Positions 1 to 64,000 of a stretch of 64,000 nt of DNA are shown here, one piece after another. The position numbers and the translations under genes were made by a program. The notes under the pieces are model-generated. The model ran no database searches. It saw only the letters and a list, made by a program, of their open reading frames with translations, and was not told where the DNA came from. Within the stretch, counting starts at the first letter, position 1; each line of letters opens with the position of its first letter. Origin of the DNA: Falsiroseomonas ponticola (lineage in GTDB: Bacteria; Pseudomonadota; Alphaproteobacteria; Acetobacterales; Acetobacteraceae); the NCBI RefSeq assembly GCF_016805305.1, contig NZ_JAERQN010000011.1:1-64000 (forward strand), read 5' to 3'.

Positions 1-108
1 CGCCTCAAGGACTGGCGCCGCATCGCCACCCGCTACGACCGATGCCCCACCATCTTCTTCGGCGCCGTCACACTCGCCGCCATCGTCATCTTCTGGCTCG
101 GCCAATGA
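1..108 (+). CDS. IS5-family transposase, C-terminal end (partial)
   Basis: The frame is open from base 1 and gives 35 residues ending in a TGA at 106-108. It begins RLKDWRRIATRYDR and ends VIFWLGQ. This is the hallmark C-terminus of IS5-family (IS1031/IS427-like) DDE transposases, where the RIATRYD stretch follows the catalytic glutamate and the protein ends in a short hydrophobic VIFWL segment. The catalytic residues lie outside the window, so intactness cannot be judged. The identification rests on this tail alone but the motif is very characteristic. Confidence 0.85.
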   Translation, partial: RLKDWRRIATRYDRCPTIFFGAVTLAAIVIFWLGQ

Positions 109-117
109 GTCCTGAGC
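1..117 (+). mobile_element. Right end of an IS5-family insertion sequence
   Basis: The transposase stop codon is followed at once by GAGTCCTGAGCC (about 106-117) and then CTAG (118-121). Alphaproteobacterial IS5-type elements often end within a few bases of the transposase stop, with an inverted repeat whose outer end reads like GGCTCAGGACTC on the opposite strand, and they target CTAG-like sites. The exact end at 117 is inferred because the left end is outside the window. Confidence 0.5.
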
Positions 118-159
118 CTAGAGCACGCTGCGTTCAAATGAACGCAGCTCGTGCTCTAG
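118..159. repeat. Dyad repeat 1, CTAG-bounded
   Basis: A long inverted repeat: CTAGAGCACG pairs with CGTGCTCTAG, and inside it CTGCGTTCA pairs with TGAACGCAG around an AA centre; a 2-nt asymmetry interrupts the stem. It directly abuts the inferred IS end. It shares the core GCGTTCA..GAACGC with the dyad at 172-223. It may be a REP-like intergenic repeat, an IS target, or a terminator. Confidence 0.7.
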
Positions 160-171
160 AAGTCATTGAAT

Positions 172-223
172 CTAGGGCAAGAAATGCGTTCAGATGATTC
201 CATCCGAACGCGTATTGCCCTAG
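172..223. repeat. Dyad repeat 2, overlapping the ridA-like stop codon
   Basis: CTAGGGCAA pairs with TTGCCCTAG; nested inside, GCGTTC pairs with GAACGC and GATG with CATC. The right arm covers the stop codon (220-222) of the minus-strand RidA gene, so on that strand it would form a hairpin right at the end of the operon and could act as its terminator. It is related to dyad 1 in its GCGTTC/GAACGC core. Confidence 0.65.
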
Positions 224-624
224 GCCGGGATGATGGCGGTGGCCTCGATCTCGACCTTCGCCTGGGGCTCGACCAGCGCCACCACCTGCACCAGCGCCAT
301 GGCGGGGAAGTTGCGGCCCATCACGGCGCGATAGGCGGGGCCGAGTTCCGCCAGGCTGGCGCGGTATTCCGCCATGTCGGTGACGTACCAGGTCAGGCGG
401 CCGATATGTTCCGGGCCGCCCCCGGCTTCCTTCACCACCGCCAGGATATTCTCCAGCGCCTGGCGGACCTGCGGCACGAAGCCCGCGGGGAAGCGGCCTC
501 CGGCATCCCAGCCGATCTGCCCGCCCACCAGCACGACGCGGCCCTGGCCCATCATCCCGTTGGAATAGCCGCGCGGCGCCGGCCAGCCGGCCGGCTGCAG
601 GGCGGTGAGGGGGCTGTCAGCCAT
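220..624 (-). CDS. RidA-family protein (YjgF/YER057c/UK114)
   Basis: A 134-residue protein with the RidA fold: an N-terminal PAGWPAPRGYSNG segment, VVLVGGQIGWDAGG, QVRQALENILAVVKEAGG, a TWYVTD strand and a C-terminal VEIEATAII strand. RidA proteins hydrolyse reactive enamines/imines to ketones and ammonia. The ATG at 624 is preferred over upstream starts because homologues begin just before this segment. It is the last gene of the minus-strand aromatic-acid operon and overlaps the thioesterase gene by 8 bp. The position suits deamination of an amino-cyclohexene-carboxyl-CoA intermediate, which is inference. The arginine of active RidAs is not obvious near the C-terminus, so this may be a non-canonical Rid subgroup. 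Confidence 0.85.
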   Translation of the reverse strand: MADSPLTALQPAGWPAPRGYSNGMMGQGRVVLVGGQIGWDAGGRFPAGFVPQVRQALENILAVVKEAGGGPEHIGRLTWYVTDMAEYRASLAELGPAYRAVMGRNFPAMALVQVVALVEPQAKVEIEATAIIPA

Positions 625-1081
625 GGGCGCAACGCTCCTGGTAGGCGACCAGCGCCGCGCGAAGGTCGGCCGGGATCGGCACGGCGCGGCGGGCATCGAG
701 GTCGGTGGTGGCGGTGACGAGGGCGAGCCGGGCCAGCTCCTCCTCCCCGCGATGGATGTGGACGGTCAGCGCATAGGAACCGCCGCCGATGCGCGTCAGG
801 ATCGGCGTCAGCGCGATGCGGTCGCCCATCAGGCCGGGGCGGAAGAAATCGGCCTCCGCATGCACGAAGCCGGTGCCGATGCGGCGCTGGCCGTGCAGGG
901 CGTGGAAGTCGATGCCGAGATCCTCGGTGAACCAGTCCTCCACCATGCCATTGGCCATGGCGAAGAAGGACGGGAAGAAGACGATGCCGGCGGGGTCGCA
1001 ATCGCCGAAGCGGATGCGCTGCCGCCCGCGGAAGGCGCGGGCGGGCAGGGCGGCGGCGGCGATGGGCGCCGGTCGGCTCAT
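617..1081 (-). CDS. Acyl-CoA thioesterase, 4-hydroxybenzoyl-CoA thioesterase (hotdog) family
   Basis: A 154-residue hotdog-fold protein. RIRFGDCDPAGIVFFPSFF near residue 22 is the classic 4HBT motif, with the catalytic aspartate in GDCDPAG and an asparagine/tryptophan-rich helix after it (MANGMVEDWF). Such enzymes hydrolyse aromatic or short-chain acyl-CoAs. The ATG at 1081 overlaps the ligase stop as ATGA, so translation is probably coupled. In 2-aminobenzoyl-CoA clusters a thioesterase of this type is thought to release CoA from dead-end intermediates; that role is inferred from context. Confidence 0.88.
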   Translation of the reverse strand: MSRPAPIAAAALPARAFRGRQRIRFGDCDPAGIVFFPSFFAMANGMVEDWFTEDLGIDFHALHGQRRIGTGFVHAEADFFRPGLMGDRIALTPILTRIGGGSYALTVHIHRGEEELARLALVTATTDLDARRAVPIPADLRAALVAYQERCAHG

Positions 1082-2730
1082 GCGCCGGACTGGGCCTGCT
1101 TCCGCAGCGCGAAGCGCTGCAGCTTGCCGGTCTCGGTCCGCGGGAGGGCGGACACGAAGACAACGCTTCGCGGATATTTGTAGGGCGCGACCTCGGCCTT
1201 CACATGGTCCTGGAGCGCCTTGACCAGGGCCGCGTCCCCGGTGATGCCGTCCTTCAGCACGACATAGGCGCGCACCACCATCCCCCGTTCCGCATCCGGC
1301 GCGCCGACCACGCCGCATTCCTTCACGGCGGGATGGGTCAGCAGGGCGGATTCCACCTCCGGCCCCGCGATGTTGTAGCCGGCGGAGACGATCATGTCGT
1401 CGTTGCGGGCCTGGTACCAGAAATAGCCATCGGCATCCTGGATGTAGGTGTCGCCGGTGATGTTCCAGCCGCGCTCGACATATTGCGCCTGGCGCGGGTC
1501 ATCGAGATAGCGGCACCCCGTCGGCCCCTGCACGGCGAGCCTGCCCGGCGTGCCGCGCGGCACCTCGGCGCCGGCCTCGTCCACCACCCTGGCGCGGTAG
1601 CCCGGCACGGGGATGCCGGTGGCGCCGGGGCGGATCTGGTCCTCCCGCGCCGCGATGAAGATGTGCAGCATCTCCGTCGCGCCGATGCCGTCCATCAACT
1701 TGAGGCCCGTGGCCTTCTGCCAGGCCTCGAAGATCGGCACCGGCAGGGTTTCGCCGGCGGAGACGCATTTGCGCAGGCTGGAGAGGTCGTGCTCCCCGGC
1801 CCTGGCCGCCATGACGCGATAGGCGGTGGGCGCGGTGAAGCAGACCGTCGCGCGGTGATGCGCGATGGCGGCGGGCAGTTCCTCCGGCGGCGCCTTCTCC
1901 AGCAGCACGGCGGTGGCGCCGACGCGGAAGGGGAAGAGCACCAGCCCGCCGAGGCCGAAGGTGAAGGCGAGCGGGGGCGAGCCGATGAAGATGTCGCTGG
2001 GCTCCGGCTTCAGCACCTGCATGGCATAGCCGTCGCAGATCGCCAGCATGTCGCGATGGAAATGCAGCGTGCCCTTGGGTTCGCCCGTGCTGCCGCTGGT
2101 GAAGCCGATCAGGCAGACATCATCGGCGGCGGTGTCGCAGGCCGCGAAGCTGCCGGGCGCCTCCGCCACCATCGCCTCCAGCATCCCGTTGCCCCAGGTG
2201 ACGAGGTGCCGGAGGTCTGGCCCCTCCGCCTTGCGCAGTTCCTCGACCAGCCGCGCATCGCAAAGCGCATGCGTGATGCGCCCCTTGCGCAGCACCTGCG
2301 ACAATTCCTTGGCGCGCAGCAGCGGCATGGTGGCGACGACGACGCCGCCCGCCTTCAGCACGGCGAAATAGGCCGCGACCATCCAGGCATTGTTGGCGCT
2401 GCGCAGCAGCACGCGGTTGCCTGGCACCAGGCCGAGGCGCGAGACCAGCACATGCGCGATCCGGTCCACACGCTCCGCCAGCTGGCGATAGCTCAGCGTC
2501 TCCGCCGGCGTCACCAGCGCGGGGTGGTCGCCGCGGCCGCGCTCCAGGTTGCGGTCCAGCAGTTCCACCGCGCAGTTGAGGCGCGCGGGATACTGGAACT
2601 CCGGCCGGTCCAGCAGGAAGTCCGGCCACTGGTCGCGCGGGGGCAGGTTGTCCCGGCAGAAGCTGTCCTGGTGGGCGGATGCGCCCATGGCCTGCGTCAT
2701 CATCCCGTCCATCCCCGTCTCCCGGTTCAT
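1078..2730 (-). CDS. 2-aminobenzoate--CoA ligase-like (benzoate-CoA ligase family)
   Basis: A 550-residue ANL-superfamily adenylating enzyme. The phosphate loop [17 protein letters not shown] lies near residue 206, the ATEM motif follows in [12 protein letters not shown], the GDTY motif is near 425, and the C-terminal catalytic lysine is in [10 protein letters not shown] near 538. It would make an aryl-CoA from an aromatic acid, ATP and CoA. Benzoate/2-aminobenzoate ligases share this length and the NGMLE..FTFGLGG layout. The fused monooxygenase/reductase divergently encoded nearby argues for 2-aminobenzoate (anthranilate) or salicylate as substrate. Both ends overlap neighbouring genes by 4 bp. 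Confidence 0.85.
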
Positions 2731-3890
2731 GATGTGGATGTGCGACTGTCGCGTTCGGCGCGCGCGATCACGATGCGCTGCACCTCCGAGGCGCCTTCAT
2801 AGACCCGCAGCGCCCGGACTTCCCTGTAGAGTTCTTCGGCCTTGTGGCCCTTGGTGACGCCGAGGCCGCCATGGATCTGCACGTTGCGGTCGGCGCAGCG
2901 CTGCGCCGCCTCCGTCGCGTGCAGCTTGGCCATGGAGGCCTCCCGCGTGACGCGCGGCTGGCCGGAATCTTTCAGCCAGGCCGCGCGATAGACGAGAAGG
3001 GCGGAAGCCTCGACATCCACCGCGCTGTCGGCGATGGCGGCCTGGCTCATCTGCTGGTCGAACAGCGCGCCGCCGAACAGCTTTCTCGAACTGGCGCGTT
3101 CCACCGTCATGTCGAAGGCGCGGCGCGCGAAGCCGAGCGCGGCGGCGCCGACGGTGGCGCGGAACACGTCGAGCGTGCCCATCGCCACCTTGAAGCCCTC
3201 GCCGGGCTTACCGATGAGGTCATCGACGGAGACGCGGACATCCTCGAAGGCCAGCGTCGCCAGCGGATGCGGCGCCGTTACGTCGATCCGCTCCGCAATC
3301 GTCAGCCCCGGCGCATCGGCGGCGACGAGGAAGGCGGAGAGGCCCCGCGCGCCCGGTGCCTCGCCGGTGCGGGCAAAGACGATGTAGGAGGCCGCGATCC
3401 CGCCATTGCTGATCCAGGTCTTGCGCCCGTTCAGCCGCCAATGGCCATTGCCATCCGGCGTCGCGGTGGTGGCGAGTGCCGCCACATCGCTGCCCGCCTC
3501 CGGCTCGCTCAGCGCGAAGGCGGCGAGGTTGGTGCCCGCCCTCGCGCCCGGCAGCAGCCTTTCGCGCTGCGCCGCCGTGCCGAACAGCGTCACCGGCCCG
3601 GTGCCGAGCCCCTGCATGGCGAAGGCGAAATCCGCGAGGCCGCTATGCCGCGCTAGGATGTCGCGCGCGATGCAGAGGCTGCGCACGTCGAGCCTGCCAT
3701 CGGCGGGGCAGGGCACGCGCAGCAGCCCCGCATCGCCCATCGCGCGCGCCAAGCGCTGCACGCTGCCATCCGCATCATGCTCGTCGGACAGCGCCTCCGC
3801 ATGCTGCGCAGCCCAGGCCTCGACCTCCGCCGCCCAGTCGCGGTGGCGATCCTCGAAGAAGGGCCACTGGAGGAAGGTACGGTCTGCCAT
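2727..3890 (-). CDS. Acyl-CoA dehydrogenase
   Basis: A 387-residue flavoprotein with the standard ACAD arrangement: helical N-terminal domain, the FAD-contacting [12 protein letters not shown] segment near 130, WISNGG, the [28 protein letters not shown]-terminal block with the glutamate of YEGASE as the likely catalytic base. It would oxidise a saturated or cyclic acyl-CoA to the alpha,beta-enoyl form. It sits between hydratase and ligase with 1- and 4-bp overlaps, so it belongs to the beta-oxidation part of the aryl-CoA pathway after the ring has been reduced. Electron transfer flavoprotein genes are not in the window. Confidence 0.92.
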
Positions 3891-4717
3891 CAGTCGCCCT
3901 TGAAGACGGGGCGCTGCTTCGCCACGAAGGCGTCATAGGCGCGGCGGAAATCCTGCGTCGTCATGCAGAGCGCCTGCGCCACGGCCTCGGCTTCGATCGC
4001 CTGGTCCATGGACATGGCCCATTCCATCTGCAGCATGCGCTTGGTCATGGCATGGGCGAAGTTCGGACCCTCCGCGATCTCCCGCGCCAGCTTCGCCGCG
4101 GCGGCCTGGAGCGCATCGGGCTCATGCAGCGCGTTGAAGAAGCCCCAGGCCAGGGCCTCCTCGCCGCCCAGTGACCGGCCGAGATACAGCAGCTCGCTCG
4201 CCCGTCCCTGGCCGATGATGCGGGGCAGGATGGCGCAGGCGCCCATGTCGCAGCCCGCGAGGCCGACGCGGTTGAACAGGAAGGCGGTCTTGGCCCGCGC
4301 GGTGCCGAGGCGGATGTCGGAGGCCATGGCGATGATGGCGCCCGCGCCGGCGGCAATGCCGTCGATGGCCGCGATGATGGGCTGCGGGCAGGCGCGCATG
4401 GCCTTCACCAACTCGCCCGTCATGGCCGTGAACTGCATCAGCCCCTTGGTGTCGCGATCGAGCAGCGGGCCGATGATCTCATGCACATCGCCGCCCGAGC
4501 AGAAATTGCCGCCGGCGCCGGTGATGACGAAGGCCTTCACCGCATCGTCGTGGACGGCGGCGCGCAGGATCGCCGCCATCTCCGCGTAGCTGTCGAAGGT
4601 CAGCGGGTTCTTCCACTCCGGCCGGTTCAGCGTCAGCGTCGCGACGCCGCCCTCGATATCCAGCCGCAGATGCTGCGCCGTGTAGTCGGCAAGCGGGCCG
4701 CTGATGGCCGTGATCAT
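3890..4717 (-). CDS. Enoyl-CoA hydratase/isomerase family protein
   Basis: A 275-residue crotonase-fold protein. The oxyanion-hole strands are visible as [19 protein letters not shown] and [19 protein letters not shown], followed by [25 protein letters not shown]. It probably hydrates the enoyl-CoA from the dehydrogenase or hydrolytically opens a cyclic beta-oxoacyl-CoA, as some crotonase-fold enzymes do in ring-degradation pathways. The position of the usual second glutamate is not conserved in the DMGACAI segment, so it may not be a simple hydratase. Its ATG overlaps the marR stop (ATGA). Confidence 0.9.
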
Positions 4718-5235
4718 GGTGTTTCCTCGGGTGAAAGCGCGGCCCTGACGGAGCCCTTGGCCTGGCCGAGCAGGCGGAACAGCGCGGCGCGGTCGGCGGG
4801 TTCGAGGCCGCCCAGCAGTTCCGCCACCCAGCCCTCATGCGCCGCCGACTGACGTGCGAATTCGCGCTTGCCCTTGGCCGTCAGCCGCAGCATCTGCGCG
4901 CGGCGGTCGCCGGGCCGCGCGCGGCGTTCCACCAGCCCCTCGGCCTCCAGCCGCGTGGCCAGGCCGGTGACGTTGCCGTTGCTGACCATCATGCGGCGGG
5001 AGACGTCGCCCAGCGTGAGCCCCGCCGGCGCGCGGTCCAGCGCCGCCAGCAGGTCGAAGCGGGGCAGGGTGGTGTCGAAGTCCCGCCGGAGGCGGGTGCG
5101 GATCTCGCCCTCGATCAAGGTCGCGCAGGTCAGCAGCCGCAGCCAGAGGCGAAGGTCGTCCTTGTGGCCGGGCGGCGCGCCGGCCAGGGCCGTCTCCGCA
5201 TCCACCGCCACGGGCATCATGTCGTCCGGGGTCAT
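4714..5235 (-). CDS. MarR-family transcriptional regulator
   Basis: A 173-residue winged-helix protein. [47 protein letters not shown] is the helix-turn-helix with recognition helix and [17 protein letters not shown] is the wing, both characteristic of MarR regulators that respond to aromatic acids or their CoA thioesters. The ATG at 5235 overlaps the SDR stop (ATGA); the much longer open frame upstream is only the antisense/shadow of the SDR. Encoded within the operon it probably represses. Three matching 20-bp dyads at 5977, 6039 and 15657 are its likely operators. The ligand is plausibly an aryl-CoA. Confidence 0.92.
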
Positions 5236-5966
5236 GTCTCCCCCCCATCCACCGCGATGGCCTGGCCGTTGATGGCGGCGCTGCCGGGCAGGCAGAGGGC
5301 GAGCACCGCCGCGGCGACCTCCGCCGGCTGCACCAGCCGCTTCTGCGGGTTGTGCCTGGCGAGTTCCGCCCGCGCCTCGTCCTCGCCGCGCCCTGTCTTG
5401 GCGACGATGCGCGCCGCGCTCTCCGCCACGATGGCGGTATCCGTGAAGCCCGGGCAGACCGCATTCACGGTCACGCCCTTGGCCGCGACCTCCTGCGCCA
5501 GGGCCCGCACCAGGCCGAGCAGCCCATGCTTCGCGGCGGTATAGGCGGTGACATAGGGGTAGCCCTTCAGCGCCGCCGTGCTGGCGACCATCACGATCCG
5601 CCCGTCCCGCGCTTCCAGCATCCCGGGCAGCACCGCCTGCGCCGCGGCGACCGCGCCCAGCACATTCACCCGCCACATCCGATCGAACAGCCCGGCGTCG
5701 GACTTCAGGAAGGGCGCGCTTTCCGCGGCGCCCGCGGCATTCACCAGGATGTCGAAGCGGGGCAAAGCGGGCAGGGCGGTCACATCCGCCACCAGCAGCC
5801 CCGCCGCATCGGCCGCCTCCACCGCCGCGCGCAGCGGCGCCTCACGCCGCCCGAGCACCGTCACCACCGCTCCCGCGCGCGTCAGCGCTTGCGCGCAGGC
5901 GAGCCCGATGCCGGTGCCGCCGCCCGTGACGAGCGCAGCCTTGCCGAGGAGTGGCGACGCTTCCAT
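5232..5966 (-). CDS. SDR-family oxidoreductase, probable 3-hydroxyacyl-CoA dehydrogenase
   Basis: A 244-residue classical short-chain dehydrogenase. The NAD(P) site is TGGGTGIG near residue 15, NAAG near 80, the catalytic serine in VASTAALKG, YTAAKHG holds Tyr and Lys, and VCPGFTDT follows. It is the first gene of the minus-strand operon, transcribed from the divergent promoter region 5967-6084. It likely oxidises a 3-hydroxyacyl-CoA in the beta-oxidation-like lower pathway. Cofactor preference cannot be settled, though an arginine pair after the second strand (GRRE) hints at NADP. Confidence 0.9.
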   Translation of the reverse strand: MEASPLLGKAALVTGGGTGIGLACAQALTRAGAVVTVLGRREAPLRAAVEAADAAGLLVADVTALPALPRFDILVNAAGAAESAPFLKSDAGLFDRMWRVNVLGAVAAAQAVLPGMLEARDGRIVMVASTAALKGYPYVTAYTAAKHGLLGLVRALAQEVAAKGVTVNAVCPGFTDTAIVAESAARIVAKTGRGEDEARAELARHNPQKRLVQPAEVAAAVLALCLPGSAAINGQAIAVDGGET

Positions 5967-5976
5967 CCGACCTCCG

Positions 5977-5996
5977 ATGCTTGAAGCCTAAAACAT
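5977..5996. promoter_or_regulatory. Putative MarR operator, site 1
   Basis: ATGCTTGAAGCCTAAAACAT lies 10 bp upstream of the SDR start. It matches 15 of 20 positions of the near-palindromic site at 15657-15676 read on the opposite strand, including the core TTGAAGC.TAAA. Its centre is 62 bp from site 2 in the same divergent promoter region. Assignment to the MarR protein is inference. Confidence 0.65.
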
Positions 5997-6038
5997 CATC
6001 CGCCGGCGGCGCAACCTTGCAATCCGGTTGCTGCGCCA

Positions 6039-6058
6039 ATCTTTGAAGCCTAAACTAT
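6039..6058. promoter_or_regulatory. Putative MarR operator, site 2
   Basis: ATCTTTGAAGCCTAAACTAT lies 26 bp upstream of the monooxygenase ATG and matches 17 of 20 positions of the site at 15657-15676 read in reverse complement. With site 1 it brackets the divergent promoters, a typical repressor layout. Confidence 0.7.
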
Positions 6059-6084
6059 CTCGCGGCAGGGACAGGGGTGCAGCG

Positions 6085-8421
6085 ATGCGCATCGCGGTGA
6101 TCGGCGGCGGCCCGGCGGGCCTCTATTTCTCCATCCTGATGAAGCGGGACTTTCCGCAGGCGCGCATCACGGTGGTGGAGCGCAACCGCCCGGACGACAC
6201 CTTCGGCTTCGGCGTCGTCTTCAGCGACGCGACGCTGGATACCTTCCAGGCGGCGGATGAGCCGAGCTACCGCGCCATCACGGAAAGCTTCGCCTACTGG
6301 GACGACATCGCCATCGTCGCCAAGGGCCAGGAACACCGCATCAGCGGCAACGGCTTCTGCGGCTGTTCCCGCCGCACCCTGCTGATGCTGCTCTCCGACC
6401 GCGCCCGCGCGCTGGGCGTCGAGCTGGAATACCGGCGGGAGGCCTCGCCCGAGGATTTCCCCGATGCCGACCTCATCGTCGCCGCGGACGGCATCAACTC
6501 CCCCATCCGCGAACGCTTCCGCGACCATTTCAGGCCGGAAGTGGACCTCCGCCCCAACCGCTTCGCCTGGATGGGCAGCACGCGGCCCTTCGACGCCTTC
6601 ACCTTCTTCTTCACGGAGAGGCCGGAGGGCATCTTCATCGCCCATTGCTACCAGTACGAGGCCGGCGCCAGCACCTGGGTGCTGGAGACCGATCCCGACA
6701 CCTTCGCGAAGGCCGGCCTGGACCGGATGAACGAGGCGGAGTCGGCGGCCTATCTCGAAGGCGTCTTCGCGGAGGAACTGCAGGGCCATCGCCTCATCAC
6801 CAACCGGTCGATGTGGCGCCAATTCCCGACCATCACCTGCGGCCGCTGGGTGAAGGACAACATGGTCCTGCTCGGCGATGCCAAGGCCAGCGCGCATTTC
6901 TCCATCGGCTCGGGCACCAAGCTCGCCATGGAGGACGCGATCGGCCTGCACCAGGCGTTCCTGAAGGGCGGCGACGTCGCCACCTGCCTCCATCGCTACG
7001 AGACCGACCGGCGCGAGGATGTGGAGAAGACCCAGCACGCCGCCGGCGTCTCGCTCGTCTGGTTCGAGCATGTGAAGCGCTTCTGGGGCTTCTCCCCGAC
7101 TCGCTTCGCCTTCGGGGTGATGACGCGGTCCAAGGCCATCACCTGGGACAACCTCGCCCTCCGCGCGCCCGGCTTCGTGGCGGAGACACAGCGCGCGGTG
7201 GCGGAGGAGGCGCAGGCCGCCGGCCTGCCGGCCGATCCGCGCAAGCCGCCTATGTTCCAGCCCTTCGCGCTGCGCGACATGAAGCTCGCCAACCGTGTCG
7301 TCGTCTCGCCCATGTGCATGTATTCGGCGCCCGAAGGGGTCCCGGGCGACTTCCATGTCGCGCATTACGGCGCCCGCGCCATGGGCGGGGCCGGGCTGCT
7401 GTTCACGGAGATGACCTGCGTCAGCCCCACCGCCCGCATCACGCCGGGCTGCGCCGGCCTCTGGAACGATGAACAGCAGGCCGCCTGGACGCGCATCGTC
7501 GCGCTCGCCCACGCCACGTCACAGGCGAAGTTCTGCCTCCAGCTCGGCCATGCCGGGCGGAAGGGGGCGACGAAGCTGATGTGGGAGGGGATGGACCGGC
7601 CGCTCGCGGACGGCGCCTGGCCCATCCTTTCCGCCAGCGCGATCCCCTACTACCCCGAAAGCCAGGTGCCGCGCGCGATGACACGGGCGGACATGGACGA
7701 GGTGAAGGACGATTTCGTCGCGGCCACCCGCCGCGCCATCGCCTGCGGCTTCGACATGCTGGAGCTGCACTGCGCCCATGGCTACCTGCTGGCCAGCTTC
7801 CTCTCGCCCCTGACCAACCGCCGCGACGATGAGTATGGCGGCAGCGTCGGGAACCGGCAGCGCTATCCGCTCGAAATCTTCGAAGCGATGCGCGCCGTGT
7901 GGCCCGCGGAGAAGCCCATGTCGGTCCGCATCTCCGCGACCGACTGGGCGGAAGGCGGCCTGACGGATGATGATTGCCTGGCCATCGCGCGTGCCTTCGC
8001 GCAGGCGGGCGCGGACCTGATCGATGTCTCCACCGGCCAGACCGTGGCCGATGCCAGCCCGACCTATGGCCGCATGTTCCAGCTGCCCTGGTCCGACATG
8101 ATCCGGAACGAGGCCGGCATTGCCACGATGTGCGTCGGCAACATCACCAGCGCGGACCAGGTGAACACCATCATCGCCGCCAATCGCGCGGACCTGGTGG
8201 CGCTGGCGCGGCCGCATCTGACGAACCCGTCCTTCACCCTGCACGCCGCGGCGCAGTATGGCGTGAAGGATATCGCCTGCCCGCCGCAATACCTCTGGGG
8301 CAAGGATGCGCTGCTGCGCAACGCGGCGAAGGATCAGGCGGAACTGCGGGAGCTGAAGCTGAAGGCCCGCCCGCGGAGCCACAAGCCGGAAGCGCAGACA
8401 CTCCCGCGGGCGGCGGAGTAA
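6085..8421 (+). CDS. 2-aminobenzoyl-CoA monooxygenase/reductase-like (bifunctional salicylyl-CoA 5-hydroxylase/oxidoreductase family)
   Basis: A 778-residue two-domain flavoprotein. Residues 1-370 are a PHBH-type FAD monooxygenase: GGGPAG dinucleotide fold at 7-12, FGFGVVFSD, and [20 protein letters not shown] near 260. Residues about 388-750 are an old-yellow-enzyme FMN domain beginning [22 protein letters not shown], with [27 protein letters not shown] and RRDDEYGGS. This fusion is known from 2-aminobenzoyl-CoA monooxygenase/reductase, which hydroxylates and then reduces the aromatic ring without cleavage. The ATG at 6085 follows AGGGACAGGGG and starts right at the FAD motif. It is divergent from the operon that supplies ligase and beta-oxidation enzymes, so the substrate is most likely 2-aminobenzoyl-CoA; salicylyl-CoA is the alternative. 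Confidence 0.92.
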
Positions 8422-8435
8422 CCCCCGCCGCCCGC
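8406..8435. terminator. Bidirectional hairpin between convergent genes
   Basis: Perfect 11-bp arms, GCGGGCGGCGG at 8406-8416 and CCGCCGCCCGC at 8425-8435, with an 8-nt loop that contains the monooxygenase stop codon (8419-8421). It separates the monooxygenase from the convergent small exported protein. There is no U-run, so factor-independent termination is uncertain. Confidence 0.6.
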
Positions 8436-8445
8436 CAGGGCGTCC

Positions 8446-8784
8446 TCAGCCACGCGGCGCGGAGAGCGGCGCCAGCACGAAGTCGGTGTTCTCGCCGTTG
8501 GAGACCGACTGCGACACCACGCCCGGGGCCTGGTGCTGGGCGTAGTTGTCATCGAGGTAGGTCACCGCCACCTCATGGCCCGGCATCTGCTGCGTCACCA
8601 CGCGGCCGCCGCCCACGACGTTGCCCTGGTAGCCCGGCGCATAGACGATCTCGCTGTTCTCGCCCGTGCCGACGGAACGGGGGTAGGAGGGGGCGTCGGC
8701 GGCCTGGGCGGTGGCGGCGCCGAAGGCCAGGGCCGTGCCGAACAGCGCGGCGGCCAGGGTCAGCTTGGAGGAGATGGTGGTCAT
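8446..8784 (-). CDS. Small exported protein of unknown function
   Basis: 112 residues with a clear Sec signal peptide: MTTISSKLTLAAALFGTALAFGAATAQA followed by ADAPSYPRS, cleavage expected after AQA near residue 28. The mature part of about 84 residues has two similar segments, VGTGENSEIVYAPGYQ and VSNGENTDFVLAPLSA, that look like an internal repeat (GEN[ST][ED][IF]V.AP). No cysteines and no enzymatic motif are visible. I do not recognise a named family. It is divergent from the LysR gene, whose product may control it. Confidence 0.75.
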   Translation of the reverse strand: MTTISSKLTLAAALFGTALAFGAATAQAADAPSYPRSVGTGENSEIVYAPGYQGNVVGGGRVVTQQMPGHEVAVTYLDDNYAQHQAPGVVSQSVSNGENTDFVLAPLSAPRG

Positions 8785-8917
8785 GGTCGTTGGCTTTCTT
8801 CTCGATCAGGGTGGCGACCCGATGTCGCCGTCCGTGGCCAGAAGATGCGTCCCCGGCGGTCGTTGCGGGATTGCCGAATGTTCTTCGACCGGTATGCAGG
8901 AATGCATGCCCTCAAAT

Positions 8918-8944
8918 TGTGTCATGCCGTAACAGCATGACACA
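8918..8944. promoter_or_regulatory. Perfect 10-bp inverted repeat over the lysR start codon
   Basis: TGTGTCATGC (8918-8927) and GCATGACACA (8935-8944) are perfect inverted repeats separated by 7 bp. The right arm contains the ATG of the LysR gene at 8937. It could be an autoregulatory operator or, in the mRNA, a hairpin that hides the start codon. Confidence 0.65.
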
Positions 8945-9827
8945 CAGCCTGGACTGGAGCCTGCTCCAGGCCTTCGTCGCGGTGATGCGCGCCGGCAGCC
9001 TTTCCGCCGCCGCGCAGACCCTGCGCCTGACGCAGCCGACCGTCGGCCGCCAGATCCGCACGCTGGAGGAGCAGGTGGGGGAGGCGCTGTTCGACCGCAC
9101 GCCCCAGGGCCTGCGGCCCACCGACCGCGCCATGGCGCTGATGGAACATGCCGAGCATCTGGAGCAGGCGGCGCAGGCGCTGTCCGTCTCCATCACCGGC
9201 AAGCCGGAGAGCCCGACCGGCACGGTGCGGATCACGACGACGGAGGTCTTCGGCGTGGAGCGGCTGCCCGCGCTGCTCAGCCCCTTCCTGCGCACCCATC
9301 CCGGCATCACGATCGAGGTCTCGATCGGCATGCAGGTGGAGAACCTGCTGCGCCGGGACGCCGACATCGCCATCCGCTTCTCCCGCCCCGAGCAGCCGGA
9401 GCTGATCGCGCGGCAGATCGGGACCGTGGAACTCGGCTTTTTCGCGTCGGAGGATTACGTGGCGCGCCATGGCGAACCGCCGGCGCTGGACCGGCTCGAA
9501 GGCCATGTCTGGGTGGGGTTCGACCGCGATTCCTTCGGCGCCCGCGCGGCCGAACGGCTGAAGCTCGATGTGACCAACACCCGCTTCGCCTTCAAGGCGG
9601 ACAGCATGCTCGCCCAGCGCCAGGCCATCGCGCAGGGGCTTGGGATGGGCGTGCTGGAAGCCCGCGCGGCGAGCCGCGTGCCGGGATTGCGGCGGCTGCT
9701 GACGGAGGAATTCGCGCCGCGCTCCGGCGTCTGGCTGGTGGCGCATGCGGATGTGCGGCAGGGGCGGCGCTACCGCGCCGTCTTCGACCACCTGGCGAAG
9801 GTGCTGCCCGGGGAGTTCAAGGACTGA
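8937..9827 (+). CDS. LysR-family transcriptional regulator
   Basis: 296 residues. The N-terminal winged helix reads DWSLLQAFVAVMRAGSLSAAAQTLRLTQPTVGRQIRTLEEQVGEALFDR, the standard LysR HTH. From about residue 90 the substrate-binding domain begins (GTVRITTTEVFGVERLPALLSPFLRTHPGI), with DIAIRFSRPEQPELIARQIG typical of the CrgA/AaeR-like branch. ATG at 8937 sits six residues before the HTH, as in homologues. There is no obvious Shine-Dalgarno; the start lies in a perfect inverted repeat. Likely targets are itself and the divergent exported protein; the neighbouring Bug gene is also possible. Confidence 0.92.
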   Translation: MTHSLDWSLLQAFVAVMRAGSLSAAAQTLRLTQPTVGRQIRTLEEQVGEALFDRTPQGLRPTDRAMALMEHAEHLEQAAQALSVSITGKPESPTGTVRITTTEVFGVERLPALLSPFLRTHPGITIEVSIGMQVENLLRRDADIAIRFSRPEQPELIARQIGTVELGFFASEDYVARHGEPPALDRLEGHVWVGFDRDSFGARAAERLKLDVTNTRFAFKADSMLAQRQAIAQGLGMGVLEARAASRVPGLRRLLTEEFAPRSGVWLVAHADVRQGRRYRAVFDHLAKVLPGEFKD

Positions 9828-9952
9828 GCCTCGGTGGCCCGCGCCTGTCCGGCCGCGGCTCCCTGGTCACGGCCACCGGCACCCGCCGCGGTTCTTCGAC
9901 CGCTGGCCTGGCGCCGGCGCGTTGACGCGGGCCACCCCCCATCCCCGGGCCG

Positions 9953-9976
9953 GGCCGCCGGCGCGTGCCGGCGGCC
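9953..9976. terminator. Strong GC hairpin between convergent lysR and Bug genes
   Basis: GGCCGCCGGC (9953-9962), 4-nt loop GCGT, GCCGGCGGCC (9967-9976): perfect 10-bp arms, located in the 164-bp space between two convergent genes. No U-run on either side, so it may work with Rho or as a 3' end stabiliser. Confidence 0.55.
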
Positions 9977-9991
9977 GGGCGGATCAGGCGA

Positions 9992-10954
9992 TCAGCTGTT
10001 GATCCAGGGCGCGCGGCGCCACAGGTCGGCATACTGCGTCTGGGTGGCGCGCATGCGCGCTTCCCACTGCGCGCCGGGCTCCAGCGTCGGCTCGATGAAC
10101 TGCGCCTCGAAGCTGCGGCGCGTGGCGGGGTCGGCGGCGGCTTCCTGCACGGCGTCGCGCAGGCGCTCCAGGATGCGGGACGGCGTCGCGACCGGCACCA
10201 CAAGGCCGCGTTCCGAATACATCTCGAAATCCAGGCCCAGGCTCTTGAAGGTCGGCGTTTCCGGCGCGAAGCGGCTGCGCGCCGCGCCGCCATGCGCGAT
10301 GAAGCGCACGCCATCGGGGTTGGGCATCACCTCCCCCACCGAGACGCAGTTCACCTGCACCTGGCCGGCGATGAGGGCGGTGCGCTGGATCGGCGCGCCG
10401 GTGTAGTGGATCAGCGTGAAGCGCGCCCCCGTCAGGCGGGAGATCTGCGCCATCATCAGGTGGTCGTCGGTGCCGATGCCGGAGGTGGAGACGACGATCC
10501 CCTCGGGATCCGCCAGCGCGCGGCGCACCAGGTCGGGCAGGTCGCGGATCGGGCTGTCGGCGCGGATGATCAGGCCCGTCGGGTCCGTCATGATGTTGCC
10601 GATGAAGCCGAAGCTGTCGAGATTGTACTGCGCCCGCCGCTCCACCGGCACCGTGACGAAGGAGGGCATGTTGGTCAGGCCCAGCACCTGCCCATCCGGC
10701 CGCGACCGCGCGACATAGGTCAGCGCGACCTCGCTGGACGCGCCGGGCTTGTTCACCACCGTGATGGGCTGGCCGAGCCGCGTTTCCAGGTGCCGCGCGA
10801 AGAGCCGCGCGACGATGTCCGTGCCGCCACCCGGGGCGAAGCCGACGACGAGTTCGACCGGCCGGTCGGGCCGCCAGGGCTGGGCGAAGGCGGGCGCGGC
10901 CAGGGGAGCCGCGAGGAAGGCACCGAGGATGCTGCGACGGCCAAGCTGCGACAT
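9992..10954 (-). CDS. Bug-type tripartite tricarboxylate transporter substrate-binding protein (TctC family)
   Basis: 320 residues with an export signal (RRSILGAFLAAPLAAPAFAQ, twin-arginine-like) and the Bug family core: WRPDRPVELVVGFAPGGGTDIVARLFARHLE, VVNKPGASSEVA, DGQVLGLTN. Bug proteins bind small carboxylates or aromatic acids in the periplasm and hand them to TctAB or act as sensors. A GGAGG sits 8 bp before the ATG. No TctA or TctB is in the window, so it is an orphan receptor, which is common in Acetobacteraceae and Burkholderiales. It lies downstream of the liv-type operon in the same direction, 129 bp away. Confidence 0.92.
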   Translation of the reverse strand: MSQLGRRSILGAFLAAPLAAPAFAQPWRPDRPVELVVGFAPGGGTDIVARLFARHLETRLGQPITVVNKPGASSEVALTYVARSRPDGQVLGLTNMPSFVTVPVERRAQYNLDSFGFIGNIMTDPTGLIIRADSPIRDLPDLVRRALADPEGIVVSTSGIGTDDHLMMAQISRLTGARFTLIHYTGAPIQRTALIAGQVQVNCVSVGEVMPNPDGVRFIAHGGAARSRFAPETPTFKSLGLDFEMYSERGLVVPVATPSRILERLRDAVQEAAADPATRRSFEAQFIEPTLEPGAQWEARMRATQTQYADLWRRAPWINS

Positions 10955-11064
10955 GATCGAACCTCCAGAACTCGTCTGGCGATCAAATGCATCGTCACCG
11001 GCTTTGGTTGAATAGGATGATTGCGCGGCGGCGGTGAATGCTGTGAAGCCGCCGACTCGCCGGG

Positions 11065-11089
11065 CTGTAAAGCGGTAAAGGCTTTACAG
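11065..11089. terminator. Hairpin overlapping the stop codon of the ABC operon
   Basis: CTGTAAAGC (11065-11073) and GCTTTACAG (11081-11089) form a 9-bp stem with a 7-nt loop. The stem includes the TAA (11084-11086) of the last transporter gene. It lies between that gene and the co-directional Bug gene, so it may terminate the operon or reduce read-through. Confidence 0.5.
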
Positions 11090-11796
11090 GTGCAGGTAGC
11101 TGTCCCGGACCTGCGGCGCCGCGGCCAGCTCCGTGCTGGTCCCGGTCCAGACCGTGCGGCCCTTCTCGATGACCACATGCCGGTCCGCGAGGCGCGTCAC
11201 CGCCGCCAGGTTCTTGTCGATCAGCAGGATCGCCTGGCCCTCCGCCTTCAGCTGCGCCAGCACGTACCAGATCTCCGCGCGGATCAGCGGCGCCAGGCCC
11301 TCCGTCGCCTCATCCAGGATGAGCAGCCGCGGATTGGTCATCAGCGCGCGGCCGATCGCGACCATCTGCTGTTCGCCGCCCGAGAGCTTGGCGCCGGGAT
11401 TGCTGCGGCGTTCGCGCAGGCGGGGGAAGAAGTCGTACACCGCCGGCAGCGTCCAGCGCGGCGCGCCGGGGCCGCGATGGGCGGCGGTGGCCAGCAGGTT
11501 CTCCTCCACCGTCAGGGTCGGGAAGACCTGCCGCCCCTCCGGCACCAGCCCCAGCCCCTGGCGCGCCACCTTGTGCGCCGGCAGGCCCGCGACGGAGGCG
11601 CCATCGAGCGTGATCTCCCCGCCCCAGATGCGCCCGCCGACGGAGGGCAGCAGGCCCATGATGGCGCGCACGGTGGTGGTCTTGCCCATGCCGTTGCGGC
11701 CGAGCAGCGTCACCACCTCCCCCGCGCCGATCGAGAGGTCGATCCCGAACAGGACCTGGCTGCCGCCATAGCCCGCGGTGAGGCCCGCCAGGCGGA

Positions 11797-11800
<4 letters not shown>
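11084..11800 (-). CDS. Branched-chain-type ABC transporter ATP-binding protein (LivF-like)
   Basis: 238 residues. Walker A is LLGRNGMGKTTT near residue 37, the signature is LSGGEQQMVAIGRAL, Walker B is LLILDEATEGLAP. Length and the LNGRNGMGKTT/EGLAP variants identify the LivF branch of hydrophobic amino acid/aromatic acid uptake ATPases. Its ATG overlaps the upstream LivG-like stop (ATGA). It is the last gene of a five-gene operon led by a periplasmic binding protein; the upstream operator suggests aromatic acid rather than leucine transport. Confidence 0.93.
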
Positions 11801-12559
<759 letters not shown>

Positions 12560-12567
<8 letters not shown>

Positions 12568-13507
12568 GGCGGAACCCCTTCGCGACCTGGCCAGGGATGC
12601 CCGACAGGCCGTTTGGCAGGAACAGCACGGCCAGGATCAGCAGCACGCCGAACAGGATGCGCCAATGCTCCCATTGGTGGGACAGCCACTCCTCCAGCAG
12701 CACGAAGCCCAGCGCGCCGAGCAGCGCGCCATGCAGCCCGGACAGCCCGCCGAGGATGACCATGAACAGCAACTCGCCGGAGCGCTGCCAGGAGATGTAG
12801 GCGGGAGCCACGAACTCCGTCGCATTGGCGAAAAGGAACCCGGCCGCGCCGCCGATCGCACCGGCGATGACGTAGGCCGTGAGGCGATAGGGATAGGGGT
12901 CGAAGCCCAGCGCCTGCGCCCGCATGGGATTGCCCTTCACGGCGCGCAGCACGCGGCCGAAGCGGGAGGCCAGCAGGACGCGGCAGAGCAGCCAGGCCAG
13001 CGCCAGCGCGCCGAGGCAGACATAGTGGAAGGCCAGCTTGTTCTCCAGCAGCCGCCCGCCCGCCACGGTGTTGCGGGCGTAGAGCGTGTAGCCATCGTCG
13101 CCGCCATAGCCGGCCAGCGAGGTCGCGGTGAAGAAGGCCATCTGCCCGAAGGCCAGCGTGATCATGATGAAGTGGACGCCGCTGGTGCGCACCGCGACCG
13201 CACCCGTGACCAGCGCGAAGCCCGCCGCGGCGAGGATCGCGACGGGCAGCACCACATGCGCCTCCACGATCCGCGCATCGTCCAGGATGACGACGGCATA
13301 GGCGCCGAAGCCCATCATCGCCGCATGGCCCATGGAGACGAGGCCCGCCCCGCCCACGAGCAGGGAGAGCGAGACGGCCGCCATGGCCAGGATCATCGCC
13401 CGCGCCATCAGCGTCAGCACATAGCCCTCGCCGAATCCTGCGAAAGGGGCCGCCGCCAGCGCGCCGAGCAGCAGCAGCGCCGGCAGTTCGGCCTTCAGCG
13501 CCCGCAT
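12560..13507 (-). CDS. Branched-chain-type ABC transporter permease (LivM-like)
   Basis: 315 residues with about nine hydrophobic segments, starting MRALKAELPALLLLGALAAAPFAG. The LivM signature GHAAMMGFGAYAV and a loop with GVHFIMITLAFGQM are visible, as is SGLHGALLGALGFVLLEEWL near the C-terminus. The start at 13507 overlaps the LivH-like stop; the long open frame upstream is a shadow of that gene. It is an inner-membrane partner of the LivH-like subunit. Confidence 0.92.
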
Positions 13508-14430
13508 CAGGAAGCCCGCACCGGGAACAGCCCCGCCGGCCGGAAGGCCAGGATCGCCGCCATGGCGATGTAGATCAGCATGGAGGAGAGCGCCGCGCCG
13601 ACCTGGCGTGCCTCCGACGGCGAGAGGAACAGCCGCATGAGGTCCGGCATCAGGGACCGCCCCAGCGTCTCCACCAGCCCGACCAGCAGCGCCGCCAGGA
13701 AGGCGCCGCGGATGCTGCCGATGCCGCCGATGACGATGACGACGAAGGCCAGGATCAGCAGGTTGTCGCCCATCCCGGGCTCCACGGAGAGGATCGGCGC
13801 CGCCAGCACACCCGCGAAGCCCGCGAGCATCGCCCCGAAGCCGAAGACCACCATGAAGAGCCGCCGGATATCGACACCGAGTGCCGCCACCATCGGCGCG
13901 TTGGTGGCGCCCGCCCGCACCAGCATGCCGACCCTGGTGCGCTCCACCAGCCACCAGAGCAGCCCCGCCGTGGCGAGGCCCCCGGCGATGATGGCGAGGC
14001 GATAGGTGGGGTAGAGCAGCCCCTCCATCACGCGGATGCCGCCGGTCAGCGCATCCGGCAGCGGCACCTGCAGCGGCGCCGCGCCGAACACCATCTTCAC
14101 GCCCTGGTTCAGCACCAGGATGACGCCGAAGGTCGCCAGCACCTGCGCCATGTGGTCGCGGTCATAGAGGTGCCGGAAGACCAGGAATTCCAGCAGCAGC
14201 CCGAACAGCAGCGCCGCCGGCAGGGCCAGCAGCAGCGCCAGCCAGAAGCTGCCGGTCTGGGCCGCGAAGAAGGCGGCGAAATAGGCGCCGACCATGTACT
14301 GCACGCCATGCGCCAGGTTGATGAAATCCATCACCCCGAAGACCAGCGTCAGCCCCGCCGCGATCAGGAAGAGAAGGATGCCGAGCTGCAGGCCGTTCAG
14401 GCCCTGCACCAGCAGAAGCGTGGTCGACAT
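13507..14430 (-). CDS. Branched-chain-type ABC transporter permease (LivH-like)
   Basis: 307 residues, strongly hydrophobic. MSTTLLLVQGLNGLQLGILLFLIAAGLTLVFGVMDFINLAHG is the characteristic LivH N-terminus, and FGFGAMLAGFAGVLAAPI with IGGIGSIRGAFLAALLVGLVETLG are the conserved EAA-like and C-terminal segments. The ATG at 14430 is 14 bp after the binding-protein gene. It forms the heterodimeric channel with the LivM-like subunit. Confidence 0.93.
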   Translation of the reverse strand: MSTTLLLVQGLNGLQLGILLFLIAAGLTLVFGVMDFINLAHGVQYMVGAYFAAFFAAQTGSFWLALLLALPAALLFGLLLEFLVFRHLYDRDHMAQVLATFGVILVLNQGVKMVFGAAPLQVPLPDALTGGIRVMEGLLYPTYRLAIIAGGLATAGLLWWLVERTRVGMLVRAGATNAPMVAALGVDIRRLFMVVFGFGAMLAGFAGVLAAPILSVEPGMGDNLLILAFVVIVIGGIGSIRGAFLAALLVGLVETLGRSLMPDLMRLFLSPSEARQVGAALSSMLIYIAMAAILAFRPAGLFPVRAS

Positions 14431-14444
14431 CCTTAGCCCGCTCC

Positions 14445-15638
14445 TCAGCCGGCGGGCATGCGGCATTCCGCCGCGAAGGGATCGGTGACGTTGTCGAAGA
14501 CCTTGCGCTCATGCTCGGTCTGGAACTTGCCGTCCGCCCGCCGCGCCACCTTGGCCAGCCAGAAATCCTGCACGGGGAAGTGGTTGGCGCCGAAGGCGAA
14601 GGGCCCGCGCACGCTGCGGAAATCGGCGGCGCGGATCGCGCTGCGCAGCGCGCCCTTGTCGGCCAGGTTGCCGCCGGTGCGGCGGATGGCGCTGTCCAGC
14701 AGGAAGGCGCTGTCATAGGCATGCGCCGCGTAGCTGGCGGGCACGTAGTTGAACTGGCCCTCGAAATCCCGCACGAAGCGGGCGTTCTGCTCGTTGGGCA
14801 GCGTCGGCGTCCAGGTGGTGCCGGTGAAGAAGCCGACCGCGGCCTCCCCCTGCGCGGGCAGCACCGCCTCATCCACCGTGAAGGCGGAGAGGAAGGGGAT
14901 GCTGGCGAGCCCGGCCTGGCGATACTGCCGCACCAGATTCACGCCGAGCCCGCCCGGCATGAAGGTGAACAGCGCATCCGGCCGCGCCGCCGCGATCCGC
15001 GCCAGCTCCGCGGAGAAGTCGAGCTGCGTCAGCGGCGTGTAGATCTCGTCCACCACCTCGCCCCGGAAGCGGGACTTGAAGCCCGCCGCGGCATCGCGCC
15101 CCGCCTGGTAGTTCGGCGTCATGATCATGACGCGGCGATACCCCGCATCCTGCGCCGCCTGGCCCATCACCGCATGGTTCTGGTCGTTGACGTAGGAGGT
15201 GGCGAAGAAGAAGGGGTTGCAGCCGCGCCCCGCGAAGGGGGAGGGGCCGGCATTGGTGGAGATCAGGAAGGTCTGCGTATCCGTCACCGGGCGCAGGATG
15301 GCGCCCAGGATGTTGGAGAAGACGACACCGACGATCACGTCGCAGCGGTCGCGCTCGATCGCCGCGCGCACCTTCGTCACCGCCACGTCGGGGCGCAGCT
15401 CGTCATCGATGACCAGCACCTCGGCACCCCGCCCGCCCAGGCGGTTCTCCAGGTGGCGCATGCCGAGCATGAAGCCATCCCGCAGATGCGTGCCCAGCGA
15501 GGCCTGCGGCCCCGTCAGCACCGCCACCAGCCCCACCTTCACCGGCGCTGCCTGCGCGCGCGCCACCAGCGGCATGGCCAGCGCCGAGGCGCCGAGACCC
15601 AGCGCCGCGCGCCGGCCCAGTTCGATCCGCATCGTCAT
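14445..15638 (-). CDS. ABC transporter substrate-binding protein (LivK/HBA-type)
   Basis: 397 residues. A twin-arginine-like leader (GRRAALGLGASALAMPLVARAQA) is followed by the type I periplasmic fold PVKVGLVAVLTGPQASLGTHLRDGF, FLISTNAGPS and YVPASYAAHAYDSAFLLDSAI. It is the first gene of the transporter operon. Related receptors next to aromatic-acid genes bind benzoates and phenylpropenoids rather than amino acids. A near-perfect 20-bp dyad matching the sites at the aromatic locus lies 19 bp upstream of the ATG, so the likely ligand is the aromatic acid degraded there (inference). Confidence 0.93.
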   Translation of the reverse strand: MTMRIELGRRAALGLGASALAMPLVARAQAAPVKVGLVAVLTGPQASLGTHLRDGFMLGMRHLENRLGGRGAEVLVIDDELRPDVAVTKVRAAIERDRCDVIVGVVFSNILGAILRPVTDTQTFLISTNAGPSPFAGRGCNPFFFATSYVNDQNHAVMGQAAQDAGYRRVMIMTPNYQAGRDAAAGFKSRFRGEVVDEIYTPLTQLDFSAELARIAAARPDALFTFMPGGLGVNLVRQYRQAGLASIPFLSAFTVDEAVLPAQGEAAVGFFTGTTWTPTLPNEQNARFVRDFEGQFNYVPASYAAHAYDSAFLLDSAIRRTGGNLADKGALRSAIRAADFRSVRGPFAFGANHFPVQDFWLAKVARRADGKFQTEHERKVFDNVTDPFAAECRMPAG

Positions 15639-15656
15639 CCCTTCCGTCTCCCGGAG

Positions 15657-15676
15657 ATAGTTTAAGCTTCAACTAT
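15657..15676. promoter_or_regulatory. Putative MarR operator, site 3 (best copy)
   Basis: ATAGTTTAAGCTTCAACTAT is a palindrome except for one symmetric position pair (18 of 20 bases self-match). It lies 18 bp upstream of the binding-protein ATG, a place where a bound repressor would block transcription. It matches the two sites in the divergent aromatic promoter about 9.6 kb away. Confidence 0.75.
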
Positions 15677-15679
15677 TGC

Positions 15680-15754
15680 CCGCATGCAAGTGGTTTAGCG
15701 TGCGCCGCACGCGAGCGGTTTAGCGGCCCCCGCATGCAAGTCGTCCCGCATGCT
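15680..15754. repeat. Three tandem 25-bp imperfect repeats over the end of the hydrolase gene
   Basis: Units start at exactly 15680, 15705 and 15730 and begin CCGCATGCAAGT, CCGCACGCGAGC and CCGCATGCAAGT. Units 1 and 2 share GGTTTAGCG in the same register; unit 3 diverges in its second half. The stop codon of the minus-strand hydrolase (15720-15722) lies in unit 2. Confidence 0.65.
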
Positions 15755-16526
15755 CCACCAGCGCGCTGCCCGGATCGGCCAGCGGCGCGATGACCGTGAA
15801 GTGGTTGAGGCCCGGCAGCGCCTCCGCCGTGCCGCCCCAGGCCGCGGCCATGTCGCGGGTCTGGCGCAGGTATTCCGGGCTTTCGTCACCGCCAACCACG
15901 CAGTGGATGGTCCCGCCCGGCTTCGGCAGGAAGCGGGGGGAGACGGCGCGCGCCTCCGCCGCGCCGATGCGCAGCGCCGCGCCGATGCTGGTCGGCAGCA
16001 GGGGCTCCAGCTCGAACACGCCGGAGATCGGCAGCGCGGCGGGGACCAGGTCCGCGGGCAGCGCCGGGTCCAGCGCGCGCCAATCGGTTGCCAGCATCAT
16101 CGCCGCCAGCTGCCCGCCGGCGGAATGGCCGCTGACCATCAGGCGCCGCCCATGCCGGCGATGCAGGAAGGCGCAGGCGGCCCGCATCTGCGCGACGATC
16201 GTGCCCACGCTGACGCCGGGCGCCAGGTCATAGGACGGGATGGCCACCGCGATGCCGCGGCCGTTCAACCCCCGCGCGCAATGGCTGACCCATTCGCGCC
16301 CCAGCGCCATCCAGTAGCCGCCATGGATGAAGACGGCCATGGCCACCGCCTCTCCCGCCGGCCAGAACAGGTCGAGCCTCTCCCGCTCCCCGGCCCCATA
16401 GGCCAGGCCGAGTTCGGCCCGGGGGCAGGCCTCCCGCCAGGCGGCGGCGTCGCGCTGCCAGCCCTGCATCACGGCGGGGTGTTCGGGGACGCGGGCGCGG
16501 TTGTTGTATTCGGCTTCGAGGTCCAT
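15720..16526 (-). CDS. Alpha/beta hydrolase, arylformamidase (kynurenine formamidase)-like
   Basis: 268 residues. The oxyanion motif HGGYW near residue 66, the nucleophile elbow GHSAGG near 132, the acid in GGDESPEY and the histidine in LNHFTV give a complete triad. HGGYW hydrolases of this size include kynurenine formamidases and related esterases. If it is one, N-formylkynurenine breakdown would feed the 2-aminobenzoate pathway encoded in this window; no kynureninase or tryptophan dioxygenase is visible, so this stays tentative. The ATG at 16526 (MDLEAEYNNRARVPEHP) matches family N-termini better than the upstream start at 16577. The C-terminus runs into a 25-bp tandem repeat. Confidence 0.85.
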   Translation of the reverse strand: MDLEAEYNNRARVPEHPAVMQGWQRDAAAWREACPRAELGLAYGAGERERLDLFWPAGEAVAMAVFIHGGYWMALGREWVSHCARGLNGRGIAVAIPSYDLAPGVSVGTIVAQMRAACAFLHRRHGRRLMVSGHSAGGQLAAMMLATDWRALDPALPADLVPAALPISGVFELEPLLPTSIGAALRIGAAEARAVSPRFLPKPGGTIHCVVGGDESPEYLRQTRDMAAAWGGTAEALPGLNHFTVIAPLADPGSALVEHAGRLACGGR

Positions 16527-16605
16527 GGCCGCATGACACGCGGGGGCGCCACGGGCGGCAAGCCCCCCGTTCCACAACCGCCCCTGTTTGGGGCATGAGG
16601 GGGCG

Positions 16606-17172
16606 ATGAAAGTCTATCTCGCCGGCCCCGATGTCTTCCTGCCCGATGCCGCCGCCATGGCGGCGGAGAAGAAGCGCCTCTGCGCGCGGCATGGGCTGGA
16701 GGGCGTCTTCCCGACCGATCCCCGCCCGGACCCCGCCGCCGATGCGGCCTCCGACCTCTGGTACGCCATCTACCTGCGGAACGAAGCGCATATCCGCGCC
16801 TGCGACGCGCTGGTCGCGAACCTGACCCCCTTTCGCGGCCCCTCCGCCGATGCCGGCACCGTCTACGAACTCGGCTTCATGCGGGCCCTCGGGCGGCCGG
16901 TGCTGGGCTACAGCAACGATGCCGCCGACTTCAGCACGCGCACGCGCGCCTTCCTGGGCGATGCCGCGCGGCGCGATGCGAAGGGCGAGTGGGTGGATGG
17001 GGAGGGGCTGAGCCTCGAATCCTTCGGCCTGACGGACAACCTGATGATCGATGGCAGCATCCGCGCCGCCGATGGCCTGCTGGTCCGCCGCCAGGTGCCC
17101 GAGGCCGATCGCTGGACGGATCTGGCGGCCTTCGAGGCGTGCCTGAAGGCACTCGCCACCCGCCGGGCCTGA
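16606..17172 (+). CDS. Nucleoside 2-deoxyribosyltransferase-family protein
   Basis: 188 residues, starting MKVYLAGPDVFLPDA, the nucleotide-binding start of this family. The catalytic-type segment is ACDALVANLTPFRGPSADAGTVYELGFMRALGRPVLGYSND, where the glutamate in TVYELGF is the expected nucleophile and the NLTPFRGP loop binds the base. Such enzymes swap nucleobases on deoxyribosides or hydrolyse nucleoside monophosphates. Start at 16606 follows GAGGGGGCG. It is divergent from the hydrolase and followed by 386 bp without a gene. Confidence 0.9.
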   Translation: MKVYLAGPDVFLPDAAAMAAEKKRLCARHGLEGVFPTDPRPDPAADAASDLWYAIYLRNEAHIRACDALVANLTPFRGPSADAGTVYELGFMRALGRPVLGYSNDAADFSTRTRAFLGDAARRDAKGEWVDGEGLSLESFGLTDNLMIDGSIRAADGLLVRRQVPEADRWTDLAAFEACLKALATRRA

Positions 17173-17370
17173 TACCGCCGCGCCCCTGGCGTGACCGGCG
17201 GCCGACACGGTCGGCCGAGGCCGCGGATGCGGCCCGCCGCGGGCGTGCCTTGGGCAGGACGACGCCAAGCAGCGGGCTGGCCGCGCCGGCATTGCCGGGC
17301 GATCTCCGAGGCGCGATCCGCAGGCGGGCGCCCGTCCCCATCGGCCCGCGTGCAAGCCCTGAGGTCGATG

Positions 17371-17383
17371 CAAGCAATGCTTG
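17371..17383. promoter_or_regulatory. Palindrome in the RTX promoter region
   Basis: CAAGCA and TGCTTG are inverted repeats around one A, next to an AT-richer stretch about 180 bp before the RTX start. It may be an operator; no regulator can be named. Confidence 0.35.
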
Positions 17384-17529
17384 TAGTTCGTAAATATTCA
17401 CGCAACCCGCTTCATGGCCCGCGCCCGTCCGGCAAGAAACGACGTGCCATCCCATCGCACGAATAATTGAAAACCAGCGGAATCCGTGGAACCGTTTCGT
17501 CCATTGCGCGGGCATCCACCGGGCGTGCC

Positions 17530-17543
17530 CTCGTTGCAACGAG
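17530..17543. promoter_or_regulatory. Perfect 14-bp palindrome in the RTX leader
   Basis: CTCGTTG and CAACGAG form a perfect palindrome ending 15 bp before the ATG and 3 bp before the Shine-Dalgarno. It could be a repressor site near the transcription start or part of an mRNA leader structure. Confidence 0.45.
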
Positions 17544-17558
17544 AACGGGGAGGCACCC

Positions 17559-20500
17559 ATGGCTGCTGTCGTATCGCCCACCATCGGCGGGATCGGCATC
17601 GTGACGACCACCGCGACGGGCGCGCGGCTCAACATCAACTACACCAGCGGCATCTATACCTTCACGCCGGATGGAACGCAGGTGGCGCTTGCGGCGCCGA
17701 ACCGGATCATCGCGCCGAACGATGCCGATCCGCTGCCCGCCGGGGCGAGCCTGTGGCTGAAGGACCTCTACACCGGCGCGGTGAAACCCGCCTTCCTCAC
17801 CTCCACCGGCACGCTGCCGAACGAGCCCCTGTTCGCGGTCGCCTTCTCCCCGGATGGCACGACGATGGCGGGTTTCACGCGGTCGTCGAATCTCTTCGCG
17901 GGCTATGACGCGACGGAGAAGCTTCTCGTCGTGGACCTGCGGACCGGATCCTACGTCCGGGCGGAGGACGCGGCCGATGGCACGCGGCCGGACCGCGAGA
18001 TCACGGAATTCGCCCTCTCCGCCAATGGCCAGCGCATCGTGGTCTCGACCTCGGCCCAGAACATCGCGACGGGCCTGCCCTGGGATACGCAGCAGGTCTT
18101 CGTGAAGGATGTGTCGGGCGGCACCTATCAACTGGTGTCGTCCAACGCGGCCGGCGAGGGCGGCAATGCGCCATCCGATGACGGCGTCTTCTCCCGCGAT
18201 GGCCAGTTCGTGGCCTTCTCCAGCACGGCGACGAACCTGGTGGCCGGCGACACGAATGCCGCGACCTATGCCGCTACCCCCACCATCACCTACGCTTTCG
18301 GCCGGGACGTCTTCCTCAAGAATCTCGCCACGGGTGAGGTGACGCGGATCAGTACGGCCAGCGATGGCACCCAGCTGCAGCTGGCGAATGCCGAGCATCC
18401 CATCTTCTCCGCGGATGGCACGAGGGTGCTGTTCGAAATGCGGCAGCACAGCAGCCTGAGCGACCGCCTGGGCACCTATCACCTCATGGAGAAGAACCTC
18501 GTCACCGGTGAGTTGATCGATGTCTTCGCGGCGGCGGGCGCCGTGATTCCCAATGGCTACTACGACTTCCTCGAACGGCAGGGCGTTTCCGACGACTTCT
18601 CCAAGATCCTGTTCTGGACCTTTGGCAGCACCAACCTGCCGAACTACGAGCCGCTCGTGCCTCAGGCCTATGTCCTGGACCGCGCCACGGGGACGATCAG
18701 CCACGTCATCACCGACCTGCAGGGCGCGGTGCTGTCCGGCGACGGGACCACGGTCGTCGCGATGTCGGACAAGAGCCAGGGCTTCGCCGAGGATCCCGAC
18801 TTCGCGAATTACGACCTTTTCGCCATCACCGTGGCCCCGGCCACCGTCGCCGTGGATGATACGGCGACCGCGGTGGAGGACGGCGCCGCCGTCACCATCG
18901 ATGTGCTGGCGAACGACCTGACGGCGACGGCCGGCTCCGCCAAGACGCTGATCGGCCTCGATGTCAGCAGGCTCACCGGCACGGCCAGCATGGTCGATGG
19001 CAAGGTGGTCTATGACCCCGGCGTCAACTTCCAGTCCCTCAAGGCCGGGCAGACCACCACCACCGCCTTCGACTACACGATGCGCGATGCCGAAGGCGCG
19101 ATCCGCACGGGCACGGTGACGCTCACCATCCAGGGCACGAACGACATCCCGGCGCTGACGGTGCGCGTGAGCGTGCCGGAGAATACCGAGACGCCGGTCT
19201 ATGGCGTCGATGCGGTGGACCCGGATGGCGATCCGCTGACCCTGCGGCTCAGCGGGCCGGATGCCAGCCTCTTCACCCTAGACACGACCACGGGCGACCT
19301 GAGCTTCAACCTGCCCCCGGATTTCGAGGCACCGGCCGATGCCGGGGCCGACAATACCTACAACGTCACCATCACCGTCAGCGACGGCATCCAGCCCATC
19401 AGCCAGAACCTGGTCATCCGGGTGACCAACCTGATCTATGAGAATGCGCCGCCGGTCTTCACCTCCGGCACCACGGGCACCATCGCGGAGAATGCGACCG
19501 GCATCGTCTATACCGCCACCGCGATCGATGATGGCGATGCGGCGGGCCTGCGGCCGGTGACGCTGGTCTATGGCATCACCGGCCACGACGCGCCCCGCTT
19601 CACCATCGACAGCGCGACGGGCGCGCTGTCCTTCACCGGACCCAAGGATTTCGAGGCACCGGATTCCGCCGGCGGCACCAATGTCTATGAGGTGACGGTC
19701 ACCGCCTCCGACGGGTCGCGCACGGCGCGGCAGGTGGTCTCCATCACCGTCACCGATGTCTATGAGAATACCGCGCCCGCCTTCACCTCCGGTGACGGGG
19801 CGAGCTTCGCGGAGAACGGCACGGGCACCGTCTATACCGCGGTCGCCACCGACAACGGCGATGCCGCCGGCCCCGTCACGGGCAGCCTCGCCTACCTCAC
19901 GCTGTCCCTCGCCACGGGCGGCACCAACGACAACGCCTTCTTCACGCTCGATCCCGCGACGGGGGCGCTGACCTTCGTCACGCCGCCGGATTTCGAGAAT
20001 CCGGCCGATGGCAATGGCGACAACGTCTATCACGTCGTCCTGCAGGTCACGGACGGGCCGGACTTCACGGTGACCAAGGACGTCTTCGTCACCGTCACCG
20101 ATGTGTATGAGAATACGGCGCCCGTGGTCACCGACCTCAGCCCCGCGACCTTCGAGGAGAATGGCACGGGCGCCGCCTTCGCGATCTCCGCCACCGACAA
20201 TGGCGGGCCCTCCTCGGCCGGTGCGGTGACGATCACCTATTCCATCGGCGGCGCGGATGCCGCGCTGTTCAGCATGAACGCGGCAACCGGCGTCGCCACC
20301 TTCATCACCGCCCCGGATTTCGAGAATCCGCTCGATGCCGATGGCGACAATGTCTATGAGGTCACGCTCACCGCCTCCGATGGCGAGCTGAGCACCAGCA
20401 TCAACCGCTCCCTCGCCGTGACCGACGTCAATGTCGCGCCGGTCGTCTCCTCCCCGGCCTCGGCCAGCTTCGCGGAGAACGGCACCGGCGTCGCCTACAC

Positions 20501-22622
20501 CATCACCTACACGGATGGTGACGACCTGGCCGGCGGGCGGCATGCCTTCAGCCTGTCGGGCGATGACGCCGCGCTCTTCACGCTGGATTCCGCCACCGGC
20601 GAGATCCGCTTCATCGACTCGCCGAATTTCGAGGCGCCGCGCAGCAACGCCTACCGGATCACGGTCTCGGTCGCCGACATCATCGATGTGGCGGGCGTGC
20701 CTGAACTGATCGATTCCGCCCAGGACCTCGACGTCGTCATCACGGTCACGAACGTGAATGAGGGGCTGAGCATCACCTCGGGCGGCACCGTCGCCTTCAC
20801 GGAGAACCTGAACACCCCCGCCTATGTCGTCACCGCCCTCGACATCGATGCGAACCCGTCGCTGGCCTACGGGCTGTCCGGCATCGATGCGGCGCGCTTC
20901 ACCATCAACGCCAGCACGGGCGTCGTCTCCTTCGTCGCGGCGCCGGATTTCGAGACGCCGCTCGATGCCGGCGCGAACAACGTCTATGACATCGTCGTCT
21001 CCGCCACCGATGGCGAGTTCACGGCAAGCCGCGCCGTCGCCATCACCATCGGCAACGTCATCGAGGGCACGGGCGCGGGCGATACGGTCAACGGCACGGG
21101 CTCCGCGGATACGATGGATGGCGGCCTCGGCAATGATTCGCTCAATGGCAGCGGCGGCGACGATACGATGATCGGCGGCGCCGGCACCTTCAACGACAGC
21201 CTGAATGGCGGCGCCGGTGCCGACAGCATGGTGGGCGGCGGCGGCAACGACCAGCTGACGGGCGGCCTGGGCAACGACACGCTGCAGGGCGATGAGGGCA
21301 ATGATCGCCTCGATGGCGGCGGCGGCGCCGACAGCCTGGTCGGCGGCACCGGCAACGACTCCTACTTCGCCGACAACGCGCTGGACGAGGTGCTGGAACG
21401 CGCCGGCGAGGGGACGGACATCGTCTATGCCAGCGCGAGCTACACGCTGAGCGCCTTCGTCGAATCGCTCACCCTGATGGGCACCACCAGCATCGACGGC
21501 ACGGGGAATGCCGAGAACAACACCCTCACCGGCAATGCGGGCAACAACCGCCTGGAAGGGGCGGAGGGCCATGACAGCCTGGATGGCGGCGCGGGGGCGG
21601 ATGTCCTGGTCGGCGGCCAGGGCAACGACGTCTTCACCATCGACCATGCCGGCGATTCCGTGATCGAGGAGGAGGGCGAGGGCGTGGACTTGGTGCGCTC
21701 CACCGTCACCGTCACGCTCAGCGACTTCGTGGAGAACCTGCTGCTGACCGGCACCGCGGCCGTGGACGGCACGGGCAACGATCTGGACAACACCCTGACC
21801 GGCAATGCGGGCAACAACGTCCTGGCGGGCGCGCAGGGGCACGACACCATCAACGGGGCGGCGGGCATCGACACCATCGATGGCGGCGACGGCAATGATT
21901 CGCTGGTCGGCGGCGCCGATGGCGATTTGCTGGCCGGCGGCGCGGGCCATGACCGGCTGGATGGCGGCACGGGCGCCGACAGCATGGCGGGTGGCGCCGG
22001 CAACGACACCTATGTCGTCGATGCCGCGCTCGACCAGGTGACGGAGCTGGCGGGGGAGGGCACGGACCTGGTGCAGGCCGGCGTGTCCTACACGCTCACC
22101 GCCGGGGTGGAGAACCTGACCCTGGCGGGCGGCACCAGCATCAACGGCACCGGCAACGCCCTGGCCAATGCCATCACCGGCAATGGCGGCGACAACGAGC
22201 TGCGCGGCCTGCAGGGCGACGACGTGCTGGTCAGCGCCGGGGGCGCCGACACGCTGAATGGCGGGGAGGGCGCGGATACGCTGAGCGGCGGCTCCGGCAA
22301 CGACATCTTCCAGTTCGGCTCGGCGGCCGAAGGCGGCGATCGCATCACCGATTACCGCGTGGCGGACGATACCATCCGCGTCAGCGCGTCGGGCTTCGGC
22401 GGCGGCTTGTTCGCGGGCATGGATGTCACGGCCAGCGGCTTCTACGCCGCCAACAATGCCGGCGCCGCCACCTCCGCCACCAATGCGCAGTTCGTCTTCG
22501 ACCTCGATGACGGGCTGCTCTACTGGGATGCGAATGGCACGGCGCCGGATGGCCGGGTGCTGATCGCCGCGCTGCCCTCGGTCGCGGGCTTCACGGGGGC
22601 GGAGATCCAGGTGATCGCCTGA
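17559..22622 (+). CDS. Large secreted RTX protein with beta-propeller-like and cadherin-like domains
   Basis: 1687 residues, very acidic, few or no cysteines, no N-terminal signal peptide: a type I secretion substrate by design. Residues 1-420 contain PD40/TolB-propeller-like repeats (FSPDGTTMAGF, FSRDGQFVAFSS, FSADGTRVLFEM). About 430-530 is a VCBS-like unit starting VDDTATAVEDGA. From about 534 to 1165 come six cadherin-like repeats, most with an ENGTG/ENTAP entry and a DFE.P.D..GDN.Y.V...DG core, units starting near 534, 628, 735, 851, 958 and 1067. About 1170-1590 holds RTX nonapeptides of the GGxGxDxLx type in three blocks, separated by VENLTLxGTxxIxGTGN segments, with a typical C-terminal secretion domain. 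It is probably a calcium-stabilised adhesin or matrix protein. No type I exporter is encoded in the window. Confidence 0.92.
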   Translation: MAAVVSPTIGGIGIVTTTATGARLNINYTSGIYTFTPDGTQVALAAPNRIIAPNDADPLPAGASLWLKDLYTGAVKPAFLTSTGTLPNEPLFAVAFSPDGTTMAGFTRSSNLFAGYDATEKLLVVDLRTGSYVRAEDAADGTRPDREITEFALSANGQRIVVSTSAQNIATGLPWDTQQVFVKDVSGGTYQLVSSNAAGEGGNAPSDDGVFSRDGQFVAFSSTATNLVAGDTNAATYAATPTITYAFGRDVFLKNLATGEVTRISTASDGTQLQLANAEHPIFSADGTRVLFEMRQHSSLSDRLGTYHLMEKNLVTGELIDVFAAAGAVIPNGYYDFLERQGVSDDFSKILFWTFGSTNLPNYEPLVPQAYVLDRATGTISHVITDLQGAVLSGDGTTVVAMSDKSQGFAEDPDFANYDLFAITVAPATVAVDDTATAVEDGAAVTIDVLANDLTATAGSAKTLIGLDVSRLTGTASMVDGKVVYDPGVNFQSLKAGQTTTTAFDYTMRDAEGAIRTGTVTLTIQGTNDIPALTVRVSVPENTETPVYGVDAVDPDGDPLTLRLSGPDASLFTLDTTTGDLSFNLPPDFEAPADAGADNTYNVTITVSDGIQPISQNLVIRVTNLIYENAPPVFTSGTTGTIAENATGIVYTATAIDDGDAAGLRPVTLVYGITGHDAPRFTIDSATGALSFTGPKDFEAPDSAGGTNVYEVTVTASDGSRTARQVVSITVTDVYENTAPAFTSGDGASFAENGTGTVYTAVATDNGDAAGPVTGSLAYLTLSLATGGTNDNAFFTLDPATGALTFVTPPDFENPADGNGDNVYHVVLQVTDGPDFTVTKDVFVTVTDVYENTAPVVTDLSPATFEENGTGAAFAISATDNGGPSSAGAVTITYSIGGADAALFSMNAATGVATFITAPDFENPLDADGDNVYEVTLTASDGELSTSINRSLAVTDVNVAPVVSSPASASFAENGTGVAYTITYTDGDDLAGGRHAFSLSGDDAALFTLDSATGEIRFIDSPNFEAPRSNAYRITVSVADIIDVAGVPELIDSAQDLDVVITVTNVNEGLSITSGGTVAFTENLNTPAYVVTALDIDANPSLAYGLSGIDAARFTINASTGVVSFVAAPDFETPLDAGANNVYDIVVSATDGEFTASRAVAITIGNVIEGTGAGDTVNGTGSADTMDGGLGNDSLNGSGGDDTMIGGAGTFNDSLNGGAGADSMVGGGGNDQLTGGLGNDTLQGDEGNDRLDGGGGADSLVGGTGNDSYFADNALDEVLERAGEGTDIVYASASYTLSAFVESLTLMGTTSIDGTGNAENNTLTGNAGNNRLEGAEGHDSLDGGAGADVLVGGQGNDVFTIDHAGDSVIEEEGEGVDLVRSTVTVTLSDFVENLLLTGTAAVDGTGNDLDNTLTGNAGNNVLAGAQGHDTINGAAGIDTIDGGDGNDSLVGGADGDLLAGGAGHDRLDGGTGADSMAGGAGNDTYVVDAALDQVTELAGEGTDLVQAGVSYTLTAGVENLTLAGGTSINGTGNALANAITGNGGDNELRGLQGDDVLVSAGGADTLNGGEGADTLSGGSGNDIFQFGSAAEGGDRITDYRVADDTIRVSASGFGGGLFAGMDVTASGFYAANNAGAATSATNAQFVFDLDDGLLYWDANGTAPDGRVLIAALPSVAGFTGAEIQVIA

Positions 22623-22631
22623 CCGCGGCTC

Positions 22632-23675
22632 CTACCGCCGCAGCGGCAGGTTCGTGAAGCGCGCATGCCCCGGATCGCTGCCGATCCGGAGCACGCCCCA
22701 CCGCGCGATGTCGCGGTGGAACGGCGCTTCCGACAGGCCGTAGGTGACGGCGGCGTTGTGCAGCACGATGTCGGCGGCGCGGTCGGGCAGCAGCGCCTCG
22801 ATCGCCGGGGCGGCGCGGAAGCCGGGCGCCGACCAGTCGCCGGGCAGCGCCTCCGCCCCGGTGCCGAGCGCGCCATCCGCCTCCACCATGGCGGGGATGC
22901 CGATGGCGATGACGGGGGCGATGGACAGGCCGGCCTGCCGGGCCCGCTCCGCCAGGCGGCGCAGCATGGCGCCAAGCCCGAGCAGCGCGCGGGGCCGGTC
23001 CGGCGCCTCCGGCGCATGCACCCAGCGCTCCATCCGCCAGACCGTGGCCGCCGCCAGTTCCGGCGCGACGCCGAGGCGCGGCAGCACCAGCCCCGCGCGG
23101 AAGCTCCGCCGGCCGAGATCGGCGGCCAGCACCGCGTCCGATCCCTCCAGCAGCCGCATCGGCAGCAGCCGCGCGGCGCCGAGCAGCCCGGTCTCCGCCG
23201 GATCATGCCGGATGGCGGCGACGGCGCTGCCCAACTGCTCCGCCCGCAGCAGCACGCCGGCGCGGGCCAAGGCGAGTTCCGCGATGCGGGCCACGCGGAA
23301 GCCGCCGCCGACGATGACGCGCTGCGTCCCCTGCCATTCCGGCCGGACCAGGCAGGCGCGGATGATCTTCACGAGGTTGTGGGCCGCATCCTCGATGGCG
23401 CCCTGCACCAGGCCGCCCGCCACCGGCGTGCCGCCCGCCAGCGCATTCTCCAGCGCCTCCGCCTCCACCGCTTCCGGCACGATGTCGCCGAAGGGGTCGC
23501 GCCCGCCGCCGCGGCGGTGGCGCAGCCGCCAGGCCGCGAGGATCGCGTCGAAATCCCGCTCGGCGCCGGCGGGAAGGCTGGGCAGGGCATGGCCGCAGGC
23601 TTCCACGCGCAGGCCGCGCAGCAGGGCCGCGCCATGGGTGGTGGCGGGGTGGGTGGGGGTCTGTGTGTCGTGCAT
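22632..23675 (-). CDS. ROK-like protein with apparently permuted halves; probably not a standard sugar kinase
   Basis: 347 residues. The first half resembles the C-terminal lobe of ROK kinases: AIEDAAHNLVKIIRACL, then VIVGGGF near residue 122, then PAETGLLGAARLL. The second half resembles the N-terminal lobe: DLGRRSFRAGLV near 183 in place of DIGGTKIRAG, AIGIPAMVEADG in place of GIPGPV, LHNAAVTYGLSE in place of ENDANAALAE, and LRIGSDPGHARF in place of the GTGIG loop. The order is therefore reversed relative to the family and several catalytic residues are replaced, notably the ND aspartate. The ATG at 23675 is followed by a plausible coding N-terminus; the longer open frame upstream overlaps the divergent gene and is spurious. 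Function unknown. Confidence 0.7.
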   Translation of the reverse strand: MHDTQTPTHPATTHGAALLRGLRVEACGHALPSLPAGAERDFDAILAAWRLRHRRGGGRDPFGDIVPEAVEAEALENALAGGTPVAGGLVQGAIEDAAHNLVKIIRACLVRPEWQGTQRVIVGGGFRVARIAELALARAGVLLRAEQLGSAVAAIRHDPAETGLLGAARLLPMRLLEGSDAVLAADLGRRSFRAGLVLPRLGVAPELAAATVWRMERWVHAPEAPDRPRALLGLGAMLRRLAERARQAGLSIAPVIAIGIPAMVEADGALGTGAEALPGDWSAPGFRAAPAIEALLPDRAADIVLHNAAVTYGLSEAPFHRDIARWGVLRIGSDPGHARFTNLPLRR

Positions 23676-23786
23676 CGGTCCGGGGGTGGCGACGCCCGGC
23701 ACGCCCGATGGTTCCCCGCCCGCCATTGACAGGCCCGCCCCGCCGCGCCGAGCCTTCCCGTCCCACGATGTGACAAGGTTTGCGCC

Positions 23787-25499
23787 ATGACCGCCACGGC
23801 CACCCCTGGGCGCCCGACCATCAGCGGCACGCGCCACGCCATCAGCGCGGGGCATTACCTCGCCGCCGCGGCGGGCTTCGCCATCCTGGAAGCGGGCGGC
23901 AACGCCGTGGATGCGGGCTGCGCGGCGGGCCTCGCGCTCGGCGTGCTGCAGCCCGATCTCGTCAGCGTCGCCGGCGTGGCGCCCATCCTGATCCGCCGCG
24001 CGGATGGCACGGTGGAGAGCATCGCGGGCCTCGGCCATTGGCCCGCCGCGACGCCGCCCGATGTCTTCATGCGCGAACATGGCGGCACCATGCCGGTCGG
24101 CGTGCGGCGGATGGTGGTGCCGGCGGCGCCGGACGCCTGGATCACCGCGCTGCGCCGGCACGGGACGATGAGCTTCGGCGACATCGCCGCCGGCGCCATC
24201 CGCTATGCCCGCGACGGCTACGCCACCTACGCGCTGCTGGCGGAGAGCATCGGCAAGAACCTGGCGGGCTACCAGCGCTGGCCGCAGAACGCCGCCATCT
24301 TCCTGCCGAATGGCCGAGCCCCGCGTGTGGGCGAGCTGTTCCGCCAGACCGACCTGGCGCGGAGCCTGACCTACATGGTGGACCAGGAACGCGCCGCTTC
24401 GGGGCGCGGGCGGGACGCCGGGCTGCAGGCCGCGCATGACGCCTTCTACAAGGGCGACCTGGCGCGGGAGGTGGTGCGCTTCATCCAGTCCGAGGGCGGC
24501 TTCCTCAGCGCCGAGGACATGGCGACCTTCGCCTCGAGGATCGAACCCGTGGTCCGCCGCCCCTGGCGGGGGCATGAGGTGCTGACCTGCGGCCCCTGGT
24601 GCCAGGGCCCGGCGCTGCTGGAGGCGCTGCTGATCGCGGAGAAGCTCGGCCTCGATGGCCTGGCGCATAACTCGGCGCCCTATCTCCACATCCTGACGGA
24701 GGCGCTGAAGGGCGCGCTGGCGGACCGCGAATACCATTTCGGCGACCCCGCCTTCACCGACGTGCCGATCGATACGCTGCTCTCGCCTTCCCACATCGCC
24801 AGGCGCGCCGCGGCCATCGACCTCACCCGCGCCCATCCGGGCATGCCGGAGCCGATCCTCGGCAATGGCACGGAACTGCCGCCCGCGACGGAGGAGGCGC
24901 TGCCCAAGGTCGAGGCCGATACCTCCTACGTCGCGGTGGTGGACCGCTGGGGCAATGCCTTCAGCGCCACGCCCAGCGACGGGTCCTGGAACGTGCCGGT
25001 GGTGCCGGGGACGGGGCTCGTCATCTCCGGCCGCGGGTCGCAGAACCGGCCCGATCCGCGCCACCCCGCGGGCGTCGCGCCCGGCAAGCGGCCGCGCCTC
25101 ACGCCCAACCCCGCCATGGTGCTGACGAAGGAAGGCGGCGTGATGCCCTTCGGCACGCCGGGCGGCGATGTGCAGATCCAGGCCATGCTGCAGGTGATGC
25201 TCAACATCCTGCATTTCGGCATGCCGGTGCAGGACGCGATCGAGGCGCCGCGAATCGCCACCTATTCCTTCCCTTCCTCCTTCGCGCCGTACGAGTATTT
25301 CCCCGGCCGCCTGGCGGTGGAGACGCGCATCCCGGCGGAGACGCGCGCGGCGCTGTCTGAACTCGGCCATGAGGTGAAGGACTGGCCGGCCACGACCTGG
25401 CTGGCCGGCAGCGTGGAGGTGGTGATGAGCGAGCCCTCGACAGGCCTGATCCATGCCGGCGCGGATCCCCGCCGCCCGGCCTATGCCATCGCGAACTGA
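23787..25499 (+). CDS. Gamma-glutamyltransferase-family protein (Ntn hydrolase)
   Basis: 570 residues. SAGHYLAAAAGFAILEAGGNAVDAGCAAGLALGVLQPDLVSVAG is the family N-terminus, and the small-subunit start is recognisable at EADTSYVAVVDRWGNAFSATPSDG, where the threonine after Asp is the expected autocatalytic nucleophile (usual motif TTH). C-terminal GTPGGDVQIQAMLQVMLNILHFGMPVQDAIEAPR is also conserved. No signal peptide is visible, unlike secreted GGTs, so it may be a cytoplasmic acylase or peptidase-like member. It is followed after 5 bp by the DUF1194 gene. A TTGACA lies at 23726-23731 in the divergent promoter region. Confidence 0.92.
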   Translation: MTATATPGRPTISGTRHAISAGHYLAAAAGFAILEAGGNAVDAGCAAGLALGVLQPDLVSVAGVAPILIRRADGTVESIAGLGHWPAATPPDVFMREHGGTMPVGVRRMVVPAAPDAWITALRRHGTMSFGDIAAGAIRYARDGYATYALLAESIGKNLAGYQRWPQNAAIFLPNGRAPRVGELFRQTDLARSLTYMVDQERAASGRGRDAGLQAAHDAFYKGDLAREVVRFIQSEGGFLSAEDMATFASRIEPVVRRPWRGHEVLTCGPWCQGPALLEALLIAEKLGLDGLAHNSAPYLHILTEALKGALADREYHFGDPAFTDVPIDTLLSPSHIARRAAAIDLTRAHPGMPEPILGNGTELPPATEEALPKVEADTSYVAVVDRWGNAFSATPSDGSWNVPVVPGTGLVISGRGSQNRPDPRHPAGVAPGKRPRLTPNPAMVLTKEGGVMPFGTPGGDVQIQAMLQVMLNILHFGMPVQDAIEAPRIATYSFPSSFAPYEYFPGRLAVETRIPAETRAALSELGHEVKDWPATTWLAGSVEVVMSEPSTGLIHAGADPRRPAYAIAN

Positions 25500-25504
25500 G
25501 CGCG

Positions 25505-26206
25505 ATGCGCCGCCGCGCCCTGCTTGCCGCCCCCGCCCTGGCGGCGCTGCCGGCGGCGGCCCAGGGCAGCCCGGTCGATTCGCTGCTGGTGCTGGCGGTC
25601 GATGCCTCCGGCTCCATCGATGCCGATGAATTCGCCCTGCAGCGGGAAGGCATCGCGGAGGCCATCGCCCATCCCGCCGTGCTGGCCGCCATCCGGTCCC
25701 AGCCGCGCGGCGCGATCGGCATCGCCATGGTGGAATGGGGATCGCCGGGCGGGGCGGCGACGGTGGTGGACTGGCACCGCGTCTCCGACGCCGCCAGCGC
25801 GGCCATGGCGGCGACCGCGATGCGGGATGCGCCGCGGTCCCGCCAATCCTACAACGCCATCGGCGATGCCATCCTGCACAGCGCCGCGCTGATCGCGGCC
25901 GCGCCCTGGGCGGCGACGGAACGCACCATCGACGTCTCCGGCGACGGGCCCGACATGCGGTCCCGCGTGCCGGCGCCGGTGGCGCGGGACCGGGTGGTGG
26001 CGCAGGGCATCACGGTGAACGCGCTGGCCATCGAGGTGGCGTCGAGCTGGTCCGGCGGCGTGCTGGCGGCGGCCTATGAGCGGGACGTGATCGGCGGCAC
26101 GGGCGCCTTCGTGATGCGGGCGGAGGACCGGCGCGACTTCGCCCGCGCGCTGCGCGCCAAGCTGATCCGGGAGGTCGCGCTGGCCCCCGGGCCGCTTCCC
26201 GCCTGA
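25505..26206 (+). CDS. Exported DUF1194 (VWA-like) protein
   Basis: 233 residues with a short signal peptide (MRRRALLAAPALAALPAAAQG). VLAVDASGSIDADEF near residue 30 is a MIDAS-type DxSxS motif, and TIDVSGDGPDM plus ITVNALAIE are the later strands of a von Willebrand A fold, the layout of DUF1194. These proteins are thought to bind divalent metal and partner proteins in the periplasm. It follows the GGT-family gene by 5 bp and precedes the ATP-grasp gene by 99 bp in the same direction. Confidence 0.85.
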   Translation: MRRRALLAAPALAALPAAAQGSPVDSLLVLAVDASGSIDADEFALQREGIAEAIAHPAVLAAIRSQPRGAIGIAMVEWGSPGGAATVVDWHRVSDAASAAMAATAMRDAPRSRQSYNAIGDAILHSAALIAAAPWAATERTIDVSGDGPDMRSRVPAPVARDRVVAQGITVNALAIEVASSWSGGVLAAAYERDVIGGTGAFVMRAEDRRDFARALRAKLIREVALAPGPLPA

Positions 26207-26305
26207 CCGCGCCGGCGGCAGCCTTGCCCAACAGGCGGGCAGGCCGGGTTTGCGCGGGCCGGTCCGCGTGATGCGCGCCCCTTCCCAGCGCGATCGTATT
26301 CCGCG

Positions 26306-27826
26306 ATGGTCGGGGAAAGGGAAAGTGGCTTCCGGATCAACGACGTGAACGAACAGCGCCGCGCCTTCGACGAGATGCATGCCGGGGGCGGCGTGCGACC
26401 GGCCTATGCCGGGATAGAAGCCTGGCTGAAGGCCCATGGGCTGGAAGCCCTGGCCGCCAAGCGGGCGGAGGCCGAGGCCCTGTTCCGCCGCGTCGGCATC
26501 ACCTTCGCGGTGTATGGGGAGGGCGGCGACCCCGAACGCCTGATCCCCTTCGATGTCATCCCCCGCATCCTGGCCCGCCAGGAATGGGACCGCCTGGCGC
26601 GCGGCCTGACGCAGCGCGTGAAGGCGCTGAACATGTTCATGGCCGATGTCTATTCGAAGCGGGAGATCCTGCGCGCCGGCCTGATCCCCGAAAGCCTGGT
26701 GCTGCAGAACGAGGCCTTCCGGCCCGAGATGCAGGGCTTCGTGCCGCCGGGCGGCGTCTATACCCATATCAGCGGCATCGACCTGGTGCGCACCGGGCCG
26801 GATGATTTCTACGTGCTGGAAGACAATTGCCGCACGCCCTCCGGCGTTTCCTACATGCTGGAGAACCGGGAGGCGATGCTGCGCCTCTTCCCGCAGCTCT
26901 GCGCCGGCCATCGCCTGATGCCCGTCGGCCACTACCCGGAGGAGCTGCTGGAGACGCTGAAGGAAGCCGCGCCGCCGAACTGCCAGGGGGAGCCCTGCGT
27001 CGCCATCCTGACGCCGGGCCACTACAACAGCGCCTATTACGAGCATTGCTTCCTGGCCGACGAGATGGGCGTGGAGGTGGTGGAGGGCTTCGACCTCTTC
27101 GTCGAGGATGCCGTCGTCTACATGCGCACCACGGCGGGGCCGAAGCGCGTCGATGTGCTGTACCGGCGCCTCGATGACGACTACCTGGATCCGCTGGTCT
27201 TCCGGCCGGACAGCATGCTCGGCGTGCCCGGCATCTTCGCGGCCTATCGCGCCGGCAACATCACCCTGGCCAATGCGCCGGGTGCCGGGATCGCGGATGA
27301 CAAGGCCATCTATCCCTTCGTGCCGGACATGATCCGCTTCTACCTGGACGAGGCGCCGCTGCTGCAGAACGTGCCGACCTACCTCTGCGAGCGCGACGAG
27401 GATCGCGCCTATGTGCTGGAGCACATGCAGGAACTGGTGGTGAAGCTGGCACGGGGCTCCGGCGGCTATGGCATGCTGATCGGGCCGCACAGCACGGCGG
27501 AACAGCGCGACGAATTCGCCCGCCGCATCAAGGCGCGCCCGGCCGACTACATCGCGCAGCCGACGCTCGCCCTCTCCACCGTGCCGACGCTGGCGGGCAG
27601 CGCCATCGCGCCGCGGCATGTCGACCTGCGCCCCTATATCCTGACGGGCAAGGATGTCCGCATCGTGCCGGGCGGGCTGACGCGCGTGGCGCTGCGGGAG
27701 GGATCGCTGGTGGTCAATTCCTCCCAGGGTGGCGGCACCAAGGATACCTGGGTGCTGGATGACGGGCCCGCGCCGGGCCAGGCACAGACACAGACCCAAT
27801 CCCAGTCCCAGCGGATGGGGGGCTGA
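26306..27826 (+). CDS. Circularly permuted ATP-grasp type 2 protein of the Anbu cluster
   Basis: 506 residues. FDEMHAGGGVRPAYAGIEAWL opens the family; PGGVYTHISGIDLVRTGPDDFYVLEDNCRTPSGVSYMLENR contains the ExN metal/ATP motif, VDVLYRRLDDDYLDPL and VVKLARGSGGYGMLIGP follow, the latter a nucleotide-binding loop. Members are predicted peptide or amide ligases and always travel with alpha-E and transglutaminase-like genes. The C-terminus ends in a low-complexity QAQTQTQSQSQ tail. The ATG at 26306 is used; a start a few residues later is possible. It leads a tight operon: 5 bp to alpha-E. Confidence 0.93.
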   Translation: MVGERESGFRINDVNEQRRAFDEMHAGGGVRPAYAGIEAWLKAHGLEALAAKRAEAEALFRRVGITFAVYGEGGDPERLIPFDVIPRILARQEWDRLARGLTQRVKALNMFMADVYSKREILRAGLIPESLVLQNEAFRPEMQGFVPPGGVYTHISGIDLVRTGPDDFYVLEDNCRTPSGVSYMLENREAMLRLFPQLCAGHRLMPVGHYPEELLETLKEAAPPNCQGEPCVAILTPGHYNSAYYEHCFLADEMGVEVVEGFDLFVEDAVVYMRTTAGPKRVDVLYRRLDDDYLDPLVFRPDSMLGVPGIFAAYRAGNITLANAPGAGIADDKAIYPFVPDMIRFYLDEAPLLQNVPTYLCERDEDRAYVLEHMQELVVKLARGSGGYGMLIGPHSTAEQRDEFARRIKARPADYIAQPTLALSTVPTLAGSAIAPRHVDLRPYILTGKDVRIVPGGLTRVALREGSLVVNSSQGGGTKDTWVLDDGPAPGQAQTQTQSQSQRMGG

Positions 27827-27831
27827 CCGCC

Positions 27832-28773
27832 ATGCTCTCCCGCACCGCCGACAGCCTCTACTGGATGGGCCGCTATGTGGAGCGTGCCGGCAACCTCGCC
27901 CGCGGCATGCAGGTCTCGCTGCGCATGGCGGGGCTGGCCAGCAGCCTTGGCGGCGGCGTCGATGAATGGCGCGGCCTGCTGGTCGCGGCCGGGGCGGAAC
28001 CCGGCTTCCTGGCCAAGCATGGGGAGGTGACGCCGGAAGCGGTGATCCGCTGGCTGGCGCTGGACCAGGACAACCCTTCCTCCATCGCCAATTGCATCGA
28101 GGCCGCGCGCGGCAATGGCCGCGCCGTGCGCACCGCGCTGACCGTGGATATGTGGGAGGCGCTGAACGACACCTGGCGGGAGATGCGCGTGCAGGCCGCG
28201 ACGGCGGCGGAGCCCGACCGCCTGCCGCAATTCCTGGAATGGGTGCGCGCGCGCACGCTGCTGTTCAACGGCGCGGCGGCGGACACGATGCTGCGCAACG
28301 ATGGCTGGCGCTTCACCCATCTCGGCGTGATGCTGGAACGCGCCGACAACACCGCCCGCCTGCTGGACGCGAAGCACGAGACGATCACGGGGGAGGGCGC
28401 GGAAGGTGCCGTGGCCTATGCGCAGTGGCAGGCGCTGCTGCGCTCCGTCTCCGCGCTGCGGTCCTACCAGTGGATCTACCACACGCGCCTGCAGCCGAAG
28501 CTGGTGGCGGACCTGCTGATCCTGCGGCCGGAGCTGCCGCGATCCCTGCTGGCCTGCCACAGCCGGGTGGAGCAGGTGCTGGACCGCATCGCCGAATCCA
28601 ATGGCGGCCGCCGGGGAGAGGCGCATCGCCTGGCGGGCGAGATCCATGCGCGGCTGCGCTACGGGCGGATCGAGGACATCATGGCGGGCGGGCTGCACGC
28701 CTTCCTGACCCAGTGCATCAACCGCAACATCGACCTGGGGCGGGAGATCACCGCCTTCTACCTGCACGGCTGA
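27832..28773 (+). CDS. Alpha-E domain protein of the Anbu cluster
   Basis: 313 residues, almost wholly helical. MLSRTADSLYWMGRYVERAGNLARGMQVSLRM is the family N-terminus, with RADNTARLLDAKHE near residue 172 and CHSRVEQVLDRIAE, all of the ExxR/ERAxNxAR type. The domain (formerly DUF403) is found next to, or fused with, circularly permuted ATP-grasps and is believed to be their partner in making a peptide-like product or tag. No enzymatic residues can be assigned. It is 12 bp upstream of the transglutaminase-like gene. Confidence 0.93.
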   Translation: MLSRTADSLYWMGRYVERAGNLARGMQVSLRMAGLASSLGGGVDEWRGLLVAAGAEPGFLAKHGEVTPEAVIRWLALDQDNPSSIANCIEAARGNGRAVRTALTVDMWEALNDTWREMRVQAATAAEPDRLPQFLEWVRARTLLFNGAAADTMLRNDGWRFTHLGVMLERADNTARLLDAKHETITGEGAEGAVAYAQWQALLRSVSALRSYQWIYHTRLQPKLVADLLILRPELPRSLLACHSRVEQVLDRIAESNGGRRGEAHRLAGEIHARLRYGRIEDIMAGGLHAFLTQCINRNIDLGREITAFYLHG

Positions 28774-28785
28774 GAGGAGCGCGCG

Positions 28786-29550
28786 ATGCGCCTGCGTGTG
28801 CGCCACCGCCTGCACTGGGAGTTCGACGAACCCCATTCCATGACCATCCAGGCCCTGCGGCTGACGCCGCGGGACGAGGCCGGGCTGACGCTGTGCCATT
28901 GGCGCATCGCGGGCGATCGCGGCGGCGCCATGCCGGGCTTCGAGGATGGCTACGGCAACACCACGCTGCTGCTCACGCGCAACCTGCCGCATCGCGGCCT
29001 GTCCGTGACCGTGGACGGAGAGGTGGAGCTGCGGCCGGAGAGCGGGCCCTCCGGCCTGGAGGAGACGCTGCCGCCCGAGGTCTTCCGGCGGGAGACGGCG
29101 CTGACCACGCTGGATGACGCGATCCGCGCGCTGGCCGCCGGCGCGCCCGCGCCGGCCGCGCTGGCCGCGACGCTGCGCGGGATGATCGAGATCGATCCCC
29201 GCGCGGCGGAGACGGCGGCGGAGGTGCTGGCCGCGCGCCGCGGCAGCGCGGCGGGGCTGCTGCACCTGTTCCTGGCCGCGATGCGCGCGGGCGGCACGCC
29301 GGCGCGCATGGTCTCCGGCTATCTCTGGGACGGCGCCAATGGGCAGGATGCGGCGGCGCCGCATCTCTGGGCGGAATGCTGGGATGGCCAGGCCTGGCAA
29401 TCGGTGGAGGTGCTGCGGGAAGCCGCGCCGGCCGCGCATATCCGGCTGGCCATCGGGCTCGACGAGAGCGAGGCCGGCGCGGTGCGCGGCATCCGGCGCG
29501 GGCCGGGGGCGGGCCATTTCGCGCATAGCGTCCGGGTGGACCGCGCGTGA
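28786..29550 (+). CDS. Transglutaminase-like protein lacking the catalytic cysteine
   Basis: 254 residues. An N-terminal beta domain (MRLRVRHRLHWEFDEPHSMTIQALRLTPR) typical of bacterial transglutaminase-like proteins is followed by the papain-like core. In active homologues the core reads G-V-C-Q-D-F-A-H; here the aligned segment is GSAAGLLHLFLAAMRAGGTPARMVSGYLWDG, so the cysteine is alanine. The histidine is kept in PHLWAECWDG, but the DPTNG aspartate is lost. It probably binds rather than cleaves its substrate. Fourth of the four standard partners around Anbu; 106 bp separate it from the Anbu gene. Confidence 0.85.
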   Translation: MRLRVRHRLHWEFDEPHSMTIQALRLTPRDEAGLTLCHWRIAGDRGGAMPGFEDGYGNTTLLLTRNLPHRGLSVTVDGEVELRPESGPSGLEETLPPEVFRRETALTTLDDAIRALAAGAPAPAALAATLRGMIEIDPRAAETAAEVLAARRGSAAGLLHLFLAAMRAGGTPARMVSGYLWDGANGQDAAAPHLWAECWDGQAWQSVEVLREAAPAAHIRLAIGLDESEAGAVRGIRRGPGAGHFAHSVRVDRA

Positions 29551-29656
29551 CGGAAGGCGGCACGCATCGCGCCCCGTCGAGCGCGGAGAGCGGCCGGATG
29601 GCCGCCGCGAAGCCAGGCCCGCGAAGCGGGCGCCCGGCCTCCGGGGGGCGGGCACC

Positions 29657-30391
29657 ATGACCTACTGCGTCGGCCTGCTCCTCGATGCGGGGCTCGTGAT
29701 GCTGTCGGACACCCGCACCAATGCGGGCGTGGACAACATCTCCGTCTTCGGCAAGACCTTCGTGGAGCAGGTGCCGGGCGAGCGCGTGCTGGCGATGCTG
29801 ACGGCGGGCAACCTGGCCGTGACGCAGGCCGTGTGGAACCGCCTGCAGGAAGGCGTGACGCTGGGCGGCCAGGTGCAGACCTTGCAGTCCGTGCCGACCA
29901 TGTTCCGCGCGGCCCAGCTGGTGGGGGAGGCGGTTCGCCAGGTCTATGACGCCGATGGCCCGGCGCTGCGCGCGCAGGGCATCGGCTTCGACGTCTCCAT
30001 CATGCTGGGCGGGCAGATCGCGGGCGCCGCGCCGCGCCTGTTCCTCATCTATGCCGCCGGCAACTTCATCGAGGCGACGGCGGATACGCCCTTCCTGCAG
30101 ATCGGCGAGCACAAATACGGCAAGCCGATCCTGGACCGCGTGCTGACGCCGGCCACGCCGCTGGCCGATGGCGTGACTCTGGCGCTGATCAGCATGGACA
30201 GCACCTTGCGGTCCAACCTGACCGTGGGGCTGCCGGTGGACCTGACGGTGATCCGGCGGGACGCCTTGCAGGTGGGGCTGCGGCGGCGGATCGGGGAGGA
30301 CGACCCCTATTTCGCCTTCCTGCGGCAGCGCTGGTCGGAGAGCCTGCGGGAGGCCTACCAGGCGCTGCCGCGGCCGGATTGGCTCGGCTGA
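29657..30391 (+). CDS. Anbu, proteasome-like peptidase
   Basis: 244 residues of the 20S proteasome beta/HslV fold. MTYCVGLLLDAGLVMLSDTRTNAGVDNISVFGKTF exposes Thr2 as the N-terminal nucleophile once Met is removed; the aspartate of SDTRTNAG and lysine of FGKTF correspond to the Asp17 and Lys33 of proteasomes. Anbu forms open-ring, washer-like multimers in other bacteria and its substrates are unknown. Co-encoded with ATP-grasp, alpha-E and transglutaminase-like genes, exactly the conserved Anbu neighbourhood. ATG at 29657 is preceded by GGGGGGCGGG; the longer open frame is rejected because it would bury the nucleophile. Confidence 0.95.
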   Translation: MTYCVGLLLDAGLVMLSDTRTNAGVDNISVFGKTFVEQVPGERVLAMLTAGNLAVTQAVWNRLQEGVTLGGQVQTLQSVPTMFRAAQLVGEAVRQVYDADGPALRAQGIGFDVSIMLGGQIAGAAPRLFLIYAAGNFIEATADTPFLQIGEHKYGKPILDRVLTPATPLADGVTLALISMDSTLRSNLTVGLPVDLTVIRRDALQVGLRRRIGEDDPYFAFLRQRWSESLREAYQALPRPDWLG

Positions 30392-30407
30392 TGTGGCTTT
30401 GAGGCCA

Positions 30408-30429
30408 CTAAAGGCTACTGCGCCTTTAG
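30408..30429 (+). terminator. Hairpin downstream of the Anbu gene
   Basis: CTAAAGGC (30408-30415) and GCCTTTAG (30422-30429) form an 8-bp stem with a 6-nt loop, 16 bp after the Anbu stop. A second GCCTTTAG occurs at 30449-30456, allowing an alternative pairing, and CGATTA is repeated at 30431 and 30440. Followed by ACCGTTTTTCG at about 30458-30468. Confidence 0.5.
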
Positions 30430-30561
30430 CCGATTATGCCGATTAGACGCCTTTAGCACCGTTTTTCGAGGGGGGGTCCCGGCGCCCGGTCCGGGGTGGT
30501 GGTGTTGGGATGATATTCCCAAGATAGCGCCGCGGCGGCCGCCCTGTCCAGCACTTCCGGC

Positions 30562-30579
30562 CTGTTCCCGGCGGAACAG
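30562..30579. promoter_or_regulatory. Palindrome upstream of the DUF5675 gene
   Basis: CTGTTCC (30562-30568), 4-nt CGGC, GGAACAG (30573-30579). The perfect dyad lies about 60 bp before the DUF5675 start in an otherwise gene-free 250-bp stretch; it may be an operator or part of a leader hairpin. Confidence 0.45.
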
Positions 30580-30641
30580 CCGCGCGCGCGCCCGTCCCGC
30601 ATGATGGCCCCCAGGACAATCCATCCCGAGGAGCCATCCCG

Positions 30642-31172
30642 ATGAGCACCGCCATCTTCACCTACCGGCGCACCGACCGCTTCGTGAAGAACACCTACAC
30701 GAAGAAGGACAGCAACGGGAATCCGGTGGTGAAGGACGGCAAGCCCGTCACCGCCGTCGCCCATGGGCTGGTCGGTGAACTCATCGTCCATGGCCTTCAG
30801 TTCGAGACGATCGAGCGCATGGATGGCTACATGCACATGAAGGGCGGCCGAACCTACCCGGCTTCCAGCATCTACTGGCACGAGCGCTACAAATCCTTCG
30901 TCATCAATCCGGGGCTGGAGGAGCAGGAGGAGACGAAGGGCAACATCCTGATGCACCCGGGCAGCCAGCCCTCTCACGTCCAGGGCTGCGTCGCGGTGGG
31001 CTTCTTCAATGCGAATGGCAAGCTGGAGGACAGCAAGTACTGCTTCGACGTGCTGCGCGACCAGGCCGGCGGCGCCAGCGTGCCGAAGGTGACGCCGGTA
31101 ACGCTGACCCTGGTGGTGGAAGGCGCGATGCCGGCGCTGAGCGCGTGCAAGCCCTGGGTCTATTCGGCGTGA
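30642..31172 (+). CDS. DUF5675-family protein
   Basis: 176 residues, no signal peptide. GLVGELIVHGLQFETIER, then GRTYPASSIYWHERYKSFVINPG and GNILMHPGSQPSHVQGCVAVGFF match the DUF5675 pattern of a small beta-rich domain with an IHPGN...GCI.VG core; the conserved histidine and cysteine resemble the active-site spacing of L,D-transpeptidase-like folds, though catalysis is unproven. DUF5675 members often occur in prophage or secretion-associated contexts. Here no other phage gene is near; it stands alone after the Anbu operon, with its own promoter region and terminator. Confidence 0.75.
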   Translation: MSTAIFTYRRTDRFVKNTYTKKDSNGNPVVKDGKPVTAVAHGLVGELIVHGLQFETIERMDGYMHMKGGRTYPASSIYWHERYKSFVINPGLEEQEETKGNILMHPGSQPSHVQGCVAVGFFNANGKLEDSKYCFDVLRDQAGGASVPKVTPVTLTLVVEGAMPALSACKPWVYSA

Positions 31173-31184
31173 AAGTGCCGCGGT

Positions 31185-31210
31185 CCCTCCCCCGTCTTTG
31201 CGGGGGAGGG
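31185..31210. terminator. Terminator hairpin between convergent genes
   Basis: CCCTCCCCCG (31185-31194), loop TCTTTG, CGGGGGAGGG (31201-31210): perfect 10-bp arms, 12 bp after the DUF5675 stop and 11 bp before the end of the convergent FAD oxidase gene. The same arms recur at 52593-52617. Confidence 0.65.
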
Positions 31211-31221
31211 GATGGCAGAGG

Positions 31222-32631
31222 CTACTCCAGCACTTCCTCGACTTCCGGCGCGTCCGCCTGGCCGTAGAGGTAGAAGGTCCGCTTGCGCTCCGGCGTCCAG
31301 TCCGGGTCGTCCCAGGCCAGCATCTTGCCGGGGTTCAGCAGCCCATGCGGGTCCGCCACGCGCTTGAAGTCCAGCTGTTCGCTGTCGATCCGCTTCATGC
31401 CGCCTTCCTCCAAGGTGAAGGCATGCGGGTTGAAGACGGGGCAGCCGGCATCCTCATGGATGTCGATGATCTCGGCCAGCCGCTCCTCCGTCGTGTAGCG
31501 GACGAGCTGGAGGCCGAAGCAGGTGACGACGCCGTTGAGGCGGACGAATTCCAGATGCAGCGGCACCTCGTCGCCAAAGGTCTTCTCCATCTTCTCGATC
31601 AGCGCGAAGTGGTTGGGCGGCGGATAGAGGGTCTGGAGATAGGTGAGGCTGCGATCGACCTTGAGGGCCTGGAGCGTGGTGTGGTTCCAGGTGAATTCGT
31701 AGAGCGGCGTTTCGGCCTTCTCCGTCTCGCAGCGGTAGAGTTCGGTGCCGCCGAAGCGCGCCAGCAGGGGCTTGAGGAGTTCGAGAAAGGGCTCCGCCAC
31801 CATCACCAGGGCGCAGGCGGCGCCGGCCGGGACGTAGGGCTGGAGCATCTTGAAGTAGGTCTGCGCCACGCCCGGCGCGACCACGCCCGCCATCTTCTTG
31901 GCGATGCCGTCGGAGGCGATGAGCGCTTCGGCGAAGCGCGCCGCGCTCAGCGTATCCGGGAAGCCCGCCAGCACATCCACCCAGTCCCAGGCGGGGGCGA
32001 GGGGCATCTCCACTTCCGTGATGATGCCGTTGGTGCCGTAGGCGTGATTGGCCTTGTCGATGTCCGTGCCGCGCAGTTCCAGCACCCGCGGCTCGGCTTC
32101 CATGGTGATGACGCGAAGGCCGAGGATGTTCCCGAATTCCCGCAGCTTGCCATAGGTGCAGGACCCGATGCCGGAGGAGCCGCCGGCGATGAAGCCGCCG
32201 ATGCTCGCCGTGCGCTTGGTGCTGGGGTGGAAGCGCAGCTCGCCCCGCACTTCCCGCCGCGTATGCGCATCGAGGTCGATGAGCTTCACGCCGGCCTGGG
32301 CGCGCACCACGCCGGGCCTGGTCCAGACGATGCGGTCGAGGCCCATCAGGTCCAGCACGATGCCGCCCTTCAGCGGCATGGCCTGGCCGTAATTGCCCGT
32401 GCCGGCGCCGCGCGGCGTCAGCGGCACCTGGTGCTTCACGCAGGCCGCCAGGATGGCGATGACCTCGGCCTCGTCCTTCGGGCAGGCGACCGCTTCGGCG
32501 GTGACGCCGTTGAGCTGGCGCTTGAGGACCGGCGAGTACCAGAAGAAGTCGCGCGATTTCAGCCGGACCAGCGCCGGGTCCGTGATCCACTGGATCTGCG
32601 GCAGGGCTTCGATGACGGCGGCGACGGTCAT
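31222..32631 (-). CDS. FAD-binding oxidoreductase, GlcD/VAO type (paralogue B)
   Basis: 469 residues. FAD-binding PCMH domain: ACPKDEAEVIAILAACVKHQVPLTPRGAGTGNYGQAMPLKGGIVLDL near residues 50-100, FHPSTKRTASIGGFIAGGSSGIGSCTYG near 150, YGTNGIITEVEMPL near 200. The C-terminal half is the FAD-linked oxidase cap. It ends with a HGLLNPGKM motif typical of glycolate/lactate oxidase-type enzymes. It is a close paralogue of the upstream gene, which it overlaps by 4 bp (ATGA). The substrate, probably a 2-hydroxy acid, is not indicated. Confidence 0.9.
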   Translation of the reverse strand: MTVAAVIEALPQIQWITDPALVRLKSRDFFWYSPVLKRQLNGVTAEAVACPKDEAEVIAILAACVKHQVPLTPRGAGTGNYGQAMPLKGGIVLDLMGLDRIVWTRPGVVRAQAGVKLIDLDAHTRREVRGELRFHPSTKRTASIGGFIAGGSSGIGSCTYGKLREFGNILGLRVITMEAEPRVLELRGTDIDKANHAYGTNGIITEVEMPLAPAWDWVDVLAGFPDTLSAARFAEALIASDGIAKKMAGVVAPGVAQTYFKMLQPYVPAGAACALVMVAEPFLELLKPLLARFGGTELYRCETEKAETPLYEFTWNHTTLQALKVDRSLTYLQTLYPPPNHFALIEKMEKTFGDEVPLHLEFVRLNGVVTCFGLQLVRYTTEERLAEIIDIHEDAGCPVFNPHAFTLEEGGMKRIDSEQLDFKRVADPHGLLNPGKMLAWDDPDWTPERKRTFYLYGQADAPEVEEVLE

Positions 32632-33986
32632 GCGGCGGTCTCCACGGGCGAAAAATCGCGCATCTTGCCGGGGTTGAGCAGGCCGAGCGGGTCGGTGCGC
32701 TGCTTGAAGCCGAGCTGGTCCCCGGGCACGCGGCGGTAGTTGCTGCCTTCCTCGATGGTCAGGACATGCGGGTTGGCGATGCCGAGGCCCGCGGCCTCGA
32801 AGGCCGCGATGATCTCATACATCCGCTCGGCGCTGGTCCAGCGGATGACGGGCAGCGCCGACATGGTGATGCGGCCGCCGAAGCGGACGCATTCCGTGTG
32901 CATCCAGACCTCGTCCCGGAAGGGGATGCGCACGGCCTCGATCGCGGCCAGCGTATCCTCGAAGGGGAAGCGGCATTGCAGGTAGCTGACGCCGCGATCC
33001 TTCTTCAGGACCTGCAAGGTCGTGTGGTTCCAGCAGTATTCGTAGAAGGGCGTCTTGTCCGGATCGCGCTCGGCCTCGACGGTCGATTGCTCCGCGAGGA
33101 AGGTGCCGTTGTGGTCGCGCGCCAGGTCGCGCAGCGCGCGGAGGCCGGAGGGGGCGACCATGGTCAGCACCAGCGACCGGCCTTCCGGCACGACATCGGA
33201 AATGCCCTTGAAGAAGGGCGGCAGCTGGCTGTCGAAGACGCCGCACATCTTCTTCGGGATGCCATCCGCGAAGGACAGCGCGAGGGCGAAGGCGGCGGCA
33301 TCGGTGAATTTCTCGAACCCGATGGCGATGTCGCGCCAATCCTGCGCCGGCGTCAGCGGCAGGCGGATGCGCGTCATGATGCCCGTGGTGCCATAGGTGC
33401 GGTTGACCGGGGAGGCATCGTCGCCTTCCAGGTCCAGCACCACCGGTGGGTCCTGCATGGTGGCGACGCGCGCGCCGATGAGGTTGCCGCGTTCGCGCAT
33501 GGTGCCATGCGCGATGCCGCCGACCCCCGCGCCGCCGCCGGCCACGAAGCCGCCGATGGTCGCGGTGCGCTTGGTGGAGGGCCAGAGCTTCAGCTCCCAC
33601 CCCTGCTCCCGCGCCCAGAGGTCGAGGTCGATCATCTTCATGCCGCACTCGACATCGACGACGCCATCGGCCAGCGCGACGGGCTTCGCCATCGCCGTCA
33701 TGTCCAGGATGACGCCGCCTTCCAGCGGCACGCATTGCCCGTAATTGCCGGTGCCGCCGCCCCGCGTCGTGACCGGCACGCGCGCCGCGCGGCAGGCCGC
33801 CAGGATGCGCAGCACCTCGGCCTCATCCTTCGGGCGGGCATAGAGGTCGCCGGACTTGCCATCCAGCTGCTTCTTCAGGATGGGGCTGTACCAGTAGAAG
33901 TCGCGCGACTTCTGGCGCAGCAGCGCGCGGTCGCTGGACAGCTCGATGCCATCCAGCGCCGCCGCCAGGGCCGCGATGTCAGCCAT
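32628..33986 (-). CDS. FAD-binding oxidoreductase, GlcD/VAO type (paralogue A)
   Basis: 452 residues with the same layout as paralogue B: KSRDFYWYSPILKKQLDG, VPVTTRGGGTGNYGQCVPLEGGVILDM, PSTKRTATIGGFVAGGGAGVGG, YGTTGIMTRIRLPL and C-terminal DPLGLLNPGKMRDF. ATG at 33986 overlaps the creatininase stop by 8 bp; the longer open frame into creatininase is a shadow. The tandem paralogues may form a heteromer or act on successive substrates. The gene belongs to the operon binding protein, creatininase, oxidase A, oxidase B. Confidence 0.9.
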   Translation of the reverse strand: MADIAALAAALDGIELSSDRALLRQKSRDFYWYSPILKKQLDGKSGDLYARPKDEAEVLRILAACRAARVPVTTRGGGTGNYGQCVPLEGGVILDMTAMAKPVALADGVVDVECGMKMIDLDLWAREQGWELKLWPSTKRTATIGGFVAGGGAGVGGIAHGTMRERGNLIGARVATMQDPPVVLDLEGDDASPVNRTYGTTGIMTRIRLPLTPAQDWRDIAIGFEKFTDAAAFALALSFADGIPKKMCGVFDSQLPPFFKGISDVVPEGRSLVLTMVAPSGLRALRDLARDHNGTFLAEQSTVEAERDPDKTPFYEYCWNHTTLQVLKKDRGVSYLQCRFPFEDTLAAIEAVRIPFRDEVWMHTECVRFGGRITMSALPVIRWTSAERMYEIIAAFEAAGLGIANPHVLTIEEGSNYRRVPGDQLGFKQRTDPLGLLNPGKMRDFSPVETAA

Positions 33987-34797
33987 GCGCGGAGGGCTCG
34001 TTGGCCAGGAAGGCTTCCGCATCGAAGGCGGCCACCTGGGTCCAGAGCGCGGCCATGCGTTCGGCCGCATAGTCCAGCAGCTGCTCCCCGATCTCGGCGG
34101 TCGCCAGCGACGCATCGCCGACCGCGCCGGCGGGGTGCAAATCCTGCGCCTGCCAGGCCAGCGGCGCGCCGCCATCGGGGGCCATGCGCGGCGCGACGTT
34201 GGAGACGCCCTGCCAGCGGCTGACGAAGTTGATGGCCTTGTCCATGTGAACGAGGTGCGGGGTCAGGGCGAGCATCACGCTCGTTTCGTCGCGGCCGGCA
34301 TGGATGCCGTAGCGGCCCTCGATCTCATCCTTCAGCGCATCCGGCTTCCCCATCCGCGCCCACATGGCGTTCACGGCCAGGATGTTGTGCTCGATCCGGA
34401 TGCGGCGGCAGGCGATGTCGAGGACGGAGACATTGCCGCCATGGCTGTTGACGATCACCAGGCGCTTCACGCCCGCCCGCGCGACGGAGGCGCCCATATC
34501 CGCCACGATGGAAAGCAGCGTCTCCGGCGTGGTGGTGATGGTGCCGGGGAAGCGGAGATGCTCGACCGAGCAGCCCACGCTCTGCGTCGGCAGCACCAGC
34601 ACGGGCAGGTCGTCCGGGATGACCTTCAGCGTGCGGGCGACGACGCCCTGGTTGATGGTGGTGTCCACGGAGACGGGGAGGTGCGGGCCATGCTGCTCGA
34701 TGGACGCCACGGGCAGCACGGCGACGGTGTTGGAGGGCAGGTCCTTGAAGGCCGGCCAGGGCAGGTCCTGCCAGTAGCGGGTGGGGAGGGGGGCCAT
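33979..34797 (-). CDS. Creatininase-family amidohydrolase
   Basis: 272 residues. Metal-binding motifs of the family are present: ASIEQHGPHLPVSVDT near residue 35 (Glu, His, Asp) and IVNSHGGNVSVLD near 120, with AGRDETSVML supplying the later glutamate. Family members open cyclic amides or formamides (creatinine, FAPy, mycofactocin peptides). In this operon with FAD oxidases and a binding protein it probably takes part in catabolism of an imported N-containing ring or amide, not creatinine necessarily. Confidence 0.9.
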   Translation of the reverse strand: MAPLPTRYWQDLPWPAFKDLPSNTVAVLPVASIEQHGPHLPVSVDTTINQGVVARTLKVIPDDLPVLVLPTQSVGCSVEHLRFPGTITTTPETLLSIVADMGASVARAGVKRLVIVNSHGGNVSVLDIACRRIRIEHNILAVNAMWARMGKPDALKDEIEGRYGIHAGRDETSVMLALTPHLVHMDKAINFVSRWQGVSNVAPRMAPDGGAPLAWQAQDLHPAGAVGDASLATAEIGEQLLDYAAERMAALWTQVAAFDAEAFLANEPSAHG

Positions 34798-34820
34798 GGC
34801 AGGACCTTTCGTGGATGCGC

Positions 34821-35837
34821 TCAGGCCAGCCGGAGGTCGGTGGCCGGAGGGAGGTAGGACGGGTCGTAGATATCCGAGGCGGGCATCGGGCGCGAGATGC
34901 CGAACGCCTCCCGCACCGCATCGATGCTGCGCTGCAGGCGGGGGATATCCACCTGGCCGAAGCCGTTGCGGCGGACATGGTCGGTGAAGGTCAGCCGGTC
35001 CAGCGCCATGCGCAGGCGCTCCGTCTCCAGCGCCACATCGGTCAGGGGCTCGCGGCGGCGGAGGTTGGCGATGGTGGCGGCGGGGTCGCGCAGGCTCTCA
35101 TACTGCGCGCGGACCAGGCCGCGGATCAGGCCCGTGACGGCGCGGGGATTAGCCGTGGCCCAGCGGCGCGTGGTGATGAGGGAGGTCGCGAAGAAATCCG
35201 CGCCGACATCGCTGTAGAGCATGGTCACGATGTCCTGCTCCGGGATGCCGAGGCCGCGGAGCGAGAAGATGCCGGAGGTGATGAAGCCCGTGATGGCATT
35301 CGCCCGGCCCTGCACCAGCATGGGTTCGCGGAGCTGCGGCGTCACCGTGGTCCAGCGCACGCTGTTGGCATCGATGCCCGCGGCCTTGGCGAAGGCGGGG
35401 AAGAGCTGGCGGCCGGCATCGGATTCCGGGGAGGCCAAGGTCTTGCCGACCAAATCGGCGGGGGTGCGGATATTCTCCCGCCGCAGCGTCATGATCGCCA
35501 TCGCCGTGGCGTCATGGATGATGAAGGGGGTGAAGAGGTCGCTGTCGGCGCGTTCCAGCCGCATGCGGATGGTGGGGTTGAGGTCGGCGACGCCGACATC
35601 ATAGGCACCCGCGGAAATCTTCACCGGCACGTCGCCGGAGCCGAAGCCGCGATCCATCGTCACGTTCAGCCCGGCTTCGCGGAAATAGCCGCGGTCCAGC
35701 GCCAGCAGGAAGGCGCCCTGCGGCCCCTGCAGGGCCCAGTCCAGGGTGAAGCGGACATCCAGCAGCGATTGCGCATGCACCGCGGGGGCGGCGAGGGCGG
35801 TGCCCAGCAGGGCAAGGGTGTGGCGTCGGCGGAGCAT
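34821..35837 (-). CDS. ABC transporter substrate-binding protein (NMT1/SsuA/THI5-like)
   Basis: 338 residues with a signal peptide (MLRRRHTLALLGTALAAPAVHAQ). VRFTLDWALQGPQGAFLLALDRGYFREAGLNVTMDRGFGSGDVPVKISAGAYDVGVADL is the classical NMT1/THI5-like lobe that binds sulfonates, pyrimidines or nitriles. It is the first gene of a four-gene minus-strand operon, 23 bp before the creatininase, but no permease or ATPase follows, so it must use components encoded elsewhere. Confidence 0.92.
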   Translation of the reverse strand: MLRRRHTLALLGTALAAPAVHAQSLLDVRFTLDWALQGPQGAFLLALDRGYFREAGLNVTMDRGFGSGDVPVKISAGAYDVGVADLNPTIRMRLERADSDLFTPFIIHDATAMAIMTLRRENIRTPADLVGKTLASPESDAGRQLFPAFAKAAGIDANSVRWTTVTPQLREPMLVQGRANAITGFITSGIFSLRGLGIPEQDIVTMLYSDVGADFFATSLITTRRWATANPRAVTGLIRGLVRAQYESLRDPAATIANLRRREPLTDVALETERLRMALDRLTFTDHVRRNGFGQVDIPRLQRSIDAVREAFGISRPMPASDIYDPSYLPPATDLRLA

Positions 35838-35938
35838 GGCGGTTCCCGGCAGGTTGTGGTTGCGGCGCTGTTAGCAAGCGCCGGGCGGGCGGTGGAGGGG
35901 TCGTTTTGCCCGGGCGGGCGGCTTCCGGCGGTCGGTTT

Positions 35939-35953
35939 GCCCATGGCATGGGC
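35939..35953. promoter_or_regulatory. Palindrome in the divergent promoter of the binding protein and Rieske gene
   Basis: GCCCATG and CATGGGC around a central G lie midway in the 228-bp divergent region. Two direct repeats (GGCCCGGATTGGTGC at 35989 and GGCCCGGATTTGCAC at 36015, 26 bp apart) are nearer the Rieske gene. All could be regulator sites. Confidence 0.4.
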
Positions 35954-36065
35954 GGATTGGCCAGGAATTGGGCGGTTCCGGGCTGGCGGGCCCGGATTGG
36001 TGCTTGCGCGGGGCGGCCCGGATTTGCACCCTGGGAAGGACATCGCCGCGAAAGGGCCTCCCCGG

Positions 36066-37085
36066 ATGCTCGCCACCGCCACGCCGCTGCTGAAGCGCTT
36101 CTGGTACCCCGTCATCCCCGTCAGCCATTTGAAGGACGGCCCCAGGCCCTTCCGGCTGCTGGGCAAGGATCTGGTGCTGTGGCTGGACGGGGAGGGCAAG
36201 GCGGCCGCGATGGATGACCGCTGCTGCCACCGCACGGCCAGGCTCTCCAAGGGCTTCTACAGCAATGGCTGGCTCGCCTGCGGCTACCATGGCTGGGAAT
36301 TCTCGGCGGAAGGCCGCGTGATGCGCGTGCCGCAGCGGCCCGTTGACCGGCAGGGGCAGACCAACATGCGCGTGCCGTCCTACCGCGCCGACATCCGCTA
36401 CGGCTATGTGTGGGTGGCGCTGGAGGATCCCGTGTACCCGCTGCCGGAATTCGAGGAGGAGGGCCTCGGCTTCCGCCGCATCGACGAGTTCTACGAGGTG
36501 TGGAACTGCGCGGGGCTGCGTCTGATGGAGAACAGCTTCGACAACGCCCATTTCGCCTTCGTCCACCGCGCCAGCTTCGGCGACCAGGGCCACCCGGAGC
36601 CCGCGAAGCTGGAGATCGAGGAATTCGCCGACGGCTTCCTGATGATCACGGAAGTCCCCGTGCGGAACCCCGAGATCCAGAAGAAGGTGCTGAACATGGA
36701 GAGCGACACGACGGTGCGCCACATGAACGGCCGCTGGTACGCGCCCTTCCTGCGCAAGCTGCGCATCCGCTATCCCAACGGGCTCAGCCACAGCATCGTC
36801 ACCTGCGCGACGCCGATCGACGATGCCTCCTCCATGGTGGTGCAGTTCGTCTATCGCAACGACACGGAGGAGCAGGCGAAGGCCGAGGACGTGATCGCCT
36901 TCGACCGCGTCGTGACGGATGAGGACCGCGACATCCTGGAGAGCACGGAATTCGACGTGCCGCTGGACCAGACGGGCATCGAGATGAACATGCCGAGCGA
37001 CCGGCCGGGCGTGCTGATGCGCCGGATGCTCGCGCGGATGATCGCGGAGCACCAGGCGAAGGTGCCGGCCGAAGCGGCGGAGTAG
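36066..37085 (+). CDS. Rieske-type aromatic ring-hydroxylating oxygenase, alpha subunit
   Basis: 339 residues. Rieske motif CCHRTARLSKGFYSNGWLACGYHGW (CxH at about 54, CxxH at about 73) binds the [2Fe-2S] cluster, and ENSFDNAHFAFVH near 160 supplies the mononuclear iron ligands and the bridging aspartate. N-terminus FWYPVIPVSHLKDGP resembles phthalate dioxygenase/vanillate demethylase type enzymes. ATG at 36066 begins right before the domain. A reductase partner is not encoded nearby. It ends 3 bp from the convergent racemase-family gene. Confidence 0.93.
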   Translation: MLATATPLLKRFWYPVIPVSHLKDGPRPFRLLGKDLVLWLDGEGKAAAMDDRCCHRTARLSKGFYSNGWLACGYHGWEFSAEGRVMRVPQRPVDRQGQTNMRVPSYRADIRYGYVWVALEDPVYPLPEFEEEGLGFRRIDEFYEVWNCAGLRLMENSFDNAHFAFVHRASFGDQGHPEPAKLEIEEFADGFLMITEVPVRNPEIQKKVLNMESDTTVRHMNGRWYAPFLRKLRIRYPNGLSHSIVTCATPIDDASSMVVQFVYRNDTEEQAKAEDVIAFDRVVTDEDRDILESTEFDVPLDQTGIEMNMPSDRPGVLMRRMLARMIAEHQAKVPAEAAE

Positions 37086-37088
37086 CGG

Positions 37089-37802
37089 CTACTTAGGGAT
37101 GGTGAAGATCCGGCCCAGGCTCGCCGCCCTGGTCGGGTCGATGCCGGCCGCGACCAGCGTGCCCCAGACGCCGACGGCGGCGCTGTCCAGCACCGGGATG
37201 CCGGTCTCGGCCTCGAGCGGCGCCATCACCTCCCACCCCGGCAGGTTGGTGGACCAGAGCAGGATCGCGTCCACGCCGCCTTCCCGCGCCACCTCCCGCA
37301 CCAGGGCGCCGATGCGGTCGGGGGTGAGTTCGGCGGAAGCGAGGTTGTCCTTCAGCCCGAGGCTCCGCACCGGGCCGAGGTCGCGCCCGAAGCCCGCGGC
37401 GGCTTCCGCGGCATAGGCGGTGTCGCCCGGCGTCACGAAGCCGATGCGCTTCGCGCCCAGCCGGTCCAGCAGCGTCGCCGTGTCCAGCGTCGCGGTGGTG
37501 GCGGGGCAGTTGGCGGCCTCGCTCATGATGGCGCAGAGCCTGCGGTCAGCATCGAGCCCGAGCCCCGCGCCGCGCGTGCCGTTCCAGCAGACGACGCCGA
37601 CATTCGCATGGCCCAACTGCCAGGCGGCGTGGCGATAGGGCTCCGTGTCGTAGCCATCCTTGGGCTGGCCGATGCCGGGACCGTAATAGGTGATGCGGGC
37701 GATGCAGCTGTCCACGCCAGGGAAGTGGCGCATCACGCCGGCGAGCGTGCGCTCCACCGTGCGGTTGGAGGAGGGCGTGATGGAACCGATGGCGGGCAGC
37801 AT
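37089..37802 (-). CDS. Asp/Glu-racemase superfamily protein, maleate isomerase-like
   Basis: 237 residues. IGSITPSSNRTVERTL is the maleate-isomerase/arylmalonate-decarboxylase-like N-terminus; the first cysteine is in VVCWNGT near residue 71. In place of the second Cys motif SCTNL the sequence reads LLWSTNLPG, i.e. the cysteine is replaced by serine, as in arylmalonate decarboxylase-type members that use one cysteine. It is the last gene of the spermidine/putrescine-type ABC operon, its ATG directly adjoining the ATPase stop. It likely modifies the transported acid. Confidence 0.82.
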   Translation of the reverse strand: MLPAIGSITPSSNRTVERTLAGVMRHFPGVDSCIARITYYGPGIGQPKDGYDTEPYRHAAWQLGHANVGVVCWNGTRGAGLGLDADRRLCAIMSEAANCPATTATLDTATLLDRLGAKRIGFVTPGDTAYAAEAAAGFGRDLGPVRSLGLKDNLASAELTPDRIGALVREVAREGGVDAILLWSTNLPGWEVMAPLEAETGIPVLDSAAVGVWGTLVAAGIDPTRAASLGRIFTIPK

Positions 37803-38828
37803 TCAGGGGGACTCCCCGGGCAGCAGGATCGCCCGGCTTGGGTTGTAGCGAAGGGCGCAGGGCGTGCCGGGGGCGGGCGGTGCCTCCAGCGCCGCGCGGT
37901 CGAGCCGCGCGAGGAGGCGGCCGGCCGGGGTGCCGACCCAGACATCCAGGCCCTGGCCCTTGAAGATGGCCTGCTCCACCGTGCCGGGGATGGTGTGCTC
38001 CGACGCCTCCGTGGGCGGCAGCAGGGACAGCGCCTCCGGCCGGATGGCGAGCGCGGCGGGGCTGCCGGTGGCGATCGGCGGATGCGCGGCGGCCAGGCGC
38101 AGCCCGCCGGGCAGGTCGAGCAGCGCCAGGCCATCGGCGCAGGCGGCGACCGTGCCTTCCAGCAGATTCGCCACGCCCATGAAGTCCGCCACGAAGCGGC
38201 TGGCGGGGCGGTCATAGACCTCCGTCCCCGTGCCCACCTGCATCAGGACGCCGCGCTCCATCACGGCGAGCCGATCCGCCAGCGTCAGCGCCTCCTCCTG
38301 GTCATGCGTTACCATCAGCGTGGTCAGGCCGAGGCGGCGGACGAGAAGACGCAGTTCCACCTGCATCTCCTCCCGCAGCTTGCGGTCCAGCGCGCCGAAG
38401 GGCTCGTCCAGCAGCAGCACGCGGGGGCGATAGACCAGTGCCCGGGCGAGGGCCACGCGCTGCTGCTGCCCGCCGCTGAGCTGCGCGGGCATGCGGTCCG
38501 CGAAGGCGTCGAGGCGCACGAGCTTCAGCGCCTCCGCGACGCGCGTCGCGGCTTCCGCCTTCGCGATGCGCCGCATCTCCAGCCCGAAGGCGACGTTGCG
38601 CGCCACGGTGAGGTGCGGGAAGAGCCCGTAGGACTGGAACAGCATGCCGAGGTTGCGGCGATGCGCGGGCAGGCCGAGCACGGAGGCGCCGCCGATCAGC
38701 ACGTCGCCGCCGCTGGGCTCGATCAGCCCCGCCACCATGCGGAGCGTGGTCGTCTTGCCGCAGCCGGAGGGGCCGAGGAGCGCCAGCATCTCCCCGGGCT
38801 CGACATCGAGATCGACGCCACGCACCAC
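37803..38828 (-). CDS. ABC transporter ATP-binding protein (PotA/FbpC-like)
   Basis: At least 341 residues. Walker A LLGPSGCGKTTT, signature LSGGQQQRVALARAL, Walker B VLLLDEPFGALD, switch VTHDQEEALTLADR, and a C-terminal TOBE-like beta domain from about residue 240. The GTG at 38828 is the only standard start in frame, yet codons upstream to 38897 translate as LSTPDLGQGVTLRALTKSFGATPV, the normal first strand of these ATPases. Translation therefore probably starts at a non-standard codon (CTG at 38897 or ACG at 38891) overlapping the binding-protein stop. It energises the two permeases upstream. Confidence 0.88.
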   Translation of the reverse strand: MVRGVDLDVEPGEMLALLGPSGCGKTTTLRMVAGLIEPSGGDVLIGGASVLGLPAHRRNLGMLFQSYGLFPHLTVARNVAFGLEMRRIAKAEAATRVAEALKLVRLDAFADRMPAQLSGGQQQRVALARALVYRPRVLLLDEPFGALDRKLREEMQVELRLLVRRLGLTTLMVTHDQEEALTLADRLAVMERGVLMQVGTGTEVYDRPASRFVADFMGVANLLEGTVAACADGLALLDLPGGLRLAAAHPPIATGSPAALAIRPEALSLLPPTEASEHTIPGTVEQAIFKGQGLDVWVGTPAGRLLARLDRAALEAPPAPGTPCALRYNPSRAILLPGESP

Positions 38829-38893
38829 CGGCGTGGCGCCGAAGCTTTTCGTGAGCGCCCGGAGCGTGACGCCCTGGCCGAGATCGGGCGTGC

Positions 38894-39943
38894 TCAGAGG
38901 GAGAAGATCCGGTTGAGGCGCTCCGTCCAGCCGGCGCGGCGCGCGTTGATGTAGGTCCAGTCCGGGGTGAAGAGGCCGCGCTTGTCCATCTCCTCGACGG
39001 GGTAGGCGATCCAGCGCGCCGTCTCCGGCGCGAAGGTGATGCCGGAGACGGGGGGCGAGGTGAGGGCGAATTCGGAGAGGCCCTTCTGCACCGCGGGCTC
39101 GATCATGCGGTTCATGAAGGCGACGGCGAGGTCCTGGTGCGGGCCGTTCTTCACCAGCACCTGGCAGTTGGTCCCGGCGAAGCTGCCTTCCTTCGGGAAG
39201 GCCATGGTCACGGGCGCGCGGCGGTTGGTGTAGGGGTAGATGTACTTGGAGTACTCGACCAGGCCGATATCCGCCTGGCCCTGCGCGACCTCATTCGCCG
39301 CCTGGATGCCGTCGCCGAAGATGTTGAGGATGTTGGGCCGCAGCGCGGCGACGCGGTCGAAGGCCTTGTCGATCTCGTACTGCGCCTCCGCGAAGGGCTT
39401 GCCCGTCTCGATCGCGGCGGCGACGATCAGGAAGAACATGGAGGGCGTGTTGTTCGGGCTGACCAGCTTCAGCTTGCCGCGGTAGCGCGGCTCCCACAGC
39501 TCCGCATAGCTCTCCGGCGGCCGCACGCGCGTGTTGTGGAAGATGCCGCCCAGCGAGATGCCGAGCGCGGTGCCGAAGCCTTCCTCATAGAGGAAGCGCG
39601 GATAGAGATTCGCCATGGCGGGCATGCGGTCCCGCGGTAACTCCGCGATCAGGCCCTCGGCCTTCGCGATGGGGATGGCGAGGTCGTCGATGAACATGAC
39701 GGAGAAGCGCGGATTGTCCTTGGTCGCGCGCATCTTGGAGACGTTGGCGAGGGTGAAGCCCTCCTCCGGCAGCACCTTGCAGCCGAAGTCACGCTCGAAG
39801 GCCGGGATGATCTGGCGCTTGACGTAGTCGCCCTGCGCGCCGCCCCAGATGCCGACGCTGATCTCCCGCTGCTGCGCGGAGAGCGGCTTCACGAAGGGGG
39901 TGGCGAGGGCGGTGCCCAGCAGGGCGCGGCGGGTGGTGTTCAT
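38894..39943 (-). CDS. ABC transporter substrate-binding protein (PotD/AfuA-like)
   Basis: 349 residues. Export signal MNTTRRALLGTALATPFVKPLSAQ (twin-arginine-like), then ISVGIWGGAQGDYVKRQIIPAFERDFGCKV, the opening of family 1 extracellular binding proteins for polyamines, opines or iron-like anions. DIGLVEYSKYIYPYTNRRAPV is in the ligand cleft. It sits between permeases and ATPase, ATG at 39943, 17 bp after the permease stop. Confidence 0.92.
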   Translation of the reverse strand: MNTTRRALLGTALATPFVKPLSAQQREISVGIWGGAQGDYVKRQIIPAFERDFGCKVLPEEGFTLANVSKMRATKDNPRFSVMFIDDLAIPIAKAEGLIAELPRDRMPAMANLYPRFLYEEGFGTALGISLGGIFHNTRVRPPESYAELWEPRYRGKLKLVSPNNTPSMFFLIVAAAIETGKPFAEAQYEIDKAFDRVAALRPNILNIFGDGIQAANEVAQGQADIGLVEYSKYIYPYTNRRAPVTMAFPKEGSFAGTNCQVLVKNGPHQDLAVAFMNRMIEPAVQKGLSEFALTSPPVSGITFAPETARWIAYPVEEMDKRGLFTPDWTYINARRAGWTERLNRIFSL

Positions 39944-39960
39944 GCCTTGGGTCTCCTCTG

Positions 39961-40755
39961 TCAGGACGCGATGCGGCGCACGCCGATGCCGAGGCCCTTC
40001 TCGATCAGCAGCACCAGGCCGAGCGCGAAGAAGACCATCAGCGCGGAGAGCGCGGCGATGGAGGGATCGAAGAACCGCTGGATGGCGGCGTAGAGGTAGA
40101 GCGGCAGCGGGAAGCTCCGCGCATCCGCGAGCCACATGGAGATGGCGAAATCATCGAAGGAGATGATGAAGGCGAAGATGGCGCCGGCGGCGACGCCGGG
40201 CCTGATCTGCGGCCAGATGACGCGAAGGAACACCGCGACGGGGCCGGCGCCGAGAACCCGTGCCGCATCCTCCTGCGTCGGATCGGCCGTGGCGAGGGCC
40301 CCCGAGACGGAGCGTACGACATAGGGGATGCAGACGACCATGTGGCCGATCCACATCTGCAGGAAGGCGCCGCGCAGGCCGAGCAGGGAGAAGGTCTGCA
40401 GCAGCCCGACGCCCGTGACGATCAGCGGCACCACCAGCGGGCCCAGCACCAGCGCCTGCACCAGGCCTCGCCCGGGAAAGCGCAGCCGCACCAGGGCCAT
40501 GGCGCAGGGGATGCCGAGCAGCATGGCGCCGATGGTCGAGACCAGCGCGAGCTTCAACGACACCAGCAGGGCCGATTGCGCCTCCGGCTCCGTCAGCACG
40601 GCGACATACCATTCGAGGGTGAAGCCCTCCGGCGGGAAGACGATGTAGGGCGTGTCGCTGATCGACATGGCGATGGGCACGAGCAGCGGCGCGACGATGA
40701 TGGCCAGCAGCAGCGCCGTGACGATCCCGAGCGGCCAGGGGATGCGGTCGCTCAT
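39961..40755 (-). CDS. ABC transporter permease (PotC-like)
   Basis: 264 residues with six hydrophobic segments. The EAA-loop is EDAARVLGAGPVAVFLRVIWPQIRPGVAAGAIFAFIISFDDFAISMWL, diagnostic of the PotC type. The ATG overlaps the PotB-like stop by 4 bp. Works as a pair with the PotB-like subunit in the inner membrane. Confidence 0.93.
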   Translation of the reverse strand: MSDRIPWPLGIVTALLLAIIVAPLLVPIAMSISDTPYIVFPPEGFTLEWYVAVLTEPEAQSALLVSLKLALVSTIGAMLLGIPCAMALVRLRFPGRGLVQALVLGPLVVPLIVTGVGLLQTFSLLGLRGAFLQMWIGHMVVCIPYVVRSVSGALATADPTQEDAARVLGAGPVAVFLRVIWPQIRPGVAAGAIFAFIISFDDFAISMWLADARSFPLPLYLYAAIQRFFDPSIAALSALMVFFALGLVLLIEKGLGIGVRRIAS

Positions 40756-41624
40756 GCCTGCGCCCAGCGGTTGATGCGCCGCCCGATGATGCCGATGAAG
40801 ACCAGATTCACCAGCAGCACCATGGCGACCAGCAGGCTGGCCAGCGCCGCGCCGAAGGGCCAGTCATGCAGGGTCAGCACCTGCTGTTCGATCAGCGTGC
40901 CGAGCAGCGGCGAGAAATTGCCGCCCAGGATCTGCGGAGTCACGAAGGCCGCCGCCGTCAGCGAGAAGACGAGCGGCAGCCCCACCGCCAGGCCCGGCAG
41001 GCTGAGCGGCAGGATGATGCGGAGGAAGCGCTGCGCCGGGCCCGCGCCTGCCACCGTCGCGGCCTGCTCGGCGGCGGGCGGGATGCGCCCGATGGCGCCG
41101 GCCAGCGGCAGCACCATGAATGGCAGGAAGACATGGACGGAGGCAATGAGCACCGCCCATTCCGTGTAGAGGATCGCCGGCGGATCCTCCCACCCCAGCC
41201 CCTGCAACACCCATGAAATCAGCCCGTTGCGGCTCAGGATGGCGGACCAGCCATAGGAGCGGACGACGACATTCACCAGCAGCGGCGTGACCAGCACCAG
41301 CGTGACGGTGCGCGACAGCCAGGGCCGCCCGCGCGCCAGCACCCAGGCCAGCGGGTAGCCGACGATGGCGGCGACGATGGCGGCCGCGGTCGCCATGCGG
41401 ATGGTGCGCAGCAGGACGCGCCAATAGAGGTCGGTGGCGAAGGCGCGGCGGTAGTTCTCGATGGTCAGGCCGTATTGCATGACGCCGGCCTCGGTCCGCG
41501 CGCCGATGCCGAGGTAGAGGGTCTGCGCGGCGGGAAAGACGAAGCAGGCGAGCAGGAAGAGCACGGCGGGGCCGGCGAGGAGCCAGCCCAGGAGGGCCGG
41601 CGAGAGGCGGGTTCGTGCTTCCAC
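40752..41624 (-). CDS. ABC transporter permease (PotB-like)
   Basis: 290 residues with six predicted membrane segments, beginning LLGWLLAGPAVLFLLACFVFPAAQTLYLG. EAA loop: EQAATVAGAGPAQRFLRIILPLSLPGLAVGLPLVFSLTAAAFVTPQILGG, as in PotB. It lies 121 bp downstream of an amidohydrolase on the same strand and begins the ABC part of the operon. Confidence 0.93.
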   Translation of the reverse strand: MEARTRLSPALLGWLLAGPAVLFLLACFVFPAAQTLYLGIGARTEAGVMQYGLTIENYRRAFATDLYWRVLLRTIRMATAAAIVAAIVGYPLAWVLARGRPWLSRTVTLVLVTPLLVNVVVRSYGWSAILSRNGLISWVLQGLGWEDPPAILYTEWAVLIASVHVFLPFMVLPLAGAIGRIPPAAEQAATVAGAGPAQRFLRIILPLSLPGLAVGLPLVFSLTAAAFVTPQILGGNFSPLLGTLIEQQVLTLHDWPFGAALASLLVAMVLLVNLVFIGIIGRRINRWAQA

Positions 41625-41745
41625 GCGGGGAAGCCTAGACCCGCTTCAAGGGGCCGGTGGCGGCGGTGCGGTTGGAAAAATCGCCGTGCTGGACGGGAAG
41701 TGGCGCATCCCGCGGCAGGAGCGTGGGCGGATGCCCGTGGAATGA

Positions 41746-43245
41746 TCAGCGCGTCAGGCGCCTTTGCATCCCGGCATCGCGGGCATGCGCGCGCAGCACC
41801 ATCTCCCGATAGGCGGGCTCCAGCTTGCGCGCGGCCTCGATGGCGGGGGCGAAGGCTTCGCGGTAGCCGGCGGTCAGGTCGCGGGCTTCCTGCCGCAGCG
41901 CGGCCTCGTCCATGGTGGTGATGCGGCCATCCTCGAAGACCACGGCGCCATCGACGATGGTGGTGCGCACGCTGCCGGCGGGCTCGCAGAAGACGAGCTG
42001 GCGATGCAGATCGTTCAGGGGCGTGAAGGGAAGGGTGTCGAGGTCCAGCAGGATCACGTCGGCCCTGGCGCCGGGGCTGAGATGGCCGATATCCGGCCAG
42101 CGCAGCGCCCGCGCGCCGCCCTGCATCGCGCAGCGCAGGATCTCCTTCGCGCCCGGCCAGCGGCGGTAATCCACGTCGGAGAGCGTGTGCACCAGCCCGG
42201 CCATCTTGATGGCCGCCCAGGGGTTGATGGCGTCGTCCGCCACCGCCTCATCCGTGCCGATGCAGATCGGCACGCCGGCATCGCGGAGAGCGCGGAACGG
42301 CATCACCCCGCTGCCGAGGCGGAGGTTGCAGAGCGGGTTATGCGCGACCGTGGCGCCGGACCGGGCGATGAGGGCGATGTCGTCGTCATCAATCCAGATG
42401 GCGTGGATGATGACGAGGAATTCGTCGAGGATGCCGTAGTCATGCGCCAGCCTCACCAGGCTGCGCCCGAATTTTTGCTCCCCCAGCACGCGCTGGAGCT
42501 TGGTTTCCAGGATGTGGCAGTTGAAGGGAAGGTCGTATTTGCGCGCCAACGCCGAGAGCGCCTGGAGGTATGGGACTTCGCAGCGCTGCGGAGCGGAGCA
42601 GGAAATGGCGGCCGCGATACGGCCGTTCGATGTGCGGTCCCACGTCGTGATGAGATGGTCGTAGAGGGCGAGAAGCTCCTCCGTGGATTGCCGCGGCGCG
42701 GCCTCCATCGCGGCGATGGCGTCAGGCGGCAGAAGCTCCTTCAGGAAGGGATACTTCTCGTACTCGACCAACTGCGGCTGGTCGATGGCGACGCGGGCGC
42801 GCATGCCGCTGTCGCGATAGGCCTCCACGATGCCGTCGATGCCGTCCCGGTTCGCGACGGGGACATGGAAGGCATCGTCCATCACGGTGGTGACGCCGTT
42901 GCGCAGCATCTCCATGGCACCCAGCATGGTGCGGACGTAGTTGAGGCGCTTCACCGGCGCGCCATCCAGCAGCGGCGGCACCTCATAGAGCATGAAGACT
43001 TCCAGCGGCAGGCCATCCACCATGCCGCGCAGGAAATTGCCGGGGCTGTGGAAATGCGCGTTGATGAGGCCGGGCATGGCGAGCATGCCGCGGGCTTCGA
43101 TCACGCGGCCCGGCGCGCGGTCTGGACAAAGGCCGGGGCCGACGGCCACGATGGCGTTGCCCTCGATGAGGATATCGCCCTCCGGCCAATCACGGCCGGC
43201 CTCGTCGAAGGTCAGGATTCGGGCGTTGCGGATCAGGATGGACAT
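41746..43245 (-). CDS. Amidohydrolase-family protein (cytosine deaminase/TRZ-ATZ-like)
   Basis: 499 residues. Metal motif GLINAHFHSPGN near residue 62, a second histidine in FNCHILETK near 243, HAIW near 278, and the aspartate in CIGTDEAVADDAI near 330, giving a mononuclear TRZ/ATZ-type site. N-terminal MSILIRNARILTFDEAG is the usual urease-like beta domain. Such enzymes remove amino or chloro groups from heterocycles or hydrolyse cyclic amides. Divergent from the SDR operon by only 33 bp; co-directional with the ABC transporter that probably imports the substrate. Confidence 0.88.
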   Translation of the reverse strand: MSILIRNARILTFDEAGRDWPEGDILIEGNAIVAVGPGLCPDRAPGRVIEARGMLAMPGLINAHFHSPGNFLRGMVDGLPLEVFMLYEVPPLLDGAPVKRLNYVRTMLGAMEMLRNGVTTVMDDAFHVPVANRDGIDGIVEAYRDSGMRARVAIDQPQLVEYEKYPFLKELLPPDAIAAMEAAPRQSTEELLALYDHLITTWDRTSNGRIAAAISCSAPQRCEVPYLQALSALARKYDLPFNCHILETKLQRVLGEQKFGRSLVRLAHDYGILDEFLVIIHAIWIDDDDIALIARSGATVAHNPLCNLRLGSGVMPFRALRDAGVPICIGTDEAVADDAINPWAAIKMAGLVHTLSDVDYRRWPGAKEILRCAMQGGARALRWPDIGHLSPGARADVILLDLDTLPFTPLNDLHRQLVFCEPAGSVRTTIVDGAVVFEDGRITTMDEAALRQEARDLTAGYREAFAPAIEAARKLEPAYREMVLRAHARDAGMQRRLTR

Positions 43246-43278
43246 GGCGACCCCTTCGTCACGAACAGGCTACCCCGC

Positions 43279-44055
43279 ATGAGTCGCGTGCTGGAAGGGC
43301 GCCGCGCCTTCGTCACGGGCGGCGGCGCGGGGATCGGGCGCGCCATTGTGCTGGCGCTGGCGCAAGCGGGGGCGGCGGTCTGCGTCACGGACCTCGATGG
43401 CGCGGCGGCGGCGCGCGTGGCGGCGGAGGCCGGGGGCGGCGCCTTCGGGCTGGCGCTGGATGTGCGCGATGCCGCGGCGACGGCGGCGGCGGTCGAGCAG
43501 GCCGCGGCGAAGCTCGGCGGGATCGATGCGGCGGTGGCGAATGCCGGCGTCTCCACCATGCGGCGCGTCGTCGACCTGACGGAGGCCGAGTGGGACTTCA
43601 ACATGGACGTCAACGCCAAGGGCGTCTTCCTGACCAACCAGGCGGTGGTGCGCGCCATGCTGGCGGCGGGCACCAAGGGCGCGATCGTCAACACCGCTTC
43701 GCTGGCCGCCAAGGTCGGCGCGCCGCTGCTGGCGCATTACTCCGCGAGCAAATTCGCCGTCGCCGGCTTCACCCAGGCCATCGCGAAGGAAGTGGCGGGG
43801 AATGGCATCCGCGTGAACTGCGTCTGCCCGGGCTTCGTCGCGACCTCCATGCAGGAGCGGGAGGTGGTGTGGGAAGCGCAGCTCCGCGGCATGAGCGAGG
43901 AGGCGGTGCGGGCGGAATATGTGTCGCTGACGCCGCTCGGCCGCTTGCAGCAGCCGGAGGATGTGGCCGATGTCGTCGTCTTCCTGCTGTCCGATTCCGC
44001 GCGATTCATGACCGGCCTGGCCGTGGACGTGAATGGCGGCGTGTTCATGAGCTGA
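43279..44055 (+). CDS. SDR-family NAD(P)-dependent oxidoreductase
   Basis: 258 residues, classical SDR: TGGGAGIG near 14, DLDGAA acidic turn after the second strand suggesting NAD, NAGVS near 92, NTASLAAKVG, YSASKFA (Tyr/Lys) and VCPGFVATSM. First gene of a four-gene plus-strand operon with BtpA, FGGY kinase and a deacetylase. Probably oxidises a hydroxyl of a sugar or polyol before or after phosphorylation. Confidence 0.92.
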   Translation: MSRVLEGRRAFVTGGGAGIGRAIVLALAQAGAAVCVTDLDGAAAARVAAEAGGGAFGLALDVRDAAATAAAVEQAAAKLGGIDAAVANAGVSTMRRVVDLTEAEWDFNMDVNAKGVFLTNQAVVRAMLAAGTKGAIVNTASLAAKVGAPLLAHYSASKFAVAGFTQAIAKEVAGNGIRVNCVCPGFVATSMQEREVVWEAQLRGMSEEAVRAEYVSLTPLGRLQQPEDVADVVVFLLSDSARFMTGLAVDVNGGVFMS

Positions 44056-44065
44056 TGGAGCATCC

Positions 44066-44863
44066 ATGATTCCCGGCCTGTTCGAGACGAAGAAGACCGT
44101 CATTGCCATGGCCCATCTGGGGCCGCTGCCGGGCTCGCCGCTCTATGACCAGAAGCGCGGCATGCAGGGGCTGCTGGATGATGTGCTGGAGGATATCGCC
44201 GCGCTGCAGAAGGGTGGCGTGGACGCCATCATGTTCGGCAATGAGGGCGACCGCCCCTATCTGCTGAAGGCGACGCCCGAGAGCCTGGCGGCGATGACGG
44301 CGCTGGTGACGGCGGCGAAGCCCGCCCTGACGGTGCCCTTCGGCGTCAACTACCTCTGGGACCCCGTCGGCACCGTGGCCGTCGCCGCCGCCACCGGCGC
44401 GCGCTTCGCGCGGGAGGTCTTCACCGGCGTCTATGCCAGCGACATGGGGATGTGGGAGCCGGATTGCGCCGGCGCGCTGCGGCTGCGGGCACAGCTCGGG
44501 CGGCAGGACCTGAAGCTGCTGTTCAACATCAACGCGGAATTCGCCAGCACGCCGGATACGCGCAGCATCGAGCAGCGGGCAAGGAGCGCGATCTTCTCCT
44601 CCCTCGCCGATGTCATCTGCGTCTCCGGCGGCATCACAGGGCAGGCGGTGGAGGGATCGGATCTGGAATCGGCGCGGCGCGGGGCAGGGGCAACGCCGGT
44701 CTTCGCCAATACCGGCGTGAACATCGACAATGTCGAGACGATCATGCGCGTCGCCGATGGCTGCGTGATCGGCACGCATTTCAAGCACCAGGGCAATACC
44801 TGGAACAAGGTGGACCGGGATCGCGTGGCGCGGTTCATGGACCGGGTGCGGGGGCTGCGGTAG
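44066..44863 (+). CDS. BtpA/SgcQ-family protein
   Basis: 265 residues. IAMAHLGPLPGSPLYD, GGVDAIMFGNEGDRPY, VPFGVNYLWDP, ICVSGGITGQAVEGSDLE and PVFANTGVNIDNVETIM are the conserved segments of the BtpA family, a TIM-barrel with phosphate-binding loop (GGITG, NTGVN). Named for a cyanobacterial photosystem I factor, but bacterial members (SgcQ) cluster with sugar catabolism and are likely phosphosugar enzymes. Here it lies between an SDR and a kinase, which supports a catabolic role. Confidence 0.93.
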   Translation: MIPGLFETKKTVIAMAHLGPLPGSPLYDQKRGMQGLLDDVLEDIAALQKGGVDAIMFGNEGDRPYLLKATPESLAAMTALVTAAKPALTVPFGVNYLWDPVGTVAVAAATGARFAREVFTGVYASDMGMWEPDCAGALRLRAQLGRQDLKLLFNINAEFASTPDTRSIEQRARSAIFSSLADVICVSGGITGQAVEGSDLESARRGAGATPVFANTGVNIDNVETIMRVADGCVIGTHFKHQGNTWNKVDRDRVARFMDRVRGLR

Positions 44864-44867
44864 GCGC

Positions 44868-46336
<1,469 letters not shown>

Positions 46337-46337
<1 letters not shown>

Positions 46338-47218
46338 TGTTGAGGACACACGGGCGCTACGCGCATCGATCCATCGAGGACCGGCCCCGCTTCCGCTGGC
46401 CGGGCGGGAAGGGGCTGGCGCTCTATGTCGCCCTCAATGTCGAGCACTACGCCTTCGGCGAGGGGCTGGTGGAGGACCTCGTGCCCGGCGGCACGCAGCC
46501 GGACGTGCTGAACAACGCCTGGCGGGAATACGGCACGCGCGTCGGCGCCTGGCGGCTGCTGCGGCAGTTCGAACGGCACGGCATTCCGTTGACGGTGCTG
46601 CTGAACAGCGCGGTCTATGACCAGGCGCCGGATTTCCCCGCGGCCTGCCGCGCGCTGGGCCACGAGATCGCCTGCCACGGCCGCACCAATTCGGAAAGCC
46701 AGGCGGGGCTGTCGGAAGAGGCGGAGCGTGCGTTGATCGCGGAGGCGACGGCGCGCATCGCGCGGGAGGAAGGCGTCGCGCCGGAGGGCTGGCTCGGCCC
46801 CTGGCTGTCGGAGACGGCGCGGACGCCGGAGCTGATCCGCCAGGCGGGCTATCGCTACATCATGGATTGGGGCTGCGACGACCAGCCGATCTGGCTGCTG
46901 ACCGATGCGGGGCCGCTGCTGGCCATGCCCTATTCGCAGGAGATCAACGACAGCGTCGCCATCATCGGGCGCCAGGCGAGTGCCGCCGAATTCGCCGACA
47001 TGATCATCGACCAGGTGGACCAGATGATCGCGGATGCGGCGGAGGTGCCGCTGGTCTTCGGCCTCGCGCTGCATGCCAACATCATGGGCCAGCCCTTCCG
47101 CCGGCGGCAGCTGGACCGCGCGCTGGCGCATATCGCTGGGCGCGCGGGGGATATCTGGATCACGCGCGGGGCCGATATCGCGGCCTTCGTGCATCAGGAT
47201 CCGTCGCGGGCGGTGTAG
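46337..47218 (+). CDS. Polysaccharide deacetylase-family protein (PuuE/allantoinase-like)
   Basis: 293 residues. ALYVALNVEHYAFGEG is the PuuE-like first strand, GHEIACHGRTNSE near 112 carries the metal histidine, and GWLGPWLSETARTPELIRQAGYRYIMDWGCDDQPIWL resembles the GW.SP.yS.nT..LL.E.Gf.Y..D motif of allantoinases. These NodB-fold enzymes hydrolyse C-N bonds. The ATG at 46337 overlaps the kinase TGA. It closes the operon; convergent TRAP genes end 3 bp away. Confidence 0.9.
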
Positions 47219-47221
47219 TCC

Positions 47222-48529
47222 CTAGGGCGAATACATCAATCGCGGCAGCCACAGCGCCATCTCGGGTATCGCGATCAGCAGGAAGGTCATCAGCACCATC
47301 GCCGCGAAGAAGGGGATGGTGCCGGCGAAGACCTGGGCGATGGTGCCTTCCCGCCGCACGGCCTGGATGACGTAGAGCGTCATGCCGACGGGGGGCGAGA
47401 GCAGCGAGACCTCGCACATCAGCACCATGAAGACGCCGAACCAGATCGGATCGATGCCCGCCGCCACCACCACGGGGAAGACGATGGGCACGGTGCCGAC
47501 CATCATCGGCAGGCTTTCGAAGAAGACGCCGAGCAGCAGGTAGAAGACGGCCAGCGCGATCAGCAGCTCGATCCGCGACGCGCCGAGATCCACCACGAAC
47601 TTGCCGAGCGCCGGCGTCACGCCCAACAGCCCCAGCACGAAGTTCAGGTAGAAGGCGGCCGCCAGCACCAGCATGGACATGGCGGTGAGCTGCGCGGTGG
47701 CGATGAAGCATTCATGCAGCATCGCGACATTCAGCCGCCCGTAGAGCGCCGCGATGGGCAGCGCCGCCACCACGGCCAGCGCCGCACTTTCCGTCACCGT
47801 GGCCCAGCCCGTGTAGATGGAGCCCATGATGATGGCGAAGATCAGCAGCGGTGGCAGCAGATCCACCAGGCGCTTGAGGCGCACCATCAGGGGGTCCAGC
47901 ACCTCCTTCTGCCGCACCCAGTCGGGCCGAGCCCAGGCCAGCACGATGATCGTCGCCATGAACAGCAGCGTCATCACGATGCCGGGGATGACGGCGGCGG
48001 CATAGAGCTGGCCGACGGAGGTGTTGGTCAGCGCGCCATAGACGATCAGCGCGATGCCCGGTGGGATGAGGTTGCCGAGCGAGGCGCCCGCCGCGATGGA
48101 GCCGAGCACCAGGCGGTCATCGTATTTCCGCTTGCGGAAGCTCGGCAGCGCCACCGTCGCGATGGTGGCGGCGGTGGCGACGGAGGAGCCGGAGACGGCG
48201 GAGAAGATGGCGCTGGCGCCGACATTGGTGTGCAGCAGCCCGCCGGGCAGGGGGTTCAGCCAGTCCGACAGGGACTGGTACAGCCGGTCCGTGCTGCCGC
48301 TGCGGACCAGGATCTCCCCCAGCAGGATGTAGAGCGGGATGGAGAGAAGGACGTAATCCTCCATCGCGCCCCAGAACTGCATCCCCGCCGCGGCGACGAG
48401 CGCGGGGCTGAGATAGACCACGGCACCCAGCGCGGCGACGGCGAACATCGCGGTGGCGACATGCAGGCCGAGGAAGAGCAGCCCGACCAGCAGGCAGAAG
48501 CCGATCGCGGTCTCGGTGACGCCGATCAT
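47222..48529 (-). CDS. dctM: TRAP transporter large permease (DctM)
   Basis: 435 residues with about 12 hydrophobic segments. FSAVSGSSVATAATIATVALPSFRKRKYDDRLVLGSIAAGASLGNLIPPGIALIVYG is the highly conserved DctM core, and MLVLAAAFYLNFVLGLLGVTPAL and PPVGMTLYVIQA the C-terminal half. It moves the solute with sodium or proton symport. ATG overlaps the DctQ stop by 4 bp. Confidence 0.94.
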   Translation of the reverse strand: MIGVTETAIGFCLLVGLLFLGLHVATAMFAVAALGAVVYLSPALVAAAGMQFWGAMEDYVLLSIPLYILLGEILVRSGSTDRLYQSLSDWLNPLPGGLLHTNVGASAIFSAVSGSSVATAATIATVALPSFRKRKYDDRLVLGSIAAGASLGNLIPPGIALIVYGALTNTSVGQLYAAAVIPGIVMTLLFMATIIVLAWARPDWVRQKEVLDPLMVRLKRLVDLLPPLLIFAIIMGSIYTGWATVTESAALAVVAALPIAALYGRLNVAMLHECFIATAQLTAMSMLVLAAAFYLNFVLGLLGVTPALGKFVVDLGASRIELLIALAVFYLLLGVFFESLPMMVGTVPIVFPVVVAAGIDPIWFGVFMVLMCEVSLLSPPVGMTLYVIQAVRREGTIAQVFAGTIPFFAAMVLMTFLLIAIPEMALWLPRLMYSP

Positions 48530-49146
48530 GGCGTGCCCTCCTGCCGCTTGGCGATGGCGCTGGCCTCGATGGCGACTTCCTCATCCAGCGTCATGGGGCC
48601 GTAGAGCTGGTTGACGCGGGGGCGATCCGTCAGCAGCAGCCAGGCCGCGTGCAGCGCCAGCAGCACCGCGACCGCGGCGAAGACGACGATGCCCGCCAGC
48701 CACAGCGATTGCGGAATCCAGAGCGGCGTGCCGAGCGGCGTGATGGCGTGGGCGTCGAACTCGATCGTCTCCTCCAGCACCGCCCACCCCCGGATGGAGG
48801 CGAAGACGCCGAAGCCCGCCAGCAGCGCATAGGCCAGCGCGTTCAGCACGGCGCGCAGCCATTCCGGCATATGGGCCAGCAGGAAATCCACGCGGGTGTG
48901 CGACTTCGTCACCAGCGCCCAGGCGAAGGCGAGGGAGGAGACGACCGCGGTGGTATAGCCGCCGACCTCGTCGATGCCCTGCAGCGAGAAGCCGAAGACC
49001 TTGCGGCCGATGATCTCCACGCAGGTGACGAAGGAAAGCAGCAGCAGCCACCAGCCGCCGGCGAGCGCCAGGATGCGGGCAGGAGGGGCGAGGACACGCG
49101 TCAGCGGATTGCCGTCATTCATGGCCGGGCCCCACGCATTTCCCAT
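48526..49146 (-). CDS. dctQ: TRAP transporter small permease (DctQ)
   Basis: 206 residues with four hydrophobic helices; LSFVTCVEIIGRKVFGFSLQGIDEVGGYTTAVVSSLAFAWALVTKSHTRVDFLLAHMP is the diagnostic DctQ block. Start at 49146 leaves 7 bp to the racemase-family gene; a start at 49122 (MNDGNPLTRV) is equally plausible. Works with DctM. Confidence 0.9.
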   Translation of the reverse strand: MGNAWGPAMNDGNPLTRVLAPPARILALAGGWWLLLLSFVTCVEIIGRKVFGFSLQGIDEVGGYTTAVVSSLAFAWALVTKSHTRVDFLLAHMPEWLRAVLNALAYALLAGFGVFASIRGWAVLEETIEFDAHAITPLGTPLWIPQSLWLAGIVVFAAVAVLLALHAAWLLLTDRPRVNQLYGPMTLDEEVAIEASAIAKRQEGTP

Positions 49147-49153
49147 GCCATCG

Positions 49154-49894
49154 TCACGCCCCCGCCGCCAGCAGCGCCGCCAGCGCCGGGGAAAGGCCCT
49201 GGGTCGGCCGCTGGCCGGGATGCGCCAGGCTGCCCGCCCGTGCCTTGGCGGGTTTCATGCGCACCAGCATCTCCAGCAGCCCCACGCCGGCGGCGATGCC
49301 GTCCAGCACCGGCACCGGCACGGCATCCCGGATGCGCGCCGGCATGCCCGCCATGGCGGCGCCGCAGAGCACCACCACCTCCGCCCCCGTCTCCGCCACC
49401 AGGGCGCTCGCGGCCTCCGCCACCTTCGCATCCACCGTCGCCGGATCGGCATAGGCATCCTTCGGCGAGGCGGTGATGGCGCGGATGCCGGCCAGCCGCC
49501 CCGTCAGCCCCTGCTGCGCCACCAGTTCCTGGTAGATGAAGGGCGTGCCGAAGGTGACCAGGCCGAAGCGCGTGCCGAGCAGGCAGGCGGCGGCGATGCC
49601 GGCCTCCGTCATGCCGACGACCGGCACGGGCAGCACTTCCCGCGCCGCCAGCAGGCCCGTGTCGTAGGAGACGGCGAGCAGCACGCCATCGGCGCCCGCG
49701 ACATTCTCCGCCAGCATCTCCAGCATCGCATGGCCGGCGATCGCGTTCTCCGCGCGGGAATTGATGATCTGCGCGCCGAAGCGGCCCGTCAGCGGCAGGA
49801 TCTCCGTGCCCGGGGAGGCGACGGCCCGCGCGGCGTTGGCGCAGAGCTCCGTCACCTGCGGTGTCGTGTTGGGGTTGGCGACCAGCAGGCGCAT
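49154..49894 (-). CDS. Asp/Glu/hydantoin racemase-family protein
   Basis: 246 residues. MRLLVANPNTTPQVTELC is the family start, and the ATG at 49894 is chosen for it. One cysteine motif is present (VVVLCGAAMAGM near 177); at the position of the other (usual CFDDPG) the sequence reads AVSYDTGLLAARE, so serine replaces cysteine. One-cysteine members may act as decarboxylases or isomerases, not true racemases. First gene of the minus-strand TRAP operon, followed by dctQ and dctM. Confidence 0.88.
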   Translation of the reverse strand: MRLLVANPNTTPQVTELCANAARAVASPGTEILPLTGRFGAQIINSRAENAIAGHAMLEMLAENVAGADGVLLAVSYDTGLLAAREVLPVPVVGMTEAGIAAACLLGTRFGLVTFGTPFIYQELVAQQGLTGRLAGIRAITASPKDAYADPATVDAKVAEAASALVAETGAEVVVLCGAAMAGMPARIRDAVPVPVLDGIAAGVGLLEMLVRMKPAKARAGSLAHPGQRPTQGLSPALAALLAAGA

Positions 49895-49927
49895 GGCGCG
49901 ACTCCGGGAAGGGGCGGGTGGCCTAGT

Positions 49928-49940
49928 ATGCAGCCTGCAT
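49928..49940. promoter_or_regulatory. Palindrome in the divergent TRAP promoter region
   Basis: ATGCAG-C-CTGCAT, a perfect dyad with one central base, 34 bp upstream of the racemase gene start and 150 bp upstream of dctP. Its size resembles GntR/FCD-type operators, but no such regulator is encoded in the window. Confidence 0.4.
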
Positions 49941-50092
49941 GCGCGGGCCGCGAAGATGGCGCGCAAAGCGGCGGCATGGTCAAATCCTGGGCGATGTCGC
50001 GGCCGCAACGCCGGGATGCGGCGCCGTCACCGGCTTGCGTGGCTGGCCTCTCCACCGCGTAATGGGGCCGCCATCCATCCCCGGGGGGACCC

Positions 50093-51136
50093 ATGAACCC
50101 GATCCGCAGCCTATTCGCCGCCACGCTGGCCGTGGCGCTTTCCGCCGGCACCGCGCTGGCGCAGGCGCCGGTGCGCTGGCTCAGCCAGTCGCAGGCGGTC
50201 TCCACCCAGTTCCCGGTGGAGAATGCGGCGATGGAGCGCATCACCTCCGGCCTCAATGTCCGGATCGAGCGCAGCGAGTTCCAGGGCCTCGGCATCAACA
50301 TGGCCGATGCGCTGCGCCTGGTGCGCGCGGGTACCTTCGATGTCGTCTCCGCGCAGATCGGGCTCGCGTCCCGCGACGATCCCTTCCTGGAGGGCATCGA
50401 CCTGATCGGCGTCTCCACGGACCTCGAGGAGCTGCGCGGCGCGGTGAATGCGTTCCGGGAGGTGTTCGACGCGCGCATCCAGCAGCGTTTCGGCGCCAAG
50501 GTGGTGGCGATCTGGCCCTTCGGCTCCCAGGTCTTCTTCTGCAGCCAGCCGATCCGCACGCTGGACGACCTCCGCGGCCAGCGCGTGCGGTCCTTCACCG
50601 CATCCATGTCGCAGCTGCTGGAGCGGCTCGGCGCCACGCCGGTGACGCTCTCCTTCCCCGAGGTCTATCCGGCGCTGCAGCGCGGCGTCGCCTCCTGCGG
50701 CATCACCTCCCCGACCTCCGCCAATACGGGCAAGTGGCCGGAGGTGACGACGCATCTGCTGCCGCTCTCGGTCTCCGGCGCGGTGCAGGCGCACCTCGTG
50801 AACCTGGCCTGGTGGAACCGCCAGACGCCGGCGCAGCGGGAAGCCTACATGGCGCAGTTCTCCCGCATGGAGAATGATCTGTGGGAGCTGGCGCGCACGA
50901 CGAATGAGGATGCGACGAATTGCAGCCTTGGCCGGCCGGAATGCCTGCGCCAGGCGCACCAGCCCTTCAACATGACGCTGGCGACGGTGAGCGAGGCCGA
51001 CAAGACGCGGCTGCGCCGGATCTCGGAGGAGGTGATCCTCTCCGAATGGGCCGCGCGCTGCAACCGCGCCTATCCCGGCTGCGCGCAGGTGTGGAACGAC
51101 ACGGTCGGCCGCGCGCGCGGCATGGCCATCCGGTGA
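50093..51136 (+). CDS. dctP: TRAP transporter substrate-binding protein (DctP)
   Basis: 347 residues with a signal peptide (IRSLFAATLAVALSAGTALAQ). DALRLVRAGTFDVVSAQIGLASRDDPFLEGIDL, RTLDDLRGQRVRSFTASMSQLLERLGATPVTLSFPEVYPALQRGVASCGIT is the DctP core with the conserved arginine that binds a carboxylate. Divergent from the racemase-dctQM operon, 198 bp apart, and followed after 2 bp by an amidohydrolase. It belongs to the same transport system. Confidence 0.93.
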   Translation: MNPIRSLFAATLAVALSAGTALAQAPVRWLSQSQAVSTQFPVENAAMERITSGLNVRIERSEFQGLGINMADALRLVRAGTFDVVSAQIGLASRDDPFLEGIDLIGVSTDLEELRGAVNAFREVFDARIQQRFGAKVVAIWPFGSQVFFCSQPIRTLDDLRGQRVRSFTASMSQLLERLGATPVTLSFPEVYPALQRGVASCGITSPTSANTGKWPEVTTHLLPLSVSGAVQAHLVNLAWWNRQTPAQREAYMAQFSRMENDLWELARTTNEDATNCSLGRPECLRQAHQPFNMTLATVSEADKTRLRRISEEVILSEWAARCNRAYPGCAQVWNDTVGRARGMAIR

Positions 51137-51138
51137 CC

Positions 51139-52569
51139 ATGCCCGTCACCGTCATCCGCCGGGCCGCCTGGGTGGTGGCCTGGGAGGGCGGGCGGCATGT
51201 GTACCGGCGGGATGCCGATATCGCCTTCGCGGGCGACCGCGTGGTGCATCTCGGCGGGCATTGGGATGGGGTGGCGGCGCGGGAGATCGATGGCAGCGCC
51301 GCCATCGTGCTGCCGGGGCTGATCAACATCCACTGCCATCCCGGCCAGTCGCCGCTGTTCCGCGGCTATGTCGAGGAATTCGGCAATCCGCGGCTGTTCA
51401 ATTCCGGCCGCCACCGCTTCCGCCAGGCCTTCATCCCGGATGCGGAGGCGATCCGCGCCAGCGCCCGCTACACCTATGCGGAGCTGCTGGCCTCCGGCGT
51501 GACCACCGCCGTCGATCTCAGCCATGCCTATCCCGGCTGGATCGAGCAGCTGGCGGCAAGCGGGCTGCGCGGCGTGGTCGCACCCATGTTCCGCTCCGCC
51601 AACTGGTACACGGAGACGGGGCAGGAGACGCAGTACGAATGGGTGCCGGACCTCGGCGCCGGCGCGCTGGCCGAGGCCGCCGAGGTGATGGACGCCGCCG
51701 AGGCGCATGAGGGCGGGCGGCTTTCCGCCATGGTCTCGCCCGCGCAGGTCGATACCTGCACGCCCGATCTGCTGCAGCAGGGCGCGGCGCTGGCGCGGGC
51801 GAAGGGGCGGCCGCTGCATACCCATGCCGCGCAGAGCATCGCCGAATTCGCGGGCATGACGCGCAGGCACGACTGCACGCCGGTCGAGTATCTGGACCGC
51901 CTCGGCTTCCTCGGCCCGACGACGATCCTGGGCCATGCCGTCTTCACCGACGCGCATCCCTGGATCCTGTGGCCGCGGCGGGAGGATCTGCGGCTGCTGG
52001 CGGAAAGCGGCACGGCCGTCGCGCATTGCCCGACGGTGTTCCTGCGCGACGGGTCGATGATGCATGACCTCGGCGCCTATATGGAACGCGGCATCGCCAT
52101 CGCGATGGGCACGGACACGCATCCGCAGAACCTCTGGGAGGAGATGCGCGTGGCCGAATTGCAGGCGCGCGCGGCGGCGGGGCCGATGCATCGCTGCGAC
52201 ACCGCGCGGGTGTTCCATGCGGCGACGGTGGCGGCGGCGGATGTGCTGGGGCGGGACGATATCGGGCGGCTGGCGGTCGGCGCGAAGGCGGACATCGTCA
52301 TCGCGACGCTCGACCACCCCGCGATGCAGCCGGCGCGGGACCCGCTGCGCAACCTGGTGCATGTCGCGGGCGAGCGGCCGGTGCGGGACGTCTTCGTGGA
52401 TGGCGTGCAGCGCGTCGCGGATGGGGTGGTGCTGACCATCGACCGCGCCAAGGCCTCCGCCGATGTGGCGCGGGAACAGGCGCGGCTGGCGGCACTGGTG
52501 CCGTGGCGCGATCCGGCGGGCGCGACGGTGGAGGAACTGATGCCGCTGTCGCTGGCGGTGGTGGGGTAG
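51139..52569 (+). CDS. Amidohydrolase-family protein (TRZ/ATZ-like)
   Basis: 476 residues. GLINIHCHPGQSP near residue 56, HTHAAQS near 232, GHAVFTD, and GTDTHPQNLWEE near 326 are the metal ligands and catalytic aspartate of the hydrolase. C-terminal VGAKADIVIATLD is the standard beta-domain return. Start at 51139 is 2 bp after the dctP stop, so the enzyme most likely acts on the TRAP-imported solute. It parallels the amidohydrolase at 41746, which also pairs with a transporter and a racemase-family protein. Confidence 0.88.
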   Translation: MPVTVIRRAAWVVAWEGGRHVYRRDADIAFAGDRVVHLGGHWDGVAAREIDGSAAIVLPGLINIHCHPGQSPLFRGYVEEFGNPRLFNSGRHRFRQAFIPDAEAIRASARYTYAELLASGVTTAVDLSHAYPGWIEQLAASGLRGVVAPMFRSANWYTETGQETQYEWVPDLGAGALAEAAEVMDAAEAHEGGRLSAMVSPAQVDTCTPDLLQQGAALARAKGRPLHTHAAQSIAEFAGMTRRHDCTPVEYLDRLGFLGPTTILGHAVFTDAHPWILWPRREDLRLLAESGTAVAHCPTVFLRDGSMMHDLGAYMERGIAIAMGTDTHPQNLWEEMRVAELQARAAAGPMHRCDTARVFHAATVAAADVLGRDDIGRLAVGAKADIVIATLDHPAMQPARDPLRNLVHVAGERPVRDVFVDGVQRVADGVVLTIDRAKASADVAREQARLAALVPWRDPAGATVEELMPLSLAVVG

Positions 52570-52592
52570 GGGCGGCGGAGCCCCCACCCCGA

Positions 52593-52617
52593 CCCTCCCC
52601 CGCGGCGCGGGGGAGGG
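52593..52617 (+). terminator. Rho-independent terminator between convergent genes
   Basis: CCCTCCCCCGC and GCGGGGGAGGG pair around a 3-nt GGC loop, followed on the plus strand by AGATTTTGATTAT. It lies 23 bp after the amidohydrolase stop and just before the end of the convergent aldehyde dehydrogenase. Confidence 0.75.
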
Positions 52618-52626
52618 AGATTTTGA

Positions 52627-54060
52627 TTATAGCCCCGCCTGGGACACGAACTTCGTGTTCAGATAGGCCTCGATGGCCTCGGAGCCGCCTTCGCTACCAT
52701 AGCCGCTATCCTTCATGCCGCCGAAGGGCACTTCCGGCAGCGCGAGGCCGAGGTGGTTGATGGTCATCATCCCGCTCTCCACGCGCGCCGCGATGGCATT
52801 CGCCGTCTTGGCGCTGCGCGTGAAGGCGTAGGACGCCAGGCCGAAGGGCAGGCGGTTGGCCTCCTCCACCACCTCATCCAGGTCGCTGAAGGGCGCGATC
52901 ATGGCGAGCGGGCCGAAGGGCTCCTCGTTCATCATCCGCGCATCCTTGCCGACGCCGGTGATGACGGTGGGCTGGTAGAAATAGCCCTTGTTGCCGATCC
53001 GCTCGCCGCCCGTATGCACCTCCGCGCCGCGCTGCCGCGCATCGGCCACCAGGCCCTCCACCCAGGGCACGCGGCGGTCATGCGCCAGCGGGCCCATCTG
53101 CGTGTCGCTGTCCATGCCGTTGCCGACCTTCAGCGAGGCCGCGGCAGCGGTGAACTTCTCCACGAAGGGGGCGTAGAGCTTCTCCTGCACCAGGAACCGC
53201 GTCGGCGAGACGCAGACCTGGCCCGCATTGCGGAACTTGGCGCCGGCCAGCGTCTTCACGGCGAGATCCAGGTCCGCATCGTCGAAGACGATCGCCGGCG
53301 CATGGCCGCCGAGTTCCATCGTCACGCGCTTCATGTGCGCGCCGGCCAGCGCCGCCAGGTGCTTGCCGATGGGGGTGGAGCCCGTGAAGGTCACCTTGCG
53401 GATGACGGGGTGCGGGATGAGGTATTCGCTGATCTCGGCCGGCACGCCGAACACCAGGTTGGCGACGCCGGCGGGCAGGCCCGCATCGGCGAAGGCGCGG
53501 ATGAGGGCAGCGGGGGCGGCTGGCGTCTCCTCCGGCGCCTTGACGATGATGGAGCAGCCCGTGGCCAGCGCGGCGGAGAGCTTGCGCACCACCTGGTTGA
53601 TCGGGAAGTTCCAGGGCGTGAAGGCGGCGACGGGGCCGACGGGCTCCTTCACGACCAGCTGGTAGATGCCCTCGCCGCGGGCGGGGATGACGCGGCCATA
53701 GGCGCGGCGCGATTCCTCGGCGAACCAGTCTATGATGTCGGCCGCCGCCAGGGCCTCCATCTTCGCCTCGGCCAGCGGCTTGCCCTGCTCCAGCGTCATG
53801 AGCTTGGCGACCTCATCGGCGCGCGAACGGAAGATGTCGGCCGCCTTCCGCATCAGCTTGGAGCGGTCATAGGCCGAGACCTTCTTCCAGGTCGCGAAAC
53901 CCTTGTCGGCGGCGGCGAGCGCCTCGTCGAGGTCGTCCTTCGACGCGTGCGCGACGGTGGCGAGGACTTCCTCGGTGGCCGGGTTGATCACGGGGATGGA
54001 GCGGTTGCCCGCGGCGTTGCGCCACTTGCCATCGATGAATAGCTGAACGTCGGCGTACAT
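52627..54060 (-). CDS. NAD(P)-dependent aldehyde dehydrogenase (succinate-semialdehyde dehydrogenase-like)
   Basis: 477 residues. Rossmann fold with [34 protein letters not shown] near 150, catalytic glutamate in MELGGHAP near 248, catalytic cysteine in [11 protein letters not shown] near 282, and [10 protein letters not shown]. Lysine and serine near 180 suggest NADP can be used. Begins [13 protein letters not shown] at 54060; the upstream open frame is not family-like. Single gene, 110 bp after the glycosyltransferase gene. Confidence 0.93.
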
Positions 54061-54170
54061 GCGCGTCTCCTCGGCGGCCCCGTATGCGGGGCGCGGATCG
54101 GGTGGTCTGGCGGGGAGGGAAACTGGCACAGCCGGCGCCCCGGGGGAACCGGGGCGGGCGGCGGCGGGGG

Positions 54171-56726
54171 TCAGCCCATCCGGTCGAACATCGCCCGGAA
54201 CTTGCCGTTGATGACGCCTTCCCCGCAGAACCGCTCCACGAAGGCGAGGCCCTGGGCGCGCAGGCGCGTCCAGGCCGCCTCGTCCTGGTAGAGCCAGGCA
54301 ATCGCCTCCGAGATCGCGCGTGGCCCGTCCGCCAGGGCGATGTCCTCCGCATGGGTCAGGCCCATGCCCTCCGCCGCCATGGTGGTGGCCACGCAGGGCA
54401 GGCCATGGGCCAGGCTTTCCAGGACCTTGCCCTTCACCCCCGCGCCATACCGCAATGGCGCAACCATGACGCGCTGGCGGTCCAGATAGGCATCGAGGTC
54501 CGGGACGAACCCCTCCAGCAGCACATCCGGCGCGGCGAGCGCATGGAAACGGTCCGGCATGTGGGACCCCGCGATGCGGAAGACGATGCCGGGCACCAGG
54601 CTGCGCAGATGCGGCATGACCTGGTCCACGAAGAAGGTCACGGCATCGACATTCGGCGTGTGGCGATAGCCGCCGAGGAAGGTGATGCCGCTGCGCGCCG
54701 CGAAGGCGGAGGGGCCGGGGCGCGCCTTCACCGTCCAGGGGATGACGTTCAGCCTCTCCTCCGGCACCGCGCCGGCGAGGTAGGCGGCCTCATGCGCGGA
54801 ATGGACGATGACCTGGTCGGCCATGGCGAGCGCCGTGACCTCCCGCGCCTTGACCGTGGCAGCCTCCTTCGCGATGGCGGGGTCGCCGGTGACGGCGGCT
54901 TCGCGTTCCAGCCGCAGATGGTGCAGGTCTGCGACCGAATAGATGATCCTCGCGTTCGGCATCGCGCTTCGGATCACGCCCGCATATTTGAAGGCGTTGA
55001 CGAAGCGGTGCAGGAAGACGGCGTCGAACTCCGCGCCGCGCTTGCGGATCACCTCCTCCACCGACCAGTACCAGGGGTGGTGCAGGCATTCGATGCCGAT
55101 GCCCTGCAGCGCGCGGGTGATGTCGCCGAGATGCGCCATGTTGTCGGCGGGCACGAAGGTGATCTTGGCGCCCAGCGCCTGCATGGCCCGCATATGGGCC
55201 AGCGCCGCGACCGATCCCGCATCCTCCAGCGGCGTCGGCGTCGTCTCATCGATGAAGAGGATGCGGCGCGTGACGCCACGCTCCTTCTCCAGCTCCGGCG
55301 CCTCGCCATTCAGGCGGTGGGACGCGAGCACGTCGCGCCAGCGGTCGAAGAACTTGCGGCCGTTCAGCAGCTGGTAGCGCTTGGCGCCGGTGCCCTTCAC
55401 ATCGGTGCCGCTGGTGATGCCCTCATGGTGCACCAGCGCCGAGAGCGGCTGGTAGAGCACGCGCAGCCCGCGCTTGCGGATGCGGAAGGCGAGGTCCGTG
55501 TCCTCGTAATAGGCGGGGCTGTAGTGGGTATCGAAGCCGCCCAGCGCCTCGAACACCGGGCGCGCCACCATGATGGAGGCGCCGGAGACGTAGTCCACGT
55601 CCCGCAGGTAGGAGATGCGGGGATCGTCGGGCTGGCTGCCGCGGCCGTAGTTCCACCCATCGCCCAGCCGCCAGACGATGCCGCCCGCTTCCTGCACGCT
55701 GCCATCGGGGAAGATGAGCTTGGAGCCGACGAGGCCCGCGTCCGGCACCTCCGCGAAGGTGTCGCGCAGCGTGTCCAGCCAGCCTTCCTTCACCTCCGTG
55801 TCGTTGTTCAGGAACAGCAGGTAGCGGCCACGCGCCGCGGCGGCGCCGGCATTGCAGGCCGCGATGAAGCCGCCATTGCGGGGATTGCGGAGATAGAGCA
55901 CCGCGCCGGCGGTGATGGCGGGCAGGAACAGCGTCTCGTCCGGCGAGGCATCGTCCACCACCACCACCTCGAAGCCCGTGCGCGGCAGCGCCTTCAGGAT
56001 GCTGGAGAGGCACTGGTAGGTATAGGCGAACTTGCCATGCACGGGGATGATGACGCTGACCTCGGGCTCCGCCACCTCCGGGAAGCGCAGCGCGGGGTAG
56101 CGCGCGCAGACATCCTGCAGGATGGCGGCGAGCCGATCGGAGTAGGAATGGGCAAGGTCGATCGTCGCCTGGGCGCGATCCTCGCCCGCCTGCTCCACCA
56201 GCGCCATGTAGCGCGGCAGCAGCGCGCCGAGCGCGCCCATCACCGGGCCGATCAGCTCCCGCATCGCGGCGGCGGAGGTGGCGGCGGCGCCGCGCGCCTC
56301 CAGCCCCGGCAGCAGCGCCGCCAGGTCCTCCGCCGTCATCGGCGGCTTCGGATTGTCCAGCACCAGGGGGGAATTGGAGAGGTCCTCGCCCTGTCCGGCG
56401 ATGCGGATGTGCAGGATGTGGCGCGGCGCGGTCAGCAGGTGCTGCGGCATGGCGATGTTGAAGCCGCAGAGCAGGCCGGGCGAGCCGCCGGGCGGGGCGA
56501 CGTCCGGGCGCCAGATATCGGCGCGGGTCCGCAGGATCAGCTGCTCCCCGTCCCACAGCTCGACCTGCAGCGGTTCGTGCGGGCGCGCGGGGTCCAGCGC
56601 CCAGCCATGCACATGGGTCTCCGTCCAGCCCTCCACCGTGCCATGCGGCCGGGCCGGGGGCGCCTGGCGCGGCGTGGCGGGCTGGCCGGCGGCGCCGCGC
56701 AGCAGGGCGAGCGTGCCACCCGTCAT
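54171..56726 (-). CDS. Two-domain glycosyltransferase (GT2 plus GT-B group 1)
   Basis: 851 residues. The first 220 are a linker-like N-terminal region with a beta-rich segment ([26 protein letters not shown]). GT2 domain from about 222: [64 protein letters not shown] near 300, and [24 protein letters not shown]-fold domain follows from about 490: [71 protein letters not shown]. It probably assembles a surface glycan. A sulfotransferase gene lies 120 bp upstream in the same direction. Confidence 0.92.
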
Positions 56727-56846
56727 CGATCGCTCGCGTCGCGGAATGGATGGCGCCGCATCGGCAGTTCCCCTGGCAGGCCCGCGCCCATCACGGCGCC
56801 GGGATCATCAATGCGGCAGCAGGCCGGCCGGCCGCAAGGGGCGCCC

Positions 56847-58256
56847 TCAGCCCAGCGGATCGAGCAGCGCCTGGGGCAGGGCGCGGACCCGCACCAGCCC
56901 CGCCCGGGCGACGGCCGCGTGCAGCGCGGTGGCATCCGCGAACCAGGCGGCATGCGGCCCGCCGGCGGCGAGGCGCGCGACCAGGTGTTCCGACCGGGCG
57001 CGCCGCCGCACGCTTTCATCGGAAATCGGCGCGGGCGCGCGGCCGATATTGAGGTCGCCGCGCACCTGGCTGCGGTCCAGATGCGCCTCGTAGCGCAGCT
57101 GCGCCGGCTCCACCGGCAGGCCGATGGCCGCCGCGATGCGGGGCAGCAGCCCGGCCGGGTCGGCGGCCAGGGCCTCGAAGCCGATCACGGTGCCGTCGTG
57201 GCGGCGCAGCACCGCCAGCATGCGGGCCAGGGCCTGGCGATACTTGTCGCACCACAGGGCGAATTGCCGCCCGTCCAGCGGCACCGCATCGCCCCACCAC
57301 TGGCCGCGGCGCTCGATCTCCGACAGGAAGGTATGGGCCGGGCGCCGCAGCAGCATCAGCGCGGCCGAGTCCAGCGGCAGCGGCGCCTGGTCGATCATCC
57401 GGCACAGGCCCTCCAGATAGGGCAGCTGCGCCGCGGTTTCCTTGACGAAGAGGCAGCGCTGCGTGTCGGGCGCGATGCCGGCCTTCTCCAGCAGCACCGG
57501 GATGCTGGCATCGCCGGGCCCTTCCAGCACCTGGCCGTTCCAGGGCTCGAACACCGCATCGACCTGCGAATGGACCTGGAACATCGCCGTCAGCAGCGTG
57601 GTGCCGGATCGCGGCAGGGCGAAGAGGCTGACGAAGCGGCCGGGCAGGCCGTCCGGTGCCTCGATGCCCGGCAGGGTCTCGCCCTCCGCCCCCTGCGTGC
57701 CGGCCAGCACCGCCACGCCGGCTTCGCCCTCCGCCGCGATGGCGTGGCGGGCGGAGGCGATGAGCACCACCGCCGCATCCGCGAAGCCCGCCGCCCGCAG
57801 CCGGTCCAGCTGCGCCCAGGCGGCGGGGCCGATGCCGCCGGGCAGCGGTGCCAGCACCAGGCCGCCCGTCCGCACCGCGCCGAGCCCGGCCTCCCACCCC
57901 CCGCCATCGCCCACCAGCAGGTCCGCCCGGCCCGGCGCCTGCGGCATGCCGTGCGGCGACAGCAGGCCGAGGCGGTGCAGCCCGGGGCCGGGGCTCTGCC
58001 GCGCGATGATCCGCAAATCCTGCCGCTGCGCCCAGCCCCGCCGCCGCAGCGCGATGCGCAGCGCGAGCTGCAGCGCGCGCTGCGGCGCGCCCTGCAGCGC
58101 CTGGTCCGTGGGCGGCGCCGCGGCATCGGTCTGCGGATCGACGAAGCCGTCGCGCCTCACCGCGCGGCGCACCGCATCCGCCGTGCCGGCCAGCCGGGCG
58201 CCGCGCCAGGCCCGGAAGGCGGCCTCCGCGCGGAAGGGGAGGAAGAGTTCGGGCAC
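56847..58256 (-). CDS. Sulfotransferase-family protein with long N-terminal extension
   Basis: 469 residues, GTG start at 58256. FALPRSGTTLLTAMFQVHS near residue 213 is the PAPS 5'-phosphosulfate-binding loop, LMLLRRPAHTFLSEIERRGQW near 295 the 3'-phosphate site. The first 200 residues are proline/arginine-rich with no clear domain (a RADLLVGDGGGWEAGLGAVRTGGLVLAPLPGG segment resembles an inactive methyltransferase-like fold). It could sulfate a glycan made by the neighbouring glycosyltransferase. Lies 14 bp after a 2-hydroxyacid dehydrogenase gene. Confidence 0.82.
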   Translation of the reverse strand: MPELFLPFRAEAAFRAWRGARLAGTADAVRRAVRRDGFVDPQTDAAAPPTDQALQGAPQRALQLALRIALRRRGWAQRQDLRIIARQSPGPGLHRLGLLSPHGMPQAPGRADLLVGDGGGWEAGLGAVRTGGLVLAPLPGGIGPAAWAQLDRLRAAGFADAAVVLIASARHAIAAEGEAGVAVLAGTQGAEGETLPGIEAPDGLPGRFVSLFALPRSGTTLLTAMFQVHSQVDAVFEPWNGQVLEGPGDASIPVLLEKAGIAPDTQRCLFVKETAAQLPYLEGLCRMIDQAPLPLDSAALMLLRRPAHTFLSEIERRGQWWGDAVPLDGRQFALWCDKYRQALARMLAVLRRHDGTVIGFEALAADPAGLLPRIAAAIGLPVEPAQLRYEAHLDRSQVRGDLNIGRAPAPISDESVRRRARSEHLVARLAAGGPHAAWFADATALHAAVARAGLVRVRALPQALLDPLG

Positions 58257-58270
58257 GCCCGGCGGGGCCT

Positions 58271-59296
58271 TCAGCTGTTGGGGCCACGCTCCATCGCATA
58301 GGGCTGCCAGCGGCGCAGGCCCGAATCCGGCAGCGTGGTCGGGTTGACGCAGGACATCGGCCAGCGGCCGGAGAGCACCAGCGCCAGTTCCTGCCCCGCG
58401 CGGCGCTTCCGCGCCTCATCGAAGCGGGCGGAGGCGCTGGCATTGTGCGGGCTCAGGATGATGTGCGGCATCTTCAGCAGCGGGTTGTCCGGGCTGGGCG
58501 GTTCCTGTTCCAGCACGTCGAGCCCCGCGCCCGCGATCCGCTTCGACTGCAGCGCCTCGATCAGCGCGGCCTCGTCCACCGTCGGGCCGCGGCCGGTGTT
58601 GATGAAGATGGCGCTGCGCTTCATGCGGGCGAAGTGCTTCGCCGTCAGCATCTTCCCCGTATCCGGCGTGGCGGGGGCGTGCATGGAGATGAAGTCGGAC
58701 TGGCTCAGCACCTCGTCCAGGCTGGCGGGCAGCACGCCGAGCGCGGACATGGTCAGCTCATCCACGAAGGGGTCATAGGCCATCAGGCGCAGCCCGAAGG
58801 CCTTGGCGCGGATGGCGACCAGGCGCGCGACGCGGCCGAAGGCGACGAAGCCCAGCGTCTGGCCCATCAGCCGCGGCACCTGCAGCAGCTGTGGCCGGCC
58901 TTCTCCCCAGCGGCCTTCGCGCACCATGCGGTCCTGTTCGATGCAGCGGCGATGCGTGGCCAGCAGCAGCATCATGGCGTGGTCGGCCACCTCCTCGATG
59001 AAGGTGTCGGGGCAGTTGGTGACGGGAATGCCCTTCGCCGTCGCGGCGACGACATCGACGTAATCGACGCCGACGGTGGCGCAGGTGATGACCTTGGCCT
59101 TCGGCGCGGCCGCGATCATCGCGGCGGTCAGCTTCATGCCCTTCATGTAGATGGCGTCCGCATCGCCGGCGGCGGCGATGAAGGCGGCCTCGTTCGGCGG
59201 GCATTCGACGATCTCGGCGCCCAGGCGTTCCAGCGCCTCCATCTCCAGCGCATAGCCGCCCGCGGCGGCGGCAGCGGGCGTCAGGATCTTCGGCAT
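58271..59296 (-). CDS. D-2-hydroxyacid dehydrogenase (D-3-phosphoglycerate dehydrogenase-like)
   Basis: 341 residues. Dinucleotide fold LGFVAFGRVARLVAIRAKAFG near 145; catalytic residues Arg in INTGRGPTVDE near 235, Glu in LDVLEQEPP near 264 and His in LSPHNASAS near 287. Substrate-binding VGVDYVDVVAATAKGIPVTN is the usual N-terminal loop. ATG at 59296, divergent from an SDR gene (115 bp). Likely reduces a 2-oxoacid; the substrate is unknown. Confidence 0.92.
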   Translation of the reverse strand: MPKILTPAAAAAGGYALEMEALERLGAEIVECPPNEAAFIAAAGDADAIYMKGMKLTAAMIAAAPKAKVITCATVGVDYVDVVAATAKGIPVTNCPDTFIEEVADHAMMLLLATHRRCIEQDRMVREGRWGEGRPQLLQVPRLMGQTLGFVAFGRVARLVAIRAKAFGLRLMAYDPFVDELTMSALGVLPASLDEVLSQSDFISMHAPATPDTGKMLTAKHFARMKRSAIFINTGRGPTVDEAALIEALQSKRIAGAGLDVLEQEPPSPDNPLLKMPHIILSPHNASASARFDEARKRRAGQELALVLSGRWPMSCVNPTTLPDSGLRRWQPYAMERGPNS

Positions 59297-59411
59297 GGCG
59301 TCTTGTTCCCCCAATTCGGATGCGGCGAACGGTTGCATGGGGGGCAGGGGGCGACAAGCGCGCCCGGGCTGGTAGGCTCGCGCATCAGCAATGCGGGGGA
59401 GGGAGGGCGCG

Positions 59412-60173
59412 ATGGCACGCCTGACGGGGAAGATCGCCTGGGTCACGGGCGCGGGCAGCGGAATCGGGGAGGCCGCGGCGCTGGCGCTGGCGGAGGAGGG
59501 CGCCACGCTGGTGCTGACCGGCCGCCGCCAGGCGCCGCTGGAGGATGTGGCAGCGCGCATCCGCGCCCGTGGCGGAGAGGCGCATGTGCAGGCCGCGGAC
59601 ATGATGGTGGGCGCGCAGGTCGCCGCCATCGGCGCCTTCCTGAAGGAGCGCTTCGGCCGGCTGGACGTGCTGGTGAACAATGCCGGGCTGAACATCACGC
59701 CGCGCCGCTGGGGCGTGCTGTCCATGGAAGGGGCGGATGAACTCATCCGCGGCAACCTCAACAGCGCCTTCTACGCCGCCACGGTGGCGCTGCCGCTGAT
59801 GCGGGACCAGCGCGACGGCGTGCTGATCCACACCGCCTCCATGGCCGGCCGCCTCGTCTCCCCCATGTCCGGCCCCGGCTACACCGCGGCCAAGCATGCG
59901 GTGGTGGCGATGAGCCATTCGATCAATGCCGAGGAATGCGTGAACGGCATCCGATCCTCGGTCGTGCTGCCGGGGGAGGTCGCGACGCCGATCCTCGACA
60001 AGCGGCCCAACCCCGTCAGCGCCGAGGAGCGCGCGAAGATGGTGCAGAGCGCCGATGTGGGCGATTTGATCCGCTACATCGCCTGCCTGCCGCCGCATGT
60101 GGTGCTGAACGAGGTCTGGATCACGCCGCGGCACAACCGCAGCCTGATCGCGACGCTGGAGCGGAAGCTGTAG
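59412..60173 (+). CDS. SDR-family oxidoreductase
   Basis: 253 residues, classical SDR: TGAGSGIGEAAA near 13, GRRQAP after the second strand (NADP type), NNAGLN near 89, TASMAGRLVSP with the serine, GYTAAKHA with Tyr and Lys, and a PGEVATPI loop. Single gene, preceded by GGGAGGG. It is divergent from the 2-hydroxyacid dehydrogenase and ends 3 bp from the convergent flavodoxin-fold gene. Confidence 0.92.
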   Translation: MARLTGKIAWVTGAGSGIGEAAALALAEEGATLVLTGRRQAPLEDVAARIRARGGEAHVQAADMMVGAQVAAIGAFLKERFGRLDVLVNNAGLNITPRRWGVLSMEGADELIRGNLNSAFYAATVALPLMRDQRDGVLIHTASMAGRLVSPMSGPGYTAAKHAVVAMSHSINAEECVNGIRSSVVLPGEVATPILDKRPNPVSAEERAKMVQSADVGDLIRYIACLPPHVVLNEVWITPRHNRSLIATLERKL

Positions 60174-60176
60174 CGG

Positions 60177-60824
60177 CTATTCCTCCACGCCCGGGAAGGG
60201 ATTCTGCCGCAGCAGCGCCGCCATGTGGGCGGCGTTGCTGGCCAGCATGTCGGCGGTCTGCTGCACCTTCTCGGGCGTCTGCTTCAGGTCCTTGAAGTCC
60301 TTGTCGCCCATCGCCTCCCCCACCCAGTAGCAGGCGGCGCCGGGCGGGATGGTCCAGCCGACATCGTTCAGCGCCTGGAACATCAGGGCGGAGGAGGCAT
60401 GGGCGCCATCCTCATTGCCCACGATGGCGCAGACCGCGACCTTGCCGGTGCTGGGCATGCGGCCCTGGTCGTCCGTCTCGTCCAGGAAGGCGTCCATCCG
60501 TTCCAGCACGCGCTTGGCGATGCTGCTGGGCTGGCCGAGCCAGATGGGCGTGCCGAGGATCAGGATGTCATGGCGCAGGATCTTCGCGCGGAGCGCGGGC
60601 CATTCATCGCCCTCGCCCTCGTCGGATGTGACGCCCGGCTTGATGTTGAGGGCCGCGACGCGGACCGTTTCCGTCACCGTGACGTCATGCTCGCCCAGCG
60701 CCTTGGCCAGCACGGCGATCATCGTGTCGGTGGAGGAGGTCTCGCTGGCGTCGGACTTCAGCGTGCAGTTGAGGGCGATGGCGGTGAGGGGCACTGGGGA
60801 ACACTCCGGCTTCGGCGATGACAA
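60177..60824 (-). CDS. Flavodoxin-fold/NADPH-dependent FMN reductase-family protein
   Basis: 215 residues. AIALNCTLKSDASETSSTDTMIAVLAKAL is the phosphate-binding start, and HDILILGTPIWLGQPSSIAKRVLERMDAFLDE is the flavodoxin-like FMN loop typical of NAD(P)H:FMN or quinone reductases. VAVCAIVGNEDGAHASSALMFQALNDVGWTIPPGAACYWVGEAMG is the third conserved segment. It is the last gene of the sugar-type ABC operon, 25 bp after the permease. Confidence 0.88.
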   Translation of the reverse strand: MSSPKPECSPVPLTAIALNCTLKSDASETSSTDTMIAVLAKALGEHDVTVTETVRVAALNIKPGVTSDEGEGDEWPALRAKILRHDILILGTPIWLGQPSSIAKRVLERMDAFLDETDDQGRMPSTGKVAVCAIVGNEDGAHASSALMFQALNDVGWTIPPGAACYWVGEAMGDKDFKDLKQTPEKVQQTADMLASNAAHMAALLRQNPFPGVEE

Positions 60825-60849
60825 GCGCCATCGCCGAGGCCGGGTTCCG

Positions 60850-61752
60850 TCACTCCTTCACCGCCCCCGTCAGGCTGCTGACGTAGTAGTCCACGAAGAA
60901 GCTGTAGAAGATCGCGACCGGCAGGGATCCCAGCAGCGACCCCGCCATCAGCGCGCCCCATTGGTAGACGTCGCCCGTCACCAGCTCCGTCAGGATCGCG
61001 ACGGGCACGGTCTTGTTCTCGCTGCTCTGGATGAAGGCGAGGGCGTAGATGAATTCGTTCCAGGAGAGCGTGAAGCTGAAGATGCCCGCCGAGATCAGGC
61101 CCGGGATCGCCAGCGGCAGGGTGATCTGGCGCAGGATCTGCAGGCGCGACGCGCCATCGATCAGCGCGCATTCCTCCAGCTCATAGGGGATCGACTTGAA
61201 GTAGCCGATCAGCAGCCAGGTGCAGAAGGGCACCAGGAAGGTCGGGTAGGTCAGGATCAGCGCGAAGGGCGTGTCGAACAGCCCAAGCCGCACCACCATC
61301 GTCGCCAGCGGGATGAAGAGGATGGAGGGCGGCACCAGGTAGGCCAGGTAGATGGCGAGGCCGACATACTGGCTGCCGCGGAAGCGCAGCCGCTGGATGG
61401 CATAGGCCGCCAGCGTGCTGGAGAGCAGCGACAGGAAGGTCGCCGCGATGGAGACCAGCATCGTCGTCCACAGCCAGTGCGGATAGCTGGTGTTGAACAG
61501 CAGGTGCCGGATGTGGTCGAGCGTCGGCGAGCTGATCCAGAAGGGGTTGTGGGTGGCGTAGTCGTACAGCTCCGCATTCGGTTTGAAGGCCGTCACCGTC
61601 ATCCAGTAGAAGGGGAAGAGCAGGATCAGCAGGAAGCAGGCCAGCGGGACATAGAGCATCACCACCCGCCGGGACTTGCTGTCCCAGCTCAGCATCTCCG
61701 GCGCCGCGGTGGCGGTGTTGGAGGAGGCGGCGGCCGCGGCGGCGTCAGTCAT
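60850..61752 (-). CDS. Sugar-type ABC transporter permease (MalG-like)
   Basis: 300 residues with six membrane segments. MalG-type EAA loop: CALIDGASRLQILRQITLPLAIPGLISAGIFSFTLSWNEFIYALAF. Start overlaps the MalF-like stop by 8 bp. Forms the channel with that subunit; the ATPase gene is not in the window and may lie elsewhere or be shared. Confidence 0.93.
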   Translation of the reverse strand: MTDAAAAAASSNTATAAPEMLSWDSKSRRVVMLYVPLACFLLILLFPFYWMTVTAFKPNAELYDYATHNPFWISSPTLDHIRHLLFNTSYPHWLWTTMLVSIAATFLSLLSSTLAAYAIQRLRFRGSQYVGLAIYLAYLVPPSILFIPLATMVVRLGLFDTPFALILTYPTFLVPFCTWLLIGYFKSIPYELEECALIDGASRLQILRQITLPLAIPGLISAGIFSFTLSWNEFIYALAFIQSSENKTVPVAILTELVTGDVYQWGALMAGSLLGSLPVAIFYSFFVDYYVSSLTGAVKE

Positions 61753-62698
61753 TGGACTCTCCCTGCTGCCACTTGCGCCGGGCGAGGCCGAAGTAGCTGA
61801 ACAGCGTCGCGAAGACGAGGAAGGGGATCATGGCCACCGCGATGGCCGCACCCTCGCCGAGCTGCCCGCCCGGGATGCCGCGCTGGAAGGCGAGCGTGGC
61901 CATGAGGTGCGTGGAATTCACCGGCCCGCCGCGCGTGATGGCATAGACCAGCTGGAAATCCGTGAAGGTGAAGATGATGCTGAAGGTCATCACGATGGCC
62001 AGGATGGGCATCAGCATCGGGAAGGTGATGTGGCGGAAGCGCTGCCAGGGCGTGGCGCCGTCCAGCAGCGCGGCCTCGTAGAGCGAGGGCGAGATGGTCT
62101 GGAGCCCCGCCAGCAGCGAGATCGCGACGAAGGGGATGCCGCGCCAGATATTGGCGAAGATCAGCGACCAGCGCGCGGGCCAGGCGGTGTTGATGAAGTC
62201 GATGGGCTGCGTCGTGAAGCCCATCTTCATCGCGAGGTAGGAGATGATGCTGAACTGCGGGTCGTAGATCCACCAGAAGGCGATGGCGGACAGCACCGTC
62301 GGCACGATCCAGGGCAGCAGGATGATGGCCCGCAGCAGCGACTTCATCGGCAGGTGCTGGTTCAGCAGCAGCGCGAGCCAGAGGCCGAGGCCGAATTTCC
62401 CGATGGTCGCGACGCCGGTGTAGAAGACGCTGTAGAAGACCGAGTTCAGGAAGATGGGGTCTTCCATCAGGTACTGGAAATTCTCCAGCCCCACCCAGAT
62501 GCCCGGCCGCCCGATGGTGGTGTCCGTGAAGGCGAGCCAGACGCCGAGGCCGAGCGGATAGGTGAGGAAGGTCATCAGCAGCCCGACCGCGGGGGCCAGG
62601 CAGACGATGATCAGGAAGGCCTTGTTGTCGAACAGCCGGGCGAGCGCGCCGGGTTGCTGGCGCGTCTTGGTCCAGACGGGCGCGGTGGTGGCGGACAT
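61745..62698 (-). CDS. Sugar-type ABC transporter permease (MalF-like)
   Basis: 317 residues with six or more hydrophobic helices. MalF-type EAA loop: EAALLDGATPWQRFRHITFPMLMPILAIVMTFSIIFTFTDFQLVYAI. The ATG at 62698 gives a short hydrophilic N-terminus (MSATTAPVWTKTRQQPG). 49 bp downstream of the binding-protein gene. Confidence 0.93.
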   Translation of the reverse strand: MSATTAPVWTKTRQQPGALARLFDNKAFLIIVCLAPAVGLLMTFLTYPLGLGVWLAFTDTTIGRPGIWVGLENFQYLMEDPIFLNSVFYSVFYTGVATIGKFGLGLWLALLLNQHLPMKSLLRAIILLPWIVPTVLSAIAFWWIYDPQFSIISYLAMKMGFTTQPIDFINTAWPARWSLIFANIWRGIPFVAISLLAGLQTISPSLYEAALLDGATPWQRFRHITFPMLMPILAIVMTFSIIFTFTDFQLVYAITRGGPVNSTHLMATLAFQRGIPGGQLGEGAAIAVAMIPFLVFATLFSYFGLARRKWQQGESND

Positions 62699-62747
62699 GG
62701 TCCCTCCCGGCGGGGAGGGGCCGGCCACGAGGGCCGGCCCCGGTTTT

Positions 62748-64000
62748 TCAGCGGCGGCGGAAGTAGCGCTGCGCGCGGCGTTCCGCTTCCGCCGCGGCGG
62801 CCTGCGGCGTCGCCTGGCCGGAAGCCACGGCCGCGCACATCTGCACCATGACGTAGTCCGCCGTGGCGGCGACCGAACCCTCCGTGATCGGGCCCTTGTA
62901 GCCGTTCCAGAACGGGTTGTTCATGGTGTCGCGGAACACGGAGATCTTCGGATCCCGCGTCCAGGTGGCGCTGGCGGCATAGGCGTTCAGCGGCTGCGAC
63001 CAGTAGCCGATATTGGCCTGCAGCCAGGGGTCGTACTGCTCCGCCTCGAACAGGAACTGCAGCAGCGCCTTGGCCGCGTTGGGGAAGCGGCTGTGGCGGA
63101 ACACCATGGCGTTCAGCGTCAGGCCCGCATTCGGCACCGCGTTCAGCGTGCCCTTGGGCATCGGCGTCATCTGCGTGTCCTCGGCGATGTGCCGCAGCGC
63201 CGGGTCGTTCAGCATGGAGAAGTAGAGCGAGACGCCGTTCTGCGTCAGGTGGCATTCGCCGGCGGAATAGGCGCGGTTGTTGCTGATGTCGCCCCAGGCC
63301 AGCGTGCCGGGCACGAAGGTCGGGTAGAGTTCGCGCAGGTAGTTCAGCGCCGCGATGGTCTGCGGGCTGTTGATGCTGACCGCGCCCTGTTCATCGGTCA
63401 GCGAGCCGCCGAAGGACCAGACCAGCCAGTTCGCGAAGGCGTTGCCGTCACCGACCGCATTGCCCAGCGCAAAGCCCGCGGGCTTGTTGATGCGGCGCAG
63501 CGCCTGGCAGAGCCGCAGGAAGCCCGCATGGTCGTCCGGCACGCTGTCGAAGCCGGCTTCCCGCAGCGTGGAGGTACGCCAGATGGCGGGGCCGCCGGAG
63601 GCACCGAAGGGCAGGCTGATCCAGCGGTCGCCGCGCCGGCCATAGGCATTCGCCAGCGGCCGCCAGCCGCCGTATTTCTGGCCGAGATAGGTGGCCACAT
63701 CCGTCACGTCGTGAATCTTCTCCGCGAAGAGGTGCGGCCCCGCGTCGAAGCCCACGATGATGTCGGGGCCCGCGCCGGTGTTCGCGGTGACGGCGGTCTG
63801 CTGGGTGATGTCCTCCCACCCCACGAAGTCCACGCGGACCTCGATGCCGTTCGCCTGGGCGAAGCGCTGGCAGTTGGCGCGCCAGACATCCTCGTCCGGC
63901 TGCACGAAGCGCACGGGGCGCAGCATGCGCAGCGTGGCGCCGCGCTCGATCGGCAGGTTGGGCGGCGTCGCGGGCTGGGTCGCGATCTGCGCCTGCGCGG
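62748..64000 (-). CDS. Sugar-type ABC transporter substrate-binding protein (5' end beyond the window)
   Basis: 417 codons are visible and the frame stays open to the window edge. The far end reads AQAQIATQPATPPNL, which looks like the end of a signal peptide. VDFVGWEDITQQTAVTANTGAGPDIIVGFD, WISLPFGASGGPAIWRTSTLREAGFDSVPD and MTPMPKGTLNAVPNAGLTLNAMVF are typical of family 1 binding proteins. Ends AERRAQRYFRRR. It precedes two MalFG-type permeases and a flavodoxin-fold gene. Confidence 0.92.
   Translation of the reverse strand, partial: AQAQIATQPATPPNLPIERGATLRMLRPVRFVQPDEDVWRANCQRFAQANGIEVRVDFVGWEDITQQTAVTANTGAGPDIIVGFDAGPHLFAEKIHDVTDVATYLGQKYGGWRPLANAYGRRGDRWISLPFGASGGPAIWRTSTLREAGFDSVPDDHAGFLRLCQALRRINKPAGFALGNAVGDGNAFANWLVWSFGGSLTDEQGAVSINSPQTIAALNYLRELYPTFVPGTLAWGDISNNRAYSAGECHLTQNGVSLYFSMLNDPALRHIAEDTQMTPMPKGTLNAVPNAGLTLNAMVFRHSRFPNAAKALLQFLFEAEQYDPWLQANIGYWSQPLNAYAASATWTRDPKISVFRDTMNNPFWNGYKGPITEGSVAATADYVMVQMCAAVASGQATPQAAAAEAERRAQRYFRRR

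What the first reader, a model, noticed from the sequence alone, without database searches (positions are those of the whole stretch)
5977..15676. One 20-bp dyad shared by the aromatic-acid locus and a distant transporter operon
ATAGTTTAAGCTTCAACTAT at 15657-15676 (18 of 20 self-palindromic) precedes the ABC binding-protein gene; read in reverse complement, sites at 6039-6058 (17/20) and 5977-5996 (15/20) flank the divergent promoters of the SDR-MarR operon and the monooxygenase/reductase. Established: MarR proteins in such operons bind dyads of this size and respond to aryl-CoAs. Inference: the MarR at 4714-5235 coordinates uptake and degradation, so the liv-type transporter imports the same aromatic acid.
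Basis: partly seen in the sequence, partly recalled or inferred. Interest (0 to 1): 0.72.

Follow-up and report, generated by a model that had tools for sequence, protein, structure and literature searches.

The report
MarR regulon linking tryptophan, anthranilate, transporter
A short mirror-image DNA tag, almost unique in this bacterium's genome, marks the genes that break down anthranilate, genes that make anthranilate from tryptophan, and an uptake pump, so one regulator probably switches them all together.

Summary
The three sites are real, and the genome holds one more. A 20-mer pattern matches four places in 6.73 Mb, all on one contig: two between the SDR-MarR operon and the anthraniloyl-CoA monooxygenase/reductase, one before the liv-type transporter, and a fourth about 110 kb further on, between tryptophan 2,3-dioxygenase and a kynureninase-like gene. 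The last makes sense of the set: tryptophan to kynurenine to anthranilate to anthraniloyl-CoA. In relatives the dyad is a conserved island in diverged promoters: 14 of 15 fetched transporter loci at >=71% identity have it, the exception being a second copy. In 150 family genomes, two or more sites occur in 25 of 33 with the MarR and 10 of 117 without. One other genus has all four sites in a single cluster. In several others the same dyad precedes genes resembling the auxin (IAA-to-anthranilate) pathway, so feeder modules may be exchanged. The tryptophan link is lineage-specific (4 of 13 same-genus kynA loci). The coordination inference is well supported; MarR binding, the ligand (anthraniloyl-CoA?) and the transporter's cargo remain inference. 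It works like CouR, a known MarR regulating an aryl-CoA pathway and a LivK-type importer: a new member of a known kind.

The parts
5977..5996 (-). operator-like dyad ATGTTTTAGGCTTCAAGCAT, 10 bp before the SDR start
   Evidence: conserved island in relatives
6039..6058 (-). operator-like dyad ATAGTTTAGGCTTCAAAGAT, 26 bp before the monooxygenase/reductase start
15657..15676 (+). operator-like dyad ATAGTTTAAGCTTCAACTAT, 18 bp before the ABC solute-binding protein start (that gene is on -)
   Evidence: upstream of 14 of 15 fetched SBP loci at >=71% identity
4714..5235 (-). MarR-family regulator, proposed repressor of all these operons (autoregulated through 5977-5996)
   Evidence: Pfam MarR_2/MarR; orthologues next to the dyad in relatives
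5232..5966 (-). SDR oxidoreductase, first gene of the operon
3890..4717 (-). enoyl-CoA hydratase family protein
   Evidence: NF006107, 458 bits against cut-off 330
2727..3890 (-). acyl-CoA dehydrogenase-like (below curated cut-offs)
1078..2730 (-). benzoate-CoA-ligase-family protein, probable 2-aminobenzoate-CoA ligase
   Evidence: TIGR02262, 379.6 bits against cut-off 375.25; substrate inferred
617..1081 (-). YbgC/FadM-like thioesterase (below curated cut-offs; 617-1024 was scanned)
220..624 (-). RidA family imine/enamine deaminase
   Evidence: PF01042
6085..8421 (+). two-domain monooxygenase/old-yellow-enzyme, named salicylyl-CoA 5-hydroxylase/oxidoreductase by NCBIfam; probable 2-aminobenzoyl-CoA monooxygenase/reductase
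   Evidence: NF006101, 1117 bits against cut-off 1078; substrate inferred
14445..15638 (-). liv-type solute-binding protein
   Evidence: PF13458; closest solved chains 4evq, 4zpj, 4ey3
13507..14430 (-). liv-type permease (LivH-like)
   Evidence: gene; order in relatives; name by position and recall
12560..13507 (-). liv-type permease (LivM-like)
   Evidence: name by position and recall
11797..12567 (-). ABC ATPase (LivG-like)
   Evidence: name by position and recall
11084..11800 (-). ABC ATPase (LivF-like)
   Evidence: name by position and recall
15720..16526 (-). alpha/beta hydrolase upstream of the SBP gene; distantly like kynurenine formamidase; no dyad of its own here
   Evidence: PDB 4e11 at E 2.6e-8 but 2pbl and 9n8r score better; found beside the SBP gene in the 14 loci L092-L105

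Best explanation
The 20-bp dyad is the operator of the MarR protein encoded at 4714-5235. In the absence of inducer a MarR dimer sits on the four operators and blocks transcription of (i) its own operon SDR-MarR-ECH-ACAD-CoA ligase-thioesterase-RidA, (ii) the anthraniloyl-CoA monooxygenase/reductase, (iii) the liv-type importer, and (iv) outside the window, tryptophan 2,3-dioxygenase and the divergent kynureninase-like gene. A pathway metabolite, most likely 2-aminobenzoyl-CoA (anthraniloyl-CoA), releases it. The regulon joins uptake, production of anthranilate from tryptophan, and CoA-dependent ring degradation. Shown computationally: sites, rarity, gene context, conservation, co-occurrence. 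Inferred: binding by this MarR, repression, the ligand, the enzymes' and the transporter's substrates.
For: Four perfect 20-mer sites in 6.73 Mb, all in promoter gaps of genes that fit one route. Two dyads (score 21 or more of 28) in the monooxygenase/SDR gap in 13 of 13 same-genus genomes, own included, with that gap on one contig. Dyad upstream of 14 of 15 fetched SBP loci at >=71% identity; the one without is a second copy in G004. Alignments show the core as an island of conservation. >=2 sites in 25 of 33 MarR-positive (E <= 1e-30) against 10 of 117 MarR-negative family genomes. G062 has kynU-site-kynA, RidA-ligase-ECH-MarR-SDR-two sites-monooxygenase and liv-SBP-site-hydrolase in one 20-kb stretch. 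In Bradyrhizobium valentinum a dyad lies between kynureninase-kynA and the hydrolase. In 80 named loci the dyad (score >=23, 200 bp upstream) precedes 35 of 60 monooxygenase, 26 of 59 SDR and 4 of 21 SBP genes but 0 of 66 RidA, 0 of 63 ECH and 0 of 21 LivH genes; shuffles expect 0 to 0.03 per gene class. The LysR gene at 8937 was not found in the fetched locus of 7 of the 13 genomes, all of which keep the sites.
Against: No binding or expression data. The kynA/kynU dyad is in only 4 of 13 same-genus kynA loci, and in 4 of all 21 kynA loci fetched; those four species are close (kynA 98-100% identical). In the 80 named loci 0 of 8 kynA genes have it directly upstream; in L161 kynA is second in its operon, but the matching hydrolase-kynureninase-kynA cluster of another Bradyrhizobium (L276) shows no dyad of 23 or more, nor do the hydrolase genes of L206, L213 and L214 (16-16.7). 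Distant SBP loci score lower (4 of 21 at 23 or more). The short core alone is no commoner than its control in several relatives (G001 4 against 7; G105 4 against 4), so specificity there rests on the 20-mer and on position. 34 of 117 MarR-negative genomes have at least one site (20 of the 34 are 2.9 Mb or more), 78 sites in all against 40 for the control. Co-occurrence is not corrected for relatedness. The own kynureninase-like protein passes only Pfam KYNU_C (29.4 bits, cut-off 27) and the general Aminotran_5 model, and does not hit TIGR01814.
Confidence: 0.77

Rival explanations
1. Another regulator, such as the LysR encoded at 8937-9827 inside the locus, binds the dyad, and the MarR does something else.
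For: A LysR gene lies between the monooxygenase and the transporter in the window and in 5 of 12 fetched same-genus relatives with an unbroken gap.
Against: In the other 7 of those 12 no such LysR was found in the fetched region (tblastn, E 1e-15) yet the sites are there, while the MarR is in all 12. Sites track the MarR across the family. LysR sites are usually T-N11-A (general knowledge, also in a PMC6449761 passage), which this even dyad is not.
Confidence: 0.1
2. The MarR and dyad are right but the transporter carries tryptophan, kynurenine or N-formylkynurenine rather than anthranilate.
For: Kynurenine-pathway genes carry the same dyad in some lineages; a formamidase-like hydrolase sits beside the SBP gene.
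Against: Closest solved SBPs include R. palustris proteins that I recall as benzoate-derivative binders (one search gives the chains, not the ligands); CouP, a LivK-family protein, binds aromatic acids (PMC3610893 passages).
Confidence: 0.35
3. The pathway substrate is salicylate (salicylyl-CoA 5-hydroxylase), as the NCBIfam name says, and the kyn site is incidental.
For: NF006101 name passes its cut-off.
Against: A fourth perfect site exactly at kynA/kynU, the same arrangement in G062 and a site at the B. valentinum kyn cluster; RidA in the operon suits an imine-producing amino substrate (inference).
Confidence: 0.08
4. Chance similarity of AT-rich palindromes.
For: Only three short sites were offered, two of them imperfect palindromes.
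Against: About 0.004 matches expected in the genome; two found besides the query site itself, control 0; conserved in diverged promoters.
Confidence: 0.01

Closest known systems
CouR (MarR, R. palustris and Rhodococcus jostii) with the CouPSTU transporter
   Same: MarR regulator of an aryl-CoA pathway; in R. palustris CouP is a LivK-family SBP and its transporter shares regulation by CouR (PMC3610893 passages); p-coumaroyl-CoA abrogates DNA binding by Rhodococcus CouR (start of abstract in search listing, PMC4737184).
   Different: Different pathway (p-hydroxycinnamates); window MarR is only distantly related (PDB 6c28 at E 1.1e-5); no ligand shown here.
IadR and IadR2 (MarRs of the IAA-to-anthranilate iad locus; PMC9613470, sections 7 and 10 and passages)
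   Same: MarR regulators around anthranilate formation; in some Acetobacteraceae the dyad precedes iad-like genes; that paper found no ligand or DNA site for IadR2.
   Different: IadR (7kfo) is distant (E 1.1e-5). IadR2 is probably a separate group: Bradyrhizobium macuxiense carries both a window-type MarR (L200) and a 36%-identical MarR in its iad-like cluster (L273). Published IadR2 sequences were not at hand to test.
abm pathway of Azoarcus/Aromatoleum (2-aminobenzoate-CoA ligase, 2-aminobenzoyl-CoA monooxygenase/reductase; recalled)
   Same: Two-domain monooxygenase/reductase and benzoate-type CoA ligase.
   Different: Regulator and transporter of that pathway not compared; substrate of the window enzymes untested.
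KynR (Lrp/AsnC regulator of kynurenine genes in Pseudomonas/Burkholderia; recalled)
   Same: Controls kynurenine-pathway genes.
   Different: Different protein family and, as recalled, no anthraniloyl-CoA pathway or transporter in the regulon.

Membership tests
MarR-family catabolic repressor | winged-helix MarR domain | tested here: met
   PF12802 52.8 bits (cut-off 27), PF01047 45.1 bits (cut-off 24.6)
MarR-family catabolic repressor | gene next to its presumed operator and the regulated pathway, conserved in relatives | tested here: met
MarR-family catabolic repressor | direct DNA binding relieved by a pathway ligand | not testable with these tools
   needs purified protein
Anthraniloyl-CoA (abm) pathway | fused flavin monooxygenase plus old-yellow-enzyme domain and a benzoate-type CoA ligase | tested here: met
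   NF006101 1117.2 bits (cut-off 1078) and TIGR02262 379.6 bits (cut-off 375.25)
Anthraniloyl-CoA (abm) pathway | activity on 2-aminobenzoyl-CoA | not testable with these tools
   the NCBIfam name says salicylyl-CoA, so the substrate rests on context
Kynurenine pathway feeding the regulon | tryptophan 2,3-dioxygenase | tested here: met
   TIGR03036 395.4 bits (cut-off 390.7)
Kynurenine pathway feeding the regulon | kynureninase | tested here: inconclusive
   own protein: PF22580 29.4 bits (cut-off 27), no TIGR01814 hit at E 0.001, no PDB hit at 1e-5; B. valentinum counterpart passes TIGR01814
Kynurenine formamidase | hydrolase related to a proven kynurenine formamidase | tested here: inconclusive
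   15720-16526 hits 4e11 at 2.6e-8 but two other hydrolases score better; NCBIfam HaHSL_fam is below cut-off; four cyclase-family (PF04199) genes elsewhere could do the job
IadR (IAA-binding MarR) | close sequence relation to IadR | tested here: not met
   7kfo at E 1.1e-5 only
IadR2 | orthology to MarR_50 / MarR_Bj2 | tested here: inconclusive
   published sequences not at hand; MarRs found in iad-like clusters of B. valentinum (L269) and B. macuxiense (L273) are 50% and 36% identical to the window MarR
Aromatic-acid LivK-type transporter (CouPSTU type) | SBP binds an aromatic acid | not testable with these tools
   sequence relation to 4evq, 4ey3 etc. only

The most novel reading that the evidence does not exclude
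This MarR is the master switch of an 'anthranilate node': it senses anthraniloyl-CoA and always controls the ring-degrading genes, while the feeder modules and importers under its dyad are exchanged between lineages: tryptophan-kynurenine genes in this clade, in G062 and in B. valentinum and near relatives, IAA (iad-like) genes in other Acetobacteraceae, and at least two different liv-type importers.
Probability: 0.45. Interest if true: 0.68.

Novelty: new member of a known kind. Interest (0 to 1): 0.52.

Why it matters
It gives a testable gene set, regulator and importer for tryptophan breakdown through anthraniloyl-CoA, a route that the GapMind authors say they left out for lack of knowledge (PMC9007349, passage seen). 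It also suggests how one repressor and its operator can recruit different upstream pathways (tryptophan or the plant hormone auxin) to one shared intermediate, which can be followed across Alphaproteobacteria.

Tried and rejected
Considered and rejected or left open. LysR as the binder: see rivals. The core match at C11:859397: between a DUF1194-like gene and a DegT-like aminotransferase (names recalled from sequence), lacks the outer bases, treated as chance. IadR2 identity: followed (5 of 20 named genomes had an IadD-like gene at E 1e-90); B. macuxiense has both MarR types, so the idea is weakened. Sigma-70 promoter scan of the two window gaps: no hit; the alignment shows a conserved CTTGC 5' of the SBP dyad that may be a -35 element, inference only. 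Hydrolase as the only formamidase: rejected, four PF04199 genes exist. PDB search with the own kynureninase-like protein: no hit at 1e-5. Literature: nine searches listed no paper that I recognised as describing this regulon; only open-licence PMC text is held and only the listed top rows were seen.

Rows dropped. One search found 18 SBP matches at >=71% identity; 15 came as loci and were scored. Of the other three, all second copies, those of G000 and G012 have no core match beside them and that of G013 was not examined. In one search, 6 of 30 SBP loci (L106, L108, L111, L115, L116, L119; all under 60% identity) gave no upstream region because the alignment did not start near the N-terminus; of the 9 other loci under 60%, two had a dyad (L117 22.0; L118 24.0, 180 bp away) and seven scored 19 or less. 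In one search genes whose upstream 200 bp ran off the locus, whose alignment began after residue 30, or under 35% identity were skipped; monooxygenase and SDR often share one gap, and 5 of the 6 hydrolase hits are one identical site in Bradyrhizobium. regions were chosen because they held sites (or, for G056, kynA), so they are not frequencies.
Full report
OBSERVATION. The generalised 20-mer has exactly four perfect matches (5977, 6039, 15657, 125386); the next best are three places at two mismatches, control one.

THE FOURTH SITE. It lies between tryptophan 2,3-dioxygenase (C2:124538-125362, minus; TIGR03036 above cut-off) and a divergent kynureninase-like gene (C2:125426-126574, plus; Pfam KYNU_C just above cut-off, no TIGR01814 hit). 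The window operons encode a benzoate-type CoA ligase, acyl-CoA dehydrogenase-like protein, enoyl-CoA hydratase, SDR, RidA and the two-domain monooxygenase/reductase. Together these read as tryptophan to kynurenine to anthranilate to anthraniloyl-CoA and on. The substrate assignment is inference from context; NCBIfam calls the monooxygenase 'salicylyl-CoA 5-hydroxylase/oxidoreductase'.

FOOTPRINTING IN RELATIVES. MarR orthologues (77-99% identity) occur in all 14 same-genus genomes searched. The monooxygenase/SDR gap holds two dyads (21 or more of 28) in 13 of 13 same-genus genomes, own included, in which the gap is on one contig; in G005 the monooxygenase-side contig also has both, and G014's MarR contig ends before the gap. 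Five fetched loci from other genera have two (L137, L138, L140) or one (L139, L141). Upstream of the transporter SBP gene, 14 of 15 fetched loci at >=71% identity have a dyad (21.7 or more, beginning 36-64 bp before the aligned start); the exception is a second, 80%-identical copy in G004 (14.7). The own genome also has such a second copy (C24:29201) and no dyad on that contig. Alignment of the promoters shows the TTxAAGCxTAAA core as an island of conservation. The kynA/kynU dyad is present in 4 of 13 same-genus kynA loci, the window's closest relatives, and absent (19 or less) in 9; over all 21 kynA loci fetched it is 4: a lineage-specific member of the regulon. The short core TTNARGCYTNAA by itself is 5 against 0 in the own genome but no commoner than its control in several relatives (for example G001 4 against 7), so there position and the full 20-mer carry the argument.

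CO-OCCURRENCE. In 150 family genomes (counted), the 20-mer at <=1 mismatch occurs at least twice in 25 of 33 MarR-positive and 10 of 117 MarR-negative genomes (1 of the 91 MarR-negative genomes of 2.9 Mb or more); at least once in 28 of 33 and 34 of 117. MarR-negative genomes hold 78 sites in all against 40 for the reversed control. These genomes are related, so the Fisher values overstate independence.

WIDER VIEW. G062, another genus, has the whole regulon in one 20-kb stretch: kynU-dyad-kynA, RidA-ligase-ECH-MarR-SDR-two dyads-monooxygenase, liv operon-SBP-dyad-hydrolase. In 80 named loci from a genome scan (Acetobacteraceae, Bradyrhizobium, Bosea, Microvirga, Aurantimonas and others), dyads scoring 23 or more lie upstream of 35 of 60 monooxygenase, 26 of 59 SDR, 9 of 79 MarR, 7 of 57 ligase, 6 of 26 hydrolase and 4 of 21 SBP genes, and 0 of 66 RidA, 0 of 63 ECH, 0 of 21 LivH, 0 of 23 LivG, 0 of 8 KynA genes; shuffles expect 0 to 0.03 for each class. 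In Bradyrhizobium valentinum (L161) the hydrolase-side dyad lies in the divergent promoter of a kynureninase (TIGR01814 above cut-off)-kynA operon, and the same site is before the hydrolase in L159, L172, L188 and L190; a similar cluster in another Bradyrhizobium (L276) shows none of 23 or more. In G056, a class-level relative, a 48%-identical MarR lies directly before kynA with a dyad (23.4) before the MarR, though the core is rarer than its control in that genome (6 against 28). In G025, G017 and G110 a dyad (22-25) precedes a different, 40-44%-identical liv operon, and in G090 a 55%-identical one.

FEEDER SWAP. In G018, G065, G093, G105 and G107, chosen because they had extra sites (20-mer at <=1 mismatch: 4, 2, 5, 4, 4, control 0 in each), dyads precede an indolepyruvate-oxidoreductase-alpha-like gene (5 of 5), an LLM monooxygenase (3 of 5: G018, G093, G105) or liv/peptide transporters (likeness judged by eye for all but G105). 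Only proteins of G105, two of G093 and one of G065 were family-searched; G105's alpha subunit is below the curated IOR_alpha cut-off (275 against 651 bits), and its cluster also holds a Rieske oxygenase, thiolase and cyclase-family gene. These gene types resemble iad genes that turn IAA into anthranilate (PMC12633357 passages; partly recalled). So the same dyad may join different anthranilate sources to one ring-degrading core. Other sites in the fetched set precede unrelated-looking genes, such as a GMC oxidoreductase in G065 (L251).

MECHANISM. Inferred: a MarR dimer on an even dyad within each promoter region represses; an aryl-CoA, probably anthraniloyl-CoA, induces. The precedent is CouR, whose DNA binding p-coumaroyl-CoA abolishes (PMC4737184, start of abstract in the listing) and which controls a LivK-family importer in R. 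palustris (PMC3610893 passages). Each step beyond sequence is untested.

VERDICT. It is a new member of a known kind (MarR/aryl-CoA catabolic regulon with importer); the nine literature searches listed under Tried and rejected did not show it.

Noticed in passing
window 15677-15741: Imperfect short repeats (GCATGCAAG...GTTTAGCG) lie just upstream of the SBP dyad; relatives keep a CTTGC element there, perhaps a promoter element that was duplicated here.
   Followed up: partly
G000 C24:29201-30391: A second, 80%-identical copy of the transporter SBP without the dyad; G004, G012 and G013 also carry second copies.
   Followed up: partly
L242, L245, L248, L252, L259: The dyad before iad-like (IAA degradation) genes in several Acetobacteraceae genera.
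   Followed up: partly
L273 8951-9448 and 9448-9930: Bradyrhizobium macuxiense iad-like cluster carries a MarR closest to PDB 3boq (E 3e-36) next to a weakly MarR-like gene; possible identity of IadR2.
   Followed up: partly
window 17559-22622: A 1687-aa open frame with many tandem acidic repeats that look cadherin/RTX-like (by eye, no family search).
   Followed up: no
window 9992-10954 and 8446-8784: A TctC-type binding protein and a small protein without a Pfam hit sit between the two operons; among 12 unbroken same-genus relatives the small protein is found in 5 and a close TctC in 3.
   Followed up: no
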